From: Agrobacterium tumefaciens
GTDB lineage: Bacteria; Pseudomonadota; Alphaproteobacteria; Rhizobiales; Rhizobiaceae
Direction: 5' to 3'
NCBI RefSeq assembly: GCF_017726655.1
Contig: NZ_CP072309.1
Span: 737,501 to 801,500, forward strand
DNA length: 64,000 bases
Numbering within the stretch: the stretch's first letter is position 1; each line of letters starts with the position of its first letter. Below, one piece after another: positions 1-64,000 of this stretch. The notes beneath the pieces are model-generated. The model had not been told where the DNA came from, ran no database searches, and worked only from the letters and a program-made list of their open reading frames with translations. Both the position numbers and the translations under genes were made by a program.

Positions 1-140
1 AAGATCCATTCGGTCGACCAGGCAAAATGCGCGGCCATGTCGGGCGCCAGGATGCTGAAGCTGTAATAGAGAGTGCCGTAGCCGATGTTCTGGGTGACGC
101 CCAACGCGACAATCGCGGCGACCGGGACGCGCTCGCTCAT
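1..140 (-). CDS. MFS transporter, N-terminal part only (ars cluster)
   Basis: This is the first 46 or so codons of a membrane transporter that runs off the left edge. The visible protein starts [18 protein letters not shown] and continues into a first hydrophobic helix typical of major facilitator superfamily pumps. Its ATG overlaps the arsH stop codon in an ATGA arrangement, so it is the last visible gene of the ars operon. In Rhizobiaceae such a gene often encodes an arsenical efflux pump (ArsK or ArsJ types), but too little is present to choose between them. The MFS assignment rests on the short N-terminus and the context. Confidence 0.6.
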
Positions 141-862
141 ATGGATTTCAGGCTCACGCGCCGCTCCAGCTTTTCGGCGTCTTCCTTTCGCTCGCTGTAG
201 CGATCGGTGAGGTAGGTAGAGGCGTCCCGGGTCAGGAACGTGAACTTGACCAACTCCTCACAGACATCGACGACGCGATCATAATAGGACGACGGCTTCA
301 TGCGGCCGTCAGTGTCGAATTCCTGGAAAGCCTTGGCGACCGACGACTGGTTCGGGATGGTAATCAGCCGCATCCAGCGGCCGAGCACACGAAGCTGGTT
401 GACGGCATTGAACGACTGCGAGCCGCCGGAGACCTGCATAACGGCGAGTGTCTTGCCCTGCGTCGGCCGCACGGAACCGACCGAAAGCGGGATCCAGTCG
501 ATCTGTGCCTTCATGATGCCGGTCATGGAGCCGTGGCGTTCCGGACTGATCCAGACCTGGCCTTCCGACCAGGCCGACAGATCACGCAGCTCCTGCACCT
601 TCGGATGACTGACCGGTTCCGCGTCGGGAAGCGGCAGGCCAGCCGGATGGAAGATCCGAACTTCGCAGCCAAAATGTTCGAGCAGGCGCGCGGATTCGTG
701 CGCCAGCAGGCGGCTGTAGGATACCGGACGCAAAGAGCCGTACAGGATCAGGATCCTCGGCTTGTGAGCCGAGGACGGCGGACGCAGCGCGTCTAGGTCC
801 GGCTGGCGCAGGTGCGCCAGGGATGCGGCAGGCAAATCAGCCAATGCGCTTGCCCTCCGCAT
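137..862 (-). CDS. arsH: ArsH, NADPH-dependent FMN reductase of arsenic resistance
   Basis: The 241-residue protein has the flavodoxin-like fold signature of ArsH. The FMN-binding loop [10 protein letters not shown] lies at residues 42-51, and a conserved [17 protein letters not shown] stretch lies at about 108-123. ArsH enzymes are cytosolic NADPH:FMN oxidoreductases; several oxidise trivalent organoarsenicals to less toxic pentavalent forms. The start overlaps the end of arsC by 26 bases and the stop overlaps the next gene by ATGA, so translation is probably coupled along the operon. Length and motif agree with the family. A generic chromate or quinone reductase is the only real alternative, and the ars context argues against it. 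Confidence 0.93.
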
Positions 863-1259
863 TGAGGACCTGTTCGCCGTCCTCTTTTGTGAAGGCGCCC
901 TTATGGGTGTCGGGCAGGATCTCGAGGACGACTTCGGACGGCCGCGACAGGCGCGTGCCCATTGGTGTCACGACGAACGGCCGGTTGATCAGGATCGGAT
1001 CCTTGAGCATGGCGTCGAGGAGCTGGTCATCGGCCAGATCTGGATTGCCGAGGCCGAGTTCAGCATAGGGCGCGCCCTTCTCGCGGATGGCCTGGCGCAC
1101 GGTGAGCCCCGCATCCGTAATCATCTGCACCAGCTGGTCGCGGCTGGGCGGATTTGTCAGGTATTCGATCACCGTGGGCTCAATGCCGGCATTGCGAATC
1201 ATCTCCAGCGTGTTGCGCGAGGTGCCGCAAGCGGGGTTGTGATAAATTGTGACGTTCAT
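837..1259 (-). CDS. arsC: ArsC, glutaredoxin-dependent arsenate reductase
   Basis: The 140-residue protein has the ArsC/Spx thioredoxin-like fold. Its N-terminus reads [14 protein letters not shown], with the catalytic cysteine at residue 11, and the downstream motif [18 protein letters not shown] matches plasmid-type ArsC. It reduces arsenate to arsenite in the cytoplasm using glutathione and glutaredoxin, so that Acr3 can export the product. The start lies 3 bases past the acr3 stop, and arsH overlaps its 3' end, consistent with one operon transcribed from the arsR promoter. Confidence 0.95.
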
Positions 1260-1262
1260 GAC

Positions 1263-2297
1263 TCAGATCCTTTTGGTGGAGAGATTGCGCACGGCGCCGC
1301 CGCGCTCGTACCAGCCCTTGCTGCGGTTGACGATCCAGACCACCGACAGCATCACCGGCACCTCGATCAGCACACCAACCACGGTGGCCAGCGCCGCGCC
1401 CGAGTTGAAGCCGAACAGGCTGATGGCGGCGGCTACCGCCAGTTCGAAGAAGTTGGAGGCGCCGATCAGGGCCGACGGGCCGGCGACACAGTGCTCCTCC
1501 CCGCTCACGCGGTTGAGCAGATAGGCCAGGCCGGAGTTGAAATAGACCTGGATCAGGATCGGCACGGCAAGCAGGGCGATGACGCCCGGCTGCGCCGGGA
1601 TCTGTTCGCCCTGGAAGCCAAACAGCAGCACCAGGGTGGCGAGCAAAGAGAGCAACGAGAGCGGCTGTAGCCGAGCGCCGAGGCGGGTGACATCGGTTGC
1701 CCGGCGCAGCAACTGGGCCGCGATCACCGGCAAGACGATGTAGAGCACCACCGACAGGATCAGGGTGTCCCAAGGCACGGTGATGGCGGAAAGGCCGAGC
1801 AGCAGGCCGACGATTGGCGCAAAGGCCATAACCATGATGACGTCGTTCAGCGCGACTTGGCTCAGCGTGAAATGCGGCTCGCCTTTGGTGAGGTTCGACC
1901 ACACGAACACCATGGCGGTGCAGGGTGCTGCCGCAAGTAGGATCAGGCCGGCGATGTAGCTGTCGATCTGGCCGGCCGGCAGGTACGGTCGGAACAGGTA
2001 GCCAACGAATAGCCACCCCAGCAGCGCCATGGAAAACGGCTTGATCGCCCAGTTGATGAACAGGGTGACGCCGATGCCCCGCCAGTGGCGGCTGACCTGG
2101 CCGAGGGCGGCAAAGTCGATCTTCAGCAGCATCGGGATGATCATCAGCCAGATCAGCACTGCCACCGGCAGGTTGACCCTGGCGACTTCGGCCGCACCGA
2201 TGGCCTGGAAGACGCCGGGCATGAGGTGGCCAAGGGCAACCCCGGCGATGATGCAGGCGAACACCCACACAGTCAGACAGCGTTCAAATGTAGACAT
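1263..2297 (-). CDS. acr3: Acr3-family arsenite efflux permease
   Basis: The 344-residue protein is strongly hydrophobic, with about ten predicted membrane helices, which is the usual Acr3 size. The signature APCTAMVFVWSN, with the conserved cysteine at residue 126, sits in the expected fourth helix; in characterised Acr3 proteins this cysteine is needed for arsenite transport. It acts in the inner membrane as an arsenite/proton antiporter, downstream of ArsC. It lies 3 bases after the acetyltransferase gene and 3 bases before arsC. The unrelated ArsB family of arsenite pumps lacks this motif. Confidence 0.95.
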   Translation of the reverse strand: MSTFERCLTVWVFACIIAGVALGHLMPGVFQAIGAAEVARVNLPVAVLIWLMIIPMLLKIDFAALGQVSRHWRGIGVTLFINWAIKPFSMALLGWLFVGYLFRPYLPAGQIDSYIAGLILLAAAPCTAMVFVWSNLTKGEPHFTLSQVALNDVIMVMAFAPIVGLLLGLSAITVPWDTLILSVVLYIVLPVIAAQLLRRATDVTRLGARLQPLSLLSLLATLVLLFGFQGEQIPAQPGVIALLAVPILIQVYFNSGLAYLLNRVSGEEHCVAGPSALIGASNFFELAVAAAISLFGFNSGAALATVVGVLIEVPVMLSVVWIVNRSKGWYERGGAVRNLSTKRI

Positions 2298-2300
2298 GGC

Positions 2301-2741
2301 TTATTCCGGAAGGTGCGCGACCATAAGAGCGGCCGAGGCGGGGCATAGGCTGGCGGCTTGGCGCGTGTGCAGAATGGTGGGCGGCGCAGCCGCACGATCG
2401 ATCGGGGTAAATCCGAGGTTCTGAAAAAACGGAGCGGCCGTATCGGTCAGCAGATAGACCGCACTTGCGCCGTCGCGGTGCGCCTGGTCGAGGAGCTTTC
2501 TTGTGATCGTCTGACCGAACCCCCGGCCGCGCTGGTCAGCCACCACGACAAGGGATCTCAGCAGCGCGCAGTCACCATACAGCTCCAATCCTCCGAACCC
2601 TACCAGCTGGCCGTGATGCTCCGCCTGGTAAAACGCTCTTCTCGCTTCCGCGAGGTCATCCGTGGGGAGATGGGCGGCCTTGAGGGCCGACTGCAGGGCT
2701 GCGTCCACGCCAGGGACCGGCTTAAGGGAAACGTCGCTCAT
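2301..2741 (-). CDS. arsN2: ArsN2-type GNAT acetyltransferase
   Basis: The 146-residue protein begins MSDVSLKPVPGV. Its central part, LLRSLVVVADQRGRGFGQTI, is the acetyl-CoA-binding Q/RxxGxG/A motif of GNAT N-acetyltransferases, and the C-terminal half (VYLLTDTAAPFFQNLGF) is typical of the arsenic-cluster ArsN2 subgroup. Its substrate is not established by sequence; ArsN1 relatives acetylate amino-bearing organoarsenicals such as phosphinothricin-like arsinothricin. I chose this start because the ATG overlaps the arsR stop as ATGA; an upstream in-frame start would read back through arsR. Confidence 0.85.
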   Translation of the reverse strand: MSDVSLKPVPGVDAALQSALKAAHLPTDDLAEARRAFYQAEHHGQLVGFGGLELYGDCALLRSLVVVADQRGRGFGQTITRKLLDQAHRDGASAVYLLTDTAAPFFQNLGFTPIDRAAAPPTILHTRQAASLCPASAALMVAHLPE

Positions 2742-3088
2742 GCCCCGACTCCCGCTGGCGCACAGCACGCGGCGACCTCGGTCGCCGGCGCGCAGATCTC
2801 TGGATGACCCGCGCAGCAATCTTCCATGAGGAAACGGATCAGGGCGCCGAGACCGTCATAGTTGGCGGTGTAAATGATCGAGCGGGATTCGCGTTGCTGG
2901 TTGATGAGCCCGGCGCGCTCCAGCTCCTTGAGATGAAAGGAGACGTTCGACGGCGAGACTTCCGCCTTCTCGGCGATGGCGCCGGCAGCCATGCCGTTGG
3001 GCCCTGCGACCACCAGCATGCGCACAATGTGCAGGCGGGTTTCCTGCGACAGGGCCGCGAATGACATGAGGGCTTGACGTTCTTCCAT
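2738..3088 (-). CDS. arsR: ArsR/SmtB-family arsenite-responsive repressor
   Basis: The 116-residue protein has a winged helix-turn-helix at about residues 35-75 (AIAEKAEVSPSNVSFHLKEL). Arsenite sensing is probably through the C-terminal cysteines C91, C92 and C99 (EDCCAGHPEIC). This matches the C-terminal three-cysteine type known from Acidithiobacillus rather than the CxC in the DNA-binding helix of the E. coli type. A further CC pair at 108-109 is extra. It heads the operon arsR-arsN2-acr3-arsC-arsH-MFS and lies back to back with a DUF6428 gene, so it likely controls both directions. Confidence 0.94.
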   Translation of the reverse strand: MEERQALMSFAALSQETRLHIVRMLVVAGPNGMAAGAIAEKAEVSPSNVSFHLKELERAGLINQQRESRSIIYTANYDGLGALIRFLMEDCCAGHPEICAPATEVAACCAPAGVGA

Positions 3089-3129
3089 ATTTCTACAATC
3101 CTTGAAATATTGAAACAGGAGTAGCCGAA
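3089..3129. promoter_or_regulatory. Divergent ars promoter with likely ArsR operator
   Basis: Only 41 bases separate the two divergent starts. The stretch is AT-rich, and the element TTGAAATATTGAAA (about 3101-3114) contains two TTGAAA half-sites around TAT. That resembles the AT-rich dyads bound by ArsR/SmtB proteins. The site assignment is inferred from position and composition. Confidence 0.55.
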
Positions 3130-3651
3130 ATGAACGCGCTCGACAAGCCCCTTCTTGAAACCGACATCAGCCTGGGCCGCCTGCTCGACACCATTGATGG
3201 CGTACGAAATCTCCCCCTGATCTTTTCCTATGACGGCCACCCGGTGAAACCGGGCTACCATGTAACCGAAGTCAAGGCCGGCCAGTTTGCTGCACTCGAC
3301 TGCGGCGCCGAGCACGAAGAATGGTCCGAAATCTTCGTACAACTGTGGGACATCCACGAAGACGACCGCTCCCATATGCCAGCCGGAAAGTTCGCCGGAA
3401 TCATCCGCAAGGTATCGAAGCATCTGCGGCTCGATGGATCGGCCAAGCTGACTTTCGAAGTCAGTGACGGCGTCAGGCCGATGCAGCTTTACTGTGCGGC
3501 GACCCCTGCCCTGCACAGCGGCGCGGTACATGTCGACCTGGTACCGCGGCCAGCGAGCTGTAAGCCGCGCGATCGGTGGCTCGCCGAAGAAAATCAGAAG
3601 GCCTCGGCGTGCTGTGGCCCAACACAACAGACCGGCTCGTGCTGCTCCTGA
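3130..3651 (+). CDS. DUF6428-family protein of arsenic clusters, Cys-rich tail
   Basis: The 173-residue cytosolic protein is of a kind found next to ars operons in alphaproteobacteria (DUF6428). It has no signal peptide or membrane segment. Its body (FSYDGHPVKPGYHVTEVKAG) is the conserved part. The last 15 residues contain two CC pairs (ACCGPTQQTGSCCS), a natural soft-metal ligand that could bind arsenite. It is divergent from arsR and shares its 41-base promoter, so it is probably arsenite-induced. Its biochemical role is unknown. Confidence 0.7.
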   Translation: MNALDKPLLETDISLGRLLDTIDGVRNLPLIFSYDGHPVKPGYHVTEVKAGQFAALDCGAEHEEWSEIFVQLWDIHEDDRSHMPAGKFAGIIRKVSKHLRLDGSAKLTFEVSDGVRPMQLYCAATPALHSGAVHVDLVPRPASCKPRDRWLAEENQKASACCGPTQQTGSCCS

Positions 3652-3795
3652 GTCCGCCCAATTTGGGTGAGTCCGGCGAATTGGGCGAATGTCTTGTTAT
3701 TTAGAATCAGCGAGATAGAATCCGCTCGATTAGGACCACCGACAATCGAAAATCGTAGCAAATCCCGTTCCTGAAGATCGCCTTTTGGAGCGCCC

Positions 3796-4945
3796 GTGCC
3801 AAAAACATCGCTGACCGCCGTCGAGCGCCGCGCCGAGGAACTCGACACCATCGCATCGGTGTTGCCGCTGGAACGCCGCGACGAACTCGCCGAACTGTTG
3901 ACCGATGAAGACGTCGAGACGCTGCGTCACCTCGTCAACCAGGGCATGGGCGACAATACGCTGCGCGCACTGACATCCGATCTCACTTATCTCGAGGCCT
4001 GGGGCCTGGCCGCCACCGGACAGTCCCTGCCATGGCCAGCACCTGGATCACTATTGCTCAAATTCGTCGCTCATCATCTGTGGGATCCGGAAAAGCGCGC
4101 AGGCGACCCCAACCACGGCATGCCCGCCGATGTTGACGAGAATCTCAGGCGCCAGGGTTTTCTGAAATCCATCGGTCCGCACGCGCCTGATACGGTGCGC
4201 CGCAGGCTGGCTAGTTGGTCGACACTCACCAAATGGCGCGGTCTTAATGGCGCTTTCGCCTCCCCTGCCCTCAAACAGGCGATCCGGTTGGCAGTTCGCG
4301 CTGTTCCCCGAAAGCGCCGTCGAAAAAGCGCAAAAGCGGCACAGGGGACATCCTGCAAATGCTGCTAGCCACGTGCGCAAGTGACAGCCTGCGCGACGTT
4401 CGCGATCGGGCGATACTGATGGTCGCCTTTGCCTCGGGTGGTCGCCGAAGCAACGAGATTGCCTCATTGCGCGTCGAGCAACTGACTGTCGAGGCTTCGA
4501 TCGAATTGCCCGACAGCCCTCCCCTCCCCTCCCCTCTCTCGCCATCCATCTCGGCCGGACGAAAACAACCACCGGCGAACAAGATGAGATCGTCTACCTG
4601 ACGGGCCAGCCGGTGGAGGCGCTCAATGCCTGGATGGCAGTCGCAAGCATTGAGAAAGGCAGCGTGTTTCGGGGGATTGGCAGGTGGAATACCGTTTCGA
4701 AGCGGGCGCTCGACCCGCAGTCGGTCAATGCCATTCTCAAGCAGCGAGCCAAAATGGCCGGGTTGGAGCCAAGGGAGTTTTCGGCGCACGGGTTGCGGTC
4801 AGGGTATCTGACCGAGGCGGCCAATCGCGGCATCCCTCTCCCCGAAGCGATGGAGCAATCCCGCCATCGATCAGTGCAACAGGCGTCCAGCTACTACAAC
4901 AACGCGACACGGCGAAGCGGGCGTGCGGCACGACTATTTGTGTGA
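3796..4945 (+). pseudogene. Site-specific tyrosine recombinase (integrase), two frameshifts
   Basis: Three reading-frame segments together make one integrase. Segment one (GTG at 3796, RBS TTTTGGAG) is the N-terminal core-binding domain, up to PRKRRRKSAKA. The frame changes near 4339 (one base lost) into DILQMLLATCASD...FASGGRRSNEIASLRVEQL, which holds the first catalytic Arg box. It changes again at the CCCTC repeat (4517-4536) into IHLGRTKTTTGEQDEIVYLTG and the C-terminal box HGLRSGYLTEAANRG...HRSVQQASSYY. That part carries the HxxR and H residues; the terminal Tyr (SYYNN) is present. As read, no active recombinase can be made. It probably marks the edge of an old mobile element next to the ars genes. 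Confidence 0.85.
4517..4536 (+). repeat. Short tandem repeat (CCCTC)x4 inside the integrase
   Basis: Four perfect 5-base units lie exactly where the second integrase frameshift must occur. Gain of one unit (5 bases) would move the frame from the upstream segment to the downstream one, so slipped-strand change of unit number explains the lesion. Confidence 0.75.
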
Positions 4946-5010
4946 GGAGCTTATCTCGATAGTCATGCTGTCCGATGCGTTTTATCCTGAAATTAAAGCC
5001 AGATAAGAAA

Positions 5011-5044
5011 GCGGAACGAGGCTTAGCTCCGTTCCGCTCCTTTA
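5011..5044 (-). terminator. Hairpin terminator between integrase and MFS gene
   Basis: GCGGAACG at 5011-5018 pairs with CGTTCCGC at 5030-5037, with a few further pairs inside and a loop around GCTTAG. On the minus strand it directly follows the transporter stop and is followed by the T-rich TTTCTTATCT. It may act in both directions. Confidence 0.7.
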
Positions 5045-6343
5045 TCATGCTTTGGCGGGTATGGCGCCTGATCGTGCGCCGTCCGTCACCTTGCGATATA
5101 CCAACAGCGTCGCTACGAGACCGCAACCGCCAGCAAGAGCAAGCCAATAGCCGGGTGCAGCCTTATCACCGGTCTCTTCGATGAGCCAAGTGGCGATCGC
5201 TGGCGTAAAGCCTCCGAATATCGCCGTCGCCAACGAATAGGCGAGCGAGAACCCTGCTGTCCGCACGATCGGCGGCACAATTTCCGTTAGGGCGACAACC
5301 ATGGCTCCGTTATAGCTGGCATAAAGGAAACTCAGCCAGAGTTCAGCTATAAGCATGCGCTCGAAGCTCGGTGCGGAGACGAGCCACGCGATCACCGGGT
5401 AAGCTGTCACGAGAGCGAGCGCCGAGAAAACAACGAGGACAGGCTTGCGGCCAATACGGTCGGAAACAGTGCCCATGACCGGTAGCCAGAAGAAATTCGA
5501 CAAGGCAACGCAGAATGTCACGAGAAGGCTGTCGGTTTCCGAAAGCTTCAGAACGCTCTTGCCGAAGGTGGGCGTATAGACGGTGATAGCGTAAAACGAG
5601 ACTGTCGTCATGACGACCATCAACATGCCGAGCAGGACGATGCCCCAGTTGCTGGCGAGCGTCTGATAGATCTGCGTCATTGTTGGGCGATGTTGACGGG
5701 CGGCGAACTCCTGGGTTTCCTCCAACGAACGCCGGACATAAAAGAGGAAGGGCACGATGCCGCAGCCAATGAAGAAGGGTATACGCCAGCCCCATTCGGT
5801 CATCATGCTCGGTGGCATCAGCGAATTCAACGCATAGCCCAGGACAGCGGCAACCATGATCGCGACCTGCTGGCTTGCCGACTGCCACGATACATAAAAG
5901 CCTTTTTTTCCTGGCGTCGACATCTCGGCCAGATAGACCGAGACACCGCCGAGTTCGACACCTGCCGAAAAGCCCTGCAGCAGACGACCGATCAGGACAA
6001 GTAGCGGCGCAAAGATGCCAATCGTCTGGACGCCGGGCACAAATGCAATGAGAACTGTACCGAGCGCCATGATGCTGAGGGTGACGATCAGGCCCTGCCG
6101 GCGGCCGATCTTATCGACGTAGGCGCCAAGGAAGATTGCTCCGAGCGGTCGCATCAGAAACCCTGCCCCAAAGGTCATGAAGGTCAGCATCAGCGATGCG
6201 GCTTCATTGTTTGACGGGAAGAAGGTTTTCGAAATATTGCTGGCGTAGATCCCGACGAGAAAAAAGTCGAACATCTCAAGGAAATTGCCGCTTGTTACGC
6301 GCAGTACGGTGCCAACGCGGGATGAGCGTCTAGCTGCTATCAT
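5045..6343 (-). CDS. MHS-family MFS transporter, probable citrate/tricarballylate:H+ symporter
   Basis: The 432-residue protein has twelve predicted helices and the metabolite:H+ symporter (MHS) pattern: [16 protein letters not shown] at the start, [13 protein letters not shown] between helices 2 and 3, and [22 protein letters not shown] in helix 4. These match CitA/TcuC-type citrate or tricarballylate carriers of the inner membrane. I chose the ATG at 6343 because it has a strong GGAGG 8 bases upstream; the longer frame upstream (46 codons) is not membrane-like. It is divergent from a TctD/TctE-type two-component system, which suggests induction by its tricarboxylate substrate. The exact substrate is inferred. 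Confidence 0.85.
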
Positions 6344-6603
6344 TGTTTTTCCTCCAAAGGCACGAGACGTACCCAGCTTCGGGTCCTCCAGTCTCAATGC
6401 AAACGGTCGTGCGGCAGTCGAGTGTGCCGCCGCGTGTCGACGGCAGGCCCCGACAGGCGCCTTTGCCAAACTCATTTCCAATCGCTTACATCGAATATCC
6501 TGTCACCATCCTGTCACGCCCTTAAGCAGCTCGAAATTGCTTGTCACAAACTCATCCACCGTGCTTGAACTAGCAGATGAAACATAAGACCAGGGAGGAA
6601 GGC
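6344..6603. promoter_or_regulatory. Divergent control region, transporter / two-component system
   Basis: This is 260 bases without a gene between divergent starts. The stretch at 6480-6550 is relatively AT-rich and holds two nearby direct copies of CCTGTCAC (about 6499 and 6509), which could be part of a response-regulator site. No clear promoter hexamers could be assigned with confidence. Confidence 0.4.
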
Positions 6604-7269
6604 ATGCGGGTCCTCATTGTGGAGGATGACCCGTCGTTGGCTCGCGGGATAGTGACGGCGCTCGTGAGCGGCGGGTACGCGGTTGATCATATCGACAATG
6701 GGCGCGACGGACTCTCTGCAGCTCTCGAGGAAGACTACGCGCTTATCGTGCTCGACCTCGGTTTGCCAGAAATGAATGGGCTCGCGGTCCTCAGAGCGCT
6801 GCGTCAGGCAGGTTCGACAACTCCCGTAATGATCCTGACTGCGCGTGATGCTATTCCCGACCGGGTAGCCGGGCTCGATGTGGGGGCCGACGATTATCTG
6901 ACCAAACCTTTCGCGCTGGAAGAATTTGAGGCCCGTGTGCGCTCTCTCGTTCGGCGCGGGCAGAAACAGGCGAGCCCGATACTGACCAGCGGCGCGCTTT
7001 CTATCGATCTCAACGCTGGTATAGCCACACTTTCCGGGCGCACCCTCTTTTTGCGGCCAAGGGAGTATTCTGTCCTCGTTCTTCTTCTGGCTCGAGCAGG
7101 CCAGGTTGTTCAAAAAGAGCGACTCGCCTCGGCGATTTCGAATTTCGATGACGCGCTTACGCCCAACGCCGTGGAACTGCATCTTGGGCGTCTGCGTAAG
7201 AAACTCCAGCCAGACGGCCCCAATATTCGCACCATTCGTGGTGTTGGCTATATCCTTGAGGTCGGGTGA
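6604..7269 (+). CDS. tctD: OmpR-family response regulator, TctD-like
   Basis: The 221-residue protein has a receiver domain (MRVLIVEDDPSLARG, phospho-acceptor Asp51 in LIVLDLGLPEMNG, Lys101 in YLTKPF) followed by an OmpR-type winged helix (LRPREYSVLVLL to RTIRGVGYILEV). This start has the RBS GGGAGGAAGG just upstream; an ATG nine codons earlier lacks one. Its stop abuts the start of the sensor kinase, and the pair resembles TctD/TctE, which control tricarboxylate uptake. Here the divergent MHS transporter is the likely target. Confidence 0.87.
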   Translation: MRVLIVEDDPSLARGIVTALVSGGYAVDHIDNGRDGLSAALEEDYALIVLDLGLPEMNGLAVLRALRQAGSTTPVMILTARDAIPDRVAGLDVGADDYLTKPFALEEFEARVRSLVRRGQKQASPILTSGALSIDLNAGIATLSGRTLFLRPREYSVLVLLLARAGQVVQKERLASAISNFDDALTPNAVELHLGRLRKKLQPDGPNIRTIRGVGYILEVG

Positions 7270-8706
7270 ATGAGCGGCAGCGGCACGCCGTCCATCCGCC
7301 GGCGCCTTCTCCGAAATATGGTCTTGCCCGTCGCTGTGCTGGCAGTCGTCTTCGGCGTTGGCGGCGCATTCCTCATTCATAGCGTCGTGAGCCTCACGCA
7401 GGACAGACTGCTTGATGCGGCGCTGATCTCAATCATCGATCGCGCGTCGGCGCATGGTCCGGCGCACCTCGGCGACACGGTGGCACAAGGCGCCATCGAG
7501 ATTCTACGTGACGACGCAAACGATACCTTCACCTTTTGTATATCTGATGGCGTTGGCTTCCAGCGAGGCGATCCAAAACTCTGTGCGCTGAGTACGCCCG
7601 CAGCGCCATCAGACAGCACCACGCATGTAGCGGCTGAACTGAATGACAACCAGGTGCGGATCGCCATGACCAGTCGCGCCATAGAAGGCTTCGCTGAGCC
7701 GCTCACTTTCAGGATAGCAGAAACGCTCAACAGCCGGCTTAATATGGAAGCGCGGATGCTCGTCGTACTCGTGCTGTTCGAAGCCGTCCTCCTGACCGCT
7801 GCCGCCATTCTTTCCTATTTGGCCATTTTGCGAGGGCTTCTCCCTCTTACCGAGATCAGTCAGGAGCTTTTGGGACGAGCGCCGCCCGGCGCAATCCCCT
7901 TTGCGCGGATCGATACCGCAAGGGTGCCGGAAGAGGCTGTCGACCTTGTCTCGGCGATCAATACATTGATGGAGCGGCTGGATGAAACTATCGCTGGCGT
8001 ACGCGATTTCACCGCGGATGCTTCACATCAATTGCGGTCGCCGCTAGGTGGTATCAAGCTGCATCTTGAGCTTTTGGAGCGGCAGGCGGCAGGGCAGGCT
8101 CCTCTTCTGGCAACACTTCGCGAAGCGCAAGACGGCGTGACGCGCTTGCAACGCGTGCTCGAGCAACTGATCGTGCTGGCACGCGTAGACACAAGGAGCG
8201 GAGGGGTCGACCTCAATCAGCGCATTGATCTTGGCCACCTCGCGGCCGATGTCTTGGCCGGATACGTGCCGAAGGCTTTGCACCGCAAGATAGATATCGT
8301 GCTCGATGCGCCGGACAGCCCCATCTATGTTGCCGGCAATCGGCTTCTTCTGCAGGAAATCGTTTCCAATCTTGTCGATAACGCGCTTGCACACAGTGCA
8401 GAAGGGAGCGCCGTGACGGTGCGCGTGATGCAGGACGCAACAGCAGGAACAATCGCGGTAGAGGATGAAGGGCCAGGCATTCCAGAGCAAGAACGCGGTC
8501 GCGTCTTTCAGCGCTTCTATCAGATACCGCGCAGTGGCGCGAAGCCGGGCTCTGGGCTTGGTCTTGCGATCGCCCGACGTATCGCCGATCTTCATGGCGG
8601 CTCGATCAGTCTGAGCGACACCTTGTCGGGAAGCGGTCTCAGCGCGCGGCTCGGTCTGCGGCTCTTCCAGTTGCCAGCGGCGGGAAGCGCTGAGAGAACA
8701 ACCTAG
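7270..8706 (+). CDS. tctE: Sensor histidine kinase, TctE-like
   Basis: The 478-residue inner-membrane kinase has a first helix at about residues 18-40, a periplasmic sensor region (about 41-162, close to the TctE N-terminal domain), a second helix at about 163-186, and a HAMP-like linker. The dimerisation box is FTADASHQLRSPL with His253, and the ATPase domain shows NLVDNALAHS, DEGPGIP and GSGLGLAI. All catalytic boxes are present. It starts on the base after the response-regulator stop, so the two are co-translated. A tandem palindrome with a T-run follows the stop. Confidence 0.88.
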   Translation: MSGSGTPSIRRRLLRNMVLPVAVLAVVFGVGGAFLIHSVVSLTQDRLLDAALISIIDRASAHGPAHLGDTVAQGAIEILRDDANDTFTFCISDGVGFQRGDPKLCALSTPAAPSDSTTHVAAELNDNQVRIAMTSRAIEGFAEPLTFRIAETLNSRLNMEARMLVVLVLFEAVLLTAAAILSYLAILRGLLPLTEISQELLGRAPPGAIPFARIDTARVPEEAVDLVSAINTLMERLDETIAGVRDFTADASHQLRSPLGGIKLHLELLERQAAGQAPLLATLREAQDGVTRLQRVLEQLIVLARVDTRSGGVDLNQRIDLGHLAADVLAGYVPKALHRKIDIVLDAPDSPIYVAGNRLLLQEIVSNLVDNALAHSAEGSAVTVRVMQDATAGTIAVEDEGPGIPEQERGRVFQRFYQIPRSGAKPGSGLGLAIARRIADLHGGSISLSDTLSGSGLSARLGLRLFQLPAAGSAERTT

Positions 8707-8751
8707 AATCTCAGGATGGTCGAGTTCTTCTTTGAAATGGCCGCGATCCGG

Positions 8752-8777
8752 AACCTTGTCAGCTGACAAGGTTTTTG
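8752..8777 (+). terminator. Rho-independent terminator after the kinase gene (palindrome copy 1)
   Basis: A perfect 22-base palindrome (8752-8773, left arm AACCTTGTCAG) is followed by a run of T. It lies 45 bases after the kinase stop. A second, 24-base version occurs at 8883-8906. Confidence 0.7.
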
Positions 8778-8882
8778 CAGGCGCCCTTTAGCCTGAGTTG
8801 CCGCGGCTTCATGCCAATGCAAATGCGAGTTCCGTGCGCAGGCTTGAGATCAAGTTCCAGGGGCGGGGAGGGGATAAGAACA

Positions 8883-8906
8883 AAACCTTGTCAGCTGACA
8901 AGGTTT
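8883..8906. repeat. Second copy of the kinase-terminator palindrome
   Basis: This is a perfect 24-base palindrome (left arm AAACCTTGTCAG, right arm its exact complement) sharing the 22-base core with the copy at 8752-8773, 131 bases away. No gene lies between the copies, so the second is a duplicated terminator-like or REP-like element rather than the end of another gene. Confidence 0.7.
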
Positions 8907-10109
8907 CTTGGGCGCACAGACATATCGCGCGGCTCTTTTCGTCATGGACAGGCGCTCGAACCATTGACCAACAGCTTTCGACGCCTGTGTTGTGGCGACG
9001 GTAGACAGAAAAAAGGGCGAGCTAGCAGACGACCCAGGGGAGGGGATGCGCGAGCTGGCAGCGGAGCCCCGGAACAGCGACGGGTTCTGATATCAATCAG
9101 TGCGATCAAGACAATGGACAAAAACTTGGCTGCCGCTCTTCACGGATTGGCGCCCGGCCCCGCTCCGCAATCGGGCTGCGAGGCGACGAGGCAATAAAAA
9201 TTGCAGCACTATAAATGCGTCCTGAAGCACACCGGATCTTCTCGCGCTTCAAATAATGCTTCCGGGAAAGGGCTTATCGGTGTTGGTGCTGTGCCCCGTG
9301 GTGTTTGCACAAAGCGGGAAAAGGTGCAGCCGATCTCCGCGTGTTGTGGCTATCGGGCTGAGCTTGCGGAAGCTGCAATCTTGGCGGCGGCACTTCGCCC
9401 GAGCGAACTGTCGGCTTTGGCGGCCAGCGTTCTTCGGCCACTGGTGGTGCGCCGAGCCAGCGAATCCAAGCCTTGCCGGAACTGCTTTTTCAGTTCTGCC
9501 GCCAACTCCGTCTCGATCCCACAGGCCTGAGTGATCATCGTCCGGTCGATATGGCCATCCAGAAGCGGAGGAGATTCCCGGCAGATGATCGAACTGGCCA
9601 GAAAGCGGTATATTCTCCAGCACCCGTCTGGAGTCGATTGGAGCGATGCGATGGTCGAAGAATTCTGACATTTTTCGCTGAAATAACGTGATGAAAGGTG
9701 TCGTGTTTGATAATGCTCATTCCGTTTCTCTCGACACCAATGCCGAGGGCGAGCGGGAATAGTGGGCGAGCTTTAACATAGGATGTATCCGGCGTTTCAC
9801 TTCTAATGTCTAACGGCGCATAATATCGTACCCGCCACCTACACCGCCTAGACCAAAGCTCAGGAGTCCAATGTCGGCGTGTTAACTGAGCGGGCTTAGC
9901 TACACCTGTCGCTCAACTAACCGAAATGCGCCTTGCTTGATTAACGGGTGAGGCTGATATTGAGTGTCGTCTGATTCCCAATCCAGAAACCACCCGGGTC
10001 GTTTCGTCGAAACGGTTGCTGCCAGTGAAACAGTGCGTTCGTCCGCCACCATTGCCGCCGAGCCGGCGATTGATGTGCTTTCATTGCTAGAGCGGCTCAG
10101 CTTGACGCC
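8907..10109. other. Gene-poor stretch, no supported gene
   Basis: About 1.2 kb without a convincing gene. The open frames here have no recognisable domains, poor starts and overlap each other on both strands. The composition is mixed and looks like decayed sequence between two functional loci. I see no insertion-sequence ends. Confidence 0.6.
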
Positions 10110-10235
10110 ATGATGAATGGTTTAGAGCGGCTAGAAATGTTGCCCATGTCGTTGCGTCCGATCCGTGAGATGCACGCCAGGCTCCTGCACAGTGGGCAGG
10201 GAGGCACCAAGGATCCAGGTAAGTTCCGCCGCTCG
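10110..10235 (+). pseudogene. Fic-family protein fragment (about 42 residues)
   Basis: The translation LERLEMLPMSLRPIREMHAR followed by LLHSGQGGTKDPGKFRRS closely follows the N-terminal/central part of Fic-domain AMP transferases (usual form LPLSxRLIREIHxxLLxxxRGxxKxPGEFRxSQNW). Homology stops after FRRS, and the catalytic HPFxDGNGR box is absent. It is a scrap of a once complete gene. Confidence 0.5.
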
Positions 10236-10528
10236 GGTGCTGTGGTTCTGCAGCATCTGGCATCGGTAGAAAGCACGCCGAGCATTATCACGGAACATCA
10301 ACGTCGGGAACTTGATTTCACAACCTGGAAAACGACTTCGCTGCTGCCACATCCCCAATTTTCTATTTCACGTTGATTAATATTCGTTAAACAAAATTAA
10401 TCCATCGTTAACTATGTTGGTCTAGTTCTGCCTTTTAAGCCGACTTCGTATCGGCGCAATATAGGCCAACTTTTTGTTCCGCGTATTGGCAACTTGCTCA
10501 TTCTTCTCGTTTGAAGGTGGAACGTTGA
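10236..10528. promoter_or_regulatory. AT-rich region upstream of the secretion locus
   Basis: About 290 bases. The segment 10372-10425 is clearly AT-rich compared with the surroundings and carries GTTAAAC...GTTAAC-type half-sites. It is the best candidate for the promoter of the TolC-like gene. No gene is seen. Confidence 0.45.
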
Positions 10529-11965
10529 ATGCGGTCTCGTTGGCTTCCAGCTCTCCTTTGCACTATTGCCGCCAGCGCCCTGGCGACAGGCTGTGCGAAC
10601 GGCTCAAACGCTCGAAAACAGGCAGGTGCCGTAAGCACGGCGGCGTCCAGCGGCACTCCTAGTGGGATGCATAGCGGAGATTTGCCAGGTGTGACCGGCT
10701 CCACAGCAGGCCCGGCCACATCCCAGACGCCCGAAAGCGCCGAGCACAAGAGACCTCTTTCCCTTGAGACCGCGGTCAGAAAGGCAGTTGACTGGCACCC
10801 TGCCGTGACGGAAACGATTGGCCGGTTGCGCCAGCAGACTGAATCCGTCAATGAAGCCCGCGCAGGTTATCTTCCAAATCTCAGCTGGGGGCTGGATTCC
10901 TCCTATAGTACCGATCGATCGGATCGCTACAGTCCGGATCTGAACTTCAATGTCTCCCAGATGCTCTATGATTTCGGCAAGGTCGACAACCGGGTCAAGA
11001 TTGCCACGGCCGGGATTGCGGGGCGGAAATCGCAAGTTCTGATGGCTGTGGATGACCTTGCCCGTGAGGCGGCTTATTCGGTCATTGAAATTCAGCGCAA
11101 CCGTTCCCTGAGGGGTGTCGCGCGAGACCAGATTAAGGATACAAAGGCCATTCTCGAACTGGTGAAATCACGGACGGACAAGGGCGCAAGCACGCGTTCC
11201 GACCTGCTGCAAGCTGAGGCGCGTGTTCAGGCGGCAGAGGCCACATTGCTGGAAATCGAAGGGCAATTGTCCCGATGGGAATCGGTGCTTGCGAATTTGA
11301 GCGGCATTGCGGGTCGGATCGAGGTATCGGATACGATACCGGCCTGGCTGTCAAAAGCCTGCGGCGCCAGGGAAATGGACTGGTCGCGTGTGCCTGTGGT
11401 CATGCAGGCAGCGGCGGATCGCGAAGCCGCGGCCGCGCAGATCGATCTCGCCAAGGCCGAGGGTCTGCCGACTCTTTCTCTCGATGCGGGAATTGGCGTC
11501 GATGTTACTGAGATGAGTTCTTTCGACCCCGACTATAGCGTCGGATTGCGGGTTACGGGCAGCCTTTACAATGGTGGCGCCACAAGCGCGCGGCGGAACA
11601 TGGCCGTGCAGGCGCTCGGCGCATCACAGGCTGCGGAAGCGCGTGCGCGGGTAGATATCCTGCGAAACCTCACGGAAGCCAGCAGTCAGATTTCCAGCAA
11701 GGAAAGCCTGCGCCGCTCGCTTTCGATGCGTCAATCGACGATGAGACAAACCCGCGATCTCTACCGTACACAATATGTTGAACTGGGTACACGCAGCCTG
11801 CTCGATCTGCTCAACGCCGACCAGGAGCTTCACGCCGCGAGGTTCGATATCAGCAACATCCAATATGACCTGCACAGGTTGAGCATCGACTGCACGTTCA
11901 ATGCCGGGCGGATGCGCGAAGCCTTCGCGCTCGAGGGCCAGACTGTTCAAGGCATATCGCTCTAG
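10529..11965 (+). CDS. TolC-family outer-membrane lipoprotein of a type I secretion system
   Basis: The 478-residue protein starts with a lipoprotein signal peptide (lipobox ALATGC, Cys22) and a Ser/Thr/Gly-rich linker. Two outer-membrane efflux repeats follow (about 90-270 and 290-460), with long coiled-coil-like helices such as LLQAEARVQAAEATLLEIEG. The motif YNGGATSARRNMAVQAL is typical of the LapE/AggA-type TolC partners of adhesin exporters. It would form the outer-membrane channel for the adhesin exported by the LapB/LapC-like pair downstream. A GGTGGA RBS-like stretch precedes the ATG. Lipid attachment is less usual for this class but occurs. Confidence 0.85.
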   Translation: MRSRWLPALLCTIAASALATGCANGSNARKQAGAVSTAASSGTPSGMHSGDLPGVTGSTAGPATSQTPESAEHKRPLSLETAVRKAVDWHPAVTETIGRLRQQTESVNEARAGYLPNLSWGLDSSYSTDRSDRYSPDLNFNVSQMLYDFGKVDNRVKIATAGIAGRKSQVLMAVDDLAREAAYSVIEIQRNRSLRGVARDQIKDTKAILELVKSRTDKGASTRSDLLQAEARVQAAEATLLEIEGQLSRWESVLANLSGIAGRIEVSDTIPAWLSKACGAREMDWSRVPVVMQAAADREAAAAQIDLAKAEGLPTLSLDAGIGVDVTEMSSFDPDYSVGLRVTGSLYNGGATSARRNMAVQALGASQAAEARARVDILRNLTEASSQISSKESLRRSLSMRQSTMRQTRDLYRTQYVELGTRSLLDLLNADQELHAARFDISNIQYDLHRLSIDCTFNAGRMREAFALEGQTVQGISL

Positions 11966-12554
11966 GCGCAACTTATTGCGACTCTCGCCGGCAGTGACCC
12001 ATCTATTTGATCTTTGTCATTTTTTACGGATGAGGAAGTTCCTTTTCCGATTGAAGAGGGCTCTGGATCGTCTTGCCTTCTTGCCACATATTCCCTCTTT
12101 TTCAGCCTTCCTCGGGCGGGACCAAACGGCACCGGTCGAAGCCGAAACGTCCTTGTGCAGCGCAAAAATACCGGCTTGTTTTCCGGGAGCAAACAGGGTC
12201 TGCAGCCTGGCATTTTGACGACGGCTAGCCACGGCTACGCCCTTCAGTTCCCCCGTGGATTTTGAGGGGATTTTAGCCCTGTCATTTGGGAGGGATCGAT
12301 AAAACAGAATCTTCTAATGCTCTCCCCGGTTGTTTTTTCCTTGCGCTGTTTCGTTTTTATGCAATTATGAGGATGGGAGAGGGCCCTGAGAGGGAAGTTC
12401 CCCTGAGACAAGAGATGAGAGCCGTTTGATACAGGCTCTTTACGTCGCAGCGGTTAGCCGTTCGCAAAACTTCATTTTCTTGAATGTTGCTTGGTGTTCC
12501 AGGCGACAGTGGATTTCTGTCGCCGATGTTGCCGCGTTGCAGGAGGACAGTTTC
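11966..12554. promoter_or_regulatory. Non-coding region upstream of the giant adhesin gene
   Basis: A 589-base gap. An open frame continues upstream of the chosen adhesin start to 12426 but has no RBS and no domain. The stretch 12300-12370 is T-rich and A-rich, as expected for a promoter. A purine-rich leader (12370-12420) lies before it. The length suggests a regulated leader; I recognise no riboswitch. Confidence 0.45.
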
Positions 12555-15500
12555 ATGGTCGCGATAATAACCGATAAGGCCGCCGGAAGTTCTCGGACCG
12601 TGCCGCTAGACAACTTGAACATAGACAAGCCCAGCATTGTGCAGATTCGCGCCAGCCGCAACGAGGTCTCCGACTTTGTACGCGATGGCGACGATCTCCT
12701 GCTTCGCATGCGATCCGGTGAGACAATCCGGATCGGAAATTTCTATCGCGAGGTCAATGGCGACCACAGCCAGCTGGTGCTGGAAGACGAGGACGGCAAT
12801 CTCTGGCTCGGCGAACACAGTGACGGTTTGGCGGATTTCCGCTTTTCGCAGATTGAAGGCGTAGACCAAATTGTTGGAGCGTCAACGAATGACGGCTCCA
12901 TTCTCGGCCTTGCTGCGCTGGGCCTGCTGGCTGCCGGCGGCGCTATCGCAGTCGGAGGTGGCGGGTCTTCTGATGATGATGGCGATGCAGACGCCGATGC
13001 AGACGCTGATGCGGATGCGGATGCCGACGCGGACGCAGATGCGGATGCTGATGCTGATGCTGATGCTGATGCTGATGCTGATGCGGACGCCGATGCCGAC
13101 GCGGACGCAGATGCAGATGCCGATGCGGATGCAGATGCAGATGCGGATGCGGACGCGGACGCCGATGCTGATGCCGACGCAGATGCCGACGCGGACGCAG
13201 ATGCAGATGCAGATGCAGATGCAGATGCGGATGCGGACGCAGACGCCGATGCCGACGCGGACGCAGATGCAGATGCCGACGCCGATGCAGATGCGGACGC
13301 GGATGCCGACGCAGATGCAGATGCCGACGCAGATGCAGATGCCGACGCAGACGCAGACGCAGACGCAGATGCGGACGCGGATGCGGATGCCGACGCAGAT
13401 GCCGACGCCGATGCAGACGCAGATGCAGATGCCGACGCAGATGCGGATGCTGATGCTGATGCGGATGCGGATGCCGATGCGGATGCTGATGCCGACGCCG
13501 ATGCGGATGCGGATGCTGATGCCGATGCGGATGCTGATGCGGACGCCGATGCTGATGCCGACGCAGACGCCGATGCGGACGCCGATGCCGACGCGGACGC
13601 AGATGCCGATGCAGATGCCGATTCAGATGCAGATGCGGATGCCGACGCAGATGCTGATGCTGATGCTGATGCTGATGCTGATGCGGACGCAGACGCCGAT
13701 GCCGATGCCGACGCAGATGCGGACGCCGATGCAGATGCAGATGCGGATGCGGATGCGGACGCGGATGCCGACGCCGATGCCGATGCTGATGCGGACGCAG
13801 ACGCCGATGCCGATGCCGATGCGGACGCAGACGCCGATGCCGATGCGGATGCCGACGCAGATGCCGATGCTGACGCAGACGCCGATGCTGATGCCGACGC
13901 AGATGCCGACGCAGATGCCGATGCGGACGCCGATGCTGATGCCGACGCGGATGCCGACGCGGATGCGGACGCGGATGCGGATGCCGACGCAGATGCCGAT
14001 GCCGATGCGGACGCAGATGCCGATGCTGATGCCGACGCCGACGCAGACGCAGATGCCGATGCTGACGCAGACGCAGATGCGGACGCGGATGCCGACGCAG
14101 ATGCTGATGCTGATGCTGATGCGGACGCAGACGCCGATGCCGATGCGGACGCCGATGCTGATGCCGACGCGGATGCCGACGCGGATGCGGACGCGGATGC
14201 GGATGCCGACGCAGACGCCGATGCGGACGCCGATGCCGATGCTGATGCCGACGCAGATGCCGATGCTGACGCAGACGCAGACGCCGATGCCGATGCCGAT
14301 GCTGATGCCGACGCAGATGCCGATGCTGACGCAGACGCCGATGCGGACGCAGATGCAGACGCAGACGCAGACGCAGATGCGGACGCCGATGCAGATGCAG
14401 ATGCCGATGCTGATGCAGATGCAGATGCAGATGCAGATGCAGATGCCGATGCAGATGCCGATGCCGATGCTGATGCAGATGCAGATGCAGATGCAGATGC
14501 CGATGCCGATGCGGACGCAGACGCCGATGCAGATGCGGATGCGGACGCAGATCTCGAGCCAACCGATGATGTCGTAACGGCTCAGGTGAACGTTTTGCCG
14601 ACGGTGACGGAAGATGTGCCGCTCGGCAGTGATACCTATTTAGCCGTCGTTAGCCTCGCCGGTCTTGATCTGCAGCTATTTGCAGATGCGATCGAATTCG
14701 ATGTCGAGACGGGTCACAAACAGGATCTGGGCTTCGATTTCAGCGGAATTCTTGGAGCCGGGGTTCTTGGTGACTACAGCCTGGTCGTGCAGAAATGGGA
14801 TGCCTCCACCCAACAATGGACCGGTATCAATGGCACAGGCCCCGCCACGGTCCTCTCCCTGTCGCTGTTTGGCGGAACGAGCGGAACCGTTCAGGGGCTG
14901 GATTCAGGAGAATATAGAGCCTTCATGGGGTTCACCGGCCTCCTTGGCGTGGGTGTTGGCGGTACACTAACTCTGGAAGGTACGGATTACGACTTCACCG
15001 AAGTTGGAGGATATGAGGCCGTCGAGGTTAGCGGCAACGTCATCGACAATGACAATGTGCCAGCCGGGACAAGTGTCCAGAGCGTGGATGGCCAGACGAT
15101 CGATCCGGGCGGAACCACTATTCAGGGCGACTTCGGTGAGCTCGTGATCCTGCAGGATGGCTCCTACACCTATACGCCCTTCGAGAACGGTACCGGGATC
15201 GGTCAGGTAGACCGGTTCGAATATACGGTGGTCGATGCCGCCGGCAATACCGGGACCGCTACGCTCTACGTCCAGATCGGCAGCGACAGTGTCACCATGA
15301 CATGGAGCGACACCGATCCAAGCCTGCCCGCGACATTTGAATTCGCAGCCACCGGCGACGCCGCAAACGCGTCCGTAGTGTGGGACAATGTGACCAATGA
15401 CGAATTCTTCAATGCCAGCGGCTCCAACCTGCTTTCGGGCGGCCTTGGGCAGACCAGCAACTATGTCAGCAATAGTTTCGTCATCACCGACAGCATGGAA

Positions 15501-16412
15501 GTTTCTGGCAGCGTCAGCGTGTCGGTGCTGCTTGCGGCGCTATCCAACGGCGTGCTTTACCTCGAACGGGAGACGACCCCCGGCACCTGGCAGACGGTGG
15601 CGAGCGATTCCTTTAGCATTGTCCTTGGCGGTCTCGGCGTCGTGGCGTCGTTGGACCTCGCCACAATCGACTTCACCGCGGGGACCTATCGCATTCGGTC
15701 GACATTGAGCGGAACGTTGGTCAACGTCTCAGCTACCGTCACCACCAATGTCGATGTCACATATACTGATCAGTATGAGGTTGGGAGTATAGCCGGGGAC
15801 GACGGTAACCTGCTCACCAACGACGAACTGGGGTCTACCTTCACAGCGTTCCAGATCTTTGACGGCACGAGCTTCGTCAAGGTGACTGGCGCAATGAGCA
15901 TACAGGGCACGTATGGGACACTCACCGTCGATGCCGACGGCAATTACAGCTATGCACCGGATACGACGCTTGCGCATTTCACCGAGACGCAGACGGACAC
16001 CTTCACCTATCAACTGGTGCATCCCTCCGGCGCGGTGGAGCAATCCGAGCTGGTGGTTACCGTTGAGCCCTCAGGTGCAGGTGTGCCAGATCAGGCGATG
16101 ATGTTCGTTGCGGATGACATCGCCGGGCTCGATAGCATCGATGTTGCGGCAGGGGATGATCCATCGGCTTCCGATCGGGTCAGCGATGATGATCTGTCGC
16201 AGCTTATCGAGGAAGATGGCGGCGAACTGACTGTCCCTCTTGATGGCCTCTCCTCCCTGTCCGAGCCGGACGATGCGGATGCAGACCTGACCGCCGTGGA
16301 AGAGCGTGCGGATATGACAGGCATGCCCGATCCGCTGGAGCTGCCCGTCGATCCGCTCGGGCATCTCGCAACTGAGGACGAGTGGAACTCCAGCACTTCG
16401 CATGTGGTCTGA
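12555..16412 (+). CDS. BapA-like secreted adhesin with a 522-residue Asp-Ala repeat
   Basis: The protein has 1285 residues. The ATG at 12555 follows a strong AGGAGGACAG RBS. Residues 1-115 form a BapA prefix-like domain ([23 protein letters not shown]). A Gly/Ala hydrophobic patch follows ([20 protein letters not shown]). Residues 144-665 are 261 consecutive Asp-Ala dipeptides, with one Asp-Ser at 356-357. Residues about 670-1200 carry Bap/LapF-type beta domains, including [10 protein letters not shown] and [10 protein letters not shown] cadherin/VCBS-like units. The C-terminus is acidic and probably bears the type I secretion signal. Sec signal and transmembrane segments are absent. The highly acidic repeat could bind calcium and form a stiff or extended stalk, as Ser-Asp repeats do in staphylococcal adhesins. 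Secretion by the downstream exporter is inferred from gene order. Confidence 0.85.
12984..14549 (+). repeat. Hexanucleotide tandem array GAYGCN x261
   Basis: A 1566-base uninterrupted array encodes Asp-Ala. The sixth base varies among all four bases and the third is T or C, so the array is degenerate rather than freshly amplified. Short perfect runs (for example GATGCT repeated at about 13046-13082) show recent local slippage. One unit is GATTCA (13620-13625), giving Ser. Two other frames, one on each strand, also stay open throughout simply because of the repeat. Confidence 0.95.
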
Positions 16413-16428
16413 ATGAGTTGAGGGCGTC

Positions 16429-16450
16429 AGGTGGACATGATGGTCCGCCT
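16429..16450 (+). promoter_or_regulatory. Intercistronic hairpin between adhesin and exporter genes
   Basis: AGGTGGAC at 16429-16436 pairs with GTCCGCCT at 16443-16450 around a 6-base loop (one G-U pair). It lies in the 57-base gap after the adhesin stop. No T-run follows, so it may stabilise or process the mRNA rather than end it. Confidence 0.5.
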
Positions 16451-16469
16451 GCCGTCGCGAGGAGCATCG

Positions 16470-18722
16470 ATGCCTGTTTCCGACATGATGGCGGAATCCT
16501 GCCCTGATACCAATGCTGCCGGTCTTGATATCTCGGGCTGGAGCGAAGCATTCCAATATGTGGCGCGTCACTATGGTGTGCCGTTTTCTCCCGGCGGTGC
16601 GCGGCAGCTTGTCGAGGCGCTGCGGGCCACCGACACTGACGATTGCCTCACCCGCATGGCAGACAAGCTTGGTCTGCGGGTCAAGCGTGCTACACCGGCG
16701 CCGCGGCTGCTGACCAGCTGGCGGCTGCCGGTGATTCTGCAGCTTTCAGACGGGGCGGTGGGTGTCGTCACCGCGCTTGCAGCAAACAAGGAAGCCTCGG
16801 TTGTTTTCAGCGGTGATGGTGGCTGCGCCACAACGCTACCGCTGGACATGCTGCTGTCCCAGACCGATTTTGTCATCGTGGCACGGCCGCAGCGCGGGAC
16901 CGTCGACGAGCGTGTGGACAGCTATATCGCGCCTTACCGCGAACACTGGTTTCGCACCATCGCGTTCCGTGACATCGGCTCCTACGGCCATGTCACGCTG
17001 GCCTCATTGGTAGCCAATGTCCTGGCGCTTGCGGGTGTCATGTTTTCCATGCAGGTTTATGACCGGGTCGTGCCGGCGAAATCCTTTAATACGCTTTATG
17101 TGCTGTTCATCGGCGTACTTCTGTCTGCCCTGTTCGATTTCATCATGCGCCGCCTGCGCGCTCGCATCATCGACATCGTGGGCAAGCGAACCGACATGCG
17201 CATTTCGGATCTCGTGTTCGGTCATGCCCTGCGGGTCAAGAACCAGGCGCGGCCCACATCCACCGGCACCTTCATCGCCCAGCTGCGTGATCTGGAGCAG
17301 GTGCGCGAACTCCTGACTTCCACCACGGTGGCTGCGATTGCCGACCTGCCGTTCTTCTTCCTGTTCCTCTTCATCTTCTGGATGATCGGCGGGCCGCTGG
17401 TGATTATTCCCGTCGCGGCACTGACGCTTCTGATCTTGCCGGGCCTGCTGGTGCAGCGCAGGCTGCGGGCGGCCGCCAACGAAGCCATGCGGGAATCTTC
17501 CCTGCGGAACGCCATGCTGGTGGAAGCCGTGCAAGGCATCGAGGACATCAAGACGTTGCAGGCCGAAGATCACTTCCAGCAGCGCTGGAACCACTATAAC
17601 GCGGTATCGGCCGATGGGCAGCTTCGCCTGCGCTCCATCACCAACGGTCTTGCGGCGTGGAGCCACACCGTCCAGACCGGAACTTTCGCCGCCGTCGTTT
17701 TCGTCGGTGCGCCGATCGTGATGGAAGGCGACATGACGACCGGCTCGCTCGTCGCCTGCTCCATTCTCGGGTCACGGATGATGGCGCCGATGGCGCAGCT
17801 GACGCAGATCCTCGGCAAATTTCAGCAGGCGCGGGTCGGGCTCAACAGCATCGACTCTATCCTGCGCATGCCGTCCGATCACCCGGAAACCGAAACCCGG
17901 GTCAGCGCGCCAACCCTACGCGGCGCCTACAGGATCAGGGGTGCCGCCTTTCATTACGGCAGCGGGGCCGGAAAACCCGCGCTCGCGATCGGCGATCTTA
18001 CCGTAGCCGCCGGGGAAAAGGTTGCGATACTGGGCAAGAATGGCGCTGGAAAGTCCACCCTGCTCCTGGCGATGGCCGGCATGGTGGAGCCGGCGGCCGG
18101 CGAAGTGCTGCTTGACGATCTCGCACTTTCCCAGATCGATCCCGCCGATGTCCGCCGCAATGTCGGCCTTTTGACGCAGGACACACGCCTTTTTCACGGA
18201 ACGATCCGGGAAAACGTCATGCTGGGCGGGCTGCATGCACCGGAACCGTTGCTGCTCGAAGCGCTTGCCATGACTGGTGCCGACGACTTCGTGCGCAGGC
18301 TTCCCCGTGGGCTGGATCATCCGATTCTCGAGGGGGGCAGGGGCCTTTCCGGCGGGCAGAAGCAGGCATTGCTGCTCGCGCGACTGCTAATCCGCGACCC
18401 GGCCATCGTGTTGCTGGACGAGCCAACCGCGGCGATGGACGAGGCGACCGAGCGCCAGTTCATCGGCCGCTTCCAGTCCTGGAGCGCGGAGCGAACGGTT
18501 GTCGTCGCCACCCACCGTATGCGCGTTCTCGAGCTGGTTCAGCGCATCATCGTGGTCGAAAGCGGACAGGTCGTGCTTGACGGAAGCAAGGAGGAGGTTC
18601 TCAACACCCTGCGCGGTGTAAATAAGATGGCACCACCGAACGGCATTCGCCGGAAGATGCCGGAAAAGAAGGCCGCCGGCAACGTGGCCGGCTTCCCGTT
18701 CAATTCGACGGAGGAGGTTTGA
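16470..18722 (+). CDS. LapB-like type I secretion ABC transporter
   Basis: The 750-residue protein combines three parts. The N-terminal C39-peptidase-like domain (about residues 20-125) lacks the catalytic cysteine, as in LapB and HlyB. The membrane domain (about 150-430) contains MFSMQVYDRVVPAKSFNTL. The nucleotide-binding domain has Walker A GKNGAGKST at about 522-530, LSGGQ at about 625 and Walker B IVLLDEPTA at about 646. It powers export of the adhesin across the inner membrane, with the fusion protein and TolC-like channel. The ATG at 16470 has the RBS GCGAGGAGC; an earlier in-frame ATG at 16431 falls in the hairpin and has none. It is followed without a gap by the fusion-protein gene. 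Confidence 0.92.
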   Translation: MPVSDMMAESCPDTNAAGLDISGWSEAFQYVARHYGVPFSPGGARQLVEALRATDTDDCLTRMADKLGLRVKRATPAPRLLTSWRLPVILQLSDGAVGVVTALAANKEASVVFSGDGGCATTLPLDMLLSQTDFVIVARPQRGTVDERVDSYIAPYREHWFRTIAFRDIGSYGHVTLASLVANVLALAGVMFSMQVYDRVVPAKSFNTLYVLFIGVLLSALFDFIMRRLRARIIDIVGKRTDMRISDLVFGHALRVKNQARPTSTGTFIAQLRDLEQVRELLTSTTVAAIADLPFFFLFLFIFWMIGGPLVIIPVAALTLLILPGLLVQRRLRAAANEAMRESSLRNAMLVEAVQGIEDIKTLQAEDHFQQRWNHYNAVSADGQLRLRSITNGLAAWSHTVQTGTFAAVVFVGAPIVMEGDMTTGSLVACSILGSRMMAPMAQLTQILGKFQQARVGLNSIDSILRMPSDHPETETRVSAPTLRGAYRIRGAAFHYGSGAGKPALAIGDLTVAAGEKVAILGKNGAGKSTLLLAMAGMVEPAAGEVLLDDLALSQIDPADVRRNVGLLTQDTRLFHGTIRENVMLGGLHAPEPLLLEALAMTGADDFVRRLPRGLDHPILEGGRGLSGGQKQALLLARLLIRDPAIVLLDEPTAAMDEATERQFIGRFQSWSAERTVVVATHRMRVLELVQRIIVVESGQVVLDGSKEEVLNTLRGVNKMAPPNGIRRKMPEKKAAGNVAGFPFNSTEEV

Positions 18723-19925
18723 ATGGCGGCCATCGGCGATCGCGATTTCTCCGGCCGGGGCGGATGGGCCTTCGGTGATGACGACGGGCGAAATCTGACC
18801 CGTTCCTCCCGCGTGGTGCGGCTCTTCGTCGCCCTTTTGACGGCCCTGCTGGTCTGGGCCTATTTCGCCAGACTGGACGAGGTGTCCTCCGGCGATGGGC
18901 GGGTGGTTCCCACCAGCCGTGAGCAGGTCATCCAGTCGCTGGAGGGTGGCATTCTCGCCGCGCTGCATGTGCGGGAAGACCAGGTGGTTGAACCAGGGCA
19001 GATTCTTGCCCAGCTTGATCCGACCAGAAGTGAATCCGATGTCGAGGAGAGCGCGGCCAAATATCGCGCGGCGCTGGCAGCGGCTTCCCGCCTCGAAGCG
19101 GAAGTAAACGGCACTCCTCTTACCTTTCCTGCGGCTCTCAGTGCCTATTCTGCACTCACAGCCGCCGAAACCGAGCTTTATACGGCACGTCGACGGGCGT
19201 TGGAGGAATCCCTGCATTGGGTGGAAGAGTCGCTTGCGCTTGTGCGCAGCGAACTGAAGCTCAACGAGGAACTTAGAGCCGTCGGAGCGGCAAGCAACGT
19301 CGAAGTCATCCGCCTGCGCAGGCAGATGGTGGAACTGGAACTGAAGAAGGTCGAGATCAAGTCCGAATATGTGGTGCGCGCCCGCGAAGAGCTCACCAAG
19401 GTGAATGCCGAGGTCAATTCGCTATCGCCCGTGGTCACCGGCCGTGCGGACAGTCTCGCCCGCCTCACCCATCGCTCGCCGGTGCGTGGCATCGTCAAGA
19501 ATATCGAAGTTTCGACGATCGGTGGTGTTGCGCCGCCCAATGGCAAGCTCATGGACATCATTCCGCTCGGGGACGAGCTTCTTATTGAAGCGCGTATCTC
19601 GCCGCGCGATATCGCCTATATCCATCCCGGCCAGCGTGCCAGCGTGAAGATCAGTGCCTACGACTATGCGGTCTATGGCAGTCTGGACGGTCAGGTGACG
19701 ACCATCTCGCCCGATACGATCCAGGACGAGGTTGACCGGGAAATCTTTTATTATCGTGTTTTCATCAAGACGGAGAAGGATGCGCTGGTCAATGCCGCGG
19801 GACGGGAATTCCCGATCGTGCCGGGCATGGTCGCGACAGTCGATATCCATACCGGCGAAAAAACGGTGCTGGAATATCTCGTCAAGCCCTTCAACAAGGC
19901 CCGGGAGGCTTTACGTGAACGTTGA
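18723..19925 (+). CDS. LapC/HlyD-like membrane fusion protein
   Basis: The 400-residue protein has one membrane helix at about residues 30-47. A lipoyl/barrel-sandwich half follows (GDGRVVPTSREQVIQSLEGG, then VREDQVVEPGQILAQLDPT), then a long alpha-helical hairpin (about 100-240) and the second lipoyl and beta-barrel half (LTHRSPVRGIVKNIEV). This is the usual type I secretion adaptor that spans the periplasm between the ABC exporter and TolC. The ATG is the triplet directly after the exporter stop. Its last 11 bases overlap the GTG of the next gene, so all three are translationally coupled. Confidence 0.92.
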   Translation: MAAIGDRDFSGRGGWAFGDDDGRNLTRSSRVVRLFVALLTALLVWAYFARLDEVSSGDGRVVPTSREQVIQSLEGGILAALHVREDQVVEPGQILAQLDPTRSESDVEESAAKYRAALAAASRLEAEVNGTPLTFPAALSAYSALTAAETELYTARRRALEESLHWVEESLALVRSELKLNEELRAVGAASNVEVIRLRRQMVELELKKVEIKSEYVVRAREELTKVNAEVNSLSPVVTGRADSLARLTHRSPVRGIVKNIEVSTIGGVAPPNGKLMDIIPLGDELLIEARISPRDIAYIHPGQRASVKISAYDYAVYGSLDGQVTTISPDTIQDEVDREIFYYRVFIKTEKDALVNAAGREFPIVPGMVATVDIHTGEKTVLEYLVKPFNKAREALRER

Positions 19926-22900
19926 GACCGGACGGGTTCTTGCCACGAAACCCCAGAACGTGAAGGAACGTCTCTCCGCCATAAGGACGTTCCTGCGCGG
20001 AAAAGTCCAGCCTTTGGAAATGCCGTTTCCGGCCGTGACGCTGTTCTTCTCCGTTTCGGATGGTGACAGACGAGCGCGTGTCGTGAATGCTTCCGGTCCA
20101 TCGCTGGAATCGGCATGGCAAAAGGGCGTCCCCCTGCTTCTCGCAGCTATGAAAGCGGATGGTATCAAGGGACGTTGGATTCGGGTGGACTGGGTAGAGG
20201 TTGCGCAAGCAACTACATGGCCGCGTCTGCGTGCGTTGCTCGCAAAGGTCAAACGCAATTATTTCCGCTTCGGTATCGCGCTTGACCCGGCGTTTCGTTT
20301 CGCCTTCACGGAACAGGAACTGAACGCCAATGCTATGCTTTACGGCGGCAATACCATCGACAACGCCGTGCTCAACGAGAAGAATTTCAGCCTCTATGCC
20401 GCAACCCGTCATGAAGACATGCCGCCATTGCGGTTTTCGGATGAGGAAGCGATTTTCCTTTTTACCACCAAGGGTGTTTTCTGCGACGAGACCGGTCGGT
20501 TGCATCCGCTCGACGGGGAAGGTCTCGATGCCGGGAGGCGCAGGATTGAGAGGCTCGATGGCGGCGTGGTGCTGTCGCTTCTGCGGGATTCATCCGCTTA
20601 TCTTGCCCGGCAGGTCAATGAGGACGGCTCCTTTATTTATGGTTATCATCCCTGCTTCGACCGGCGCATAGAGGCCTATAATGCGCTGCGCCACGCCAGT
20701 ACCACCTATGCCATGATCGAGGCCTGGGAGGTTACGCACGACCCGAAGCTGAAAGGCGCAATCGAGCGTTCCCTGAAATATCTCGCAGGCACGCTCGTAA
20801 AGCCGGCCACCCTTCCGGATGGCGAGGAGGCCGCGTTTCTTGTAGAAGCCGACAATGAAATCAAGCTTGGCGGCAATGCCGTCGCGATACTGGCGCTCGT
20901 AAAATACATGACTGTCAGTGGCAAGGATGAATGGCGGGCGCTGGCGGAAAGGCTCGCGCGCGGCATCCGGCACATGCAGGACAGCAGGACCGGGGCGTTC
21001 GTACATGTCCTTAATTTCCCTGATCTGGTCATCAAACAAAGGTATCGAACCATCTATTACGAGGGCGAGGCGGCATTCGGGCTCATGCGCCTTTATGGCC
21101 TCACGGGTGACGCCATTTGGCTCGCGACCGTCGAGAAGGCGTTCGAGCATTTCATCGCGAAGGATCATTGGAAACACCATGACCACTGGCTCGGTTACTG
21201 CATCAACGAACTGACCCTGCACCGGCCGGAAGAACGTTACTTCCGTTTCGCTGTCCGCAACATTGCCGGATATCTCGATTTCGTCGAAAATCGCATCACC
21301 ACTTTTCCGACATTGCTGGAACTCATGATGGCTGCGCGCCAGACCCTGTCGCGTATCGCTGCCGATCCCCAATTTCGTCGCCTCCTTGACGAAATCGATC
21401 TTGCGCATTTTGAGCGTGCCCTTGAAAGGCGGGCGCACCACCTGCTCAATGGTCACTTCTGGCCGGAAATGGCCATGTATTGCCGTAGGCCCGATCGTAT
21501 CGCGGGTTCCTTCTTCATCCGCCACCACGCATTTCGCGTCCGGATCGATGATGTCGAACATTATCTGTCCGGTTTCGTTGCCTATCGTAGTTACCTCAGG
21601 GAACGGAAAGCGTTTCGCGAACTCGTCCGTCAACAAGCGGCACCCCGCAATCGCCTTGGTCGCCAGACGGAGAAGCCCGTGGCGTTACCGCAGCAGAGGG
21701 AATGGACGGCGGCCGATGTCGAGGCCGCAACGGGCGGAACCTGGCTTCGCCACCCACCCGAAGGCTGGACGGCAAAGGGACTTTGTATCTTCGCGCCGGC
21801 CATGCAGCCGGAAAGCATGGTTGTTTTGCGCGCCCGCGAAGGCGACACGGGCGTGCCGGTGCAAGCCCTTGAAGGACTGCCTAAGCCGGCCTGCCTTGTT
21901 ACCACCGACCCACGGCTGGTGAGTGAGCGCGATATTCCGGCACTTCAGGTGGCGAATGGCATGCAGGCCGTTCTGGCGATGGGAGACTACGCCCGCAGCC
22001 GGATGACGGGCAATGTGCTGGCCGTAACCGGCAGCGCCGGCAAGACGACTGTCGTCGCGATGCTCACGCATGTGCTTTCCGCCTGGGGTGGCGTCGGCAA
22101 AAGCCATCACAATGCAAACCTGCCGGCCGGAGTCGCTTGGAACCTGGCGTCGATTCCGTGGGACATACCACATGTCGTTCTGGAACTGGCGATTGGCAAG
22201 ATGGCGGTAAGCGCGCGCATGGCGCGCCCGAAGGTTGCCATTTTCACCAATGTCCTGCCGGCTCATCTGGGAGAAACCAGCACGGTTTTTGACATTGCGA
22301 GAACGAAAAGCGCCATCTTTCTCGGCATGGCGCCGGGCGACAAGGCGGTTCTCAACCGCGATATGCTGGAATGGGACACGGTGCATGATGCTGCCCGCGG
22401 GGGGGCCTCGATATTCTCACCTACGGGACGTCGGATACATGTCTGTTTCAATTATTGCATTACGATGTGGCCAGCGGGCAGGCCCGTGCCAGGATCAAAG
22501 AGCACGTGATTTCATATCGCGTCGGCGCGGCCGGACGGCACATGGCCCTGAACGGGCTTGCGATCCTTGCTGCCGTATCGGCGCTTGGTCATCCTCTGGA
22601 GCGCGCGGTTGCCCAGCTCGACAGTTTTGCCGCTTTGCCCGGACGTGGTGAGGAGATTGATCTGTCGCTCGGCGGACGGCGGCTGAAGGTGATCGACGAC
22701 GCCTATAATGCCAATCCGGGTTCGATGCGCGCAGCGCTGGAGCGCCTAAACGGTCATGAAGGCGGCAAACGGCGGATTGCAGTTTTGGGCGAAATGGCAG
22801 AGCTCGGTCCTGGTGCCGCGGCCTATCACACCGAGCTAGCTACAATTATTCAGGGAAGTTCCATCGATCAGGTCTTTGTTACGGGCGAGCTTTACACCGA

Positions 22901-23084
22901 TTTCTGGGATGCACTTTCGCCGGCAAGGCGCGGCTTCCATGCGGACTCACGGCAGGCGCTGAAGGAAATCCTCCGCGACCAGCTGGCGGACGGCGATGTC
23001 GTCCTTTTCAAGGGCTCGCACAGCACCGGAATGCATGAGCTGGTAGCGTGGCTGAAGAAGAGCGCCGATGGCAGCGCCGCCTGA
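19915..23084 (+). pseudogene. Helical-toroid/MurF-like Mur ligase fusion, one frameshift at a G7 run
   Basis: Read from GTG 19915 this gene covers about 1056 residues if the frame moves by -1 at the run of seven G (22399-22405). The first frame ends at 22509; the second frame, good from that point, ends at 23084. Residues 1-170 are of unknown type (LFFSVSDGDRRARVVNASG). Residues about 200-560 look like an alpha/alpha-toroid, as in AGE/C5-epimerase-like sugar enzymes (FIYGYHPCFDRRIEAYNALR). Residues about 700-1056 are a complete Mur-ligase core of MurF type: ATP loop TGSAGKTTVV, then DDAYNANPGSMRAALERL, VLGEMAELGPGAAAYH and VLFKGSHSTGMHEL. Mur ligases join amino groups to carboxylates using ATP. 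The gene overlaps the fusion-protein gene, so it belongs to the secretion operon; it might modify the Asp-rich adhesin or a surface polymer (inference). The break may be a real mutation, programmed slippage, or a sequence error. Confidence 0.75.
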
Positions 23085-23109
23085 ATCGTTTGGCTGAGCA
23101 AGCCTGGTG

Positions 23110-24156
23110 CTATTTGAACTGTTCAAGGTCCATCTCATGGACTGCACGGCGGATTTCGACCTCAGACCTGCCTTGGGCAATCAGGGCGGCGGCGAGGCGA
23201 CCATGATAGGCCAGCAGATGCCGCTGGCGATCTGTCGCCTGAGCATAGATGTGATGCGGTTCGAAACCGGCGGAACGCAGTCTTCGTACATAAAAAAGCT
23301 GGCTGAAAAACGGCACGACCCGATCCTCCGGATCCGAGATGATGTAGATGTCTGGTCTGGGATTGGTCGAAATACGCTCGATCTCCGTGATGGGATCATA
23401 AAACCCAGCGGCGTTGTAAAGCAGTTTGCCGGGAATTTTGCGGCGCCGTTCCCAGAAGGCGGAAACCTGCTTTACCGAGACCAGACCGGAAGTGATGACC
23501 GCCGCTGAGACGTCCTTACGCCTGTTCATAAGGCTTGCCACGATCTGTCCGCCGGCGGAATGGCCGGTCAAGATGAAGGACGATATGTTGTGCTTTTGCC
23601 TGATCTGGTCGAGTGCGCCATCCATAAGGGCAATTTCGCGCATATGGCGGCGATTGTTGTGATCTCCCGAGGAGCCGTAGATGCCGGGTCGTGCCATGAA
23701 GATTACCGGGTGTCCGGCCATTCTGGCCCAATCCACCATCTCGGCCGCGATCGTGGCGGGGGACTGGCGGATGTAGGAATCGGTGATGAAACGTACGCCC
23801 TTCGCATTGCGCAGCATCACGTCGCCGCCGAAATAAACGAGGACTGTCGGGTTCCCCGCATCGACCAGCGCCTCCGGATAATAACGAATGCACTCTCCCT
23901 CGCCTTCCGCCTCGACCCATAGTCCGCCGGGAACGGCGGCACAGGCTTCCGGTGACGTGAAAGAGCCGTTTAATGCCTCATATGGGTTGAAGGCCTCGTC
24001 TTTTAGGAAGACGGTCAGCTGGCGCGGCTTCGGCAATTCGAAAGGGCCCAGCCGCGGTGCATCGGCCAGCGCCGATTGCGATGCCCCGGGGATTGCCAGC
24101 GCGAGCAGCGCCCAGCGCACGATCCACCAGGCAAGCCTCGGTTCTTCCTTGGTCAT
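23110..24156 (-). CDS. Secreted alpha/beta hydrolase
   Basis: The 348-residue protein begins with a signal peptide (WALLALAIPGASQSALA, cleavage near residue 31), so it acts outside the cytoplasm. It has the alpha/beta hydrolase nucleophile elbow TGHSAGG with Ser200, a likely acid in YIISDPEDRVV and a likely His in LLAYHGRLA. The GGD segment before the elbow (VLVYFGGDVML) may form the oxyanion hole. It is convergent with the Mur-ligase fusion, 25 bases apart, which hints at a shared function with the adhesin/ligase locus. Substrate unknown; an esterase or a deacylase are both possible. Confidence 0.75.
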   Translation of the reverse strand: MTKEEPRLAWWIVRWALLALAIPGASQSALADAPRLGPFELPKPRQLTVFLKDEAFNPYEALNGSFTSPEACAAVPGGLWVEAEGEGECIRYYPEALVDAGNPTVLVYFGGDVMLRNAKGVRFITDSYIRQSPATIAAEMVDWARMAGHPVIFMARPGIYGSSGDHNNRRHMREIALMDGALDQIRQKHNISSFILTGHSAGGQIVASLMNRRKDVSAAVITSGLVSVKQVSAFWERRRKIPGKLLYNAAGFYDPITEIERISTNPRPDIYIISDPEDRVVPFFSQLFYVRRLRSAGFEPHHIYAQATDRQRHLLAYHGRLAAALIAQGRSEVEIRRAVHEMDLEQFK

Positions 24157-24923
24157 GGATGCTCCTCCGCCGGCTTGTCCGTCCCTCCGATGAAGATATT
24201 TGCCTGTAGGCGACGGGCAGGAAGGATTTCCTATTGAAGCCGTTTACAATTAAAAAATTATGTTAGAGCGTTTCGCGATGTAACGGAACCATATCTGGCA
24301 GTTTCGAGATGGTTTTGGCATTCGCCGGACTGGATGGTTTCGCCAGTCTGTCGATATGACGCCATGTGCCGTTTTGTGCCGAAGATGTAATCTAAAGCCA
24401 TAAATCATGAGAAAGGCCGGCGAACCTAGGGTGTCGGCCATTTTCTTTAAACATAATGTGGAGTGTGCCGCCAGCTATAGCGCATTACATCGCCGGCAGA
24501 ATGGCAACATCGCGAACTTCGTTGTCTAGTCAAGTAATCGGGCCGACTTCTGTGAGCGCAAGTATCGCTTGGCTTGATCGATGGTGTACGATCGACGCAC
24601 TTGGCTGTTCCGCAACTGCCGACCACCAGGGGGTGGACAGCTCTACGTGAATACCTTGGAAGACGCCGGCGGATCTCCAACCGCGCCGCCGACCGGGCCA
24701 ATACTGGCTAAGGGCTTGGCGAAGCTGCTGCGATAACAATCGCGCCAGATATCTCTGTGTGGTGCATATTTAAGTCGTTTGCATTGCCGCAGAGCGATGA
24801 GCGTGGATGGTTGAGACGAAAATTTGGCAGGGGAGGGCTCTGTTGCAGACATTTCGTTTGCTATGAAATGGCCTTCCCATGCCTCAACCACGAGGCTTTT
24901 GCGCGAGAAGTACAATCCTCGCC
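24157..24923. other. Non-coding stretch before the repC remnant
   Basis: About 770 bases. Near 24255 there is a GTTAGAGCGTTTCGCGATGT-like sequence of a type I recall as frequent between rhizobial genes. The rest (24450-24923) has several short overlapping frames without domains. I see no gene. Confidence 0.5.
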
Positions 24924-25142
24924 TCAGCCCGTTGCCTTCACCGAATGGCCGGCGGCCCGCAAAAGCGCCATAAGCACCGGCCCCAGAGAAAACTCCCCGC
25001 GCTTTGCCCGATTGGTGAGATCCCTCAGATATCCGCCCGGCGAATTGATGTGACCCCCGCGCTCCAAAATGCATGCAACCGTGACCGCTGCGTTCTCTGG
25101 GCCCATTGCCTCGCAGGCCTCCTGATATGCGGAGGGGCTAAG
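24924..25142 (-). pseudogene. repC: 3' end of repC (plasmid replication initiator), truncated
   Basis: The last 72 residues, beginning LSPSAYQEACEAMGPENAAV and containing ACILERGGHINSPGGYLRDL and FSLGPMLMALLR-like FSLGPVLMALLRAAGH, match the C-terminus of RepC from repABC plasmids of Rhizobiaceae. The homology begins abruptly at 25142 with no start codon or upstream RepC domain. At that same point an AHL-synthase fragment begins on the other strand. It cannot initiate replication and marks a recombination scar. Confidence 0.85.
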
Positions 25143-25606
25143 GCACGCGAATGTGTCTCGATGTCGACGTCCTGAAAAAGTCACAACCGGCGCTCAGCCC
25201 ATCAAGGGCGTTTGGCCTCCTTTTGCTGGCGTTATTCGAATGTGCCTTCGCCCACGGCATCAAAACACTCGTGTCGAATTACGAGCCACCAATGGAGAGG
25301 GTATACCGGCGAGCGGGATTGAGAGTGAAGGAGATTGGCCGTGCCGACGGTTACGGCCGGCTCCCGGTGTGTTGCGGCGTATTCACTGTTTCAGCCGAAA
25401 CGCTTCAACAAATGCGAAAAGTCCTTCGCGTTGCGCAACCTCTGTACGGGCACACTCTGCCCGACCGGACGGAAGCGACGGACTGGCAAACGCCTCGAAG
25501 CTCGGATCCTGTCAAGCCGCTCAGAAGAACGAGGCACTACTGGACCTGCAATGCAGCTCGCGGCCAGTCGTGTCTCTCAAGGGCGGGGCGAAAAGACCTG
25601 GGATGA
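25142..25606 (+). pseudogene. AHL synthase (TraI/LuxI family), C-terminal part only
   Basis: From 25142 the + strand reads GTRMCLDVDVL...LLLALFECAFAHGIKTLVSN...RVYRRAGLRVKEIGRADGYGR...PVCCGVFTVSAETLQQMRKV. This matches the C-terminal half of the intact synthase at 55762-56550 (GTRMCID...LLLALCEVALDHGIETLVSNYEP...FPVCCGIFEVS). The N-terminal half with the conserved R/F/W substrate residues is missing, and a stop codon lies just upstream of the junction. The frame ends in an ATGA overlap with the start of the LuxR gene, so the original unit was a synthase-regulator operon. It cannot make a signal as it stands. Confidence 0.85.
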
Positions 25607-26313
25607 AAATCTGGCTGCGCAAATTAATCGATACGACCTCCATGATGAAAACCAGCCAGGCGACGGCCGAACTGCTGGATCATCTCACGCGTGAGCTTCG
25701 GTTTGACTATTATCACGTGGTGACTGTCCGTCACCCCGGATTGGGAAACGCCATTTTGTCCAATGCCCCGGAGGAGTGGCTGGACAGATATGCGCAGGAG
25801 CGTTTTGACAGGATCGATCCGATCCTCATCCGTGCCCGAGAAATAATGGCGCCATTTGTCGTTGATATTGAGAATGAGGGAAAAGGCGCACGCGGACAGC
25901 TTCAGGCATTCTTTTCCAGTGCCGGCGAGGCGGGCATCAGAGCTGGCATATGCATGCCGGTGCTAGCGCCATTCAGCGATTTGTTCGCCCTCTCACTGTT
26001 CACCGGCGATGTCACGTTGCCACGCAAACACCTACTGCAGCCCGTCTTGAGTGCAAACGCTGCGGCCTTACTCCATAAGTGCGTCGAAGCAACCGAGGCG
26101 GCATCTACAAGAGCACCCGCCGTCGAATTGACGGCGCGGCAGTCCATGGTGCTCAAATGGGCTGCTGAGGGAAAAACGACCCAGGAGATAGCGCTGCTTG
26201 AGAACATGACGCACCACACTGTCAATTTTCATATGAAGAACATTCGGCGGAAACTTAAGACCGTCACCCTTCCCCAGACGACCGCATTAGCCACAAAGTT
26301 GAAACTGATCTAA
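25603..26313 (+). CDS. LuxR-family quorum-sensing regulator
   Basis: The 236-residue protein has an N-terminal autoinducer-binding domain (about 15-165; FDYYHVVTVRHPGLGNAI, LDRYAQERFDRIDPILIRAR) and a C-terminal LuxR helix-turn-helix (ELTARQSMVLKWAAEGKTTQ, then HTVNFHMKNIRRKL). Like other LuxR-type proteins it would bind DNA when loaded with an acyl-homoserine lactone. The start overlaps the stop of the truncated AHL-synthase frame. With its own synthase destroyed it may act as a solo that reads signals made by the intact synthase at 55762-56550, or by neighbours. Confidence 0.88.
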   Translation: MKIWLRKLIDTTSMMKTSQATAELLDHLTRELRFDYYHVVTVRHPGLGNAILSNAPEEWLDRYAQERFDRIDPILIRAREIMAPFVVDIENEGKGARGQLQAFFSSAGEAGIRAGICMPVLAPFSDLFALSLFTGDVTLPRKHLLQPVLSANAAALLHKCVEATEAASTRAPAVELTARQSMVLKWAAEGKTTQEIALLENMTHHTVNFHMKNIRRKLKTVTLPQTTALATKLKLI

Positions 26314-26650
26314 AATCACGAATCCGTGGAAATTTCGTTCGTCGGAACGACCAGCGTTGGGACGCGAAGCCAACGTTGGTCAAAAGCGAGCTTTTGCTCA
26401 CTGATTCGCCGGGTGACAGGAATTCGTGCATCTTCCATGATGAAGACATTGGCGGGCGCATAGCGGACTCGAAGACGCTGCATTTTGTATCGAGCATACC
26501 TTCGTCAATTACAATAACGTCGATTACAGATGGCAGTTGATTGCAAGCAGGAAAATGGCCACCGACGCAGATTTGCGAATTGGTCGTTCCGGCAATCATA
26601 CCATCGCGGCGGCACCAGCCCCTGCAAGCACTGTACAACCGTCCCTGACG
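26314..26650. other. Non-coding stretch between luxR and the IS
   Basis: About 340 bases. A minus-strand open frame crosses it but runs into the IS end and shows no domain. Nothing is assigned. Confidence 0.45.
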
Positions 26651-26726
26651 TGCCCCCGTTAAATTGGGCCATTTAGAACTGGAATTTTCCACTTATGATC
26701 CCTGGTGGGAAGAAGATGAGAATTCG

Positions 26727-26993
26727 ATGAAGGCCTCGAAGTTTTCGGAAGCGCAAATTGCATTCGTGTTGAAGCAGGCAGAGGATGGCACGCCGATCGG
26801 CGAGGTCTGCCGCAAGGCAGGAATTTCGGACGCGACGTTTTACAATTGGCGCAAAAAATATGCGGGCTTGATGCCCTCTGAGATGAAGCGGCTGCGACAG
26901 CTTGAGGAAGAGAATGCCAAGCTGAAGCGGATTGTTGCCGACCTGTCACTGGACAAGGCCATGCTGCAGGATGTGCTTTCAAAAAAGCTTTGA
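26727..26993 (+). CDS. IS3-family transposase OrfA (helix-turn-helix)
   Basis: The 88-residue protein MKASKFSEAQIAFVLKQAED is a Tnp-1/HTH protein (GEVCRKAGISDATFYNWRKKYAG) ending in a leucine-zipper-like LKRIVADLSLDKAMLQDVLS. It binds the IS ends and normally joins OrfB by programmed -1 frameshifting. It overlaps the orfB frame at its stop. OrfA looks intact. Confidence 0.88.
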   Translation: MKASKFSEAQIAFVLKQAEDGTPIGEVCRKAGISDATFYNWRKKYAGLMPSEMKRLRQLEEENAKLKRIVADLSLDKAMLQDVLSKKL

Positions 26994-27825
26994 GGCCTGC
27001 CCGCAAGCGCAAGCTTGTCGACACGATCAAGGCGGACTGGAAGGTTTCGATCCGGCGTGCATGCTCGGTATTGAAAGTCGACCGGTCGCTCTATGTCTAC
27101 AAGTCCAGGCGTGGCGAGCAGGCCGAGTTGAAGCTGAAGATCAAGGACATCTGCCAGACGCGGGTACGCTACGGCTACAGGCGTGTGCATATCCTTATCA
27201 AGCGTGAAGGCTGGGCCGTGAACCCGAAGCGAATCTATCGCTTTACAAAGAGATGGACCTCCAGCTCCGCAACAAGGTTCCCAAGCGCCGGGTCAAGGCG
27301 AAGCTGCGGGCTGACCGCACAGAGCCGACCCATTCCAACCATGTTTGGGCGATGGATTTCGTTCATGACCAACTGGCCACTGGTCGCAAGATCAGGGTTC
27401 TGACGGTCGTCGACACTTACTCGCGCTTCTCGCCGGCAGTCGATGCCCGCTTCAGTTACAAGGGGGAGGATGTCGTTCAGAAACTGGAGCGGGTCTGCCG
27501 GCAGATCGGATATCCGACGACCATTCGCGTCGATAACGGCAGCGAGTTCATCTCTTGAGACCTTGATCTTTGGGCCTATCACAAGGGTATCGTGCTCGAC
27601 TTCTCCCGGCCAGGCAAGCCGACTGACAACAGCTACATCGAGAGTTTCAATGGCAAGTTCCGCGCCGAGTGCCTGAACGCTCACTGGTTCATGACCCTTG
27701 ACGACGCGCGGGCAAAGATGGAGGATTGGCGTAGAGACTATAACGAGTTCCGGCCACACAGCGCGATAGGCAACAAAGTGCCGATTTCGCTCATGAACGG
27801 CTCATCGGCACAACCGTCGCACTGA
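26990..27825 (+). pseudogene. IS3-family transposase OrfB (DDE), frameshift and stop
   Basis: The first segment (MRPARKRKLVDTIKADWKVS ... VNPKRIYR) is in one frame and the rest (LYKEMDLQLRNKVPKRRVK...) in another; a single base seems lost near 27240. A TGA at 27556-27558, where CGA (Arg) is expected in SEFISRDLD, stops the protein a second time. The catalytic parts are still readable: WAMDFVHDQL (first Asp), TIRVDNGSEF (second Asp), NSYIESFNGKFRAECL (Glu). The two lesions make it a dead copy. Confidence 0.87.
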
Positions 27826-27935
27826 GTCTTAACCCCGGAAAATTCCAGCTCCCGCTGGCCCAAATTCGGGGAGCACCTCAGGCATTTGTAATGCCTAGCT
27901 CACCCACGATCTGAAGATCAAACCAGCCCTTAGCT

Positions 27936-28849
27936 TCAGCTACCACTTATTGCCGCCTTCTTCAGGATGTTGATATGCTCTTCGCAAAGCACCTTGATCA
28001 GGGCGTGAAGTTTCACCGTGCGCTCCTTAAGCCATTCAAGCGCTTCATCCGACATTTGAAAATGCTTCGAATAGCGCGCTTTGACATAGGCCTCGTTGAG
28101 AATGTTGTACCATGCGGTGAAACGCTGATGTTCGCGCGGCCAAATATCGACCAGCCGGCGATCGCGATCCTCCGAAAGCCCGCGCAGGAACTTAAGGTTG
28201 TGTGACGCTGGTGAATAGTTTGTCACTGTCAGAAGAAAGCAGTTGTAGGCCGTCTCGACCGCCTGATGGAGCAGGAAAACCGCTTTCTTATCCATACCCT
28301 TGGCGGAAGCGATTTGGGCGAGTTCTAGAAACTCGCTTGCGCTCAGCATTTCGCGACGAAAATGCTCCCCTGCCACTCTGAGCGCATCTCCAGGACCGAG
28401 CGGTTTCGCCTCGGCGAGCGGCCGGTCGTCGTACTCGTAGAGGACGATACCTTCGCGAGCGATATCGACGAAGAAGGCTTGGCCATCATGCAGAAAATTG
28501 CTGATCTCGCGGGCCCCGTGCGCGATAAGGCCGACCGGCGTCTCGATCTCCTTGTCCCACATCAGCCGGTCGGTCGCCTTGTCCCAGTACTTGGGTTCAG
28601 CCAGTTCCTTATTGCTGACGATGACGAGAATATCGAAATCCGATCGATAGCCTTTCGATGTATGCGGTCGTCCACCCACGTGCCACGCGCATATGAGCCG
28701 AACAAAATGAGTTTATAGATCCGCCCGTCCTTCTTGGCGTCGGACTTCGAGCGCTCGACAATTTCGGCGAACTCTTCATGGATGATCCGAACGACCCTTT
28801 CCAGTTCACGCTGCTTTGTCTGCGGAAGATGTCCTATATCCGTTTTCAT
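27936..28849 (-). pseudogene. Nucleotidyltransferase-HEPN protein, frameshifted
   Basis: The N-terminal segment (MKTDIGHLPQTKQRELERVV ... ILFGSYARGTWVDD) holds the GSxAxG motif of MNT nucleotidyltransferases. The second segment (SDFDILVIVSNKELAE) carries the DxD metal-binding pair in a different frame. One base is missing near 28655 in the minus-strand coding sequence. The remainder (about residues 190-300) is a HEPN domain with a helical bundle (HQAVETAYNCFLLTVTNYSP). Such fused MNT-HEPN proteins are found in toxin-antitoxin and RNA-modifying systems. With the frameshift the enzyme would not be made. It lies between a dead IS and a LysR gene, in a decayed segment. Confidence 0.8.
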
Positions 28850-29094
28850 AGCCTCACCATCGATTCTTCTCGGTATTTATGCTAGCCGCTACCGGCTGGC
28901 TATTACTACTCCACATTGTTGTAATGCCGTTCCGCCTGTATCGACACTATGCGAGGCTCGACTGCGGTCAGCAAGCATTAATCGCGATGTCCTATCAATA
29001 TCGCATATGGACCTAGGCGACCTACCCCTTTATCCTTCTCCAAATTCGGGGCCTGCTTTGACCCAAACTGTGCCGTCGGGCGGAAGGGACTGAA

Positions 29095-30015
29095 ATGGAT
29101 TTGCGCCAAATGAGCACATTCGTTGCCGTCGCGGAAGAATTGCATTTCGGACGCGCCTCCATCCGGCTCAACCTCGCCCAGCCTGCCGTCACGGCCCAGG
29201 TCCAGGCGATCGAGAAGGAGCTCGGCGTTCCCCTTCTCATCCGTTCCACGCGCCGTGTTCAGCTTACACCCGCGGGTTCTGTTTTCTATGAGCGCTGCGT
29301 TCAACTGCTCCGCGATGTTGATGAAACTTGTGCCGTCACACAAGCGGTGGCGGGCAAGGCTGCGAGCAAGATCACCATCGGCACGATCCATCCGGCAACC
29401 TTCGGTGTTCTGCCTGACTTTCTTGCCCGAATTGGCCGACGCTATCCGGATATCCGCATTCATATCCGCAATGGCACTACCGATTCCATCGTACGGGACA
29501 TCGAACGCGGACAGGTCAATATCGGTTTCGTCCGACCTCTGGACAACAACGGCGCATTGCGATGGCAGGCGATAACGGAGGAGCGGTATTTACTCGCCGT
29601 TGCCAAGAATAATGCTCTCGCCGAAGCCCAAAGCGTCACACTAGAAGATCTGCGCCGCCAGAAGATCATTTCCTTTTCGCGTTCGAACCTGTCCTACACC
29701 GAGCGCTACTTTCTGGAGACATTTCGCGAGCATGAACTTTCCGACCGGATCGTCTATACGTGCGACGACACGCTTTCACTGATAGCGCTTGTTTCCGCAG
29801 GTGTTGGTGTCGGGTTCGTTCCTGAATGGGCGGCAAACCTGCCGAACAGAAACTTCCGTTTAAAGGTGGTGGAGGAGATCGATCTGCGCATCGGCCTTGG
29901 ACTTGCCTGGAGCAATCAGGACCCGACTGCCAATCGAGACGACATCATCGAGATCGGTCGTCAGCTCGCATCTACAATCGCCAAAGGGCCTGCTCGTAAA
30001 CAGCACCGCAATTGA
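29095..30015 (+). CDS. LysR-family transcriptional regulator
   Basis: The 306-residue protein has the LysR N-terminal helix-turn-helix (MDLRQMSTFVAVAEELHFGR ... LNLAQPAVTAQVQAIEKELG) and a substrate-binding effector domain (about 90-295; ITIGTIHPATFGVLPDFLAR). It is most like regulators of aromatic or organic acid catabolism. No target operon is adjacent: upstream is the broken nucleotidyltransferase gene, and downstream lies a non-coding stretch. It may act on a distant gene. The start has GGAAGGG upstream. Confidence 0.87.
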   Translation: MDLRQMSTFVAVAEELHFGRASIRLNLAQPAVTAQVQAIEKELGVPLLIRSTRRVQLTPAGSVFYERCVQLLRDVDETCAVTQAVAGKAASKITIGTIHPATFGVLPDFLARIGRRYPDIRIHIRNGTTDSIVRDIERGQVNIGFVRPLDNNGALRWQAITEERYLLAVAKNNALAEAQSVTLEDLRRQKIISFSRSNLSYTERYFLETFREHELSDRIVYTCDDTLSLIALVSAGVGVGFVPEWAANLPNRNFRLKVVEEIDLRIGLGLAWSNQDPTANRDDIIEIGRQLASTIAKGPARKQHRN

Positions 30016-30464
30016 ATCTTCTGAGACAGCATGGCGGCGACCCTACGGTTTCTCGTTTGGGGTAAAGTCGTAATTGATCCGAAACAAGTCCCACTGTTGT
30101 AGGCGACGACCAAGCAGCAAGTCTCTGTCGCCACGCTGCAACGCTGCAACCCTGCCTCCGTTCCTTGCCAAGACCATTCCTTGGACAGAGGGCATGCGAA
30201 GCATCGAGACCGACGGCAGGACGCGCTCAGAAGAGGCCGGAGGCCCTGCTGTTTCCGGCAATACTTGTAGATCCTATGCTGCCTGCGGAGCGTGAAAACC
30301 CCGACATGTCAACCTTGTGGCGATCCCTCATATGTGGGAATGCCGTTGTGGGTATTTCCCATCATAAGGCCCGCCTCCATGCTGTCACTCATACCACTGC
30401 TGGTCATCGCGTATGTCGTGCATTGGACATATTGCGGAAGGGAGACACTTCTAACGGGGGATGA
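30016..30464. other. Intergenic region with a possible gene remnant
   Basis: On the minus strand, 30043-30200 reads as a plausible C-terminus (RDLLLGRRLQQWDLFRINYD then FTPNEKP and a stop). This could be the tail of a lost gene, but I do not recognise it. The rest of the 449 bases shows no gene. Confidence 0.35.
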
Positions 30465-30812
30465 ATGAGGTATCAAAATGCCTCAGAGGCATTCATTGAG
30501 CTGGAGGCCGCGCCAGCCATCGCGAAGAAATTCTGCACGCAGAGCACAGATATCTGTTTGTCGATCATCGACATGGACAACGCGAGGCAACTGAACTTCG
30601 AGAACGGCTGTGCGAATATCAGGGTCGCCAATGACGGCCTCATCGTGCAGGTGTCGGCCGGCGACCTGCTCACGTTCTATGGCATTCAAACTTTGATCGA
30701 GGGACGCCTGTGGCAGCTCGCACCGGGATCCGTAAGCTCAGTCACATGGCGGCCAGCACTTGAGCCCGGACCCGCGCAGTTCCGAAGAGCCACGACAATG
30801 GACATGAGATAA
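30465..30812 (+). CDS. Small DUF2218-like protein, possible conjugal-transfer regulator
   Basis: The 115-residue protein has a single alpha/beta domain. Its order of elements (ACTIVE-type core INFENGCANIRVANDGLIVQV, followed by GDLLTFYGIQTLIEGRLWQL) resembles the DUF2218 family and the rhizobial SMa0974 group of conjugal-transfer regulators. This is a recollection of the family, not a search result. It is convergent with traA, close to its 3' end, which fits the second reading. It has no signal peptide. Confidence 0.45.
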   Translation: MRYQNASEAFIELEAAPAIAKKFCTQSTDICLSIIDMDNARQLNFENGCANIRVANDGLIVQVSAGDLLTFYGIQTLIEGRLWQLAPGSVSSVTWRPALEPGPAQFRRATTMDMR

Positions 30813-31009
30813 TAACGTCAATCGGCTCGAGGGATCAACACATACGATTTGCAAGGCGAGTAGTTGCCGAACGACCCACGGGGCTAGCGCTGAGCAGTTT
30901 ACGCTCCGTGGTACACCCGCTGCGTTGCCAAGGATCTCCCAATCGTAATGCCATCACCCGCTCGACCGACTTTTCCAGATTTCCTGCGCGGGTCCCCGTC
31001 ACCCGGTTC

Positions 31010-34000
31010 CTACCTGGTGACAGAACGGCCTATTTCGATCGCGCGGCGCTGACGTTCCGCGATAATGTGCTGAGTGCTTTCTGACCGCACCACCAGCTGG
31101 ATCACCTGCAAGCGCTCTCGCATCGCCTCGAATGCGCGGCGTTGCGCAGGCGAGACAAGATTGACCGCGTCCTTCTCACCCTGCAGGATTGCATTCCTGC
31201 CAAAGCGCTCATCGAGCGCCCGGCTCACCGCTTCAAACTCCCGGATGACACTTGGCGTGAGTGAACCCGGAGCAACGCTACGCGTGTTGCTGTCGTCCTC
31301 GCCCCTTCTCTGCCTGTTCACATCTGCCACCAGTGTCCCGAGGGCAGCTTCGGCTTTCTGCGACAGCCCGGGAACTGCAACCGCCATGCGCCACCGCTCG
31401 TCCGCGACGGCTCCCCTTTCCGTCTCAAAGGCGGTCATCCACGAGGCGCTAAGCGAACGCACGCGGCTCGTGGTGTCAGGCACGGCCAGGAGCGCTTGTT
31501 TCCTCTCGCGACCGGAGGCGAGCAATTTATCAATCAAGCGATCTGAACCACGCAATGCACCATATGCCGCTGGATCGTTACTCACGGCTGAAGCGATCCG
31601 CTCACCGGCAAAGCCCTCCTGGACAAGTGCCTCGATTTTTCCAACTGCGCCTGCAGGATCGCGCCAGACAATCGCCGCGACCTCGGCCAGTGCAGCACGA
31701 TGGTGACGGTAGTGTGCAGACGCGCCGGCCCGGCTGCACGCCTCTTCGTCCACCGGCATCCTGAATTCGGTAACCGCGGCGAGCATGGGCAATCTCGCTA
31801 TCGCTTCCGGTCTGGTTTCGGCGCTAGCTCCGGCGACGATCTTCGAACGGTCCCGTTTTTCAGCCAAATGCTGCTCCTCGGAAAAGCGCCTGACGGCCTC
31901 AAAGAGGCGGAGGAGTTTCTCGCGCCGGTCTGGTGCGAGATCTTCCGGCATACGCTCGACAATCTTGTGCGCGGCAACCGCATCGGCCTTCGAGGAGAAG
32001 GCACGCAAGCCGAAGCGCGCGCTCAGGGCGTCGTTGACCGCCTTGATCTCCTGGACAAGTTGGCGGTCTTCTGCGGCATAGGCGAACGCGGTTCTCCAGG
32101 CATCGTTCCCGCCCATTTCGCGGATCTTCTCTGTTTCGGCGAGACGGGCCATTGCCGGCTTCGACAACATCGGGATCGCCAGCGCCATATGCGCGCGTCG
32201 TTGCTCCTCCCGGATACGGTAACGTCCTGCCTGGCGGCGGAATTCCGTTGCATGGGCGCGCGCCAGCGGCACTAGGTCCGGCAGCGCCGACGTGGCGGTG
32301 TTTCGCTCCTCTCGCGCGGCACGGCCGTCGACCAAAAGACCGCAGCCGCGAAGGCGGCCAAGTATGCCGGGTGCAATAGCGAGATCACCAGCGAGCTTCC
32401 GTGGCTCGGTCATCGCGTCCGACGCCAACGCGGTCAAACGGGCAAGTGCCGCGTCCGGATCATGGTAGATTTTTTCCAGCACCGGCTGCAGGATTGCTTC
32501 CCGCTCCTTCCACCGTCCGAGGCGATCTGTGCGTGACGTGCATTCTCATCTACGCTGCGGGCAAAACTTGTAGCGGGCGGGATCAAGTATTTGCCACCTG
32601 TCGGGAAGTCCGTTGCCAGGGTTTCGGTATTGACGTCGCCATACGAGACATGCCGCTCCCTCTTGATCGCAAACCCGAGCGCAACACTTGCCCGCGCCCA
32701 GAGCTTCGCCACGTGCGCCCGCTTCTCCGCAATCCACGCCAGCCTTTCCGAAACGCGCTCTCCTAGTCCTGCCGCGATCCCGGAAACCAGTTCAATGCCG
32801 CGCCGCCGTGCGAAGTCTTCCGCATACGCCCGATAACCGTCCTCGCTTTCGAAATCGAGCGTGGTGGTCTTGGCGCCAGACCGGCCAAGACGCTCGACAA
32901 GCTGATTGAAGAATTCCGGCCGGTGGCTCTCCCGCGCGATGCGTTGTCTCCGGGCTTCGGCGGTTTCTTTGAGTTCCGCAGACCAAACGTTTCGCTCGAC
33001 CTCGCGCTGCTCGGTTCGCCTTTGGCCGGTCTGCCCGTCGATGACCGTCTCCTCGACCCTCACCTTTTCAACGCCGTCCTTGCGCAGGTTGATCGTATTG
33101 CCTTTCGAAACGCCGGCCGCCTCCAACGTCCCCGGTAGCCTGACACCCCAGAGACGATGCACGGCACCGTCGTTGGTTTTGACATCGGCATAAGGGCTCT
33201 CCCTGCCCTGCCTGTCCTCGGGACGGAACTTGGCCTGGCCGGCCTCAACCAGTTCGCCGGTAACGCCGGAAGCATGGTCGGCATGCAGCCTTCGTCCCAA
33301 TTCCGGTTTTGGCTCAAAATCCTCGCGCGCTGCATAGAACGCGGCATGCTCACGATGTCTTGTCATCGCCACATAGGTCAGATGCTGGTCCATCATGCCG
33401 GTGGCAAGCACGAAGGTCCGATCCACCGTCACGCCCTGCGATTTATGGATGGTCGCGGCGTAACCGTGATCAATGTTGCGATAGCTGTCCTCGCTGATCA
33501 CGACGTCGCGACCACTGTCGAGACGGACGCTGAGCAACGGTCCCCCACGTTTGTCACCTGTCGAGACGACCGTGCCGAGCATGCCGTTCTTGACATATTG
33601 CGGGCCGAAGTGCTGTGCGCGCGGTTCGATGAAACGGGCGTTTTCCAGAAAGATGGTTCGATCGCCAACCGCAAATTCACGATATCCGCGAGCCGTCTGG
33701 AACGCGCGTGTGTCAGTTAGCGCCCCCTCTTCCATCATCACGCTGCGCAGGCAGTCGTTGAGGCGGCCCACATCGTGGTTGGTATGCGCCAGCACGAGCA
33801 ATTCATCGCCACGAAGACGAGACACACTTTCCTCACCAACGGTGTTGCGCAACAGACCGCGTCTGGCATGGGTCCAGTCCGCAACGATGCGGTCGATAAC
33901 GTCCGCGCGTGTCTCGGCCACCGCGAGGCAGCCCTGCTGTACGTATGCATCAAGGCCATCCCTGACATTGCCGCGTGCGAAGAGCCGCGAGGCCTCGCGC

Positions 34001-35644
34001 GCCCACTCCTCGCGCTGGCGCCGCACCCCGGAAAGTTCGGCAAAACCGATACGGTCGCTGATCGCCCGGAACGCCGCGCCCGCCTGGATCGGCTGCAACT
34101 GCATGGCATCGCCGACCAAAACGACCTTGGCTCCGTTCCTCTGCCACCTTCAGCACCTGATTCATCTGTTGCGACGAAATCATACCCGCCTCGTCTATGA
34201 CAAGCACGTTGCCAGCTTCGGGCAGATCGCGTCCGCCAGCCCATGCCAGTTCCAGCGAGGCGAGTGTGCGGGATGTGATGCCGGAGCTCTCTTCGAGCCC
34301 CTCGGCCGCCCTGCCGGAAAGGGCCGCGCCGATGACCCGGCGGCCTTCGCTTTCCCAGGCGATGCGTGCCGCAGCCAACAGCGTCGATTTGCCTGCACCG
34401 GCCAGTCCAACAACGGCGGCAATCCCACTGTCGCCGGTGACATGTCTGACAGCATTGACCTGCTCGGGGTCGAGGCGGAGTGGCTTCTGAGGATCTTGCC
34501 TTTCGATCTTACTGATCGCTTCACCGAGGTCATCCATCGACGCAGCAAAACCCGTACGCCGTGACAGGAGGCTCGCCGACTGCGCCATGTCGTATTCGGT
34601 GCGCAGGATCTCACGGGTGGTGAAGACGGCGGGCTCTGCAGCCTTACCGGTTGCGGCATCAACCTGCTGCTGCTTCAAAATAACAAGATCATCCGACGTC
34701 ATCAGCCGCGCACGGATGTTGGCGAAATCGAGCGGATCGTCGACATAGCGATGCAGTGCTTTGGCGATGTCCCGCTCATCGAAGGTGGACCGCTCGTTTG
34801 CAAGCTGCTTTAGCAAAAGCGCAGGTTCGGCCAGCAGCCGGTCTGCCATTTCCTGACGGCGCGCAAGATCGCCTGGCGAAAAATACATCTTGATCCCCTT
34901 GTGGGCGAGCGCCGCCTTCTCCGGCCCGAGATGTTTTTGTGCAATCCCGTCGATCCCTTGCTCGGCATAGGAACGACCGTCGAGACGGATCTCATGACCG
35001 GCAAGCGCCAGATGACGGTTGGCCGCGTCAGCCCAGCCAATTTTCCACGCCTTCATGGTTTCCTTGTCGCCCGCCCAAAGCTTGTAAACGATCTTGCCGT
35101 TCGGACGCTCCGGCGTGATAACCCGCAGCGGGGCGCCGTCCTCTCCAAGGAACGGTACCCTCTTCGGCCCAAAGCCATCGTCCGTTAGTGGCCTGAGCGT
35201 CATCATCAGGTGGATATGCGGATTGCCATCCTTGTCGTGAAACACCCAGTCCGCGATTATGCCCTTTGGGGTAAAATTGTGCGCGACGAATTCCCGGACC
35301 AGCGCAATGTTCTCGGCCCGGGTCAGTTCTTCCGGCAGCGCAATGATGAGTTCGCGGGCCAGCTGTGCGTCCGACCGCGTCTCGAAGGCATCGACAGCAT
35401 TCCAAAGGGCCTCGCTGGCGCCGGTCACGGATTTTCCATCGATTGCGTTTTCCAGCCAGGCTGGAACCCGGCCCGGCAAGGCGAGCTCTTCATGCACGAG
35501 TTCGGATGCGCCGCCCCTGTAGGTAAAGGACGTGCCGGCACGCTCATCCATCATCCTGGCGCGATGACGATAGGCGGCGGCCGAGACGACGCTGCGCCCT
35601 GCCCCTCTGCTGATCATCTGCGCTCTGACGAACATGATCGCCAC
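31010..35644 (-). pseudogene. traA: TraA conjugative relaxase/helicase with two frameshifts
   Basis: The joined reading gives about 1545 residues, the usual length of Ti-type TraA. The GTG at 35644 (MAIMFVRAQ in the family) has GGGAGA upstream. The MobA/MobL relaxase domain (residues 1-270) includes the HxH metal motif HIHLMMTLR. The central RecD-like helicase has the P-loop GLAGAGKSTLLA. The frame breaks near 34137, where VAEE should continue into GAKVVLVGDAMQLQP, and again near 32510, where ASD should continue into WKEREAILQPVLEKIYHDPD. The first lesion removes the helicase and the C-terminus. The relaxase domain could still be made alone. The gene is divergent from traC across oriT. Confidence 0.9.
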
Positions 35645-35667
35645 GACTGTTCTCCCGACTTCTGGCA

Positions 35668-35697
35668 CGTCGCCTCTGCGACGTATATTGCGCCCTC
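35668..35697. other. oriT: Origin of conjugative transfer (oriT), Ti/pAT type
   Basis: The minus strand reads GGGCGCAATATACGTCGC. This matches the nick-region consensus of Ti-plasmid oriT sites (GGGCGCAATTATACGTCGC in my recollection). The following 6-base inverted repeat CGTCGC-CTCT-GCGACG (35668-35683) supplies the usual stem. It sits between traA and the divergent traC-traD-traG, which is the standard position. Confidence 0.88.
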
Positions 35698-35865
35698 AAA
35701 CCGATCGGACCGCAGGGCAGATGCCGCTTCTCCGAAAGCCCGCATAAGCCGGACTTCCGTCATCGGCGATTTTGCAGCCTTGTGCAGGGTAGATTATTTG
35801 ACTATCTTATTCTAGTCAGTTTAATTGGCGGCTCGATAAGTCGAATCTGCAGGAAAGGGTGCCGG

Positions 35866-36102
35866 ATGGCCGCAAAATCATCTCTTTTGGATATTGACGC
35901 TCAAATTGAAAAGCTGCGCGAACGCAGGCGTTCTTTGATAGTTAAATCTGCAGAACGTTTCGCAAGAGCCGCCACGAAATCGGGGCTCGCGGAAATGGAG
36001 ATCGCCGACGAGGAGGTCGATCATATCATTGAGGAGATCGCAGCGCGATTTCGGACAGAAAAGAAAAACGGCGCTGTCGGCACAGAGCCTCCGGCGCGTT
36101 GA
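35866..36102 (+). CDS. traC: TraC, relaxosome accessory protein
   Basis: The 78-residue protein (MAAKSSLLDIDAQIEKLRER) is mostly helical and basic near the front, as for TraC of Ti and pAT plasmids. It helps assemble the relaxosome at oriT. I chose the ATG that aligns with family starts; the frame upstream is not related. It begins the traC-traD-traG operon that reads away from oriT. Confidence 0.8.
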   Translation: MAAKSSLLDIDAQIEKLRERRRSLIVKSAERFARAATKSGLAEMEIADEEVDHIIEEIAARFRTEKKNGAVGTEPPAR

Positions 36103-36112
36103 CCGGCAGATC

Positions 36113-36382
36113 GTGAGCCTGGAACGACGGAGACGGTTTAAGATGAACGCTGATCGCAAACGGCAGGCTCGGGAGAAATTCCTGCTTGGCGATATTGTCA
36201 TGAAAGCAGGCCTGTCGAATGCCGACCGGGCGTTTCTGTTCGGCGGCCTGCTTGAGCTGGCGCGGGTAACAACGGGCTCCGACGAACACCGGCGCCTGCG
36301 CGAGATCGGCGCAGAGGCGTTCAAGGCACCACCATATGAGGGCAAGGTATCGGGTGCCCGGGGCAGAACGGAATGGCCGTGA
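36113..36382 (+). CDS. traD: TraD, relaxosome accessory protein
   Basis: The protein is a small helical one with a conserved core (REKFLLGDIVMKAGLSNADR then AFLFGGLLELARV) found in TraD of Rhizobiaceae plasmids. Two starts are possible: GTG at 36113 (89 residues, adding the basic helix SLERRRRFK usual for TraD) or ATG at 36143 (79 residues). I prefer the GTG. The end overlaps the traG start by 10 bases, typical for this operon. Confidence 0.72.
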   Translation: MSLERRRRFKMNADRKRQAREKFLLGDIVMKAGLSNADRAFLFGGLLELARVTTGSDEHRRLREIGAEAFKAPPYEGKVSGARGRTEWP

Positions 36383-38292
36383 AGGGAAGACTCCATCCGA
36401 GCCTGTCGCTGATCCTCGTGCCTATCGCGGTCACGGCCATTACCGTCAATATCGCCGGCTGGCACTGGACGGGATTGGCGAGCGACATGTCACAAAAAAC
36501 GGCCTACTGGTTCTTGCGGGCAGCGCCTTTACCTGCACTTTTGTTCGGACCCCTCGCGGGCCTGTTGACGGTGTGGGTTTTGCCCATGCATCGCCGAAGG
36601 CCGATCGCCATCACGAGCCTTCTGTGCTTTCTCAGCGTTGCCGGCTTTTATGGTTTCAGAGAATACGGGCGTCTTTCCCCATTCGTGGAACGTGGTGTGA
36701 TCGACTGGCACGATGCGCTTTCCTATCTCGACATGATTTTCGTGCTGGGGGCTTTGGGGGGCTTCATGGCGGTCGCTGCCTCGGCGCGCCTCTCCGTCGT
36801 CGTTCCCGAGCAGGTCAAGCGGGCACGGCGCGCAACCTTCGGCAATGCGGACTGGCTGTCGATGCCGGCGGCCGGAAAACTGCTTCCGGCGGACGGCGAA
36901 ATTGTCGTCGGCGAACGTTACCGCGTCGACAAAGATGTCGCCCATGAGCTGCCCTTCGATCCGAAGGACCGATCAACATGGGGACAAGGCGGCAAAGCCC
37001 CGCTCCTGACCTACAAACAGGACTTCGATTCCACCCATATGCTCTTTTTTGCCGGATCGGGCGGATACAAGACCACCAGCAACGTCGTGCCGACGGCACT
37101 GCGTTATACCGGGCCGCTGATCTGCCTCGATCCTTCCACCGAGGTCGCACCGATGGTGGTCGAGCACCGCACCCGCGCACTCGGCCGTGAAGTCATGGTG
37201 CTCGATCCGGCAAACCCGATCATGGGCTTTAACGTGCTCGATGGCATCGAGACATCGAGACAGAAGGAAGAGGATATTGTCGCGGTCGCCCATATGCTCC
37301 TGTCCGAGAGCATGCGTTTTGAAAGCTCGAGCGGCGCATATTTTCAAGGTCAGGCCCACAATCTTCTGACGGGACTCCTCGCCCACGTCATGTTGTCGCC
37401 AGAATATTCCGGAAGGCGCCACCTGCGCAGCTTGCGTCAGATCGTCTCCGAACCCGAGCCCTCGGTTCTCGCTATGTTGCGCGACATCCAGGAGAATTCC
37501 GCCTCCGCCTTCATCCGCGAAACCCTGGGCGTGTTTACCAATATGACCGAACAGACATTCTCCGGCGTCTATTCAACGGCGTCAAAGGATACGCAATGGC
37601 TGTCACTCGAGAGCTATGCGGCGCTCGTCTGCGGCAATGCTTTTAGATCAAGCGACATCGTCACCGGAACCAAAGACGTCTTCCTGAATATCCCGGCGTC
37701 GATCCTGCGCTCTTATCCGGGCATCGGCCGAGTGATCATTGGCGCGCTAATCAATGCGATGATCCAGGCTGATGGCGGCTTCACGCGACGGGCGCTATTC
37801 ATGCTTGATGAGGTAGACCTGCTCGGCTACATGCGTGTTCTCGAAGAGGCGCGTGATCGCGGGCGCAAGTACGGAATCTCGATGATGCTGATGTACCAGT
37901 CCATCGGTCAACTTGAGCGGCATTTCGGGAAGGACGGCGCAACCTCGTGGATCGATGGATGCGCATTTGCCTCCTACGCGGGGATCAAGGCACTCGATAC
38001 GGCGCGTAGCGTTTCGGCACAATGCGGCGAGATGACGGTCGAGGTGAAGGGAAGTTCGCGCAACACAGGCTGGGATACGAAGAACAGCGCGTCGCGGAAA
38101 TCGGAGAATTTGAGCTTCCAGCGGCGTCCGCTGATTATGCCGCATGAAATCATGCAGTCGATGCGCAAGGACGAGCAGATCATCATCGTCCAGGGCCACA
38201 ACCCGATCCGCTGCGGTCGCGCCATCTACTTTCGGCGCAAGGACATGAACACGATCGTCAGGACCAATCGCTTCTTCAAGCCCGGTCCGTAA
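36373..38292 (+). CDS. traG: TraG, type IV coupling protein
   Basis: The 639-residue inner-membrane ATPase has three or four helices in the first 140 residues, the P-loop FAGSGGYKTTSN at about 230 and Walker B ALFMLDEVDLLG at about 475. It is the VirD4-type coupling protein that carries the nicked strand from the relaxosome to the secretion channel. Length and motifs fit Ti-type TraG, and all key residues appear intact. Confidence 0.93.
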   Translation: MAVKGRLHPSLSLILVPIAVTAITVNIAGWHWTGLASDMSQKTAYWFLRAAPLPALLFGPLAGLLTVWVLPMHRRRPIAITSLLCFLSVAGFYGFREYGRLSPFVERGVIDWHDALSYLDMIFVLGALGGFMAVAASARLSVVVPEQVKRARRATFGNADWLSMPAAGKLLPADGEIVVGERYRVDKDVAHELPFDPKDRSTWGQGGKAPLLTYKQDFDSTHMLFFAGSGGYKTTSNVVPTALRYTGPLICLDPSTEVAPMVVEHRTRALGREVMVLDPANPIMGFNVLDGIETSRQKEEDIVAVAHMLLSESMRFESSSGAYFQGQAHNLLTGLLAHVMLSPEYSGRRHLRSLRQIVSEPEPSVLAMLRDIQENSASAFIRETLGVFTNMTEQTFSGVYSTASKDTQWLSLESYAALVCGNAFRSSDIVTGTKDVFLNIPASILRSYPGIGRVIIGALINAMIQADGGFTRRALFMLDEVDLLGYMRVLEEARDRGRKYGISMMLMYQSIGQLERHFGKDGATSWIDGCAFASYAGIKALDTARSVSAQCGEMTVEVKGSSRNTGWDTKNSASRKSENLSFQRRPLIMPHEIMQSMRKDEQIIIVQGHNPIRCGRAIYFRRKDMNTIVRTNRFFKPGP

Positions 38293-38332
38293 GCTCAACC
38301 GTCCGGCGGATTATTTACAACTGTGTGGTGAG

Positions 38333-38629
38333 GTGCTCAACATCCTGTCGAACGCTAAGCGCGTCGAGGTCGTGCTGGCACTGTCCAACAATGAGCAGAG
38401 CGTGAAGCAGTTGGCCCATCAAGTCGATTTATCACAATCAGCGCTTTCTCAGCATCTCGCAAAAATGCGCGAGGCGGGTGTTGTTGAAACGCGACGCCAC
38501 GGCCTTGTCGTCTATTATCGGGTGACAATGCCAGAGCTCATAGGGTTGTTAAAAGAGGCGGTTCTTTTCGTGAAGTCGAATGCCAAAGAGGCATTGTGGC
38601 CTGCATTCGTTTTTTCCGGCAGCCTTTGA
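38333..38629 (+). CDS. ArsR-family small HTH regulator
   Basis: The 98-residue protein has a winged helix-turn-helix (QSVKQLAHQVDLSQSALSQH then LAKMREAGVVETRRHG) and no metal-binding cysteine. It starts with GTG (38333), the first usable start after traG. It reads in the same direction as traG, 40 bases downstream, and may be co-transcribed. It resembles ArsR-type repressors of the SdpR/BigR kind; the target is unknown. Confidence 0.75.
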   Translation: MLNILSNAKRVEVVLALSNNEQSVKQLAHQVDLSQSALSQHLAKMREAGVVETRRHGLVVYYRVTMPELIGLLKEAVLFVKSNAKEALWPAFVFSGSL

Positions 38630-39097
38630 ACTTTCATTCCTTTAAGTGCTTCGACTATCTTCTGATAGCGGGTCAGATGGCAGCCAGACAGTCTGCACTG
38701 AAATATTCTTCAACCCGCCGCTTTGCAGGGCCTTCTCTGTTTCGCTGAGCGAGAGTTTTGACGCGGACGCCATTGGCCGAATGGCGCCACCTGAGTCAAC
38801 GCAGGCGCCGAAGGCGACATATGAAACTGAATTTGCGATGCGACTGCCGCACACGAACCGTTTGCAGGCTGGTCACGCATCGCAAGGATCGTCGTGTGAA
38901 TGTGCTCAGATCACATGCCTTGCCCCGGGGCGTCCCTTCAGGCGAGAGGAGAGTCGTACCTCGCAAGGGTTTGGCGCCCTTTTTTTTCAGTAGGAGCTGG
39001 CTCAATCCACTCAATCATCACCACAATGAATCGGTCCGGGCGGATTGATTCAAAGAAGTCGTTGGACGGGTCCTTCGAAGGGCGCGAGACTTCGGTC
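38630..39097. other. Intergenic region with a weak terminator
   Basis: About 470 bases without a gene. AAGGG (38965-38969) can pair with CCCTT (38977-38981), directly followed by eight T (38980-38987), giving a weak rho-independent terminator for the + strand. Confidence 0.45.
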
Positions 39098-39352
39098 ATG
39101 GAAATCAAGGATACGAGTACAGTTCATCTTCGCCGAATTGATCCGTCGCAGAACATGCGGCGCTTCTATGGGCTCGCGATCCAGCCGACGCTCTTCGGTG
39201 GTGCGTCGGTCATCCGCCACTGGGGCCGGATAGGCACGAGCGGCCAGTCGAAGATCGAGACCTTCGACAGCGAGCAGGATGCCGCAAGGGCGGCAACGCG
39301 GCTCCAAAAAGCAAAACGTCGCAGGGGATATCGTGATGATGGCACGGCCTGA
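39098..39352 (+). CDS. WGR-domain protein
   Basis: The 84-residue protein is nearly all WGR domain (VHLRRIDPSQNMRRFYGLAI, then RHWGRIGTSGQSKIETFDSE). Free WGR domains bind DNA or RNA and occur in PARP-like and plasmid-borne proteins. It has a usable ATG at 39098. A longer in-frame reading upstream has no domain. Short WGR proteins of this type are common on rhizobial plasmids, of unknown role. Confidence 0.78.
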   Translation: MEIKDTSTVHLRRIDPSQNMRRFYGLAIQPTLFGGASVIRHWGRIGTSGQSKIETFDSEQDAARAATRLQKAKRRRGYRDDGTA

Positions 39353-39481
39353 AGGCTCGTGACACGGCGGAAATCGTCGATTTCCGGTGGATTCAGGACG
39401 GCGGAGCATTCTTCCCCCTACCATCGACCCGGCCCGGTTGCGATACCAGAAGGATCATCAATCGGACAAGGAGATTCAATC

Positions 39482-39760
39482 ATGACGACAGCAACCGAGA
39501 TCGCGGACAAGATCGCCGGCGAGCAGAACCTGACGAAGGCGCAGGCAAAAGCGATCGTCGACAGCGTGTTCCGGCAGATCACCGAAGCGGCGAAAAACGG
39601 AGCGGAGACGAACGTGCCCGGCTTTGGCAAATTCAAGGTGAAGGAGACGCCGGCACGTGAAGGCCGCAATCCGGCCACGGGGGAGACGATCAAGATCGCG
39701 GCATCCAGAAAACTGACCTTCGCCTCAGCGAAGGCCGTAAAGGACGCGCTTAACGGCTGA
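39482..39760 (+). CDS. HU/IHF-family DNA-binding protein
   Basis: The 92-residue protein begins MTTATEIADKIAGEQNLTKA and contains the DNA-arm region GRNPATGETIKIAASRKLTF, with the proline-capped motif of HU. It bends DNA and could help at oriT or in replication. The RBS AAGGAG is 9 bases before the ATG. Just upstream, a perfect dyad (39368-39386; 9-base arms CGGAAATCG around a single T) lies between the WGR gene and this one, possibly a terminator or an operator. Confidence 0.9.
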   Translation: MTTATEIADKIAGEQNLTKAQAKAIVDSVFRQITEAAKNGAETNVPGFGKFKVKETPAREGRNPATGETIKIAASRKLTFASAKAVKDALNG

Positions 39761-40064
39761 CGTCGAGAAACGCGTCTGAAGCGCGATGCCGCCTTTGAAG
39801 GGCGGCTCGTTCCTGAAGGAGGCAGTCTATGCGGCCGTGTGCTGATCGATCGCCATTGGTCATCTCGTGATATAGTGAAAGACGCGGCCGGCCTTGATGG
39901 CTGATCGTATGGATCAAGGAGGGCGGGATGCGACGGCCGGAGGCGGCGGGTGGGGGGCCGATTCCTGCCGCGGTCCGGTAGCACTTACAACGCTCTCGAC
40001 CTGCGCGTATCTTATCTCTGTCGATCATAAGCAGCTTACTGGTTGAAGACTTGGGAGAAAAGAC
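39761..40064. other. Intergenic region upstream of vapBC
   Basis: About 300 bases, no gene seen. Confidence 0.5.
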
Positions 40065-40086
40065 GTATATACAAAACGGTATATAC
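40065..40086. promoter_or_regulatory. vapBC operator: two GTATATAC palindromes
   Basis: The self-complementary GTATATAC occurs at 40065-40072 and 40079-40086, 14 bases from start to start, just before vapB. Such paired sites are the usual binding site of VapB(C) for autorepression. Confidence 0.8.
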
Positions 40087-40103
40087 AGAAAGGAGCGAAC
40101 ACC

Positions 40104-40364
40104 ATGCCCCATGTCGCCCGCGTATTTCAGTCCGGCAACTCTCAGGCAGTTCGGCTGCCGAAAGAATTTCGTTTCGACGTCGATAGTGTGGAAATAACCC
40201 AGGAGGGCGATGCACTTATTTTGCGCCCGCACATTGAGCGTGGTGAGGCATGGTCGTCCCTGAAAGCTGCGATGGCGCGCAGCGTAAGCGACGATTTTAT
40301 GAAAGAGGGGCGCGATCAGCCAAAACCACAGGACCGGCCAGCGATTGATACGGTGTTTCCGTGA
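40104..40364 (+). CDS. vapB: VapB-like antitoxin (SpoVT/AbrB type)
   Basis: The 86-residue protein has the AbrB-like swapped hairpin (MPHVARVFQSGNSQAVRLPK EFRFD) at its N-terminus, which binds the paired sites upstream. The C-terminal part (about 50-86) is the toxin-binding tail. It ends in a GTGA overlap with the toxin gene, which couples their translation and gives co-production of the pair. Confidence 0.88.
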   Translation: MPHVARVFQSGNSQAVRLPKEFRFDVDSVEITQEGDALILRPHIERGEAWSSLKAAMARSVSDDFMKEGRDQPKPQDRPAIDTVFP

Positions 40365-40768
40365 TCTCGCATCTTCTCGACACGAATGCCGTCATTGCAT
40401 TGATTGGCCGCCGATCGGACAAGTTAGCCAATCGCGTCCTTCAGAACGCTGAAGGAACGATCGGCCTGCCATCGATCGTCGCACATGAATTATATTTTGG
40501 AGCCCAGAAGAGCGCGAAGGTCCAGCACAATCTGGAAACATTGCGCTTGTTGTTTTCGGATTTTCCGATCCTCGACTTCGATCAACGCGACGCTTTTGTC
40601 GCGGGGGAAATCCGGGCGGCCCTCGCCGTAAAGGGAACGCCTATTGGTCCCTACGACGTATTGATAGCAGGTCAGGCCAAGGCTCGGGGTCTCATGCTCG
40701 TCACCAACAATCTCGGCGAGTTCAGTCGGGTAGATGGATTGCGCGTTGAAGACTGGTCGACAGAATAA
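40361..40768 (+). CDS. vapC: VapC-like PIN-domain ribonuclease toxin
   Basis: The 135-residue PIN domain has its first catalytic Asp in HLLDTNAVIALI, further acidic residues in DQRDAF and the final Asp in GPYDVLIAGQAKARG. It starts with GTG. VapC toxins cut RNA, often initiator tRNA; here the system may serve plasmid maintenance. All catalytic acids appear present. Confidence 0.88.
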   Translation: MISHLLDTNAVIALIGRRSDKLANRVLQNAEGTIGLPSIVAHELYFGAQKSAKVQHNLETLRLLFSDFPILDFDQRDAFVAGEIRAALAVKGTPIGPYDVLIAGQAKARGLMLVTNNLGEFSRVDGLRVEDWSTE

Positions 40769-41125
40769 TCGACGAAGAGAGGAGCGTCGCTGGTCAGACG
40801 ATGAAACAGAGTTTGGCATGGCACCCTGGTCGATTGCAATATCCTGAGCGAACTGTTGTATCCGTCAGTGGAACATCATCCATGCCCGGCGTTGCCATGT
40901 CCATTCTCCGTGGCATGGTGATCAGCGTCTCTTTCCGACAACCGCGACCCGCCGCAAGAACACTCGTCCTTTCCCGCCGCCGCATCTGCCGTAAGCAACG
41001 CCTTCGATCAGGCTGCTTAAATTTGCCTTCTTGCTGGCAGCGGCCTTCCGTGAGTTGCCCGAGAGAAAGTTCAGCACCTGATACTGCTTCTGCAGCGTCA
41101 ACCGATATCTATCCGCACGCGCCGA
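40769..41125. other. Intergenic region between vapC and avhB11
   Basis: About 360 bases between converging genes. A minus-strand open frame (including NFLSGNSRKAAASKKANL) runs through part of it but is not recognised and lacks a good start. No terminator was spotted. Confidence 0.45.
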
Positions 41126-42139
41126 TCAACCTTGGGTGCCGGACGCAAGCCCGTCCCGGTAATAGATCTCGGTCACCCGAAACCGCCCGTCGATCCGCTT
41201 GCACTGGATGATGATATCAATCGCAATCTTCAGCATTTCCAGAATGTCGTGCCGTTCGAGGTCGCGACCGCCTTCCGACTCTTTCACCAGCAATGTGAGT
41301 TGCTCAAACGCGAGGTGTGCAGAATCGGCGTGCACAGTCGTGATAGAACCGGGATGCCCGGAATTCACGTTCCGTACATAGTAAAACGCCGTTCCGTCCC
41401 GAAGCTCCTGCAGCAGGATCCGGTCCGGGCGCATACGAAGGCACGATTCCAACAGCTCCCTGGCCCCGATCTTCGCAGTCCCCTGACGGCCCTTCGAATA
41501 AATGAGACGGACGTGGTTGGGCTGCGGAATGACTAGTTCCGGCGTATCCTCGATGGAAATGATACGTTCGGTATCCGGTATATGCTGGATCAACGCTTTG
41601 GACAGCGTCGTCTTGCCCGATCCGGTTGCCCCGGAAATGATGATGTTTTTCCGCGCAAGCACCGCTTCCCGAAGGAACTGCTTATGAGCGCCGGCGCGAT
41701 GAAGACCGGACAAGCGCTGATCCGGCCGCCCGTGAACCTCTCCTGTGCAAGCCACCTCCGCAAACAGTCCGCCGTCGTCAAGATCGTCGAGGTCAAGCGA
41801 CACCGCGGACGGCTTGCGGATGGTAATGCTGACAAGTCCCCGTGTCGTCGCCGGCGGAATTACGATCTGGATTCGTTCGTCGTCGGGCAAAGTCGCCGAC
41901 AGGATCGGCCGGGTTTCATCAATCGATTGACTGGAGTAGCTTGCCACCGCCCGGGCGAGACGCATGAGCCGGTCATAGTCAAGTTGCGGCATATCGTGGG
42001 TTTGCCATCCATTCTCTCCTTCTGTCATGACCTCGCCGGGCTTGTTGACAATGACCTCATAGAGCGTTTTGTCGCGAAGGAATGGCGAAAGCGGCCGCAG
42101 CAGTTCACGCACGACACCGGTGTCCGCCGTTTCGGTCAT
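41126..42139 (-). CDS. virB11: AvhB11/VirB11 secretion ATPase
   Basis: The 337-residue hexameric ATPase sits at the inner-membrane base of the type IV channel. It has the Walker A ISGATGSGKTTLSKAL at about residues 164-179, the Asp box ISIEDTPELVI, Walker B-type LRMRPDRILLQELRDG and the His box SGHPGSITTVHADS. It powers substrate handover and pilus assembly. It is the last gene of an operon ordered B1-B2-B3-B4-B5-eex-B6-B7-B8-B9-B10-B11. Confidence 0.93.
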   Translation of the reverse strand: MTETADTGVVRELLRPLSPFLRDKTLYEVIVNKPGEVMTEGENGWQTHDMPQLDYDRLMRLARAVASYSSQSIDETRPILSATLPDDERIQIVIPPATTRGLVSITIRKPSAVSLDLDDLDDGGLFAEVACTGEVHGRPDQRLSGLHRAGAHKQFLREAVLARKNIIISGATGSGKTTLSKALIQHIPDTERIISIEDTPELVIPQPNHVRLIYSKGRQGTAKIGARELLESCLRMRPDRILLQELRDGTAFYYVRNVNSGHPGSITTVHADSAHLAFEQLTLLVKESEGGRDLERHDILEMLKIAIDIIIQCKRIDGRFRVTEIYYRDGLASGTQG

Positions 42140-42147
42140 CGCAGCAC

Positions 42148-43320
42148 CTACTTGGTCACAAGCGTCGAGCCCGGGGCAAAGTCGCCCAGAACGGCGCGGT
42201 CGTAGACACGGTTTTGCGGCTCGGTGACGCGAAGGCGGTAGACGCTGGAAAAATCGAGATCGCGCGCCACGAAGATCGAAACCAGGCCTCCCTGATGTTT
42301 CAACAGGGTCGGTGGGATATTGATCGACTGCTCGACTGCAATTGCCGCGGCCTGCTGACCGGCGCTCGTGGTATTTTGTGCATCGACGTCGCTATCCCGC
42401 AAACGGCTGTCGGCATAGGACGTTACGTCACCAACAATCGATAACAGGATGGCGCTGCCGAACCGTTCCCACCAATGTGTCTCGACAAAGCCATCCATTC
42501 CGGCGCGACCCAGGGCATCGGTTGCCGGCGACGCCAGGGTAATGATCACCCCCTTCGGCGTCTTTGCCCGGTTCCAGAGAACAAACAGCCGCTTCTGGCC
42601 CCGGCGCAATCCACCGCGATATTCCCCGACGACCTGCGTTCCTTTCTCCATCAGTACGACGCGGCCGTTGTCGGAAAGGACATCACGGTTGATGACGCAG
42701 CTGGTGAAACCCGGTTGATCTGATGAAAGCGCCGTTTCGAGCACACAAGGGATGGAGGTTCCCATCGCGACGATGAAATCACGGTTTCCAAGCGTGCCGG
42801 CGCGTGAACCCTGCAATTGAGTCGGCGCCAGCATGCGGTTGAAGCGCTGATCCTCGTTTTCCCCTTGCCCCGTAAAGCTGCCCGGCGTGTTCGCGAGCGG
42901 GACATAGCTCGAGTTGAGATTGGGGTCGGCCTCCCGCTGTCGGCTGGCGGTAGGCGCCTTTCCCGCACCATAGGCCATTACCGGCGCGCGTCGCGCTGCG
43001 TCGAGCAGCTTGTCGTCGTCGGTCGGCGCATTTGCGACGACGACGGGTGCCGGCAGCTGGACTTCGGCTGGCTTCACAACGGGCTGGACCGGCTCCTTTG
43101 CCGGCTCGAAATTCGACGTCTGACGGATGACGACGCGCTCTGGCTGCGCGCCATTCGTCGGCGGGTTCGTCCCGCCCATCGACCAGAGAGAAAAGGTAAC
43201 GAAGAGAACGATCGCCAAGGCAACAGCGCCACGCTTGAGGACTGGGTTGTTGTCGATCCGCCGGCCGGTCGATGTTTCAGCACGCTCGCCAGGGATATGG
43301 GTGATTTCTTCCTCGGCCAT
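42148..43320 (-). CDS. virB10: AvhB10/VirB10 channel scaffold protein
   Basis: The 390-residue protein has a short cytoplasmic head, a single helix at about residues 28-44 (GAVALAIVLFVTFSLW), a proline-rich periplasmic stretch (VQPVVKPAEVQLPAPVVVAN) and the C-terminal TrbI/VirB10 beta-barrel (about 190-385). It spans both membranes and senses ATP use by B11 and TraG. The ATG at 43320 has GGAGC upstream; a longer frame back into virB9 is an artefact. Confidence 0.93.
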   Translation of the reverse strand: MAEEEITHIPGERAETSTGRRIDNNPVLKRGAVALAIVLFVTFSLWSMGGTNPPTNGAQPERVVIRQTSNFEPAKEPVQPVVKPAEVQLPAPVVVANAPTDDDKLLDAARRAPVMAYGAGKAPTASRQREADPNLNSSYVPLANTPGSFTGQGENEDQRFNRMLAPTQLQGSRAGTLGNRDFIVAMGTSIPCVLETALSSDQPGFTSCVINRDVLSDNGRVVLMEKGTQVVGEYRGGLRRGQKRLFVLWNRAKTPKGVIITLASPATDALGRAGMDGFVETHWWERFGSAILLSIVGDVTSYADSRLRDSDVDAQNTTSAGQQAAAIAVEQSINIPPTLLKHQGGLVSIFVARDLDFSSVYRLRVTEPQNRVYDRAVLGDFAPGSTLVTK

Positions 43321-43328
43321 GACAGCTC

Positions 43329-44186
43329 CTATCGCGCTGGGGACGACGCGGCCTTGACGACACGCTCGACCGACGGCGACGTCGTGTTCGTCCCGGGATT
43401 GATGCCGACACGATCGTAGGCCTCGTTGAAGACGCACAGGACATCGCCGCCCCGGCGCAGGATAAACTTGCGACCGATTGCGTGGACAAGCACCAGATTG
43501 CCGTCGACGGATTTTGGAACCAGGCTTTCGCTGCCGTCCGAACTCTCCATATAGATCGCCGGCATTTCCTGATTACCGGCAAAGGCAAATGTGGTGACCT
43601 TGCCGTTGTCGAAGACGGACTGAGGTTCAAGCGTCTGTGCGCCTTGCGCCGAGTACCGCCAGTTGCGGGGTCCGTAGGCCTCATGAAGAGACAGAACACG
43701 ATCTGCTTCACTCGCCTGCGCTGCCTGGGCGCGAGCGGCAGCGACCTCTCTCCGACGCTCAGCTTCATCGGCCGGATAGCGATATTTTACGTAGAAATAT
43801 GTGTTCTGCCCGGCCTCCACGCTGCCGTCGCGGACAGTCAGTTCCATCTGGTAGCTGCGCGTCGAACCATCCCGTCTGGTCGTCACGACGGAGATATTGG
43901 TCACCGGCTGGTTTTCGCGCGGTTTCAGAAACAGGATATTCCCGGCAGGTGCGACCTCCCATGCCACGCTGTTGCCGAGCGCCACATGAGCGATCTCCTC
44001 ATCGACCGCGAACTCCACCTGCACCGATGAACGCAGCGTGCCAATGACGCGGGTGATGTTGTAGGGTTGGTAGTCGATAAATCGGACCCGGCTGTCCTGA
44101 GACGCACCGCGCGGTATCTCCAAAGATGAGGCCGTGGAGGAACAGCTGGCAATTACGAAAAGAACGATCAGAAATCTCTGTTTCAA
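43329..44186 (-). CDS. virB9: AvhB9/VirB9 outer-membrane core protein
   Basis: The 285-residue protein has a signal peptide (MKQRFLIVLFVIASCSSTASS) and the VirB9 N- and C-terminal lobes (SRVRFIDYQPYNITRVIGTL; PAIYMESSDGSESLVPKSVD). It forms the outer-membrane core with B7 and B10. The start is a TTG (44186) that overlaps the virB8 stop codon by two bases and has GGAGGC upstream; the open frame upstream does not align with the family. Confidence 0.9.
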   Translation of the reverse strand: MKQRFLIVLFVIASCSSTASSLEIPRGASQDSRVRFIDYQPYNITRVIGTLRSSVQVEFAVDEEIAHVALGNSVAWEVAPAGNILFLKPRENQPVTNISVVTTRRDGSTRSYQMELTVRDGSVEAGQNTYFYVKYRYPADEAERRREVAAARAQAAQASEADRVLSLHEAYGPRNWRYSAQGAQTLEPQSVFDNGKVTTFAFAGNQEMPAIYMESSDGSESLVPKSVDGNLVLVHAIGRKFILRRGGDVLCVFNEAYDRVGINPGTNTTSPSVERVVKAASSPAR

Positions 44187-44854
44187 TTGATCGCCTCCGG
44201 ATCGGCGCGATAGTCGCTGACGACGAATCCCAGGGGATTGATCAGCCGGTCGGAGGAAGACATCGGCGCGTTGACATAGGAGAAGGTAAGTGTCGCGACC
44301 CAATGGGTGGTGCGCACCTCGTCACCTCGGGTGACGGTTCGTACGTATCGGACCGATGCCACATTGCCGTTGATCAAGGAGATCGATACGATGTTGATCC
44401 GTGCGGTAGCGCTGCGCCCATAGATATTTTGCGGAGAATCCGGGTTGCTGCCACGGTAAGACGCCGCAAAGCGGGACTGCTCGGGCTGCGTCGACAGGAG
44501 GGCCACCGTCCGGAAATTCTCCTCTCCCTCGCTCCAGACATAGCCTTCGCGTGCGCGAACGTATCTGGCCGCGAAGAATTTCGTCACGGCTTCATCATAA
44601 GTGCCGGCGATCGAGGTCAACGGCGACACCACGTCAACGATTCCGGTCGAATTGTCGACCCGAATGACAAAAGGCTCTACCGTCTTCAAAGGGGTGAGCC
44701 CGGCAATCGCAAAGACGGAGATAACGGCAGTGACGCTGGCCGAAATCGCGACGAACCAGGCGATGCGGGCCGAGCGCTCGACCTGAATGAGCCGATCTTG
44801 GTCGAAGCGTCGCGCCCTGTCGAAATAGTTCTGGAGGCTGTCGGTATTGACCAT
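44183..44854 (-). CDS. virB8: AvhB8/VirB8 inner-membrane assembly factor
   Basis: The 223-residue protein has a short cytosolic tail, one helix at about residues 30-52 (IAWFVAISASVTAVISVFAI) and the NTF2-like periplasmic VirB8 domain (about 70-220; YVRTVTRGDEVRTTHWVATL). It seeds assembly of the channel at the inner membrane. The ATG at 44854 follows the end of virB7 closely. Confidence 0.92.
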   Translation of the reverse strand: MVNTDSLQNYFDRARRFDQDRLIQVERSARIAWFVAISASVTAVISVFAIAGLTPLKTVEPFVIRVDNSTGIVDVVSPLTSIAGTYDEAVTKFFAARYVRAREGYVWSEGEENFRTVALLSTQPEQSRFAASYRGSNPDSPQNIYGRSATARINIVSISLINGNVASVRYVRTVTRGDEVRTTHWVATLTFSYVNAPMSSSDRLINPLGFVVSDYRADPEAIN

Positions 44855-44855
44855 C

Positions 44856-45137
44856 TCAGTTGCCCTCACATGGACGGTATAAATCCGCGGAATCGAAGCG
44901 TGCAAATACGGCCGTCTTCTCGGCGGCCGGTTCTTTTACAAAAGGCACCGCGCGGCTCTCCGATTTGCGAGAGATTTCGTTGGCCGGCGCTTGCTGCCGG
45001 CCCTCATCCTCACTCTGCCATAGGGAGCGGTTCAGCTGACGCCGGGAATAACCGTCACATTTGGGCAGCGGGTAGGAAATCGAGGCGCAACCGGAAAGGC
45101 TGGTGCCGAGCAAAAGCAGCAGGAGAATACGGTTCAT
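44856..45137 (-). CDS. virB7: AvhB7/VirB7-type lipoprotein
   Basis: The 93-residue protein carries a lipoprotein signal (LLLLLLGTSLSGC, Cys17) and is otherwise polar and basic. It is longer than the classic VirB7 (about 55 residues) but occupies its place between virB6 and virB8. It should anchor the outer-membrane core with B9. The match is by position and lipobox, not by clear sequence identity. Confidence 0.78.
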   Translation of the reverse strand: MNRILLLLLLGTSLSGCASISYPLPKCDGYSRRQLNRSLWQSEDEGRQQAPANEISRKSESRAVPFVKEPAAEKTAVFARFDSADLYRPCEGN

Positions 45138-45176
45138 CTAAAGCTAACCTGTCCCATGTCATTGATATCGAGGCGG

Positions 45177-46109
45177 TCATTCCGTCCGGTTCGCGGTCAA
45201 CCGGCGGCCCATAGCGCGTGAGCCGCGTCCGACCGCCCTTGCCGTGCGTGAGGCCGCCCAGGCGAGCGTGCTTTCATGCGCATCACGGGCCGCGCTATAG
45301 CCGTAGGTCAGCGACGCCCCACCAGCGGCAAGCGCGGAGGCGATCCCGGGTAGCTGGTAGAAGACATAGAGCGCAGCGATGCAGATGGCGCAAAGCGCAA
45401 TCGGCCGCATTAGTACATCGCTATATCCCTCGATCGCGGTAAAGGTGGTGTCGATACAGGTAATCAGCAGCGAGCCGATGGCCACCACCAGCACCTGAAG
45501 GATGACGAAGTTCACAAGCTGGCCAATCCAGGATTCAGTGAACCGGCGCGTCGACTCGAACATCGCGAGTGCGATGAAAATCGGCCCGATAGCGAGCACG
45601 ATGGCGAGCGCCAGACGCGCATAGAGCGAGACGATGTAGCCGATCGCAGCGACGAGGAAACTTGCGCCGATCACCAGCATACCGCCAATGGCGGTTATGA
45701 TATCAATCGGCCAAGAGGCGCGCGACCAAATTTCGTAAGCACAGTTCTGGCCCTTGTCGAGCAAACTGTCGAAGGTCGATGCGCTGGGAGATGTCCCCGA
45801 GTTCAGCGCCTCGGCAATCTCCTTCGGCAGGGTTTCAAAAAAGATGCTGGTGACATAGATCTGGTAGTCGCTGGCGTTGCGCACCAGCATGACGATAATG
45901 GCGAGTTTTATGGCCCGGAACGCGAACTCCAGGATCGGCTCCTGCACCGTGCCGCGCAGCACGAGATAGCCGTAGAGGACGACATAAAGCGTCAGCGCCG
46001 CCGTGAGCGGGCCAACAACCCAGTTGGCAATGTTCGAGGTGCCGGTGGAAATGAAGTTTTCGAGTGGCGCCTTGAACTGACCGTCGACGAAACTGAATAC
46101 CTCATACAT
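45177..46109 (-). CDS. virB6: AvhB6/VirB6 polytopic channel protein
   Basis: The 310-residue membrane protein has about six helices with the TrbL/VirB6 core (SLYARLALAIVLAIGPIFIA, then FESTRRFTESWIGQLVNFVI) and a Gly/Ala-rich cytosolic tail. It forms part of the inner-membrane channel. The eexN lipoprotein gene lies directly before it, 3 bases away. Confidence 0.92.
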   Translation of the reverse strand: MYEVFSFVDGQFKAPLENFISTGTSNIANWVVGPLTAALTLYVVLYGYLVLRGTVQEPILEFAFRAIKLAIIVMLVRNASDYQIYVTSIFFETLPKEIAEALNSGTSPSASTFDSLLDKGQNCAYEIWSRASWPIDIITAIGGMLVIGASFLVAAIGYIVSLYARLALAIVLAIGPIFIALAMFESTRRFTESWIGQLVNFVILQVLVVAIGSLLITCIDTTFTAIEGYSDVLMRPIALCAICIAALYVFYQLPGIASALAAGGASLTYGYSAARDAHESTLAWAASRTARAVGRGSRAMGRRLTANRTE

Positions 46110-46112
46110 CGG

Positions 46113-46346
46113 TCAGCCTCCAAGCGACTTGCGCATGCGTTCGAGGCGGAGTTTGCCATCGGCGGCCTCGGCATTACGGCAATTGGCTGTGTCGCGGAGT
46201 TCACCGGGATTGTTTCGGCATTTCCCGATGGTTTTCGTCAGCAATTCCTCGTCGGCGACCAGTTCGTCGACAGTGTAGACTTTCTCCCCTTCGGCGGAGC
46301 AAGCCGACAGGAGAAGCATCGCTATAGCGGAAACGAGCCATCTCAT
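46113..46346 (-). CDS. EexN-like entry exclusion lipoprotein
   Basis: The 77-residue protein has a signal peptide with lipobox LLLSAC (Cys16) and the sequence KVYTVDELVADEELLTKTIG, then CRNNPGELRDTANCRN, which follows the EexN lipoprotein pattern of VirB-type plasmids. Such proteins block entry of a second like plasmid. Its start overlaps the virB5 stop (ATGA), so it is co-made with the channel. Confidence 0.83.
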   Translation of the reverse strand: MRWLVSAIAMLLLSACSAEGEKVYTVDELVADEELLTKTIGKCRNNPGELRDTANCRNAEAADGKLRLERMRKSLGG

Positions 46347-47044
46347 TTAAGCGCTGCTCCCATGGTGTCCATGCGCTGGCGCCAATCCTCAGCCTTGCGC
46401 TGCTCTTCGACCTGCACATGGGCCTGCTGAACCATCTGCAGACCCTGCATGCGAAGCACGTCAGTCTGCAGAAAGGCTGTTTCAGCCTGCAGGCGGGCCT
46501 GCAGATCGGCTATGTCCTTGGCATCTGCAGCACTGGAGATTTTCTGACGAAGTTCGTCGATGCCGTCGATCCGCTTGGTGGCTGCGTCATAGATTTGCTG
46601 GCCGAGACTCATCTGTCCGGCGTTCCTGTCCTGGGCGCGTGAGAGTTCCTGTGCGTAAAAATCGTTCGCGCTGGTGCGGTAGGTGGAGTTGCCCTCAAGG
46701 AACTTTGACGCGGAATCGCCGAACACGCCGCCCCCGGTGCCGCTGAGCAGGCTTTCGATGGCAGTGAAGTCCTGCGGCAGTGCCCTTCGGATCGCTGAAT
46801 CATTCAGCAGGCTTGCGACATTGGCCATGTCGGTGATCTTGTTCAGCGAACCGTAAAGCTCCTGCGCCTGTGAGATCTGTTGATTGAGCGCATCGAGTTG
46901 CGACTTGAGCTGAGCGATGCTCTCGATCTGCTTGGCGATCGCCGCCTGGTCTGTAACAGGAATGCCCTGGGCGTCAGCGAGACCGGCCGACGCCAGCAGC
47001 ATGACGGTTGCCAGGAGGAGCCTTGTCCTTGAGGTACGGATCAT
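46343..47044 (-). CDS. virB5: AvhB5/VirB5 pilus-tip protein
   Basis: The 233-residue protein has a signal peptide (LLLATVMLLASAGLADA) and the helical VirB5 core (IAQLKSQLDALNQQISQAQE). It forms the tip of the conjugative pilus and contacts the recipient. It overlaps both neighbours by 4 bases, the virB4 stop and the eexN start, showing tight coupling. Confidence 0.9.
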   Translation of the reverse strand: MIRTSRTRLLLATVMLLASAGLADAQGIPVTDQAAIAKQIESIAQLKSQLDALNQQISQAQELYGSLNKITDMANVASLLNDSAIRRALPQDFTAIESLLSGTGGGVFGDSASKFLEGNSTYRTSANDFYAQELSRAQDRNAGQMSLGQQIYDAATKRIDGIDELRQKISSAADAKDIADLQARLQAETAFLQTDVLRMQGLQMVQQAHVQVEEQRKAEDWRQRMDTMGAALK

Positions 47045-49407
47045 GGTGTCTTCCTTCTTTGCTGGAACACGGTTAACCAGTCCCCGCCGTCTTCGCCGAT
47101 TTCAGTGCGGATGGCATCCGCCAGTTCCACATTCACTGTCCGGCCCGACAGGATCGCGAGTTCGTCGTCGAAACCGTTGAGATTGAGTTCGGCCACCACG
47201 CTGTTGTGGCCCTGCTTGACGATGAAGCGACGGCTCTCGAGCGAAAGCTCGCGGGAAATCAATTCAAATTCGCGTTCAGTCAGCTTGAAGCCATCGACAT
47301 AATCTGCGTGGTCGCCGCGCGGATTGGGCAGAAAAATCTGCGTGGGGCATTGTTCGATAATCGTGTGGGCGATCGGTGAGACGATGGCGTCGCGTGGGCT
47401 CTGGGTTGCAAACAGCATGAGACCGTTCTGCTTGCGGATCGTCTTCAGCTTGTTCTGGGCGAGATCAAGAAAACCTTCGTCCTGCAACGCCTTCCAGAAC
47501 TCGTCGATGACGATGATGATGCGGCGACCGTCGATCAGCTGCTCAATGCGATAGAACAGATAGGCCATCAATGGCCTGCGGATTTCCCCGTTGTCGAGGA
47601 ATTCGGTCATGTCGTAGCCGATGAACTTGGCATCGATCCCGATATCATCCAGATCGTTGTCGAAGACCCAGCCGAGGGGCCCTCCCCTCTCCCAGCGCCG
47701 CAAGCGTGAGGCAATACCTTCGGGATCGGTATTGTCGAGGAAGGCGCGCAGGGCGCCGATGGAGCGGCGCTCAACGGGAAGGTCCGCCAGACCATCAACA
47801 GCTGAAGCAATATCCCGCAGCTCGCTGACATTCAGTTCCCGTGTCGCCGCTCCCGCAAGCCTGCCGACCCAGCGGGCGAGGAATATCCTGTTCTCTGGCG
47901 TCAGATCAAGGGCCTTCAGCGGCGCGCAACCGGTCGGAACGCCATTCCTGAGCGGCAGATAAGTGCCGCCGGCCGCGCGAACGAACAGATCCGCGCCCCG
48001 GTCCTTGTCGAAAAACACCATGTGGGGATCGTGCTTTTCGAGTTGTGAGAGCATGAAGTTGAGGAGCACCGTCTTGCCCGCTCCAGACGGGCCGCAGACA
48101 AAGGTGTTGCCGAGATCACTGTGATGGAAATTGAAATAAAATGGCGAGCCCGAGGCGGTCTTCAACATCGCGACGGCCGGTCCCCATTCATTGCCGTCCC
48201 TCCGGCCGGTCGGGTAGGAATGATAGGGAGAAAGGGCCGCGAAGTTTTGCGAGGTGATCGCACCTGAGCGGGCACGATAACGGAGATTGCCCGGCAGTTG
48301 CGCCCACCAGGCGGCCTCGAGCCCGAGATCCTCACGGGCGACGACCGCGCCGCCGTTGGTCAGTTGCGCGCGTGCCTTCGCCATGTGGTCGGTCAGTTCC
48401 TTGACGGTCGGAGCGAAAACCGCAAGGCCGAGATGATGTTCGCCCATCACGAAGCGGTTGGATTCGAGATCGTCCATCGCCTCAGTGAGCTCCTCGATCT
48501 GTGAGGCGGCCTTGTCGGCGGCGCTGACCATCTGGTTCTGCTTGCGGCCCATGATCGTGCGGGCGTCTGCTTTGGACATAAAGGCGAAAGACTGCGTCAG
48601 GACGAGCTCGAACGGCGCGGTCAGGATGCCATCGAGCATGCCGCTGCGCGTGGTCGCCGGATATTCCTTGAAGCCGAACATTCCCGCGTAGCGGGTTTCC
48701 GCTTCAAGGCGGATCTCGACTGTCTCGCGACCGAAGATCACCCGGTCCGAATAGATTGCCGAGGAAATGCGCCCTTCTGTCAAAGGCAAGGCTTCCCGCC
48801 GCCCGCCGACAAGCTGGTGTAGAAACTCGCTCGGCTCAGAGAATAGGATTCCATCATGCTCATGGAGCGACAGAACGCGGGCCCCGAAACGCTTCAGCCC
48901 GGCAGTAACGTCGATCACCTTGTCTTGCAGATGCTTGAGCGCCAATTCGTCCAGCTCAATGCCGGAGCGGCGCGCCTTGCGCAGGCGCGACAGAAGATTC
49001 GCGGCTTTCTCGGCGGGATCACGGCTCGCGGACCAGACGAGGCTCAGATAAAGATCGTTGCGGAAGAGGTCCTCGTGCACCATTCGCTCACGGTATCTGG
49101 TGTTTAGGCCGTCTGAAAACCGATTGGCAAAGCGCCCTTCGGGATAAGCGTTCTCGCGTCGGCGGATGACATGCGTCCAGAGCGTCAGCCGCTCGTCGGC
49201 GATATTGCGGTAGAGCGTATTGAGGCTGCGATGCAGACCGTTGAGATCGAGAATGTCGGCAGTCTCGAAGGAGACACCTTCGAGTATGAGCACGCTCATC
49301 AGCGCACGGGTCTCAAGCGCGATGGTACTTTCATCGACATGGCGCACATAGGGGATAAAGGTCTCCGGCCCAAGCTCGCGGGACCGCAATGTCGTAAGAT
49401 CAGGCAA
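47041..49407 (-). CDS. virB4: AvhB4/VirB4 secretion ATPase
   Basis: The 788-residue protein is the largest ATPase of the channel. The N-terminal part (1-400) contacts the inner membrane. Walker A is CGPSGAGKTVLLNF at about residue 446, Walker B IIIVIDEFWK at about 637. It is needed for pilus assembly and substrate transport. Its first codons overlap the end of virB3 by 8 bases. Full length and intact motifs. Confidence 0.94.
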   Translation of the reverse strand: MPDLTTLRSRELGPETFIPYVRHVDESTIALETRALMSVLILEGVSFETADILDLNGLHRSLNTLYRNIADERLTLWTHVIRRRENAYPEGRFANRFSDGLNTRYRERMVHEDLFRNDLYLSLVWSASRDPAEKAANLLSRLRKARRSGIELDELALKHLQDKVIDVTAGLKRFGARVLSLHEHDGILFSEPSEFLHQLVGGRREALPLTEGRISSAIYSDRVIFGRETVEIRLEAETRYAGMFGFKEYPATTRSGMLDGILTAPFELVLTQSFAFMSKADARTIMGRKQNQMVSAADKAASQIEELTEAMDDLESNRFVMGEHHLGLAVFAPTVKELTDHMAKARAQLTNGGAVVAREDLGLEAAWWAQLPGNLRYRARSGAITSQNFAALSPYHSYPTGRRDGNEWGPAVAMLKTASGSPFYFNFHHSDLGNTFVCGPSGAGKTVLLNFMLSQLEKHDPHMVFFDKDRGADLFVRAAGGTYLPLRNGVPTGCAPLKALDLTPENRIFLARWVGRLAGAATRELNVSELRDIASAVDGLADLPVERRSIGALRAFLDNTDPEGIASRLRRWERGGPLGWVFDNDLDDIGIDAKFIGYDMTEFLDNGEIRRPLMAYLFYRIEQLIDGRRIIIVIDEFWKALQDEGFLDLAQNKLKTIRKQNGLMLFATQSPRDAIVSPIAHTIIEQCPTQIFLPNPRGDHADYVDGFKLTEREFELISRELSLESRRFIVKQGHNSVVAELNLNGFDDELAILSGRTVNVELADAIRTEIGEDGGDWLTVFQQRRKTP

Positions 49408-49738
49408 GACTTAGATCCCTTTCGTCGTAGCGCCTTACTAGCCTCAAGGGCGAGAGTGTCGCGCCACCCCAATAGGCGGCGTTGCGGGAACGACCGCGGG
49501 TTTCGATCCAGGCGAGCAGGATGCGGAACATGTTGTGGTCGTGCCTGACGAGCGCCCGAAACACGAGGTGGAAGATGATGCCGACAAGCGCATAGGCAAT
49601 CGATCCCGCTGTGATGTAGAGGATGGTGGTCAGCATGATGTTGATGCCCATCGCTTCCATGGTCACGCCGGCGATCATGGCCGGGCGGGTGCAGGCCACG
49701 AACAGCGTGTCCTCCTCAAGGGCGGAAGTGTTCACCAT
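49400..49738 (-). CDS. virB3: AvhB3/VirB3 inner-membrane protein
   Basis: The 112-residue protein has the VirB3 pattern: a short head (EDTLFVACTRPAMIAGVTME), then two membrane helices (MLTTILYITAGSIAYALVG), then a polar tail. It partners VirB4 at the inner membrane. It lies 5 bases after virB2. Confidence 0.9.
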   Translation of the reverse strand: MVNTSALEEDTLFVACTRPAMIAGVTMEAMGINIMLTTILYITAGSIAYALVGIIFHLVFRALVRHDHNMFRILLAWIETRGRSRNAAYWGGATLSPLRLVRRYDERDLSLA

Positions 49739-49743
49739 TGACG

Positions 49744-50043
49744 TCAGCCGCCGACGATGGTGTTGACCAGTTCAGTGGCGCCGAAAATGCCACCTATGCC
49801 GATGATCCAGAAACCGGCCTTTCTCAGATCCATGTACCCGAACATCCAGGCAATGCAGATGATGATCACGGCGATGATCGCCAGCAGGCGGGCAATATTT
49901 CCGGTGAGCATTGTGACGATGTTCTGCAGCACGCTTTCGATACCGGCGGACTGGGCAAAGGCCGGTTCGACGAGGCAGGCAACGATGGCGATGGCCATCA
50001 GCGTCGAGGCCGTGAGGGGACGAAGGCTACTTATCAGGATCAT
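49744..50043 (-). CDS. virB2: AvhB2/VirB2 pilin
   Basis: The 99-residue protein has a long signal peptide (ending PAFA-Q near residue 30) and two hydrophobic helices (IARLLAIIAVIIICIAWMFG; AGFWIIGIGGIFGATELVNT). This is the pilin pattern. VirB2 pilins are cleaved, and in some systems cyclised, to build the pilus. Next to virB1 and virB3 in the normal order. Confidence 0.92.
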   Translation of the reverse strand: MILISSLRPLTASTLMAIAIVACLVEPAFAQSAGIESVLQNIVTMLTGNIARLLAIIAVIIICIAWMFGYMDLRKAGFWIIGIGGIFGATELVNTIVGG

Positions 50044-50712
50044 TCAATGCTCCGATCTGTTATTCTGGAAAACGAGAACTGAAGGGCGCCCTCTGGAACG
50101 GAACACGTCCCATGATGCGCTCTCTTCGGTTTGGACGACTTTCTTGGGGATTGGCTGACCCAACTGGATTTCAGCCTGCTCCTCGGGGGCATCCTCACGA
50201 GCGATTGATCCAGCCGGTCCGCCAGTCGCGAGGGATGCGAGCGTTGCGGAGAGGCGTCTCGCTTCCTTCCGCACCTGCTCGTCATACCTGACCATTTCGC
50301 CGACAGAGGGATCATCCCGCCCGTAGAAGGATTGGAGCATCACCGCTTCGGCACGCGCGGGATCAGCACCGAAACGGACAGCGAGGCGATAGTAGCCGTC
50401 GAGGAGCGCCGCGGTCGCCCTGAGATTCTGGCACGGGTCGAAGGCATCCGAAATCGAAAGATTGAACTTCTGGAGCTCCTTGATGTCGATCCCGCCTAGT
50501 CCGACCTGGATATCCTTGTGGTCGGCGATCAGGGACGTTGCCACCTCAATCGCTTCGGCCTTGCTGGTGGGCTGCGCAGGGAGTGGCACGCCGCTATTGA
50601 TACGAATATTGAAGGGAAGGAACCTGCTCTCCAGGCTGACGACTGCGGCCAGCGTTTCTACGCGGACCGTGGGCGCGCAGCTCTGCGCGATATCAACGAA
50701 TGCGGCGTCCAT
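50044..50712 (-). CDS. virB1: AvhB1/VirB1 lytic transglycosylase
   Basis: The 222-residue protein has a SLT-like transglycosylase domain near its start. Catalytic Glu lies in VVSLESRFLPFNI (the conserved ESxF), and the binding motif follows in VGLGGIDIKELQKFNLS and NLRATAALLDGYY. It opens peptidoglycan for channel assembly. I see no signal peptide at the chosen start (MDAAFVDIAQ), which is unlike most VirB1 proteins; an upstream start is possible but would overlap the neighbouring gene. Confidence 0.87.
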   Translation of the reverse strand: MDAAFVDIAQSCAPTVRVETLAAVVSLESRFLPFNIRINSGVPLPAQPTSKAEAIEVATSLIADHKDIQVGLGGIDIKELQKFNLSISDAFDPCQNLRATAALLDGYYRLAVRFGADPARAEAVMLQSFYGRDDPSVGEMVRYDEQVRKEARRLSATLASLATGGPAGSIAREDAPEEQAEIQLGQPIPKKVVQTEESASWDVFRSRGRPSVLVFQNNRSEH

Positions 50713-50716
50713 TTGC

Positions 50717-51238
50717 TCAGTACCAGACACGCTGTCTGCCAACACCGTCGATGGTCACATCGATATAGTGGGGTTGCGATCGCACATTGGGACGCGCGAT
50801 CGGATAACCCATGCACTGAAGCCGGCCGTCCCGCCGCTGCCATCGTGCAGACCGGACCGAGCTGGAGTCGTCATCGTCACGGCCGGACGAGCAAAGCGAG
50901 CCTTCTACCGGCTCGAGAGCGGTTGAAACGCAGGTCGCCTGCTCGCCGCGGGGGCCATAACTGCGCGAAAGCCGAAAGCTATCATTGCAATAATATGGCT
51001 CATAGCCGGGCCGGGAACTGTGAAACCCGACACCGCTGCATGTTGGGAATGAATGGCCCTTGGCAAGCGCGCGCCATAGTTTCTGGATGGGGGGCCGGCA
51101 TTCGGCATACTGGGTCGGCCCGCCGGGACTGGAAAGGCACAGGATTACCTGACATCCCCAGTCATCAGCGCGCGCATTGCTGCCGGAAATCAGATAGGAT
51201 GACAGCATCCATGAAACGGACAGCAGAAGGCTTTTCAT
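50717..51238 (-). CDS. TrbM/KikA-family conjugal transfer protein
   Basis: The 173-residue protein has a signal peptide (MKSLLLSVSWMLSSYLISGS) and the TrbM/KikA signature DDWGCQVILCLSSPGGPTQY, then ECRPPIQKLWRALAKGHSFP with a Cys pair. It is secreted to the periplasm, and six or more cysteines suggest disulfides. It heads the avhB operon and is divergent from a winged-helix regulator. A role in pilus assembly or surface function is known for TrbM on other plasmids, not proven here. Confidence 0.78.
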   Translation of the reverse strand: MKSLLLSVSWMLSSYLISGSNARADDWGCQVILCLSSPGGPTQYAECRPPIQKLWRALAKGHSFPTCSGVGFHSSRPGYEPYYCNDSFRLSRSYGPRGEQATCVSTALEPVEGSLCSSGRDDDDSSSVRSARWQRRDGRLQCMGYPIARPNVRSQPHYIDVTIDGVGRQRVWY

Positions 51239-51337
51239 GAATTTGCTCCCCCAAAACAACAAAGCGGCGCCGTGGCACCAGCGCCTGACAGAAACGCCAT
51301 TGCAATTTAACTGCCGCTTATAACACAGTAAAATAAC
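51239..51337. promoter_or_regulatory. Divergent promoter region of the avhB operon
   Basis: 99 bases between the TrbM-like gene and the divergent winged-helix gene. It contains GGCGC and GCGCC arms (51270-51290) around a 10-base spacer, a candidate operator. This is the best place for the promoter of the whole transfer-channel operon and its control by the neighbouring regulator. Confidence 0.55.
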
Positions 51338-51688
51338 ATGACAAGAGCACTCAAGACGCATTTGCACAATCTCGCCTTTTCCGGGTTGATCCTGCACGAG
51401 ATCCTCAATCGCACGCTGGAGGACGAAACACCGCAGGCACGACTGAAAGAGATCGGCATGATGACGATCCTTTACACGATGAGCCAGACACACCAGAAGC
51501 TAACTCTATCCAAAATAGTTGAAATTACTGGATTGACGCGAAGCGGAGTGAAGGAGACGGTCGATCTTCTCGTCAAGCGGGGTATGCTGCGCGAAACCAT
51601 GGGAACCAACTCCATGGGACGAGGAACTGCACGTCAATTCGAGATTTCAAACGACCTTCTGAAGAAACTGAGCAGCTTCGACGGCTGA
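51338..51688 (+). CDS. Winged-helix regulator next to avhB, possibly RctA-like
   Basis: The 116-residue protein has a MarR/GntR-like winged helix (LTLSKIVEITGLTRSGVKET, VDLLVKRGMLRETMGTNSMG) preceded by a helical N-terminus. It is divergent from the avhB operon. This gene order and size recall RctA, the repressor of virB and tra genes on some rhizobial plasmids; that identity is inferred. Confidence 0.6.
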   Translation: MTRALKTHLHNLAFSGLILHEILNRTLEDETPQARLKEIGMMTILYTMSQTHQKLTLSKIVEITGLTRSGVKETVDLLVKRGMLRETMGTNSMGRGTARQFEISNDLLKKLSSFDG

Positions 51689-52040
51689 CACGACGATCGC
51701 ATTCAAAGTAACTATTTTGCGACAGTCTAAGAAGTGATTCTGATAGGAGTGGTTGAGCCTCCGGAGCAACCGGCAGGAAATGGCTTGCCCTTGATGCCGC
51801 GTATTGACAATGACGTTTGTGCCAACAGGGATCACCGAAATATTTCGCTGCATTGATTGTGTTTGCGCCTCCAATACGGGTCGACAATCCACTGGTAGGA
51901 CAGCCCGCTAAATTGGCTGAACGTCGATTTTGGAGATCAGTGACGGAATATCCGCCGTGCCTCGCGATCTGGCCATGATCAAGTCCGCCATCCGTTTCGA
52001 TCTAATGGACGAAAGATTGCGGAAAGCGTTAGAGCAGAAG
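51689..52040. other. Intergenic region after the winged-helix gene
   Basis: About 350 bases between converging genes, with no recognisable gene. Confidence 0.5.
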
Positions 52041-52063
52041 AGGCCCCGCTGTTGGCGGGGCCT
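52041..52063 (-). terminator. Terminator after the DUF736 gene
   Basis: AGGCCCCGC (52041-52049) pairs with GCGGGGCCT (52055-52063) around a TGTTG loop. It lies just after the DUF736 stop on the minus strand, followed there by CTTCTGCTCT, a weak T-rich tail. Confidence 0.75.
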
Positions 52064-52071
52064 CCGATCTG

Positions 52072-52380
52072 TCAATCCCGGATTGGGCGTGACCAGATCA
52101 GCTGAAGGCCATCTTCGCCTTCCACCTCGGTAAGCGTTGCATAGATCGGAGCCGGGAAGCTCGGATCGTCAAGCTTGACGGAGAGATAGTCGCGACCCTC
52201 GCCGGAGGTCTTCTGCCAGGCGGCGCCCAGTTCGACGCTACCGGCGTAGACGCGGAACTGCGGGCCCTTCTCGGAAGGGTTCTCGACCCGGGCGATGCGT
52301 GCCTTGATGTTGAGGGCGAGAGTGCGAATGGAGCCGGTGAAGCCGTGTTCGGTAGAGGTGAAGGTGCCGATGGTTGCCAT
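52072..52380 (-). CDS. DUF736-family protein
   Basis: The 102-residue soluble protein begins [20 protein letters not shown] and contains the DUF736 core ([20 protein letters not shown]). It occurs widely on rhizobial plasmids next to antirestriction and transfer genes; function unknown. The ATG at 52380 has AAAGGAATA upstream, and the gene is preceded by a leader also found before ardC. Confidence 0.85.
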
Positions 52381-52500
52381 TGTCGTATTCCTTTTCTCAT
52401 ATTCGGGCCGCGCCCATCGCGGCCTCGATGGCTGTCGCAAAGACCGGTGACGATCGGACCGCACCTGAAAGGCCGGAACACAGTGGAGGGCGGCGACTAC
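52381..52500 (-). promoter_or_regulatory. Conserved leader copy 1 (before DUF736)
   Basis: On the minus strand the leader starts GCCGCCCTCCACTGTGTTCC, carries a GGCCGCG-N5-CGCGGCC hairpin (52406-52424) and ends in GAGAAAAGGA just before the gene. The same order occurs before ardC (53941-54060). Confidence 0.6.
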
Positions 52501-52839
52501 CACTTTTGTTGGTTCGAGAGGAATGGCGGCGCAGCCGGCAGGGGTAAGAAAAGTGGCCGTGGCCGTTGCGGTAAGACGATCGAGGCGCAGCCGGTCTCCG
52601 GTCAGACATGCCTCATCGAGCCCGCGGATGGGTTGCCGGAAACTCTGACGTCAAGGGAGATAGCAATGGCATTCCGCCCCATTTGCCTTGGGCGCCAATG
52701 GCATCCTGCGACACGTCCGATTGAACCGCCGTCTCTCCCTGCTTCATCAGGGGACAAGCGCTTCTGCCAACATTGGCCCGCTTGTTGACTGCGCCCGGTG
52801 GGATATCGTTGCGCACGCGAATCGCAACCCGGAGGACCA
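52501..52839. other. Stretch between leader and small gene
   Basis: About 340 bases without a supported gene on either strand. Confidence 0.45.
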
Positions 52840-53013
52840 ATGCGCCAGCAGACTAGGCCGTTCATCGTCGAACGCAAACCGTCCCGCAAACCCAGACCTG
52901 ACGCTGCAGAACCGTCGATCTGGGGAAGGCTGGAAGCTGACATTGCACAAGGTCTTAGCGATCAGCGGGATATGGAACACGTGGCCGCCACCGGTGGTGA
53001 CGATCGCGCTTGA
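52840..53013 (+). CDS. Small basic plasmid protein (57 residues)
   Basis: The ATG at 52840 has a good RBS (GGAGGA at 52831-52836). The protein begins MRQQTRPFIVERKPSRKPRP and continues with PSIWGRLEADIAQGL. The pattern RPFIVE-KPSRK...PSIWG recalls small unknown proteins on rhizobial replicons. No function is assigned. It converges on the ardC gene, 3 bases away. Confidence 0.5.
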   Translation: MRQQTRPFIVERKPSRKPRPDAAEPSIWGRLEADIAQGLSDQRDMEHVAATGGDDRA

Positions 53014-53016
53014 AAT

Positions 53017-53940
53017 TCACGCCGCAGCTTTCACATCGGTTTCCGGCTGCAGCGAATGCAGAAAACTCACAGCGCGTTGCCCATGGGCCGCCGCCTGAAA
53101 GATCGCCCGCTTGTCGTTGGCCAACACCGACAACCACGACTGCAGGTAAGAAGCGTGATCCGGCCGCGGTTCGAGCTCTGGTGCGATACCGAGATCGGCG
53201 CAGAGGAAGCAACTGCCGAGCTCGGCAATGAGTTCTTCCTGTGCCCGCTCCGTCTGGTCCTTGGCATAACGCGACAGGTCGCGTCCCACACGATGTTCAG
53301 CCGCCGTCCAGTGTGTCGCCTCATGACTGAGGACGGCCGCGTATCCGGCAGCATCGCGAAACGCCTCAAACGGTGGCATCTGAATGTAGTCCATGACCGG
53401 AGAATAGTAGGCCCGGTTGCCGCCGTGCCGGATGACAGCGCCTGTATTGCGGAAGAAGCGATCGGCGCTCTCGATCCGCTCGATCGGATCAACGACCCTG
53501 GCGGGCGGGACATAATAGCTGTCGGGCAAACCGTCGATTTGCTCGACGTTGAACACCGAATAGGCCTTCAGGAACGGGATCTCCCGATCGACCTCGTTTC
53601 CGTTTCCGTCCGGTTCGGACTTGGTGAAACGGCTGGCGAAGACGACGGTCGAGCCGGTTTCGCCCTTGCGGACAGCTCCTCCCAATTCAAGCGCCTGCTT
53701 GAACGTCATCCACATTGAGGAAGCGAAGCCATGCGATATCTGCTCCGACCATAGGAGGAGCACGTTCATGCCCGAATAGGGAAGGCCATTGTGGCGTACG
53801 GGTCGACTAATACGGCCACCGGTGTTGGCAGCGCTCCACGGTTTCATCCAGGGACGGACGCCCTGTTCCAGATCCTCGACGATCCGATCGGTGATCCGCT
53901 TGTAGATGTCCACACGGTCCGATCCTGATTTCTTTGTCAT
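53017..53940 (-). CDS. ardC: ArdC-like antirestriction protein with metallopeptidase domain
   Basis: The 307-residue protein has an ArdC/LPD N-terminal ssDNA-binding domain (about 5-130; VDIYKRITDRIVEDLEQGVR, PWSAANTGGRISRPVRHNGL) and a C-terminal SprT/metallopeptidase-like domain with the zinc motif HEATH at about residue 218 and a downstream Glu in EELIAELGSCF. ArdC proteins protect incoming plasmid DNA from restriction. The ATG at 53940 has AAAGGAGAAA upstream. It belongs to a plasmid-establishment block, together with DUF736. Confidence 0.87.
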   Translation of the reverse strand: MTKKSGSDRVDIYKRITDRIVEDLEQGVRPWMKPWSAANTGGRISRPVRHNGLPYSGMNVLLLWSEQISHGFASSMWMTFKQALELGGAVRKGETGSTVVFASRFTKSEPDGNGNEVDREIPFLKAYSVFNVEQIDGLPDSYYVPPARVVDPIERIESADRFFRNTGAVIRHGGNRAYYSPVMDYIQMPPFEAFRDAAGYAAVLSHEATHWTAAEHRVGRDLSRYAKDQTERAQEELIAELGSCFLCADLGIAPELEPRPDHASYLQSWLSVLANDKRAIFQAAAHGQRAVSFLHSLQPETDVKAAA

Positions 53941-54060
53941 GACTCTTTTCTCCTTTTCTCGGGGACCGCGCCGATCGCGGCCCGCCACGGAGGTCCGAAG
54001 TCAGGGGCCGATGGTGTGGCCGTGCACCGAAGGCCGTAACAGCGTGGAGGACGGCAAAGC
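53941..54060 (-). promoter_or_regulatory. Conserved leader copy 2 (before ardC)
   Basis: On the minus strand: GCCGTCCTCCACGCTGTTAC, then a GC-rich block with a CCGCG-N5-CGCGG hairpin (53966-53980), then GAGAAAAGGAG before the ATG. It matches copy 1 block by block. A further inverted copy of the hairpin sequence (GGGCCGCGATCGGCGCG, 54103-54119) lies just upstream, so a larger fold is possible. Confidence 0.6.
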
Positions 54061-54148
54061 CGTTGCATGGGCGCCCGGCTCCTGCAGGACCATCGAACGG
54101 GACGGGCCGCGATCGGCGCGCCTCCGCTCTCTTTTCGACACAAGAAAA

Positions 54149-54173
54149 GGCCGGCGCCTGTGGGGCGCCAGCC
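54149..54173 (-). terminator. Terminator after the 54213-54800 gene
   Basis: GGCCGGCGCC and GGCGCCAGCC arms around a short loop form a strong hairpin. In the minus direction it is followed by TTTTCTTG, the usual T-tail. Confidence 0.82.
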
Positions 54174-54212
54174 TGAAAGAGGGGAATGGCGGGGAATGCC
54201 CCACCGAGTGCG

Positions 54213-54800
54213 TCATCCGAGTGCCGCCATCTGAGCCTCGGCCGCTTTGCGGTCGAGCGATGCAACCGGGTTTTCGACTGGGCGGTCGAAGGGCTTCCAG
54301 GTCTCGCCGACGACCTGTTCATAGGCGGCTACCGCGCCCTCGGCTGCCATCCGGAGTGCGTGGGACTGGATGCCCATGTCGGCCGCGAATTCCCGCTTGC
54401 GCTGGGCGGCGCTATCGTAGCCGACCGGACCATCGAGATCCTCGTCGCGGGCTTCGTTCGATGCCTTGGCAGTTGCGTCGCGTGCTTCGGTAACGGCGCG
54501 GGAGTAGAACTGCCCGGCGCCGTGCGCCGATCCGACGAAGGCCCCGACGATGCGCTGCAGGTGGATCTGCATGGCCTTCTCGCCCAAACCTTCGGAGAGG
54601 CTGTCGGCAGTCTCGAGGATCAGCCGCTCATGCAGGCTGCGGATACCATCGCTGTCGACGACTGCTGTGCCAAAGCTTTCGGAGATCTTGAGAGCCTGGG
54701 AGGCATCGGGGCACGAGAGGCGGACCATTTCGAGGGTTACTCCGCGGCGAGCTTGCGAGATCCGTGCGTTGGAGCGGTTTGGAGTTGCGGACTTGGCCAT
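54213..54800 (-). CDS. Conserved plasmid protein of unknown function
   Basis: The 195-residue soluble protein begins MAKSATPNRSNARISQARRG. It is rich in helix-forming residues (RLILETADSLSEGLGEKAMQ, AQFYSRAVTEARDATAKA-like), has no signal peptide or metal motif, and is not recognised beyond its resemblance to plasmid proteins in Rhizobiaceae. The ATG at 54800 has GGAAGG 10 bases upstream; an ATG two codons earlier is too close to that RBS. It has its own terminator. Confidence 0.7.
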   Translation of the reverse strand: MAKSATPNRSNARISQARRGVTLEMVRLSCPDASQALKISESFGTAVVDSDGIRSLHERLILETADSLSEGLGEKAMQIHLQRIVGAFVGSAHGAGQFYSRAVTEARDATAKASNEARDEDLDGPVGYDSAAQRKREFAADMGIQSHALRMAAEGAVAAYEQVVGETWKPFDRPVENPVASLDRKAAEAQMAALG

Positions 54801-55111
54801 ATTCATTCCTTCCTGGCTGCCGAAGCGGTTCCGGCCCGTGCCGGTTTGCCCTTCGGTGCGGTTGACCAGAACCGGCAAAGGACGGGCGGCTTCACAGGTC
54901 CGATCCGGCTGAACAAGCAGGGCAGGTTTGCGGGCCGGCAGGTTCCGACCTGCTTGGGATCGCGAGGCTGCTCTCGCGCGGAGAGGTTGGATCGGCCGCT
55001 CAGCGGCGCGACAGCGGCCTTGAAACGCCCGGCCGCCGGTTCAGACCGCAGCGAACAAGAAGGGCAGTCCGACACGGGCCCGATATCTGTCTCCAGCGGG
55101 AAGGAACTGAT
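54801..55111. other. GC-rich intergenic region
   Basis: About 310 bases with no supported gene. It contains GC-rich inverted motifs and a CCGCCCGTCC-type block faintly resembling the start of the leader copies. Confidence 0.4.
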
Positions 55112-55240
55112 ATGGCCAAGCCCTTCATGCCGCTGACATCAAAGACCGGCAAGTCCAGCACCTGCACCCTCTTCGCGGGTCTGCCTATGTCGCCGGATGA
55201 TGCACAGGTCGCTTGTCGCGATGCCTTAGCTCATCGATGA
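55112..55240 (+). CDS. Possible small protein (42 residues)
   Basis: ATG at 55112 with GGGAAGGAACT upstream, sequence MAKPFMPLTSKTGKSSTCTL. It overlaps a better-supported gene on the opposite strand at its 3' end. The strong RBS is the main evidence. Could be spurious. Confidence 0.28.
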   Translation: MAKPFMPLTSKTGKSSTCTLFAGLPMSPDDAQVACRDALAHR

Positions 55241-55496
55241 CCTGCTCTTGCACCACCAGCCTGCAGGCAATGACGTGGAGTTCGACCCACCGCTCGAAGG
55301 TAAGGCGATGGACGAGCTCATGATGATATGTACGAGAGCCGCATCTTAGACGATTGCGGCTCTGGGCCTTTACCGTCGTCGCCTGTCTTCTGGCGCGCGA
55401 CGCAATCTGCCAGGTCAGACATTCCAGATGCCGCTGGATTTCACGCCGGGCACCAATTGCTTTCGCCAGCGGTTTCGAAACGCCGATGTCGATCAT
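55185..55496 (-). CDS. Hypothetical protein (103 residues)
   Basis: The ATG at 55496 has a strong GGGAGGA RBS. The protein is basic (RHLECLTWQIASRARRQATT) and unrecognised. It overlaps the 3' end of the next frame on the same strand, as the two may be translationally coupled. No domain seen. Confidence 0.5.
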   Translation of the reverse strand: MIDIGVSKPLAKAIGARREIQRHLECLTWQIASRARRQATTVKAQSRNRLRCGSRTYHHELVHRLTFERWVELHVIACRLVVQEQVIDELRHRDKRPVHHPAT

Positions 55497-55644
55497 GAGT
55501 CCTCCCACAGGCTTTGCCAGCCGGCAAAGGAAGACGGCCTGTCAGCGGATACTCGCCGTCGACTTCGAAGACGGTAACCGGGACCATCAGGTCGCGGGAA
55601 AGCTGGAAGGCGTGGGACTGTGCGAGCGTGAGATCATACGACAT
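55441..55644 (-). CDS. Small conserved plasmid protein (67 residues)
   Basis: The sequence MSYDLTLAQSHAFQLSRDLM and VPVTVFEVDGEYPLTGRLP looks like a real, evenly structured small domain that I associate with rhizobial plasmids, function unknown. The upstream Shine-Dalgarno (GGAG) is weakly placed. Last codons overlap the next gene. Confidence 0.5.
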   Translation of the reverse strand: MSYDLTLAQSHAFQLSRDLMVPVTVFEVDGEYPLTGRLPLPAGKACGRTHDRHRRFETAGESNWCPA

Positions 55645-55761
55645 TTGAAGGCTCCATTGGGAGCGGGTCAAATCCGGCTCGATGGCTCCTAAAAAGGCGC
55701 GGTCACGGGCGCGATCACCGCGCAGGCGAAGCCAAGCGGCCGCAGCTCGCTGGCGGACCCT

Positions 55762-56550
55762 TCACGGGTTGATCGTGGAAGATCCGGGACTGGGCCAGGA
55801 CGCCATTACAAGAGAGCGGGATTGGACTTGATCCGCCTGGTCCGACTGAATCTCGCTGAAATCAGCTTGCAGACGTTCGGAAAGCCTTTCGCCACGAACT
55901 ATAGGCTGGCCGGTTTGCCGTCGAGTAGGATAGCTGCGTCGGTATAGAGGCTCGGATACCTCCAGTTTAGTTCGCATCTGCCTGAGAATTCGGGGGGAGA
56001 CCTCGAATATGCCGCAGCAAACCGGGAAGCGCCCAAATCCCGTTGCTCGGCCAAGCTCCTCAAGCTCCGCGCCGGCGCGTTCATACAGTCGCTTTAAGTG
56101 GGGTTCGTAGTTCGATACTAATGTCTCGATCCCATGGTCGAGCGCCACCTCACACAAAGCGAGCAAAAGCTTACAAAACGCCTGATCCGGGCGCAACTCG
56201 GGCATGTCGCGGCTGATAGCGTCTTCGTCAATGCACATACGCGTGCCCTCCCATATCGTGGGGGCAACTAAGTCGCACGAATTGGGAAAGGTCGTCCGGA
56301 AGACGTCGTATAAGAGAGTTGGCCCGGTCGTCGGCAAGAGCCGGACCGTTCCGTAAAGCCTCTTTCCCTCATCATCACACCAGAAAAGGTAGGCGGGATC
56401 CAGAGTATCATACAAGTCCTTTTCCATTTCTCCGGACACTGCAACTTTCCAGCCCAGCAGATCCGCAAAAACTCGTTTTCGCAGCAGGAAAGACTGATCG
56501 ATCAAGTGGGAGAATTTTTCGAACTGATGGGCCTGAACTAAAAGATACAT
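55762..56550 (-). CDS. Acyl-homoserine-lactone synthase (TraI/LuxI family)
   Basis: The 262-residue protein carries the LuxI-type conserved parts: FLLRKRVFADLLGWKV (Arg, Phe and Trp), DPAYLFWCDDEGKRLYGTVR (Asp), then RLLPTTGPTLL and EGTRMCIDEDA (Glu and Arg). It makes an acyl-HSL signal from SAM and acyl-ACP in the cytosol. An unusual C-terminal extension of about 55 residues follows. I chose the ATG at 56550 because it has GGAGA upstream and matches the family start. It follows a luxR gene on the same strand, 74 bases apart, forming a quorum-sensing pair probably tied to conjugation. Confidence 0.9.
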   Translation of the reverse strand: MYLLVQAHQFEKFSHLIDQSFLLRKRVFADLLGWKVAVSGEMEKDLYDTLDPAYLFWCDDEGKRLYGTVRLLPTTGPTLLYDVFRTTFPNSCDLVAPTIWEGTRMCIDEDAISRDMPELRPDQAFCKLLLALCEVALDHGIETLVSNYEPHLKRLYERAGAELEELGRATGFGRFPVCCGIFEVSPRILRQMRTKLEVSEPLYRRSYPTRRQTGQPIVRGERLSERLQADFSEIQSDQADQVQSRSLVMASWPSPGSSTINP

Positions 56551-56624
56551 GGGCGTCTCCAACGTGTGTGCGTTGCAGCATGCCAATGTCTCGGGAAGGG
56601 TCGTATTCCCCTGGAACGGCACCC

Positions 56625-57401
56625 TCAGATAGGGGTATTGGCGTAGGGATTGATGAGGCGTAGCTGAATTGCTCGGGCTGTTGCCGCAGTTGTGGTCAAG
56701 CATCCCAGCTTATAGCGGGCAGACTTGAGATAGGACCGTGTCGTGTGCTCAGAAAGACCAAGTATGAGCGCCAAGCCTTTGTGATCGTTGCCAAGCGCTA
56801 GCCAATGGAGGCATTCCATCTCGCGAGGGCTCAACAGTGGCACAGGGTCGTGACGACCAAAGACTTCGAAAATTGCTTTTCGATGTATGAGACGGGTGAG
56901 CTCAAGCCATTCGTCCCGAGCATCGGCGACGATGTCGTTCCATTCTTCGTTTGAGGCCGAAGAATTGAGAGAAAGAAGTGCACGACGCGATTTGTCGGCG
57001 ACAGGTATCGAAAAGCCGTTCCTACCGATGCCATGCCGGGCGGCATCCAGCAGAAATTCCTGTGCTGCTTTGGTCGCCTCGACGTCTCGCCAATCGAATG
57101 GAAGCTGGCGGAGAAAACCCTCTACGACGATGGGGTCAACCGAAACGTATCCTCGCAACAGGTAACGGGCGACCCACGCTTCGTTATAGGTTGTTCGCAC
57201 AAATGGCGCGTCAACCAAGCTCGCCGAGGTTTGCGACAGGTGGTACGTCACATGATCGATGCGATATGATCTCTGGAATATGGCGAGAGCACTGGCAACG
57301 TCGTCGCAGGCGTCGATTTCAGAATACGCTAAGTGCAAACGCGGGGACTGATCATCCAAATCCATTACGGGCCTATACTTTGTACGCGGCGTTGCCGTCA
57401 T
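56625..57401 (-). CDS. LuxR-family quorum-sensing regulator
   Basis: The 258-residue protein has an autoinducer-binding domain (about 25-180; [37 protein letters not shown]) and a LuxR helix-turn-helix ([20 protein letters not shown], then [20 protein letters not shown]). It lies upstream of the AHL synthase. Together they should form a positive-feedback switch. The ISNCY element begins 81 bases upstream of its start codon and may have changed its promoter. Confidence 0.88.
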
Positions 57402-57481
57402 CGAAGCGGCAAAGCAACATATTTGCTAACATATTGTTTTTGTTAGATTTGTGGCAGCAAGGTTGAATTGTCGCAGATTGT
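57402..57481 (-). promoter_or_regulatory. Short upstream region of luxR with dyads
   Basis: Holds the dyad CTAACA ... TGTTAG (57426-57446) and a GTCGCAGATTGTGC-like sequence (57470-57483) that loosely resembles a tra/lux box. It ends at the IS. A tra box is a guess. Confidence 0.35.
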
Positions 57482-59114
57482 GCAAAGTTAAAATGTCAGC
57501 TGTCGCTTTGCCAGCGTTAGAAATGCGACATTGGCGCTGACGAGTAGCCCCCGACCGAACCGGCTGGGCCGGGTTGCAAGGGCAGGGAGGGGGCGGGTGA
57601 AAGACACCCTGCGGCTTTAGCTTTCTCAGTCACCACGACAGCTTTGGGCAAAAAAGCCGCTTTTATTCAGCCGCGTCCATTCTAGCTAGAGCTTTTTGCC
57701 GCCTCGCGATGACCTTCGGATCGTTCATAAAATCCGTCCGCCGACCAGGTTTACGACCCGTTGGCTTGTAGCCGTTCTTGCTGCTGTTGGTCTTGGGGGT
57801 CACGACCTTGTGGCGATCCTGCTGCTCCTTGATATAGGCCAATACATCACCGAGACGCTTGTTCTCCACGACCGCAGCATGCGTCACGCTCTGGTCCTTG
57901 TCGAAGGTCCTGTAGAGTAATGAGTGACCTTTCCATCTGATATCGAGGCGACCATCGGCATAGGCATAGGTCTCGACATACCTGCCGACCAAACCGCGCG
58001 TGATGTCGTTCTCTTCGAGCATGATGCGTTTGCGTTCATAAGAGAATGTCAGCTGCGCGCCGACATATCTTTCTTCACGTTTGCAGAGAATATCCTTCAG
58101 CCTGTCTGCTGTCATGTTGACAGGTCGATGAAGGTTGTCGGAACGGGCAGGGGTCACCGCAAAACGATCATTATAGTGTGAGATGAATGTCGGCAGAAAG
58201 GCATTCCCGGCTTCCATGTCGCTGATCCTGGCCAGCCGCAATTCTTTGACGAGTCGATCTTGAAGCGTTCGGTTCATACGCTCGACGCGGCCTTTGGCCT
58301 GACTGGAATTGGCGCAGAGAATCTCGATGTGCAGCTCTGATAACGCCCGACCGAACTGCGTCATGCCCTGGCCGCCCTTGGGGTCTTTCTTTGCCACCCT
58401 GAAGACCGAATGCTTGTCGGAATAGAAGGCAATCGGTGCGCCGTGCTCTTCGAGGTAAAGCGCCAGTGCCTCGAAATAGGTGAAGGCGCTCTCCGATCGA
58501 ACAAACCGGAGCTGCATCAGCTTGCCGGTGGCGTCGTCAACAAATACCAGCAGAGAGCAGGCCGGACCACGATCCTCAAACCAGCGATGCTCGGAGCCAT
58601 CGATCTGCACCAGCTCGCCATAAGCCTCACGCCGCAACCGCGGCTGATGAAATGTCCGGCGCTGCTTTCTCGAAAGCCAAATTCCGGCCTCCTGCATCCA
58701 TTTGCGTAGCGTCTCACGCGAGACTGTGACGCCGTGCTCCTCCTGAAGCTTCTCGGCCGCGAGCGTAGGTCCGAAATCAAGATAGCGTTCACGCACCAGC
58801 ATCAAAACATAATCGCGAACGCCGCGGGCGATCTTATTATTCGACGGTCGCCCGATCGCCTTGTGTCGGATCGACGCAGCACCGGTTATCTCAATACGGT
58901 CAAGCAGGCGCTGGACATGGCGCTTGCTGATCGCCAGCACATGCGCCGCTTTGACAATAGTCATGCGGCCATCAACGACTTTGGACAGCACCTCTATCCT
59001 ATGCAGGTCGCGCTCGCTCATCGTAATCAATCCCATCTGCAGTCTCCCAGAGGTCAATCAGACGCGGGGAGTGTGACATTCTAACTTTGCAGAAACAGGA
59101 CATTTTAACTTTGC
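57482..59114. mobile_element. ISNCY-type insertion sequence, apparently intact
   Basis: The ends are inverted repeats GCAAAGTTAAAATGTC (57482-57497) and its complement (59099-59114). The right end also holds a second copy of the motif as GCAAAGTTAGAATGTC on the minus strand (59080-59095), as ISNCY ends often do. One full transposase gene lies inside. No target duplication was seen. It lies immediately upstream of a luxR-traI pair. Confidence 0.82.
57663..59036 (-). CDS. ISNCY-family DDE transposase
   Basis: The 457-residue protein begins MGLITMSERDLHRIEVLSKV and has a helix-turn-helix (RMTIVKAAHVLAISKRHVQR), an integrase core with DDE residues in ELVQIDGSEHRWF, PIAFYSDKHSVF and ANSSQAKGRVERMNR, and a basic tail. 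All are intact, so the element is probably active or recently so. An earlier in-frame ATG exists; this start matches the family form. Confidence 0.92.
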   Translation of the reverse strand: MGLITMSERDLHRIEVLSKVVDGRMTIVKAAHVLAISKRHVQRLLDRIEITGAASIRHKAIGRPSNNKIARGVRDYVLMLVRERYLDFGPTLAAEKLQEEHGVTVSRETLRKWMQEAGIWLSRKQRRTFHQPRLRREAYGELVQIDGSEHRWFEDRGPACSLLVFVDDATGKLMQLRFVRSESAFTYFEALALYLEEHGAPIAFYSDKHSVFRVAKKDPKGGQGMTQFGRALSELHIEILCANSSQAKGRVERMNRTLQDRLVKELRLARISDMEAGNAFLPTFISHYNDRFAVTPARSDNLHRPVNMTADRLKDILCKREERYVGAQLTFSYERKRIMLEENDITRGLVGRYVETYAYADGRLDIRWKGHSLLYRTFDKDQSVTHAAVVENKRLGDVLAYIKEQQDRHKVVTPKTNSSKNGYKPTGRKPGRRTDFMNDPKVIARRQKALARMDAAE

Positions 59115-59399
59115 GGCTACAAGATTTTATCGCATAATCTATCTTATGGAACTTTTGGATGTGCCGGCGTTTCCGCCACGCTTCGCCCATTTTCCACGAG
59201 CCACGCCTTCAGCGCTACGCCATTTTCTCCAGCGTGACGACTGTATCGGGATCACGCTTCGCAGCCGAATGAGTGCTGCGCTAGTGTGAAAGCTATCCTG
59301 GCCACCCAATCGCCACTCCAAGACGGTTTTCCGTCTTATGAAATATAACGTACCCACCGCGATCCTAATTCTGCCGCCAATATCTGATCCTACGGAGCA
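59115..59399. other. Sequence between the IS and the VOC gene
   Basis: About 285 bases. A minus-strand frame reads LEWRLGGQDSFHTSAALIRL, but it looks like an alternate reading of repeat DNA common in rhizobia. No gene is assigned. Confidence 0.4.
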
Positions 59400-59828
59400 T
59401 CACACGTCGCGCGGGTTAAACGTAAACTCTATACGGCATCCTCCAGGCTCGTAGATCATAAAGTGCATCTTCGGCCCCGCTCCAGAAGCTTGCGGGGCAA
59501 ATTCGACGGCTGTTCCTGGCCACGCACTGATCCGAGCAAATAATTGAACGAACTCGGCTTCAGAACGTGTTTTCAACGCGAGGTGATGCAGGCCGACGTT
59601 TTGACGTCGGTCAAAACTCACGCACAAATTCTGGTCAGCTACCTGCCAAAGTGTAATCTTGACAGTGCCATCGCTAACGAAAGCAGCTGGATAATCCAGA
59701 CGCTCGCCAATCTTTTCCCAGCCCAGACAGTCCGTGAAAAACGATAGAGACCTGGCAACGTTAGGTACGGTGAGGCCGATATGATCTAACCCGCCCGAGA
59801 CAAAACTGTCTTCGGTCAATCCGCTCAT
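59400..59828 (-). CDS. VOC (glyoxalase-like) family protein
   Basis: The 142-residue protein has the paired beta-alpha-beta-beta-beta units of the vicinal oxygen chelate fold (DHIGLTVPNVARSLSFFTDC, LHHLALKTRSEAEFVQLF, IYEPGGCRIEF). Metal ligands His, His and Glu are in place. The substrate cannot be told: glyoxalase, dioxygenase or resistance protein are all possible. AAAGGAG precedes the ATG. Confidence 0.82.
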   Translation of the reverse strand: MSGLTEDSFVSGGLDHIGLTVPNVARSLSFFTDCLGWEKIGERLDYPAAFVSDGTVKITLWQVADQNLCVSFDRRQNVGLHHLALKTRSEAEFVQLFARISAWPGTAVEFAPQASGAGPKMHFMIYEPGGCRIEFTFNPRDV

Positions 59829-60416
59829 GATTTCTCCTTTGACGTCGGGAAGGTTTAAGGCCGTTCAAGAATGAACGTCTAGCCAGCCGCACGCGAGCCA
59901 CCGTTTGGGGAACTTTAAGGCGACGGCTAGCGCGGATATATAACAACAATTTCACGTATAGAACGGCACGATCAGAAAAGCGTTTGGCTGCCCTGTGGAG
60001 TCGCGTTCGCTTTATCCCAGTTGAAACCGACGCCTGACCAGCTTCAAGGGACCAATCACCGTAGGCGGTTCTATTGGAGCACAACGCCTACCACCTCTGA
60101 GCGATTGTCCCGGCCGTGGCGAAATGCTGCAATTTCATCGTGGCGACCCCGTCGCAACTGCAAACCGAACAGCGATCAGCCACTATCGGATCCTAACTGG
60201 GAGTTCTGCGGCGGACCGTTGAAGCGTTAATCGGTACGATGGCGGTTGCCACAATTACAGGATCGCCGTCACATTGACCAAGGCCTGGACGGACTACGAT
60301 TGGCCACCAAGTGGCACGACGATCGATGGGCCTGGTCGTAAACAATGAGGATTCCGGTTTGGAGGCAAGAATGTGCATCGCGGTTATCGCCCATGTGTAC
60401 AGAGTCCTATGTGAGA
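59829..60416. other. Intergenic region, no gene seen
   Basis: About 590 bases. Open frames here have no domains. One short minus-strand frame overlaps the neighbouring gene and is a shadow. Confidence 0.5.
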
Positions 60417-61196
60417 CTACATGGCCCGGCCTTCGACCAGACCTGAAGATAACACTGCCATCCAGACCGCCATGGCGACCATCATCAGGTTCTCGGTCAA
60501 CGACACGAAGCCAAGCGGAACATCGCTGGACCCACCGACGCAAGCACACTTCAACTCACGCCGATCGATGTAGACGGCCTTGAACACGGACACTGCGCCG
60601 ATCATACCAATTACGAGTGCCACCGGGATCGAAATGTAATTCAACGCCCCGGCCACCATCAGGACCCCTGCCGCGCCCTCCGCGTAAGGATAGATATAGC
60701 TGTAAGGCACCCAGCGCTTTGCCAGCAGGTCGTAGTTCAAGAACATCGTCGCAAAGGATTCGACGTTCTGAAGCTTGAGCAACGCCAACACAACCATTGA
60801 GAAGCCAATGAACCACTCTGCAGACTTCAGAGTGAAGGGGTTACCACTGACTGCGTTGCTCGCTGCCATCGCCATGAGAGCGGTCATTGAAAACAAAACG
60901 ACGACCGGGCGATATGTGGTCTGTTTGGGGTCGACCACCTTCTTGCCAAGAAAGCGCCTCGTGTCGTCATGACCACCAATGCGGTCGCCAGCCACGAAGA
61001 CCTGCGGTGTTGTCGCAACACCATGGTCTCTCTTGAACGCATCCGTATCGGTACGTGTCGTCAATTGATTGTCTTCGACCTCGTAGCCTGCACTCTCCAG
61101 CAGGTGCTTGACCTTCAGGCCGTAGGGGCAGGTGTGTTCAGGCGTCACCATGCGATAGATGACTGCTTTCTTCGAATTCTGGACCTGGTCCAACAT
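60417..61196 (-). CDS. Glutaredoxin-MauE/DoxX fused membrane protein
   Basis: The 259-residue protein starts with a glutaredoxin domain (HTCPYGLKVKHLLESAGYEV; Cys23 alone in a CPYG box, so monothiol). It continues as a four-helix membrane part of MauE/DoxX type (about 95-250; ESFATMFLNYDLLAKRWVPY) with the loop CACVGG before VPLGFVSLTENLM, typical for MauE. It probably passes electrons or thiols across the inner membrane, for instance in metal or thiol stress. The start has GGAG upstream. A MerR-type promoter lies directly ahead, shared with the divergent merR-like gene. Confidence 0.82.
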   Translation of the reverse strand: MLDQVQNSKKAVIYRMVTPEHTCPYGLKVKHLLESAGYEVEDNQLTTRTDTDAFKRDHGVATTPQVFVAGDRIGGHDDTRRFLGKKVVDPKQTTYRPVVVLFSMTALMAMAASNAVSGNPFTLKSAEWFIGFSMVVLALLKLQNVESFATMFLNYDLLAKRWVPYSYIYPYAEGAAGVLMVAGALNYISIPVALVIGMIGAVSVFKAVYIDRRELKCACVGGSSDVPLGFVSLTENLMMVAMAVWMAVLSSGLVEGRAM

Positions 61197-61233
61197 CTCA
61201 CATCTCCTTTTGTCTTGTGAAAGCGTTGGCAAG

Positions 61234-61265
61234 ACCATAGCCTCCGTACTGTGGTACGGAGTCAA
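61234..61265 (-). promoter_or_regulatory. MerR-type promoter with 20-base spacer
   Basis: On the minus strand, -35 TTGACT (61260-61265) and -10 TATGGT (61234-61239) are separated by 20 bases that contain the dyad CTCCGTACTGTGGTACGGAG (61242-61261). An over-long spacer with a central dyad is the hallmark of promoters switched by MerR-family activators. It reads towards the Grx-MauE gene. Confidence 0.85.
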
Positions 61266-61271
61266 TAGCCC

Positions 61272-61655
61272 ATGAACATTACTATTGGAAAATTCGCTGA
61301 AGCCGGGAGAGTTGGGGTAGAGACGGTCCGCTATTATCAGCGCAGAGGCCTTCTGCCGACCCCTACCGGGTATAATGGGGTCCGTCGTTACGGTATCGAA
61401 GATCTTCGCCGCCTCAAGTTCATCAGGCAGGCTCAGACAGCGGGTTTCTCGCTTGACGAGATTAAGGAGCTTTTGGATCTCGACGCTGGCGATGACCGCG
61501 CCACTGCTCGCGAACTGGCTAAGATCCGGCTCGCATCTCTCGATAAGCGCATCGCGGAGCTGGAGCGCGCAAGGAGTTCGCTCCGGCGATTGGTCAGTGA
61601 ATGCGCTTCTGAAAGCACTGGTCCGTGCCCGATACTGTCATCCTTTGGCATCTGA
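61272..61655 (+). CDS. MerR-family regulator
   Basis: The 127-residue protein has the MerR winged helix (ITIGKFAEAGRVGVETVRYY, RRGLLPTPTGYNGVRRYG) and a dimer helix. Of the metal cysteines of MerR only the last two are present, C111 and C119 (SECASESTGPCPILSSF); the position of MerR Cys82 has no Cys. It may sense a thiol, copper or other soft metal. It is divergent from the Grx-MauE gene across the spacer-20 promoter. Confidence 0.88.
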   Translation: MNITIGKFAEAGRVGVETVRYYQRRGLLPTPTGYNGVRRYGIEDLRRLKFIRQAQTAGFSLDEIKELLDLDAGDDRATARELAKIRLASLDKRIAELERARSSLRRLVSECASESTGPCPILSSFGI

Positions 61656-61975
61656 CCGCCCAAGGATTATGCCATTAAACCTCCGCTGGGAGTGCACCAC
61701 GCTTGGTATTTGACCTCCTCCCTTCTCGCATGAGGCCGCCGGGAACGAGCGATGCGTTCCCAGATTTTCGAATGATTTGAGGGGTAACGATAATGTCGCA
61801 TCAACAAGCCTGTTTCGGAAGGAGAGCCAGCATCATCGTGAGGATGGGGATCGAGACGTGACCGACCTTGGAGCTTATCTGAGAACAAGCGGCAACTTTG
61901 AAGCTCGATCGAGCCGAACCTGAACTTACATCCGAAGGTGAATGCCACCCCTCTCATCCAGCAGATAACCTCAAA
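61656..61975. other. Intergenic region, no gene seen
   Basis: About 320 bases between converging genes, with no domain-bearing frame. Confidence 0.5.
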
Positions 61976-62983
61976 CTATCCGTTTGCTTCGACCATGAGT
62001 GAATACAAGCAATCACCCCGCTCGGTTAGTGTCGGAAAGCGGCGGCAGATGACGACACCATCGGCTTCGAATAAAAGCTTCTCGGGCGCAGCGAGCGGAT
62101 CGTCGAAAGAATGCAGCAGGCCAGCGGCTTGACCTTTGATCACGTTCTCTCCGCAATCAATAAAAGGCTCGAAAAGCCCACCCCGAGGCGCATAAACCGA
62201 CCCGGTACGGCTAAGCGAGCGCATGAACTTCGTTCCGGGCGACTCCGCCGTGTCGACGTCCGGCGCGATACCATAAGCTTTGAGCACGCGCCGCAGGCCG
62301 TTCTTGGCAATGGACAAACCATGCGCAGAGAGGGTTCCGCCGCTTCCAAGCTCCGTGGTCAGTGCCGGAATGCCATACTGTTCTGCTGCGGCGTAAAGGG
62401 TACTCCCCGCGCCACCACCCTCGCCTGTCGTCACCACGCTATACGGCGCCCCGAAAGCTTGGAGGAGGGTGCGAATTTTTGCAGTCGTTTCCGGATTAAG
62501 GCCTGGACGAGCGAGCGCTACCGGATAGTGATCGAGCGACTTTCCCCCTGAGTGCAAATCTATGACGATGTCCGACAGTGGGAAAAGGACGGTTTCGACG
62601 TAATGTGCAATCATTGCTGTCGGTCCGCCATTGGCGTCGCCTGGGAAAAGGCGGTTCAAGTTGCCGTCATCAAGCGGTGAAACCCGCTTTCCGGCAACCA
62701 CAGCCGGATAATTCAGTGCGGGAAGAATGATGATCCTGCCCTGGAGTTCTGTTGCGGTAATCGTTCGAGCCAGCTCCAGCAGCGCGATCTGGCCTTCATA
62801 TTCATCGCCGTGATTGCCGGCCGTTAGAAGGGCCGTCGGCCCGTCGCCGTTGCGGATGCAAATCATCGGAACAGGGATCCACCCATAGGCGGACTTGTCC
62901 GAAGAAAATGGCACGCGCACATAATCTGACTGTTTTCCGTCCTTCTCGAAATCGATCCTCGTCCAGGCACGGGTCGCTGCCAT
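61976..62983 (-). CDS. DoeB/EutE-like succinylglutamate desuccinylase-type deacylase
   Basis: The 335-residue protein belongs to the M14-like desuccinylase/aspartoacylase fold. The metal ligands are in AGNHGDEYEGQ (His58, Glu61) and IDLHSGG (His144), with the catalytic Glu in ELGSGG. It best fits enzymes of ectoine use that deacetylate N-acetyl-diaminobutyrate, given the transporter genes directly upstream. A wider deacylase role cannot be excluded. Confidence 0.78.
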   Translation of the reverse strand: MAATRAWTRIDFEKDGKQSDYVRVPFSSDKSAYGWIPVPMICIRNGDGPTALLTAGNHGDEYEGQIALLELARTITATELQGRIIILPALNYPAVVAGKRVSPLDDGNLNRLFPGDANGGPTAMIAHYVETVLFPLSDIVIDLHSGGKSLDHYPVALARPGLNPETTAKIRTLLQAFGAPYSVVTTGEGGGAGSTLYAAAEQYGIPALTTELGSGGTLSAHGLSIAKNGLRRVLKAYGIAPDVDTAESPGTKFMRSLSRTGSVYAPRGGLFEPFIDCGENVIKGQAAGLLHSFDDPLAAPEKLLFEADGVVICRRFPTLTERGDCLYSLMVEANG

Positions 62984-63013
62984 GTGTGTTCCTTTCTGAA
63001 ATACTCGATTAAG

Positions 63014-63760
63014 TTAGAGAATCTGCTGCAGGAAGGAACGCGTGCGTTCATGCTGCGGATTGGCAAAAAAGTCGGCGGGCGGCGCAGCCTCAACGATTGA
63101 GCCTGCATCCATGAAGATGATCCGGTCGGCGACCTCTCGGGCGAAGCCCATTTCGTGCGTGACACAGATCATTGTCATCCCGTCTTCGGCCAGAGACCTC
63201 ATGACATCGAGAACCTCTTTGATCATCTCTGGATCGAGTGCGGAGGTCGGCTCGTCGAACAGCATAACCTTGGGATTCATGCAGAGCGCCCGTGCGATCG
63301 CGACACGCTGCTGCTGCCCGCCGGAAAGCTGGCTGGGGTATTTGCGGGCCTGCTCGCTGATGCGCACCCGCCCCAGCATCGCCATGGCGATCTCCTCAGC
63401 CTGTTCACGGGCGATGCCCCTCGCCCGCGTCAGCGCCAACGTACAGTTCCGAAGCACGGTCAAGTGTGGGAAGAGATTGAAATGCTGAAACACCATGCCG
63501 ACATCGCGGCGCAGTTCATGCAGCCGCGCGACCTTGGCGCCGATCTCGCGGCCATGCACAACAATCTCGCCCTCCTGGTGACGTTCCAGCTGGTTAATGC
63601 AGCGAATGAGCGTGGATTTGCCTGAGCCAGAGGGGCCGCAGATTACAATCTGCTCTCCCTGTCGCACCTCAAGACTGATATCCTTGAGGACCTGGAACGT
63701 GCCGAACCACTTGTTGAGCCGCTGCACCTGCACAGCGGGGTGTTTTTCTGTAACGACCAT
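63014..63760 (-). CDS. Amino-acid-type ABC transporter ATP-binding protein
   Basis: The 248-residue protein has Walker [11 protein letters not shown] at residues 41-50, the signature [10 protein letters not shown], Walker [16 protein letters not shown] and the switch His in [14 protein letters not shown]. It is of the polar amino acid (HisP/GlnQ/EhuA) class. It lies 30 bases before the deacylase gene and 6 after the permease, so the three form an operon for uptake and use of an amino acid or ectoine-like compound. Confidence 0.92.
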
Positions 63761-63766
63761 CGTGGT

Positions 63767-64000
63767 TCACCGCCTGGATGAGAGGAGAAGCCGCTCCTCG
63801 AGCAGCCGGACCAGCTGAGCGATGGAAACGGCAAGGATGAGGAAGACAATACCGACGATTGCCATGGGCTCCGCATACCGGAAGGTATCGGACGCGACCT
63901 GCATGGAAGCGCCCAACATTTCGTTGACGCCGATGACAGCGAGATACGGCGTCGATTTGAGAATACCGACAAAATAATTGCCCATCGGAGCCGCGATATT
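63767..64000 (-). CDS. Amino-acid-type ABC transporter permease, C-terminal part only
   Basis: The last 77 residues of a HisM/GlnP-type inner-membrane permease, cut by the right edge. It ends with a long helix (MAIVGIVFLILAVSIAQLVR) and a short basic tail. The coupling loop and earlier helices are outside the window. Its partner is the ATPase 6 bases downstream. Confidence 0.85.
   Translation of the reverse strand, partial: NIAAPMGNYFVGILKSTPYLAVIGVNEMLGASMQVASDTFRYAEPMAIVGIVFLILAVSIAQLVRLLEERLLLSSRR

What the first reader, a model, noticed from the sequence alone, without database searches (positions are those of the whole stretch)
19915..23084. Mur-ligase fusion translationally tied to an adhesin exporter
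The gene overlaps the fusion-protein gene by 11 bases, so it is part of the secretion operon. Its MurF-like core makes amide bonds to carboxylates. The exported adhesin offers about 260 Asp side chains. An enzyme that decorates Asp residues of a secreted repeat protein, or builds an attached polymer, would be new to my knowledge. The sugar-enzyme-like helical domain in the same chain suggests an amino-sugar donor.
Basis: inference. Interest (0 to 1): 0.75.

Follow-up and report, generated by a model that had tools for sequence, protein, structure and literature searches.

The report
Ligase paired with Asp-repeat adhesins
Next to the exporter of a giant adhesin, this Agrobacterium-like genome holds a gene (its reading frame is broken here) for a fusion of a sugar-epimerase-like part and a cell-wall-type ligase; its relatives in other bacteria, Gram-positives included, often sit beside surface proteins with an aspartate at every second position, and the ligase would likely hang amino-acid groups on those aspartates, which would be a new kind of protein decoration.

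Summary
The gene is real, and the idea that it serves the adhesin's aspartate repeat is much strengthened. The chain joins a constant part (ND: sugar-2-epimerase-type barrel behind a small alpha/beta domain) to a MurF-like ligase that keeps the ATP and catalytic motifs but not the DSR motif of MurF's first domain. Here the frame breaks near 22400; 16 of 19 ND-Mur fusions examined are intact. Repeats with Asp at every second place lie near 61 of 94 ND rows (40 of 52 with 9 kb both sides). Of 40 same-family genomes with BapA-type adhesins, the repeat was seen in 18 of 19 with ND and 0 of 21 without. The tie is to the repeat, not the exporter: T1SS, autotransporter and LPXTG proteins occur. GT4 partners go with Ser-Asp (11 of 11), Mur with Ala-Asp (32 of 34), though only about four switches underlie this. 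ND matches, by place and length, GtfC, reported to be needed for full glycosylation of the Pls repeat in Staphylococcus. Best reading: ND serves the Asp-X repeat and the Mur part likely amidates Asp. That chemistry is untested.

The parts
10529..11965 (+). TolC-type outer membrane protein of the T1SS
   Evidence: OEP; TIGR01844 238.4 bits, cut-off 225.15
12426..16412 (+). BapA/GNV-type giant adhesin (longest ORF; the true start may lie downstream)
   Evidence: BapA_N 86.2 bits; NF045619 381.1 bits, cut-off 180
12954..14579 (+). Asp-Ala repeat of the adhesin: 542 residues, 267 Asp, 260 Ala, 3 Ser
16431..18722 (+). T1SS permease/ATPase, LssB type
   Evidence: TIGR03375 792.8 bits, cut-off 693.1
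18723..19925 (+). HlyD-type adaptor (membrane fusion protein)
   Evidence: TIGR01843 309.7 bits, cut-off 208.65
19915..22509 (+). first open frame of the fusion gene: ND plus the first part of the Mur ligase, ends at a stop
20032..20559 (+). ND part 1: alpha/beta domain with a weak fold match to 1vaj
20542..21594 (+). ND part 2: alpha/alpha barrel of cellobiose-2-epimerase type
21703..22398 (+). MurF-like diverged domain 1 and ATP-binding middle domain with P-loop
   Evidence: P0001 597-828 against NF010693; motifs
22398..23084 (+). MurF-like C-terminal domain in a different frame (frame break near 22395-22415, beside a run of G)
   Evidence: Mur_ligase_C 77 bits
23110..24156 (-). alpha/beta hydrolase with a hydrophobic N-terminus; its family lies within 8 kb of 17 of 48 Mur-partnered ND rows and of 0 of 15 GT-partnered ones

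Best explanation
The gene encodes the Mur-ligase branch of a modular family that likely modifies surface proteins with an aspartate at every second position; its constant part, ND, is found beside such Asp-X repeats in Gram-negative and Gram-positive bacteria, and its MurF-like part would activate the Asp side-chain carboxylates with ATP and join an amine to them. Shown: ND with a swappable partner module, its linkage to Asp-X repeats, MurF catalytic motifs kept, and a diverged first domain without MurF's DSR motif. Inferred: ND recognises or primes the repeat in the cytoplasm before export; the Mur part uses Asp as the carboxylate and an amino acid or short peptide (perhaps D-Ala-D-Ala, as in MurF) as the amine; a neighbouring hydrolase or DD-peptidase trims the product outside. 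Where the partner is a GT4 enzyme the repeat is Ser-Asp, and Ser would be the sugar acceptor, as reported for Pls. In this genome the gene's frame is broken, so this copy may be silent unless the break is an assembly error.
For: Asp-X repeats within 15 kb for 61 of 94 non-identical ND rows, 40 of 52 where both flanks reach 9 kb; loci were fetched by ND, so the repeat was not selected for. Control: 40 same-family genomes with BapA_N: repeat seen in 18 of 19 with ND and 0 of 21 without (36 of the latter's 37 BapA_N regions fetched, some cut by contig ends). One genome has the repeat adhesin and ND-Mur on different contigs (L170, L122). Inside the repeats the other residue varies (A 7503, S 1821, G 446, rows of one locus counted twice in L045) while Asp stays. 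GT4 partner: Ser 11 of 11; Mur partner: Ala 32, Ser 2; neither: Ala 11, Gly 5. Staphylococcus shows both: L207 Ser-Asp with a convergent GT; L072, L077 and L206 mixed repeats with Ala two to three times Ser, with Mur; their ND is 70.7-72.1% identical to that of L207. ND matches GtfC by length (538 aa) and place directly after pls (PMC5230774). The Mur part keeps the P-loop, Glu, Lys and DDAYNANPGSM-type motifs; three intact relatives score 252.9-271.2 with murF, under the cut-off of 288.6 that the genome's own MurF passes with 380.6. Other members carry peptide-chemistry modules: PGA_cap, VanY, YheC/D ATP-grasp.
Against: No biochemistry: neither the Asp nor the amine is shown. The partner-repeat match rests on about four partner switches; only two independent pairs lie on well-supported branches and the sign test cannot reach 0.05; counted from the repeat side, three pairs, of which two agree and one shows no partner difference. 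So the Fisher p of 7.7e-9 overstates. Two Methylobacter loci have Mur with Ser-Asp (L018, L028). 33 of 94 ND rows show no repeat, 12 of them with 9 kb on both sides; two of those 12 proved to have one farther off (L210, L170). Some Mur copies are broken (window, L016, L020) or lack the P-loop (L077). A second MurF model (NF010693) aligns almost from its start in L009 and L012, so a first domain is present and may still bind a nucleotide sugar. Published mass spectra of Pls found HexNAc peptides with unmodified Asp, though acid cleavage after Asp would favour those. ND's fold suggests sugar chemistry.
Confidence: 0.5

Rival explanations
1. ND is a glycosyl-transferring or sugar-epimerising enzyme that puts or alters a sugar on the repeat, and the Mur part joins an amino acid to a carboxylate on that sugar rather than to Asp.
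For: ND barrel has a sugar 2-epimerase fold; a weak sub-threshold Glyco_hydro_76 match in L077; GtfC was needed for full glycosylation of Pls; a first Mur domain is still present.
Against: DA and DG repeats have no hydroxyl to carry an O-glycan, yet ND is there; the ND part matched no glycosyltransferase model in Pfam.
Confidence: 0.25
2. The fusion makes a free or wall-bound amino-acid polymer (poly-glutamate-like) that only interacts with the adhesin.
For: PGA_cap, the capsule-synthesis domain, is fused between ND and Mur in some members.
Against: No PGA_cap match in the window's fusion; the repeat is there also where ND has no Mur or GT partner.
Confidence: 0.12
3. The copy here is a decaying passenger; the break means no function in this strain.
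For: The frame is broken; L016 and L020 also break their frame; the seven same-genus genomes of the sample have no ND match.
Against: Says nothing about the family; 16 of 19 ND-Mur loci have one intact ORF, and the neighbouring T1SS and adhesin frames are open.
Confidence: 0.1
4. Linkage is chance or shared mobility.
For: ND is rare and patchy: 26 of 394 family genomes and 3 of 385 class genomes, this one included.
Against: 18 of 19 against 0 of 21 genomes (with 49, 56, 73); three kinds of surface protein and several phyla.
Confidence: 0.03

Closest known systems
GtfC/GtfD modification of the Pls SD repeat, Staphylococcus aureus (PMC5230774; sections 10 and 13 and passages read)
   Same: 538-aa protein directly downstream of an Asp-X repeat surface protein, working with a second enzyme; the layout is seen again in L207 with an ND protein
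   Different: The second enzyme there is a glycosyltransferase and HexNAc sits most probably on Ser; here it is a MurF-like ligase fused to ND and the repeat has Ala
MurF, UDP-MurNAc-tripeptide:D-Ala-D-Ala ligase
   Same: ATP-binding and C-terminal domains, catalytic motifs
   Different: DSR motif of the first domain lacking, score below the family's cut-off, fused to ND; the genome's own MurF is a separate gene
Cellobiose 2-epimerase / N-acylglucosamine 2-epimerase fold
   Different: about 12% identity, extra N-terminal domain, no family match in Pfam and no sequence match in the PDB at E below 0.02
CapA (PGA_cap) with CapB-type Mur ligase, poly-gamma-glutamate synthesis (pairing recalled)
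   Same: PGA_cap and a Mur ligase in one chain in some members
   Different: ND and an Asp-X protein recur instead; PGA_cap is missing in the window
SdgA/SdgB glycosylation of SD-repeat proteins (passages of PMC5230774 and PMC7029136)
   Same: Enzymes that decorate an Asp-containing dipeptide repeat
   Different: Glycosyltransferases acting on the SD repeat; no Mur ligase mentioned in the passages seen

Membership tests
GtfC family (ND) | ND sequence homology over the full domain | tested here: inconclusive
   The S. haemolyticus 538-aa protein after pls aligns with the window ND at 36% identity; the sequence of GtfC of strain COL itself was not compared
GtfC family (ND) | encoded beside an Asp-X repeat surface protein | tested here: met
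   267-Asp repeat 5.3 kb upstream
GtfC/GtfD glycosylation pair | glycosyltransferase partner enzyme | tested here: not met
   The partner in the window is Mur_ligase_M and Mur_ligase_C
GtfC/GtfD glycosylation pair | HexNAc on repeat Ser | not testable with these tools
   no mass spectrometry; the window repeat has 3 Ser beside 267 Asp
MurF | score above the curated family cut-off | tested here: not met
   intact relatives 252.9, 271.2, 257.6 (and L072 197.6) against 288.6; own MurF 380.6; window pieces 98.9 and 137.7 apart
MurF | UDP-binding first domain | tested here: inconclusive
   TIGR01143 aligns only from position 37-43 in L009, L012, L040, but NF010693 from position 5-8 in L009 and L012; the DSR motif of the own MurF is lacking; that it binds UDP is recalled
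MurF | P-loop and catalytic motifs | tested here: met
   GSAGKTT, conserved Glu, His, Lys, DDAYNANPGSM
N-acylglucosamine/cellobiose 2-epimerase | alpha/alpha barrel fold | tested here: met
N-acylglucosamine/cellobiose 2-epimerase | family sequence model match | tested here: not met
   no such Pfam match for the ND part
N-acylglucosamine/cellobiose 2-epimerase | catalytic His pair in place | not tested
   no residue-level structural alignment at hand
AMMECR1 | fold of ND residues 1-176 | tested here: inconclusive

The most novel reading that the evidence does not exclude
A MurF-type ligase has left the cell wall and works on protein: guided by ND, which serves Asp-X repeats whatever the secretion route, it amidates hundreds of Asp side chains of an adhesin with amino acids or D-Ala-type peptides. 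ND is a universal repeat-serving module onto which evolution plugs different chemistries (glycosyltransferase, Mur ligase, ATP-grasp, CapA-like, methyltransferase).
Probability: 0.4. Interest if true: 0.9.

Novelty: new variant of a known kind. Interest (0 to 1): 0.78.

Why it matters
It links unexplained DA, SD and DG stalks of giant surface proteins in several phyla to one enzyme module with exchangeable chemistry, and makes the open question of what GtfC does testable. If Mur ligases can modify protein side chains, that is a new use of a cell-wall enzyme fold and a possible route to protease-resistant surface stalks.

Tried and rejected
Translational coupling as the core of the finding: rejected, since the overlap is not conserved and eight loci have the gene on the other strand. 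A tie to T1SS as such: rejected (37 of 94 rows have a T1SS ABC within 10 kb; autotransporter in L063, LPXTG proteins in L076 and L207). Sequence relatives of ND in the PDB: one row only, E 0.02, unconvincing. A neighbour search gave the hydrolase and a family of about 319 residues without a Pfam match. Literature: no listed title named a Mur ligase acting on a repeat adhesin; five of these searches held more papers than were listed (20 of 49, 25 of 37, 20 of 22, 15 of 35,203, 12 of 52), and the library holds open-licence PMC papers only.

Families missing from the VIA listings are not taken as evidence against them.

Full report
What is there. The window lies in a two-contig genome of 5.08 Mb whose best plasmid-collection matches over the operon are Agrobacterium records at 75-77% identity. 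The operon reads TolC, BapA/GNV adhesin, T1SS ABC, HlyD, fusion gene, with an alpha/beta hydrolase convergent to it. The fusion gene's first frame (19915-22509) carries the N-terminal domain and the first part of a Mur ligase; the ligase's C-terminal domain lies in another frame (22398-23084), so the copy is broken near a run of G. Of 19 loci with ND followed directly by Mur (L007-L024, L040), 16 have both in one ORF of 1038-1331 residues, L016 and L020 break, and L018 is cut by its contig end.

The ligase. The P-loop, a Glu, a Lys and the DDAYNANPGSM motif are kept. Three intact relatives score 252.9, 271.2 and 257.6 against the murF model (cut-off 288.6) and align to it only from position 37-43; the genome's own MurF scores 380.6 from position 1. 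Against this, a second MurF model (NF010693) aligns from position 5-8 in two of the three. So this is a MurF offshoot with a diverged first domain that lacks the DSR motif, which I recall as part of the UDP-sugar site.

The repeat link. I scanned fetched loci for stretches of at least 30 residues with Asp at 80% of every second place. Of 94 non-identical ND rows, 61 have such a repeat within 15 kb; where both flanks reach 9 kb it is 40 of 52, and 21 of 42 otherwise. The row for the window itself (L081) is a 4.6-kb piece and counts as without, although the window has the repeat. Of the 12 full-flank misses, one genome has the repeat just beyond the piece (L127, seen in L210) and one on another contig (L122, seen in L170).

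Control. A search of 394 genomes of the window's family gave ND in 26 and BapA_N in 40. Of the 40, 19 have ND and 18 of these show the repeat in the regions examined; in the miss, G419, the region is cut by a contig end. The 21 without ND have 37 BapA_N matches, of which 36 regions were fetched, none with the repeat; several are cut by contig ends. Effort was not equal: in genomes with ND the regions around both ND and, in part, BapA_N were read. Five of the ND-free adhesins, read out after BapA_N, show ordinary sequence. Fisher p is 1.7e-10, not corrected for kinship.

Partners. ND has within 5 kb a Mur ligase (48 rows), a GT4 enzyme (15), both (4) or neither (27). Among rows with a repeat, GT4 goes with Ser in 11 of 11, Mur with Ala in 32 and Ser in 2 (L018 and L028, Methylobacter), neither with Ala in 11 and Gly in 5. 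On a quick tree of 94 ND rows the partner changes at least four times; two independent pairs lie on well-supported branches and the repeat goes the same way in nearly all pairings, too few for significance; counted from the repeat side it is two of three. Further modules are PGA_cap, VanY, YheC/D ATP-grasp and a methyltransferase fused to ND in L033. Carrier proteins are T1SS adhesins, an autotransporter with Gly-Asp repeats (L063) and LPXTG proteins (L076, L207; Listeria L078, as annotated).

Known relative. PMC5230774 (sections 10 and 13 and passages read) reports that GtfC, 538 residues, directly after pls and not predicted as a glycosyltransferase by CAZy, and GtfD, a predicted glycosyltransferase transcribed towards it, are both needed for full glycosylation of Pls, with HexNAc most probably on Ser of the repeat; GtfD of one strain alone gave weak glycosylation. 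In S. haemolyticus a 538-residue ND protein directly follows pls and is followed by a Mur ligase (L077; that Mur copy lacks the P-loop stretch, whereas L072 has it). In an S. epidermidis plasmid an adhesin, ND and a convergent glycosyltransferase repeat the published layout, with Ser-Asp repeats (L207). I take ND as GtfC-type on this ground; strain COL's sequence was not compared. The paper's peptides were freed by acid cleavage after Asp, which would under-report Asp carrying a group; that last step is my inference.

Mechanism. Since Asp is the constant residue, Ser is mostly found where a glycosyltransferase is, and Ala or Gly where it is not, ND most likely serves the Asp-X backbone and the partner supplies the chemistry. 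A Mur ligase needs a carboxylate and an amine; the repeat offers 267 Asp carboxylates. DD-peptidase-type enzymes in or near some members (VanY in L043 and L046, Peptidase_S11 beside L077) fit an amine of D-Ala type but do not prove it. All chemistry is inferred.

Verdict. The finding's core intuition is well supported as an association and open as chemistry. Interest 0.78.

Noticed in passing
window 1-4933: Region matches arsenic-resistance clusters of Agrobacterium and Rhizobium plasmids at about 81-85% identity.
   Followed up: no
window 25153-26313: LuxR/TraR-type autoinducer-binding regulator near the operon.
   Followed up: no
window 12871-14577 and 12943-14562: Long, probably spurious ORFs in other frames across the Asp-Ala repeat.
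   Followed up: no
L063 6834-9914: Autotransporter with Gly-Asp repeats directly upstream of an ND gene without a Mur or GT partner.
   Followed up: partly
L026 11830-13314: Amidase-family gene 210 bases downstream of ND; genes of its cluster occur in five ND loci without a Mur or GT partner.
   Followed up: no
L033 9995-13327: ND fused to a methyltransferase domain beside a mixed DA/DS repeat.
   Followed up: no
L170 and L122: In genome G678 the Asp-Ala adhesin and ND-Mur lie on different contigs, so the pair could act in trans.
   Followed up: partly
L061 8937-9896: Family of about 319 residues without a Pfam match near ND in 12 loci, mostly Mur-partnered.
   Followed up: no
L077 11471-13201: Mur ligase after pls and ND lacks the P-loop stretch found in L072, so it may be inactive.
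   Followed up: no
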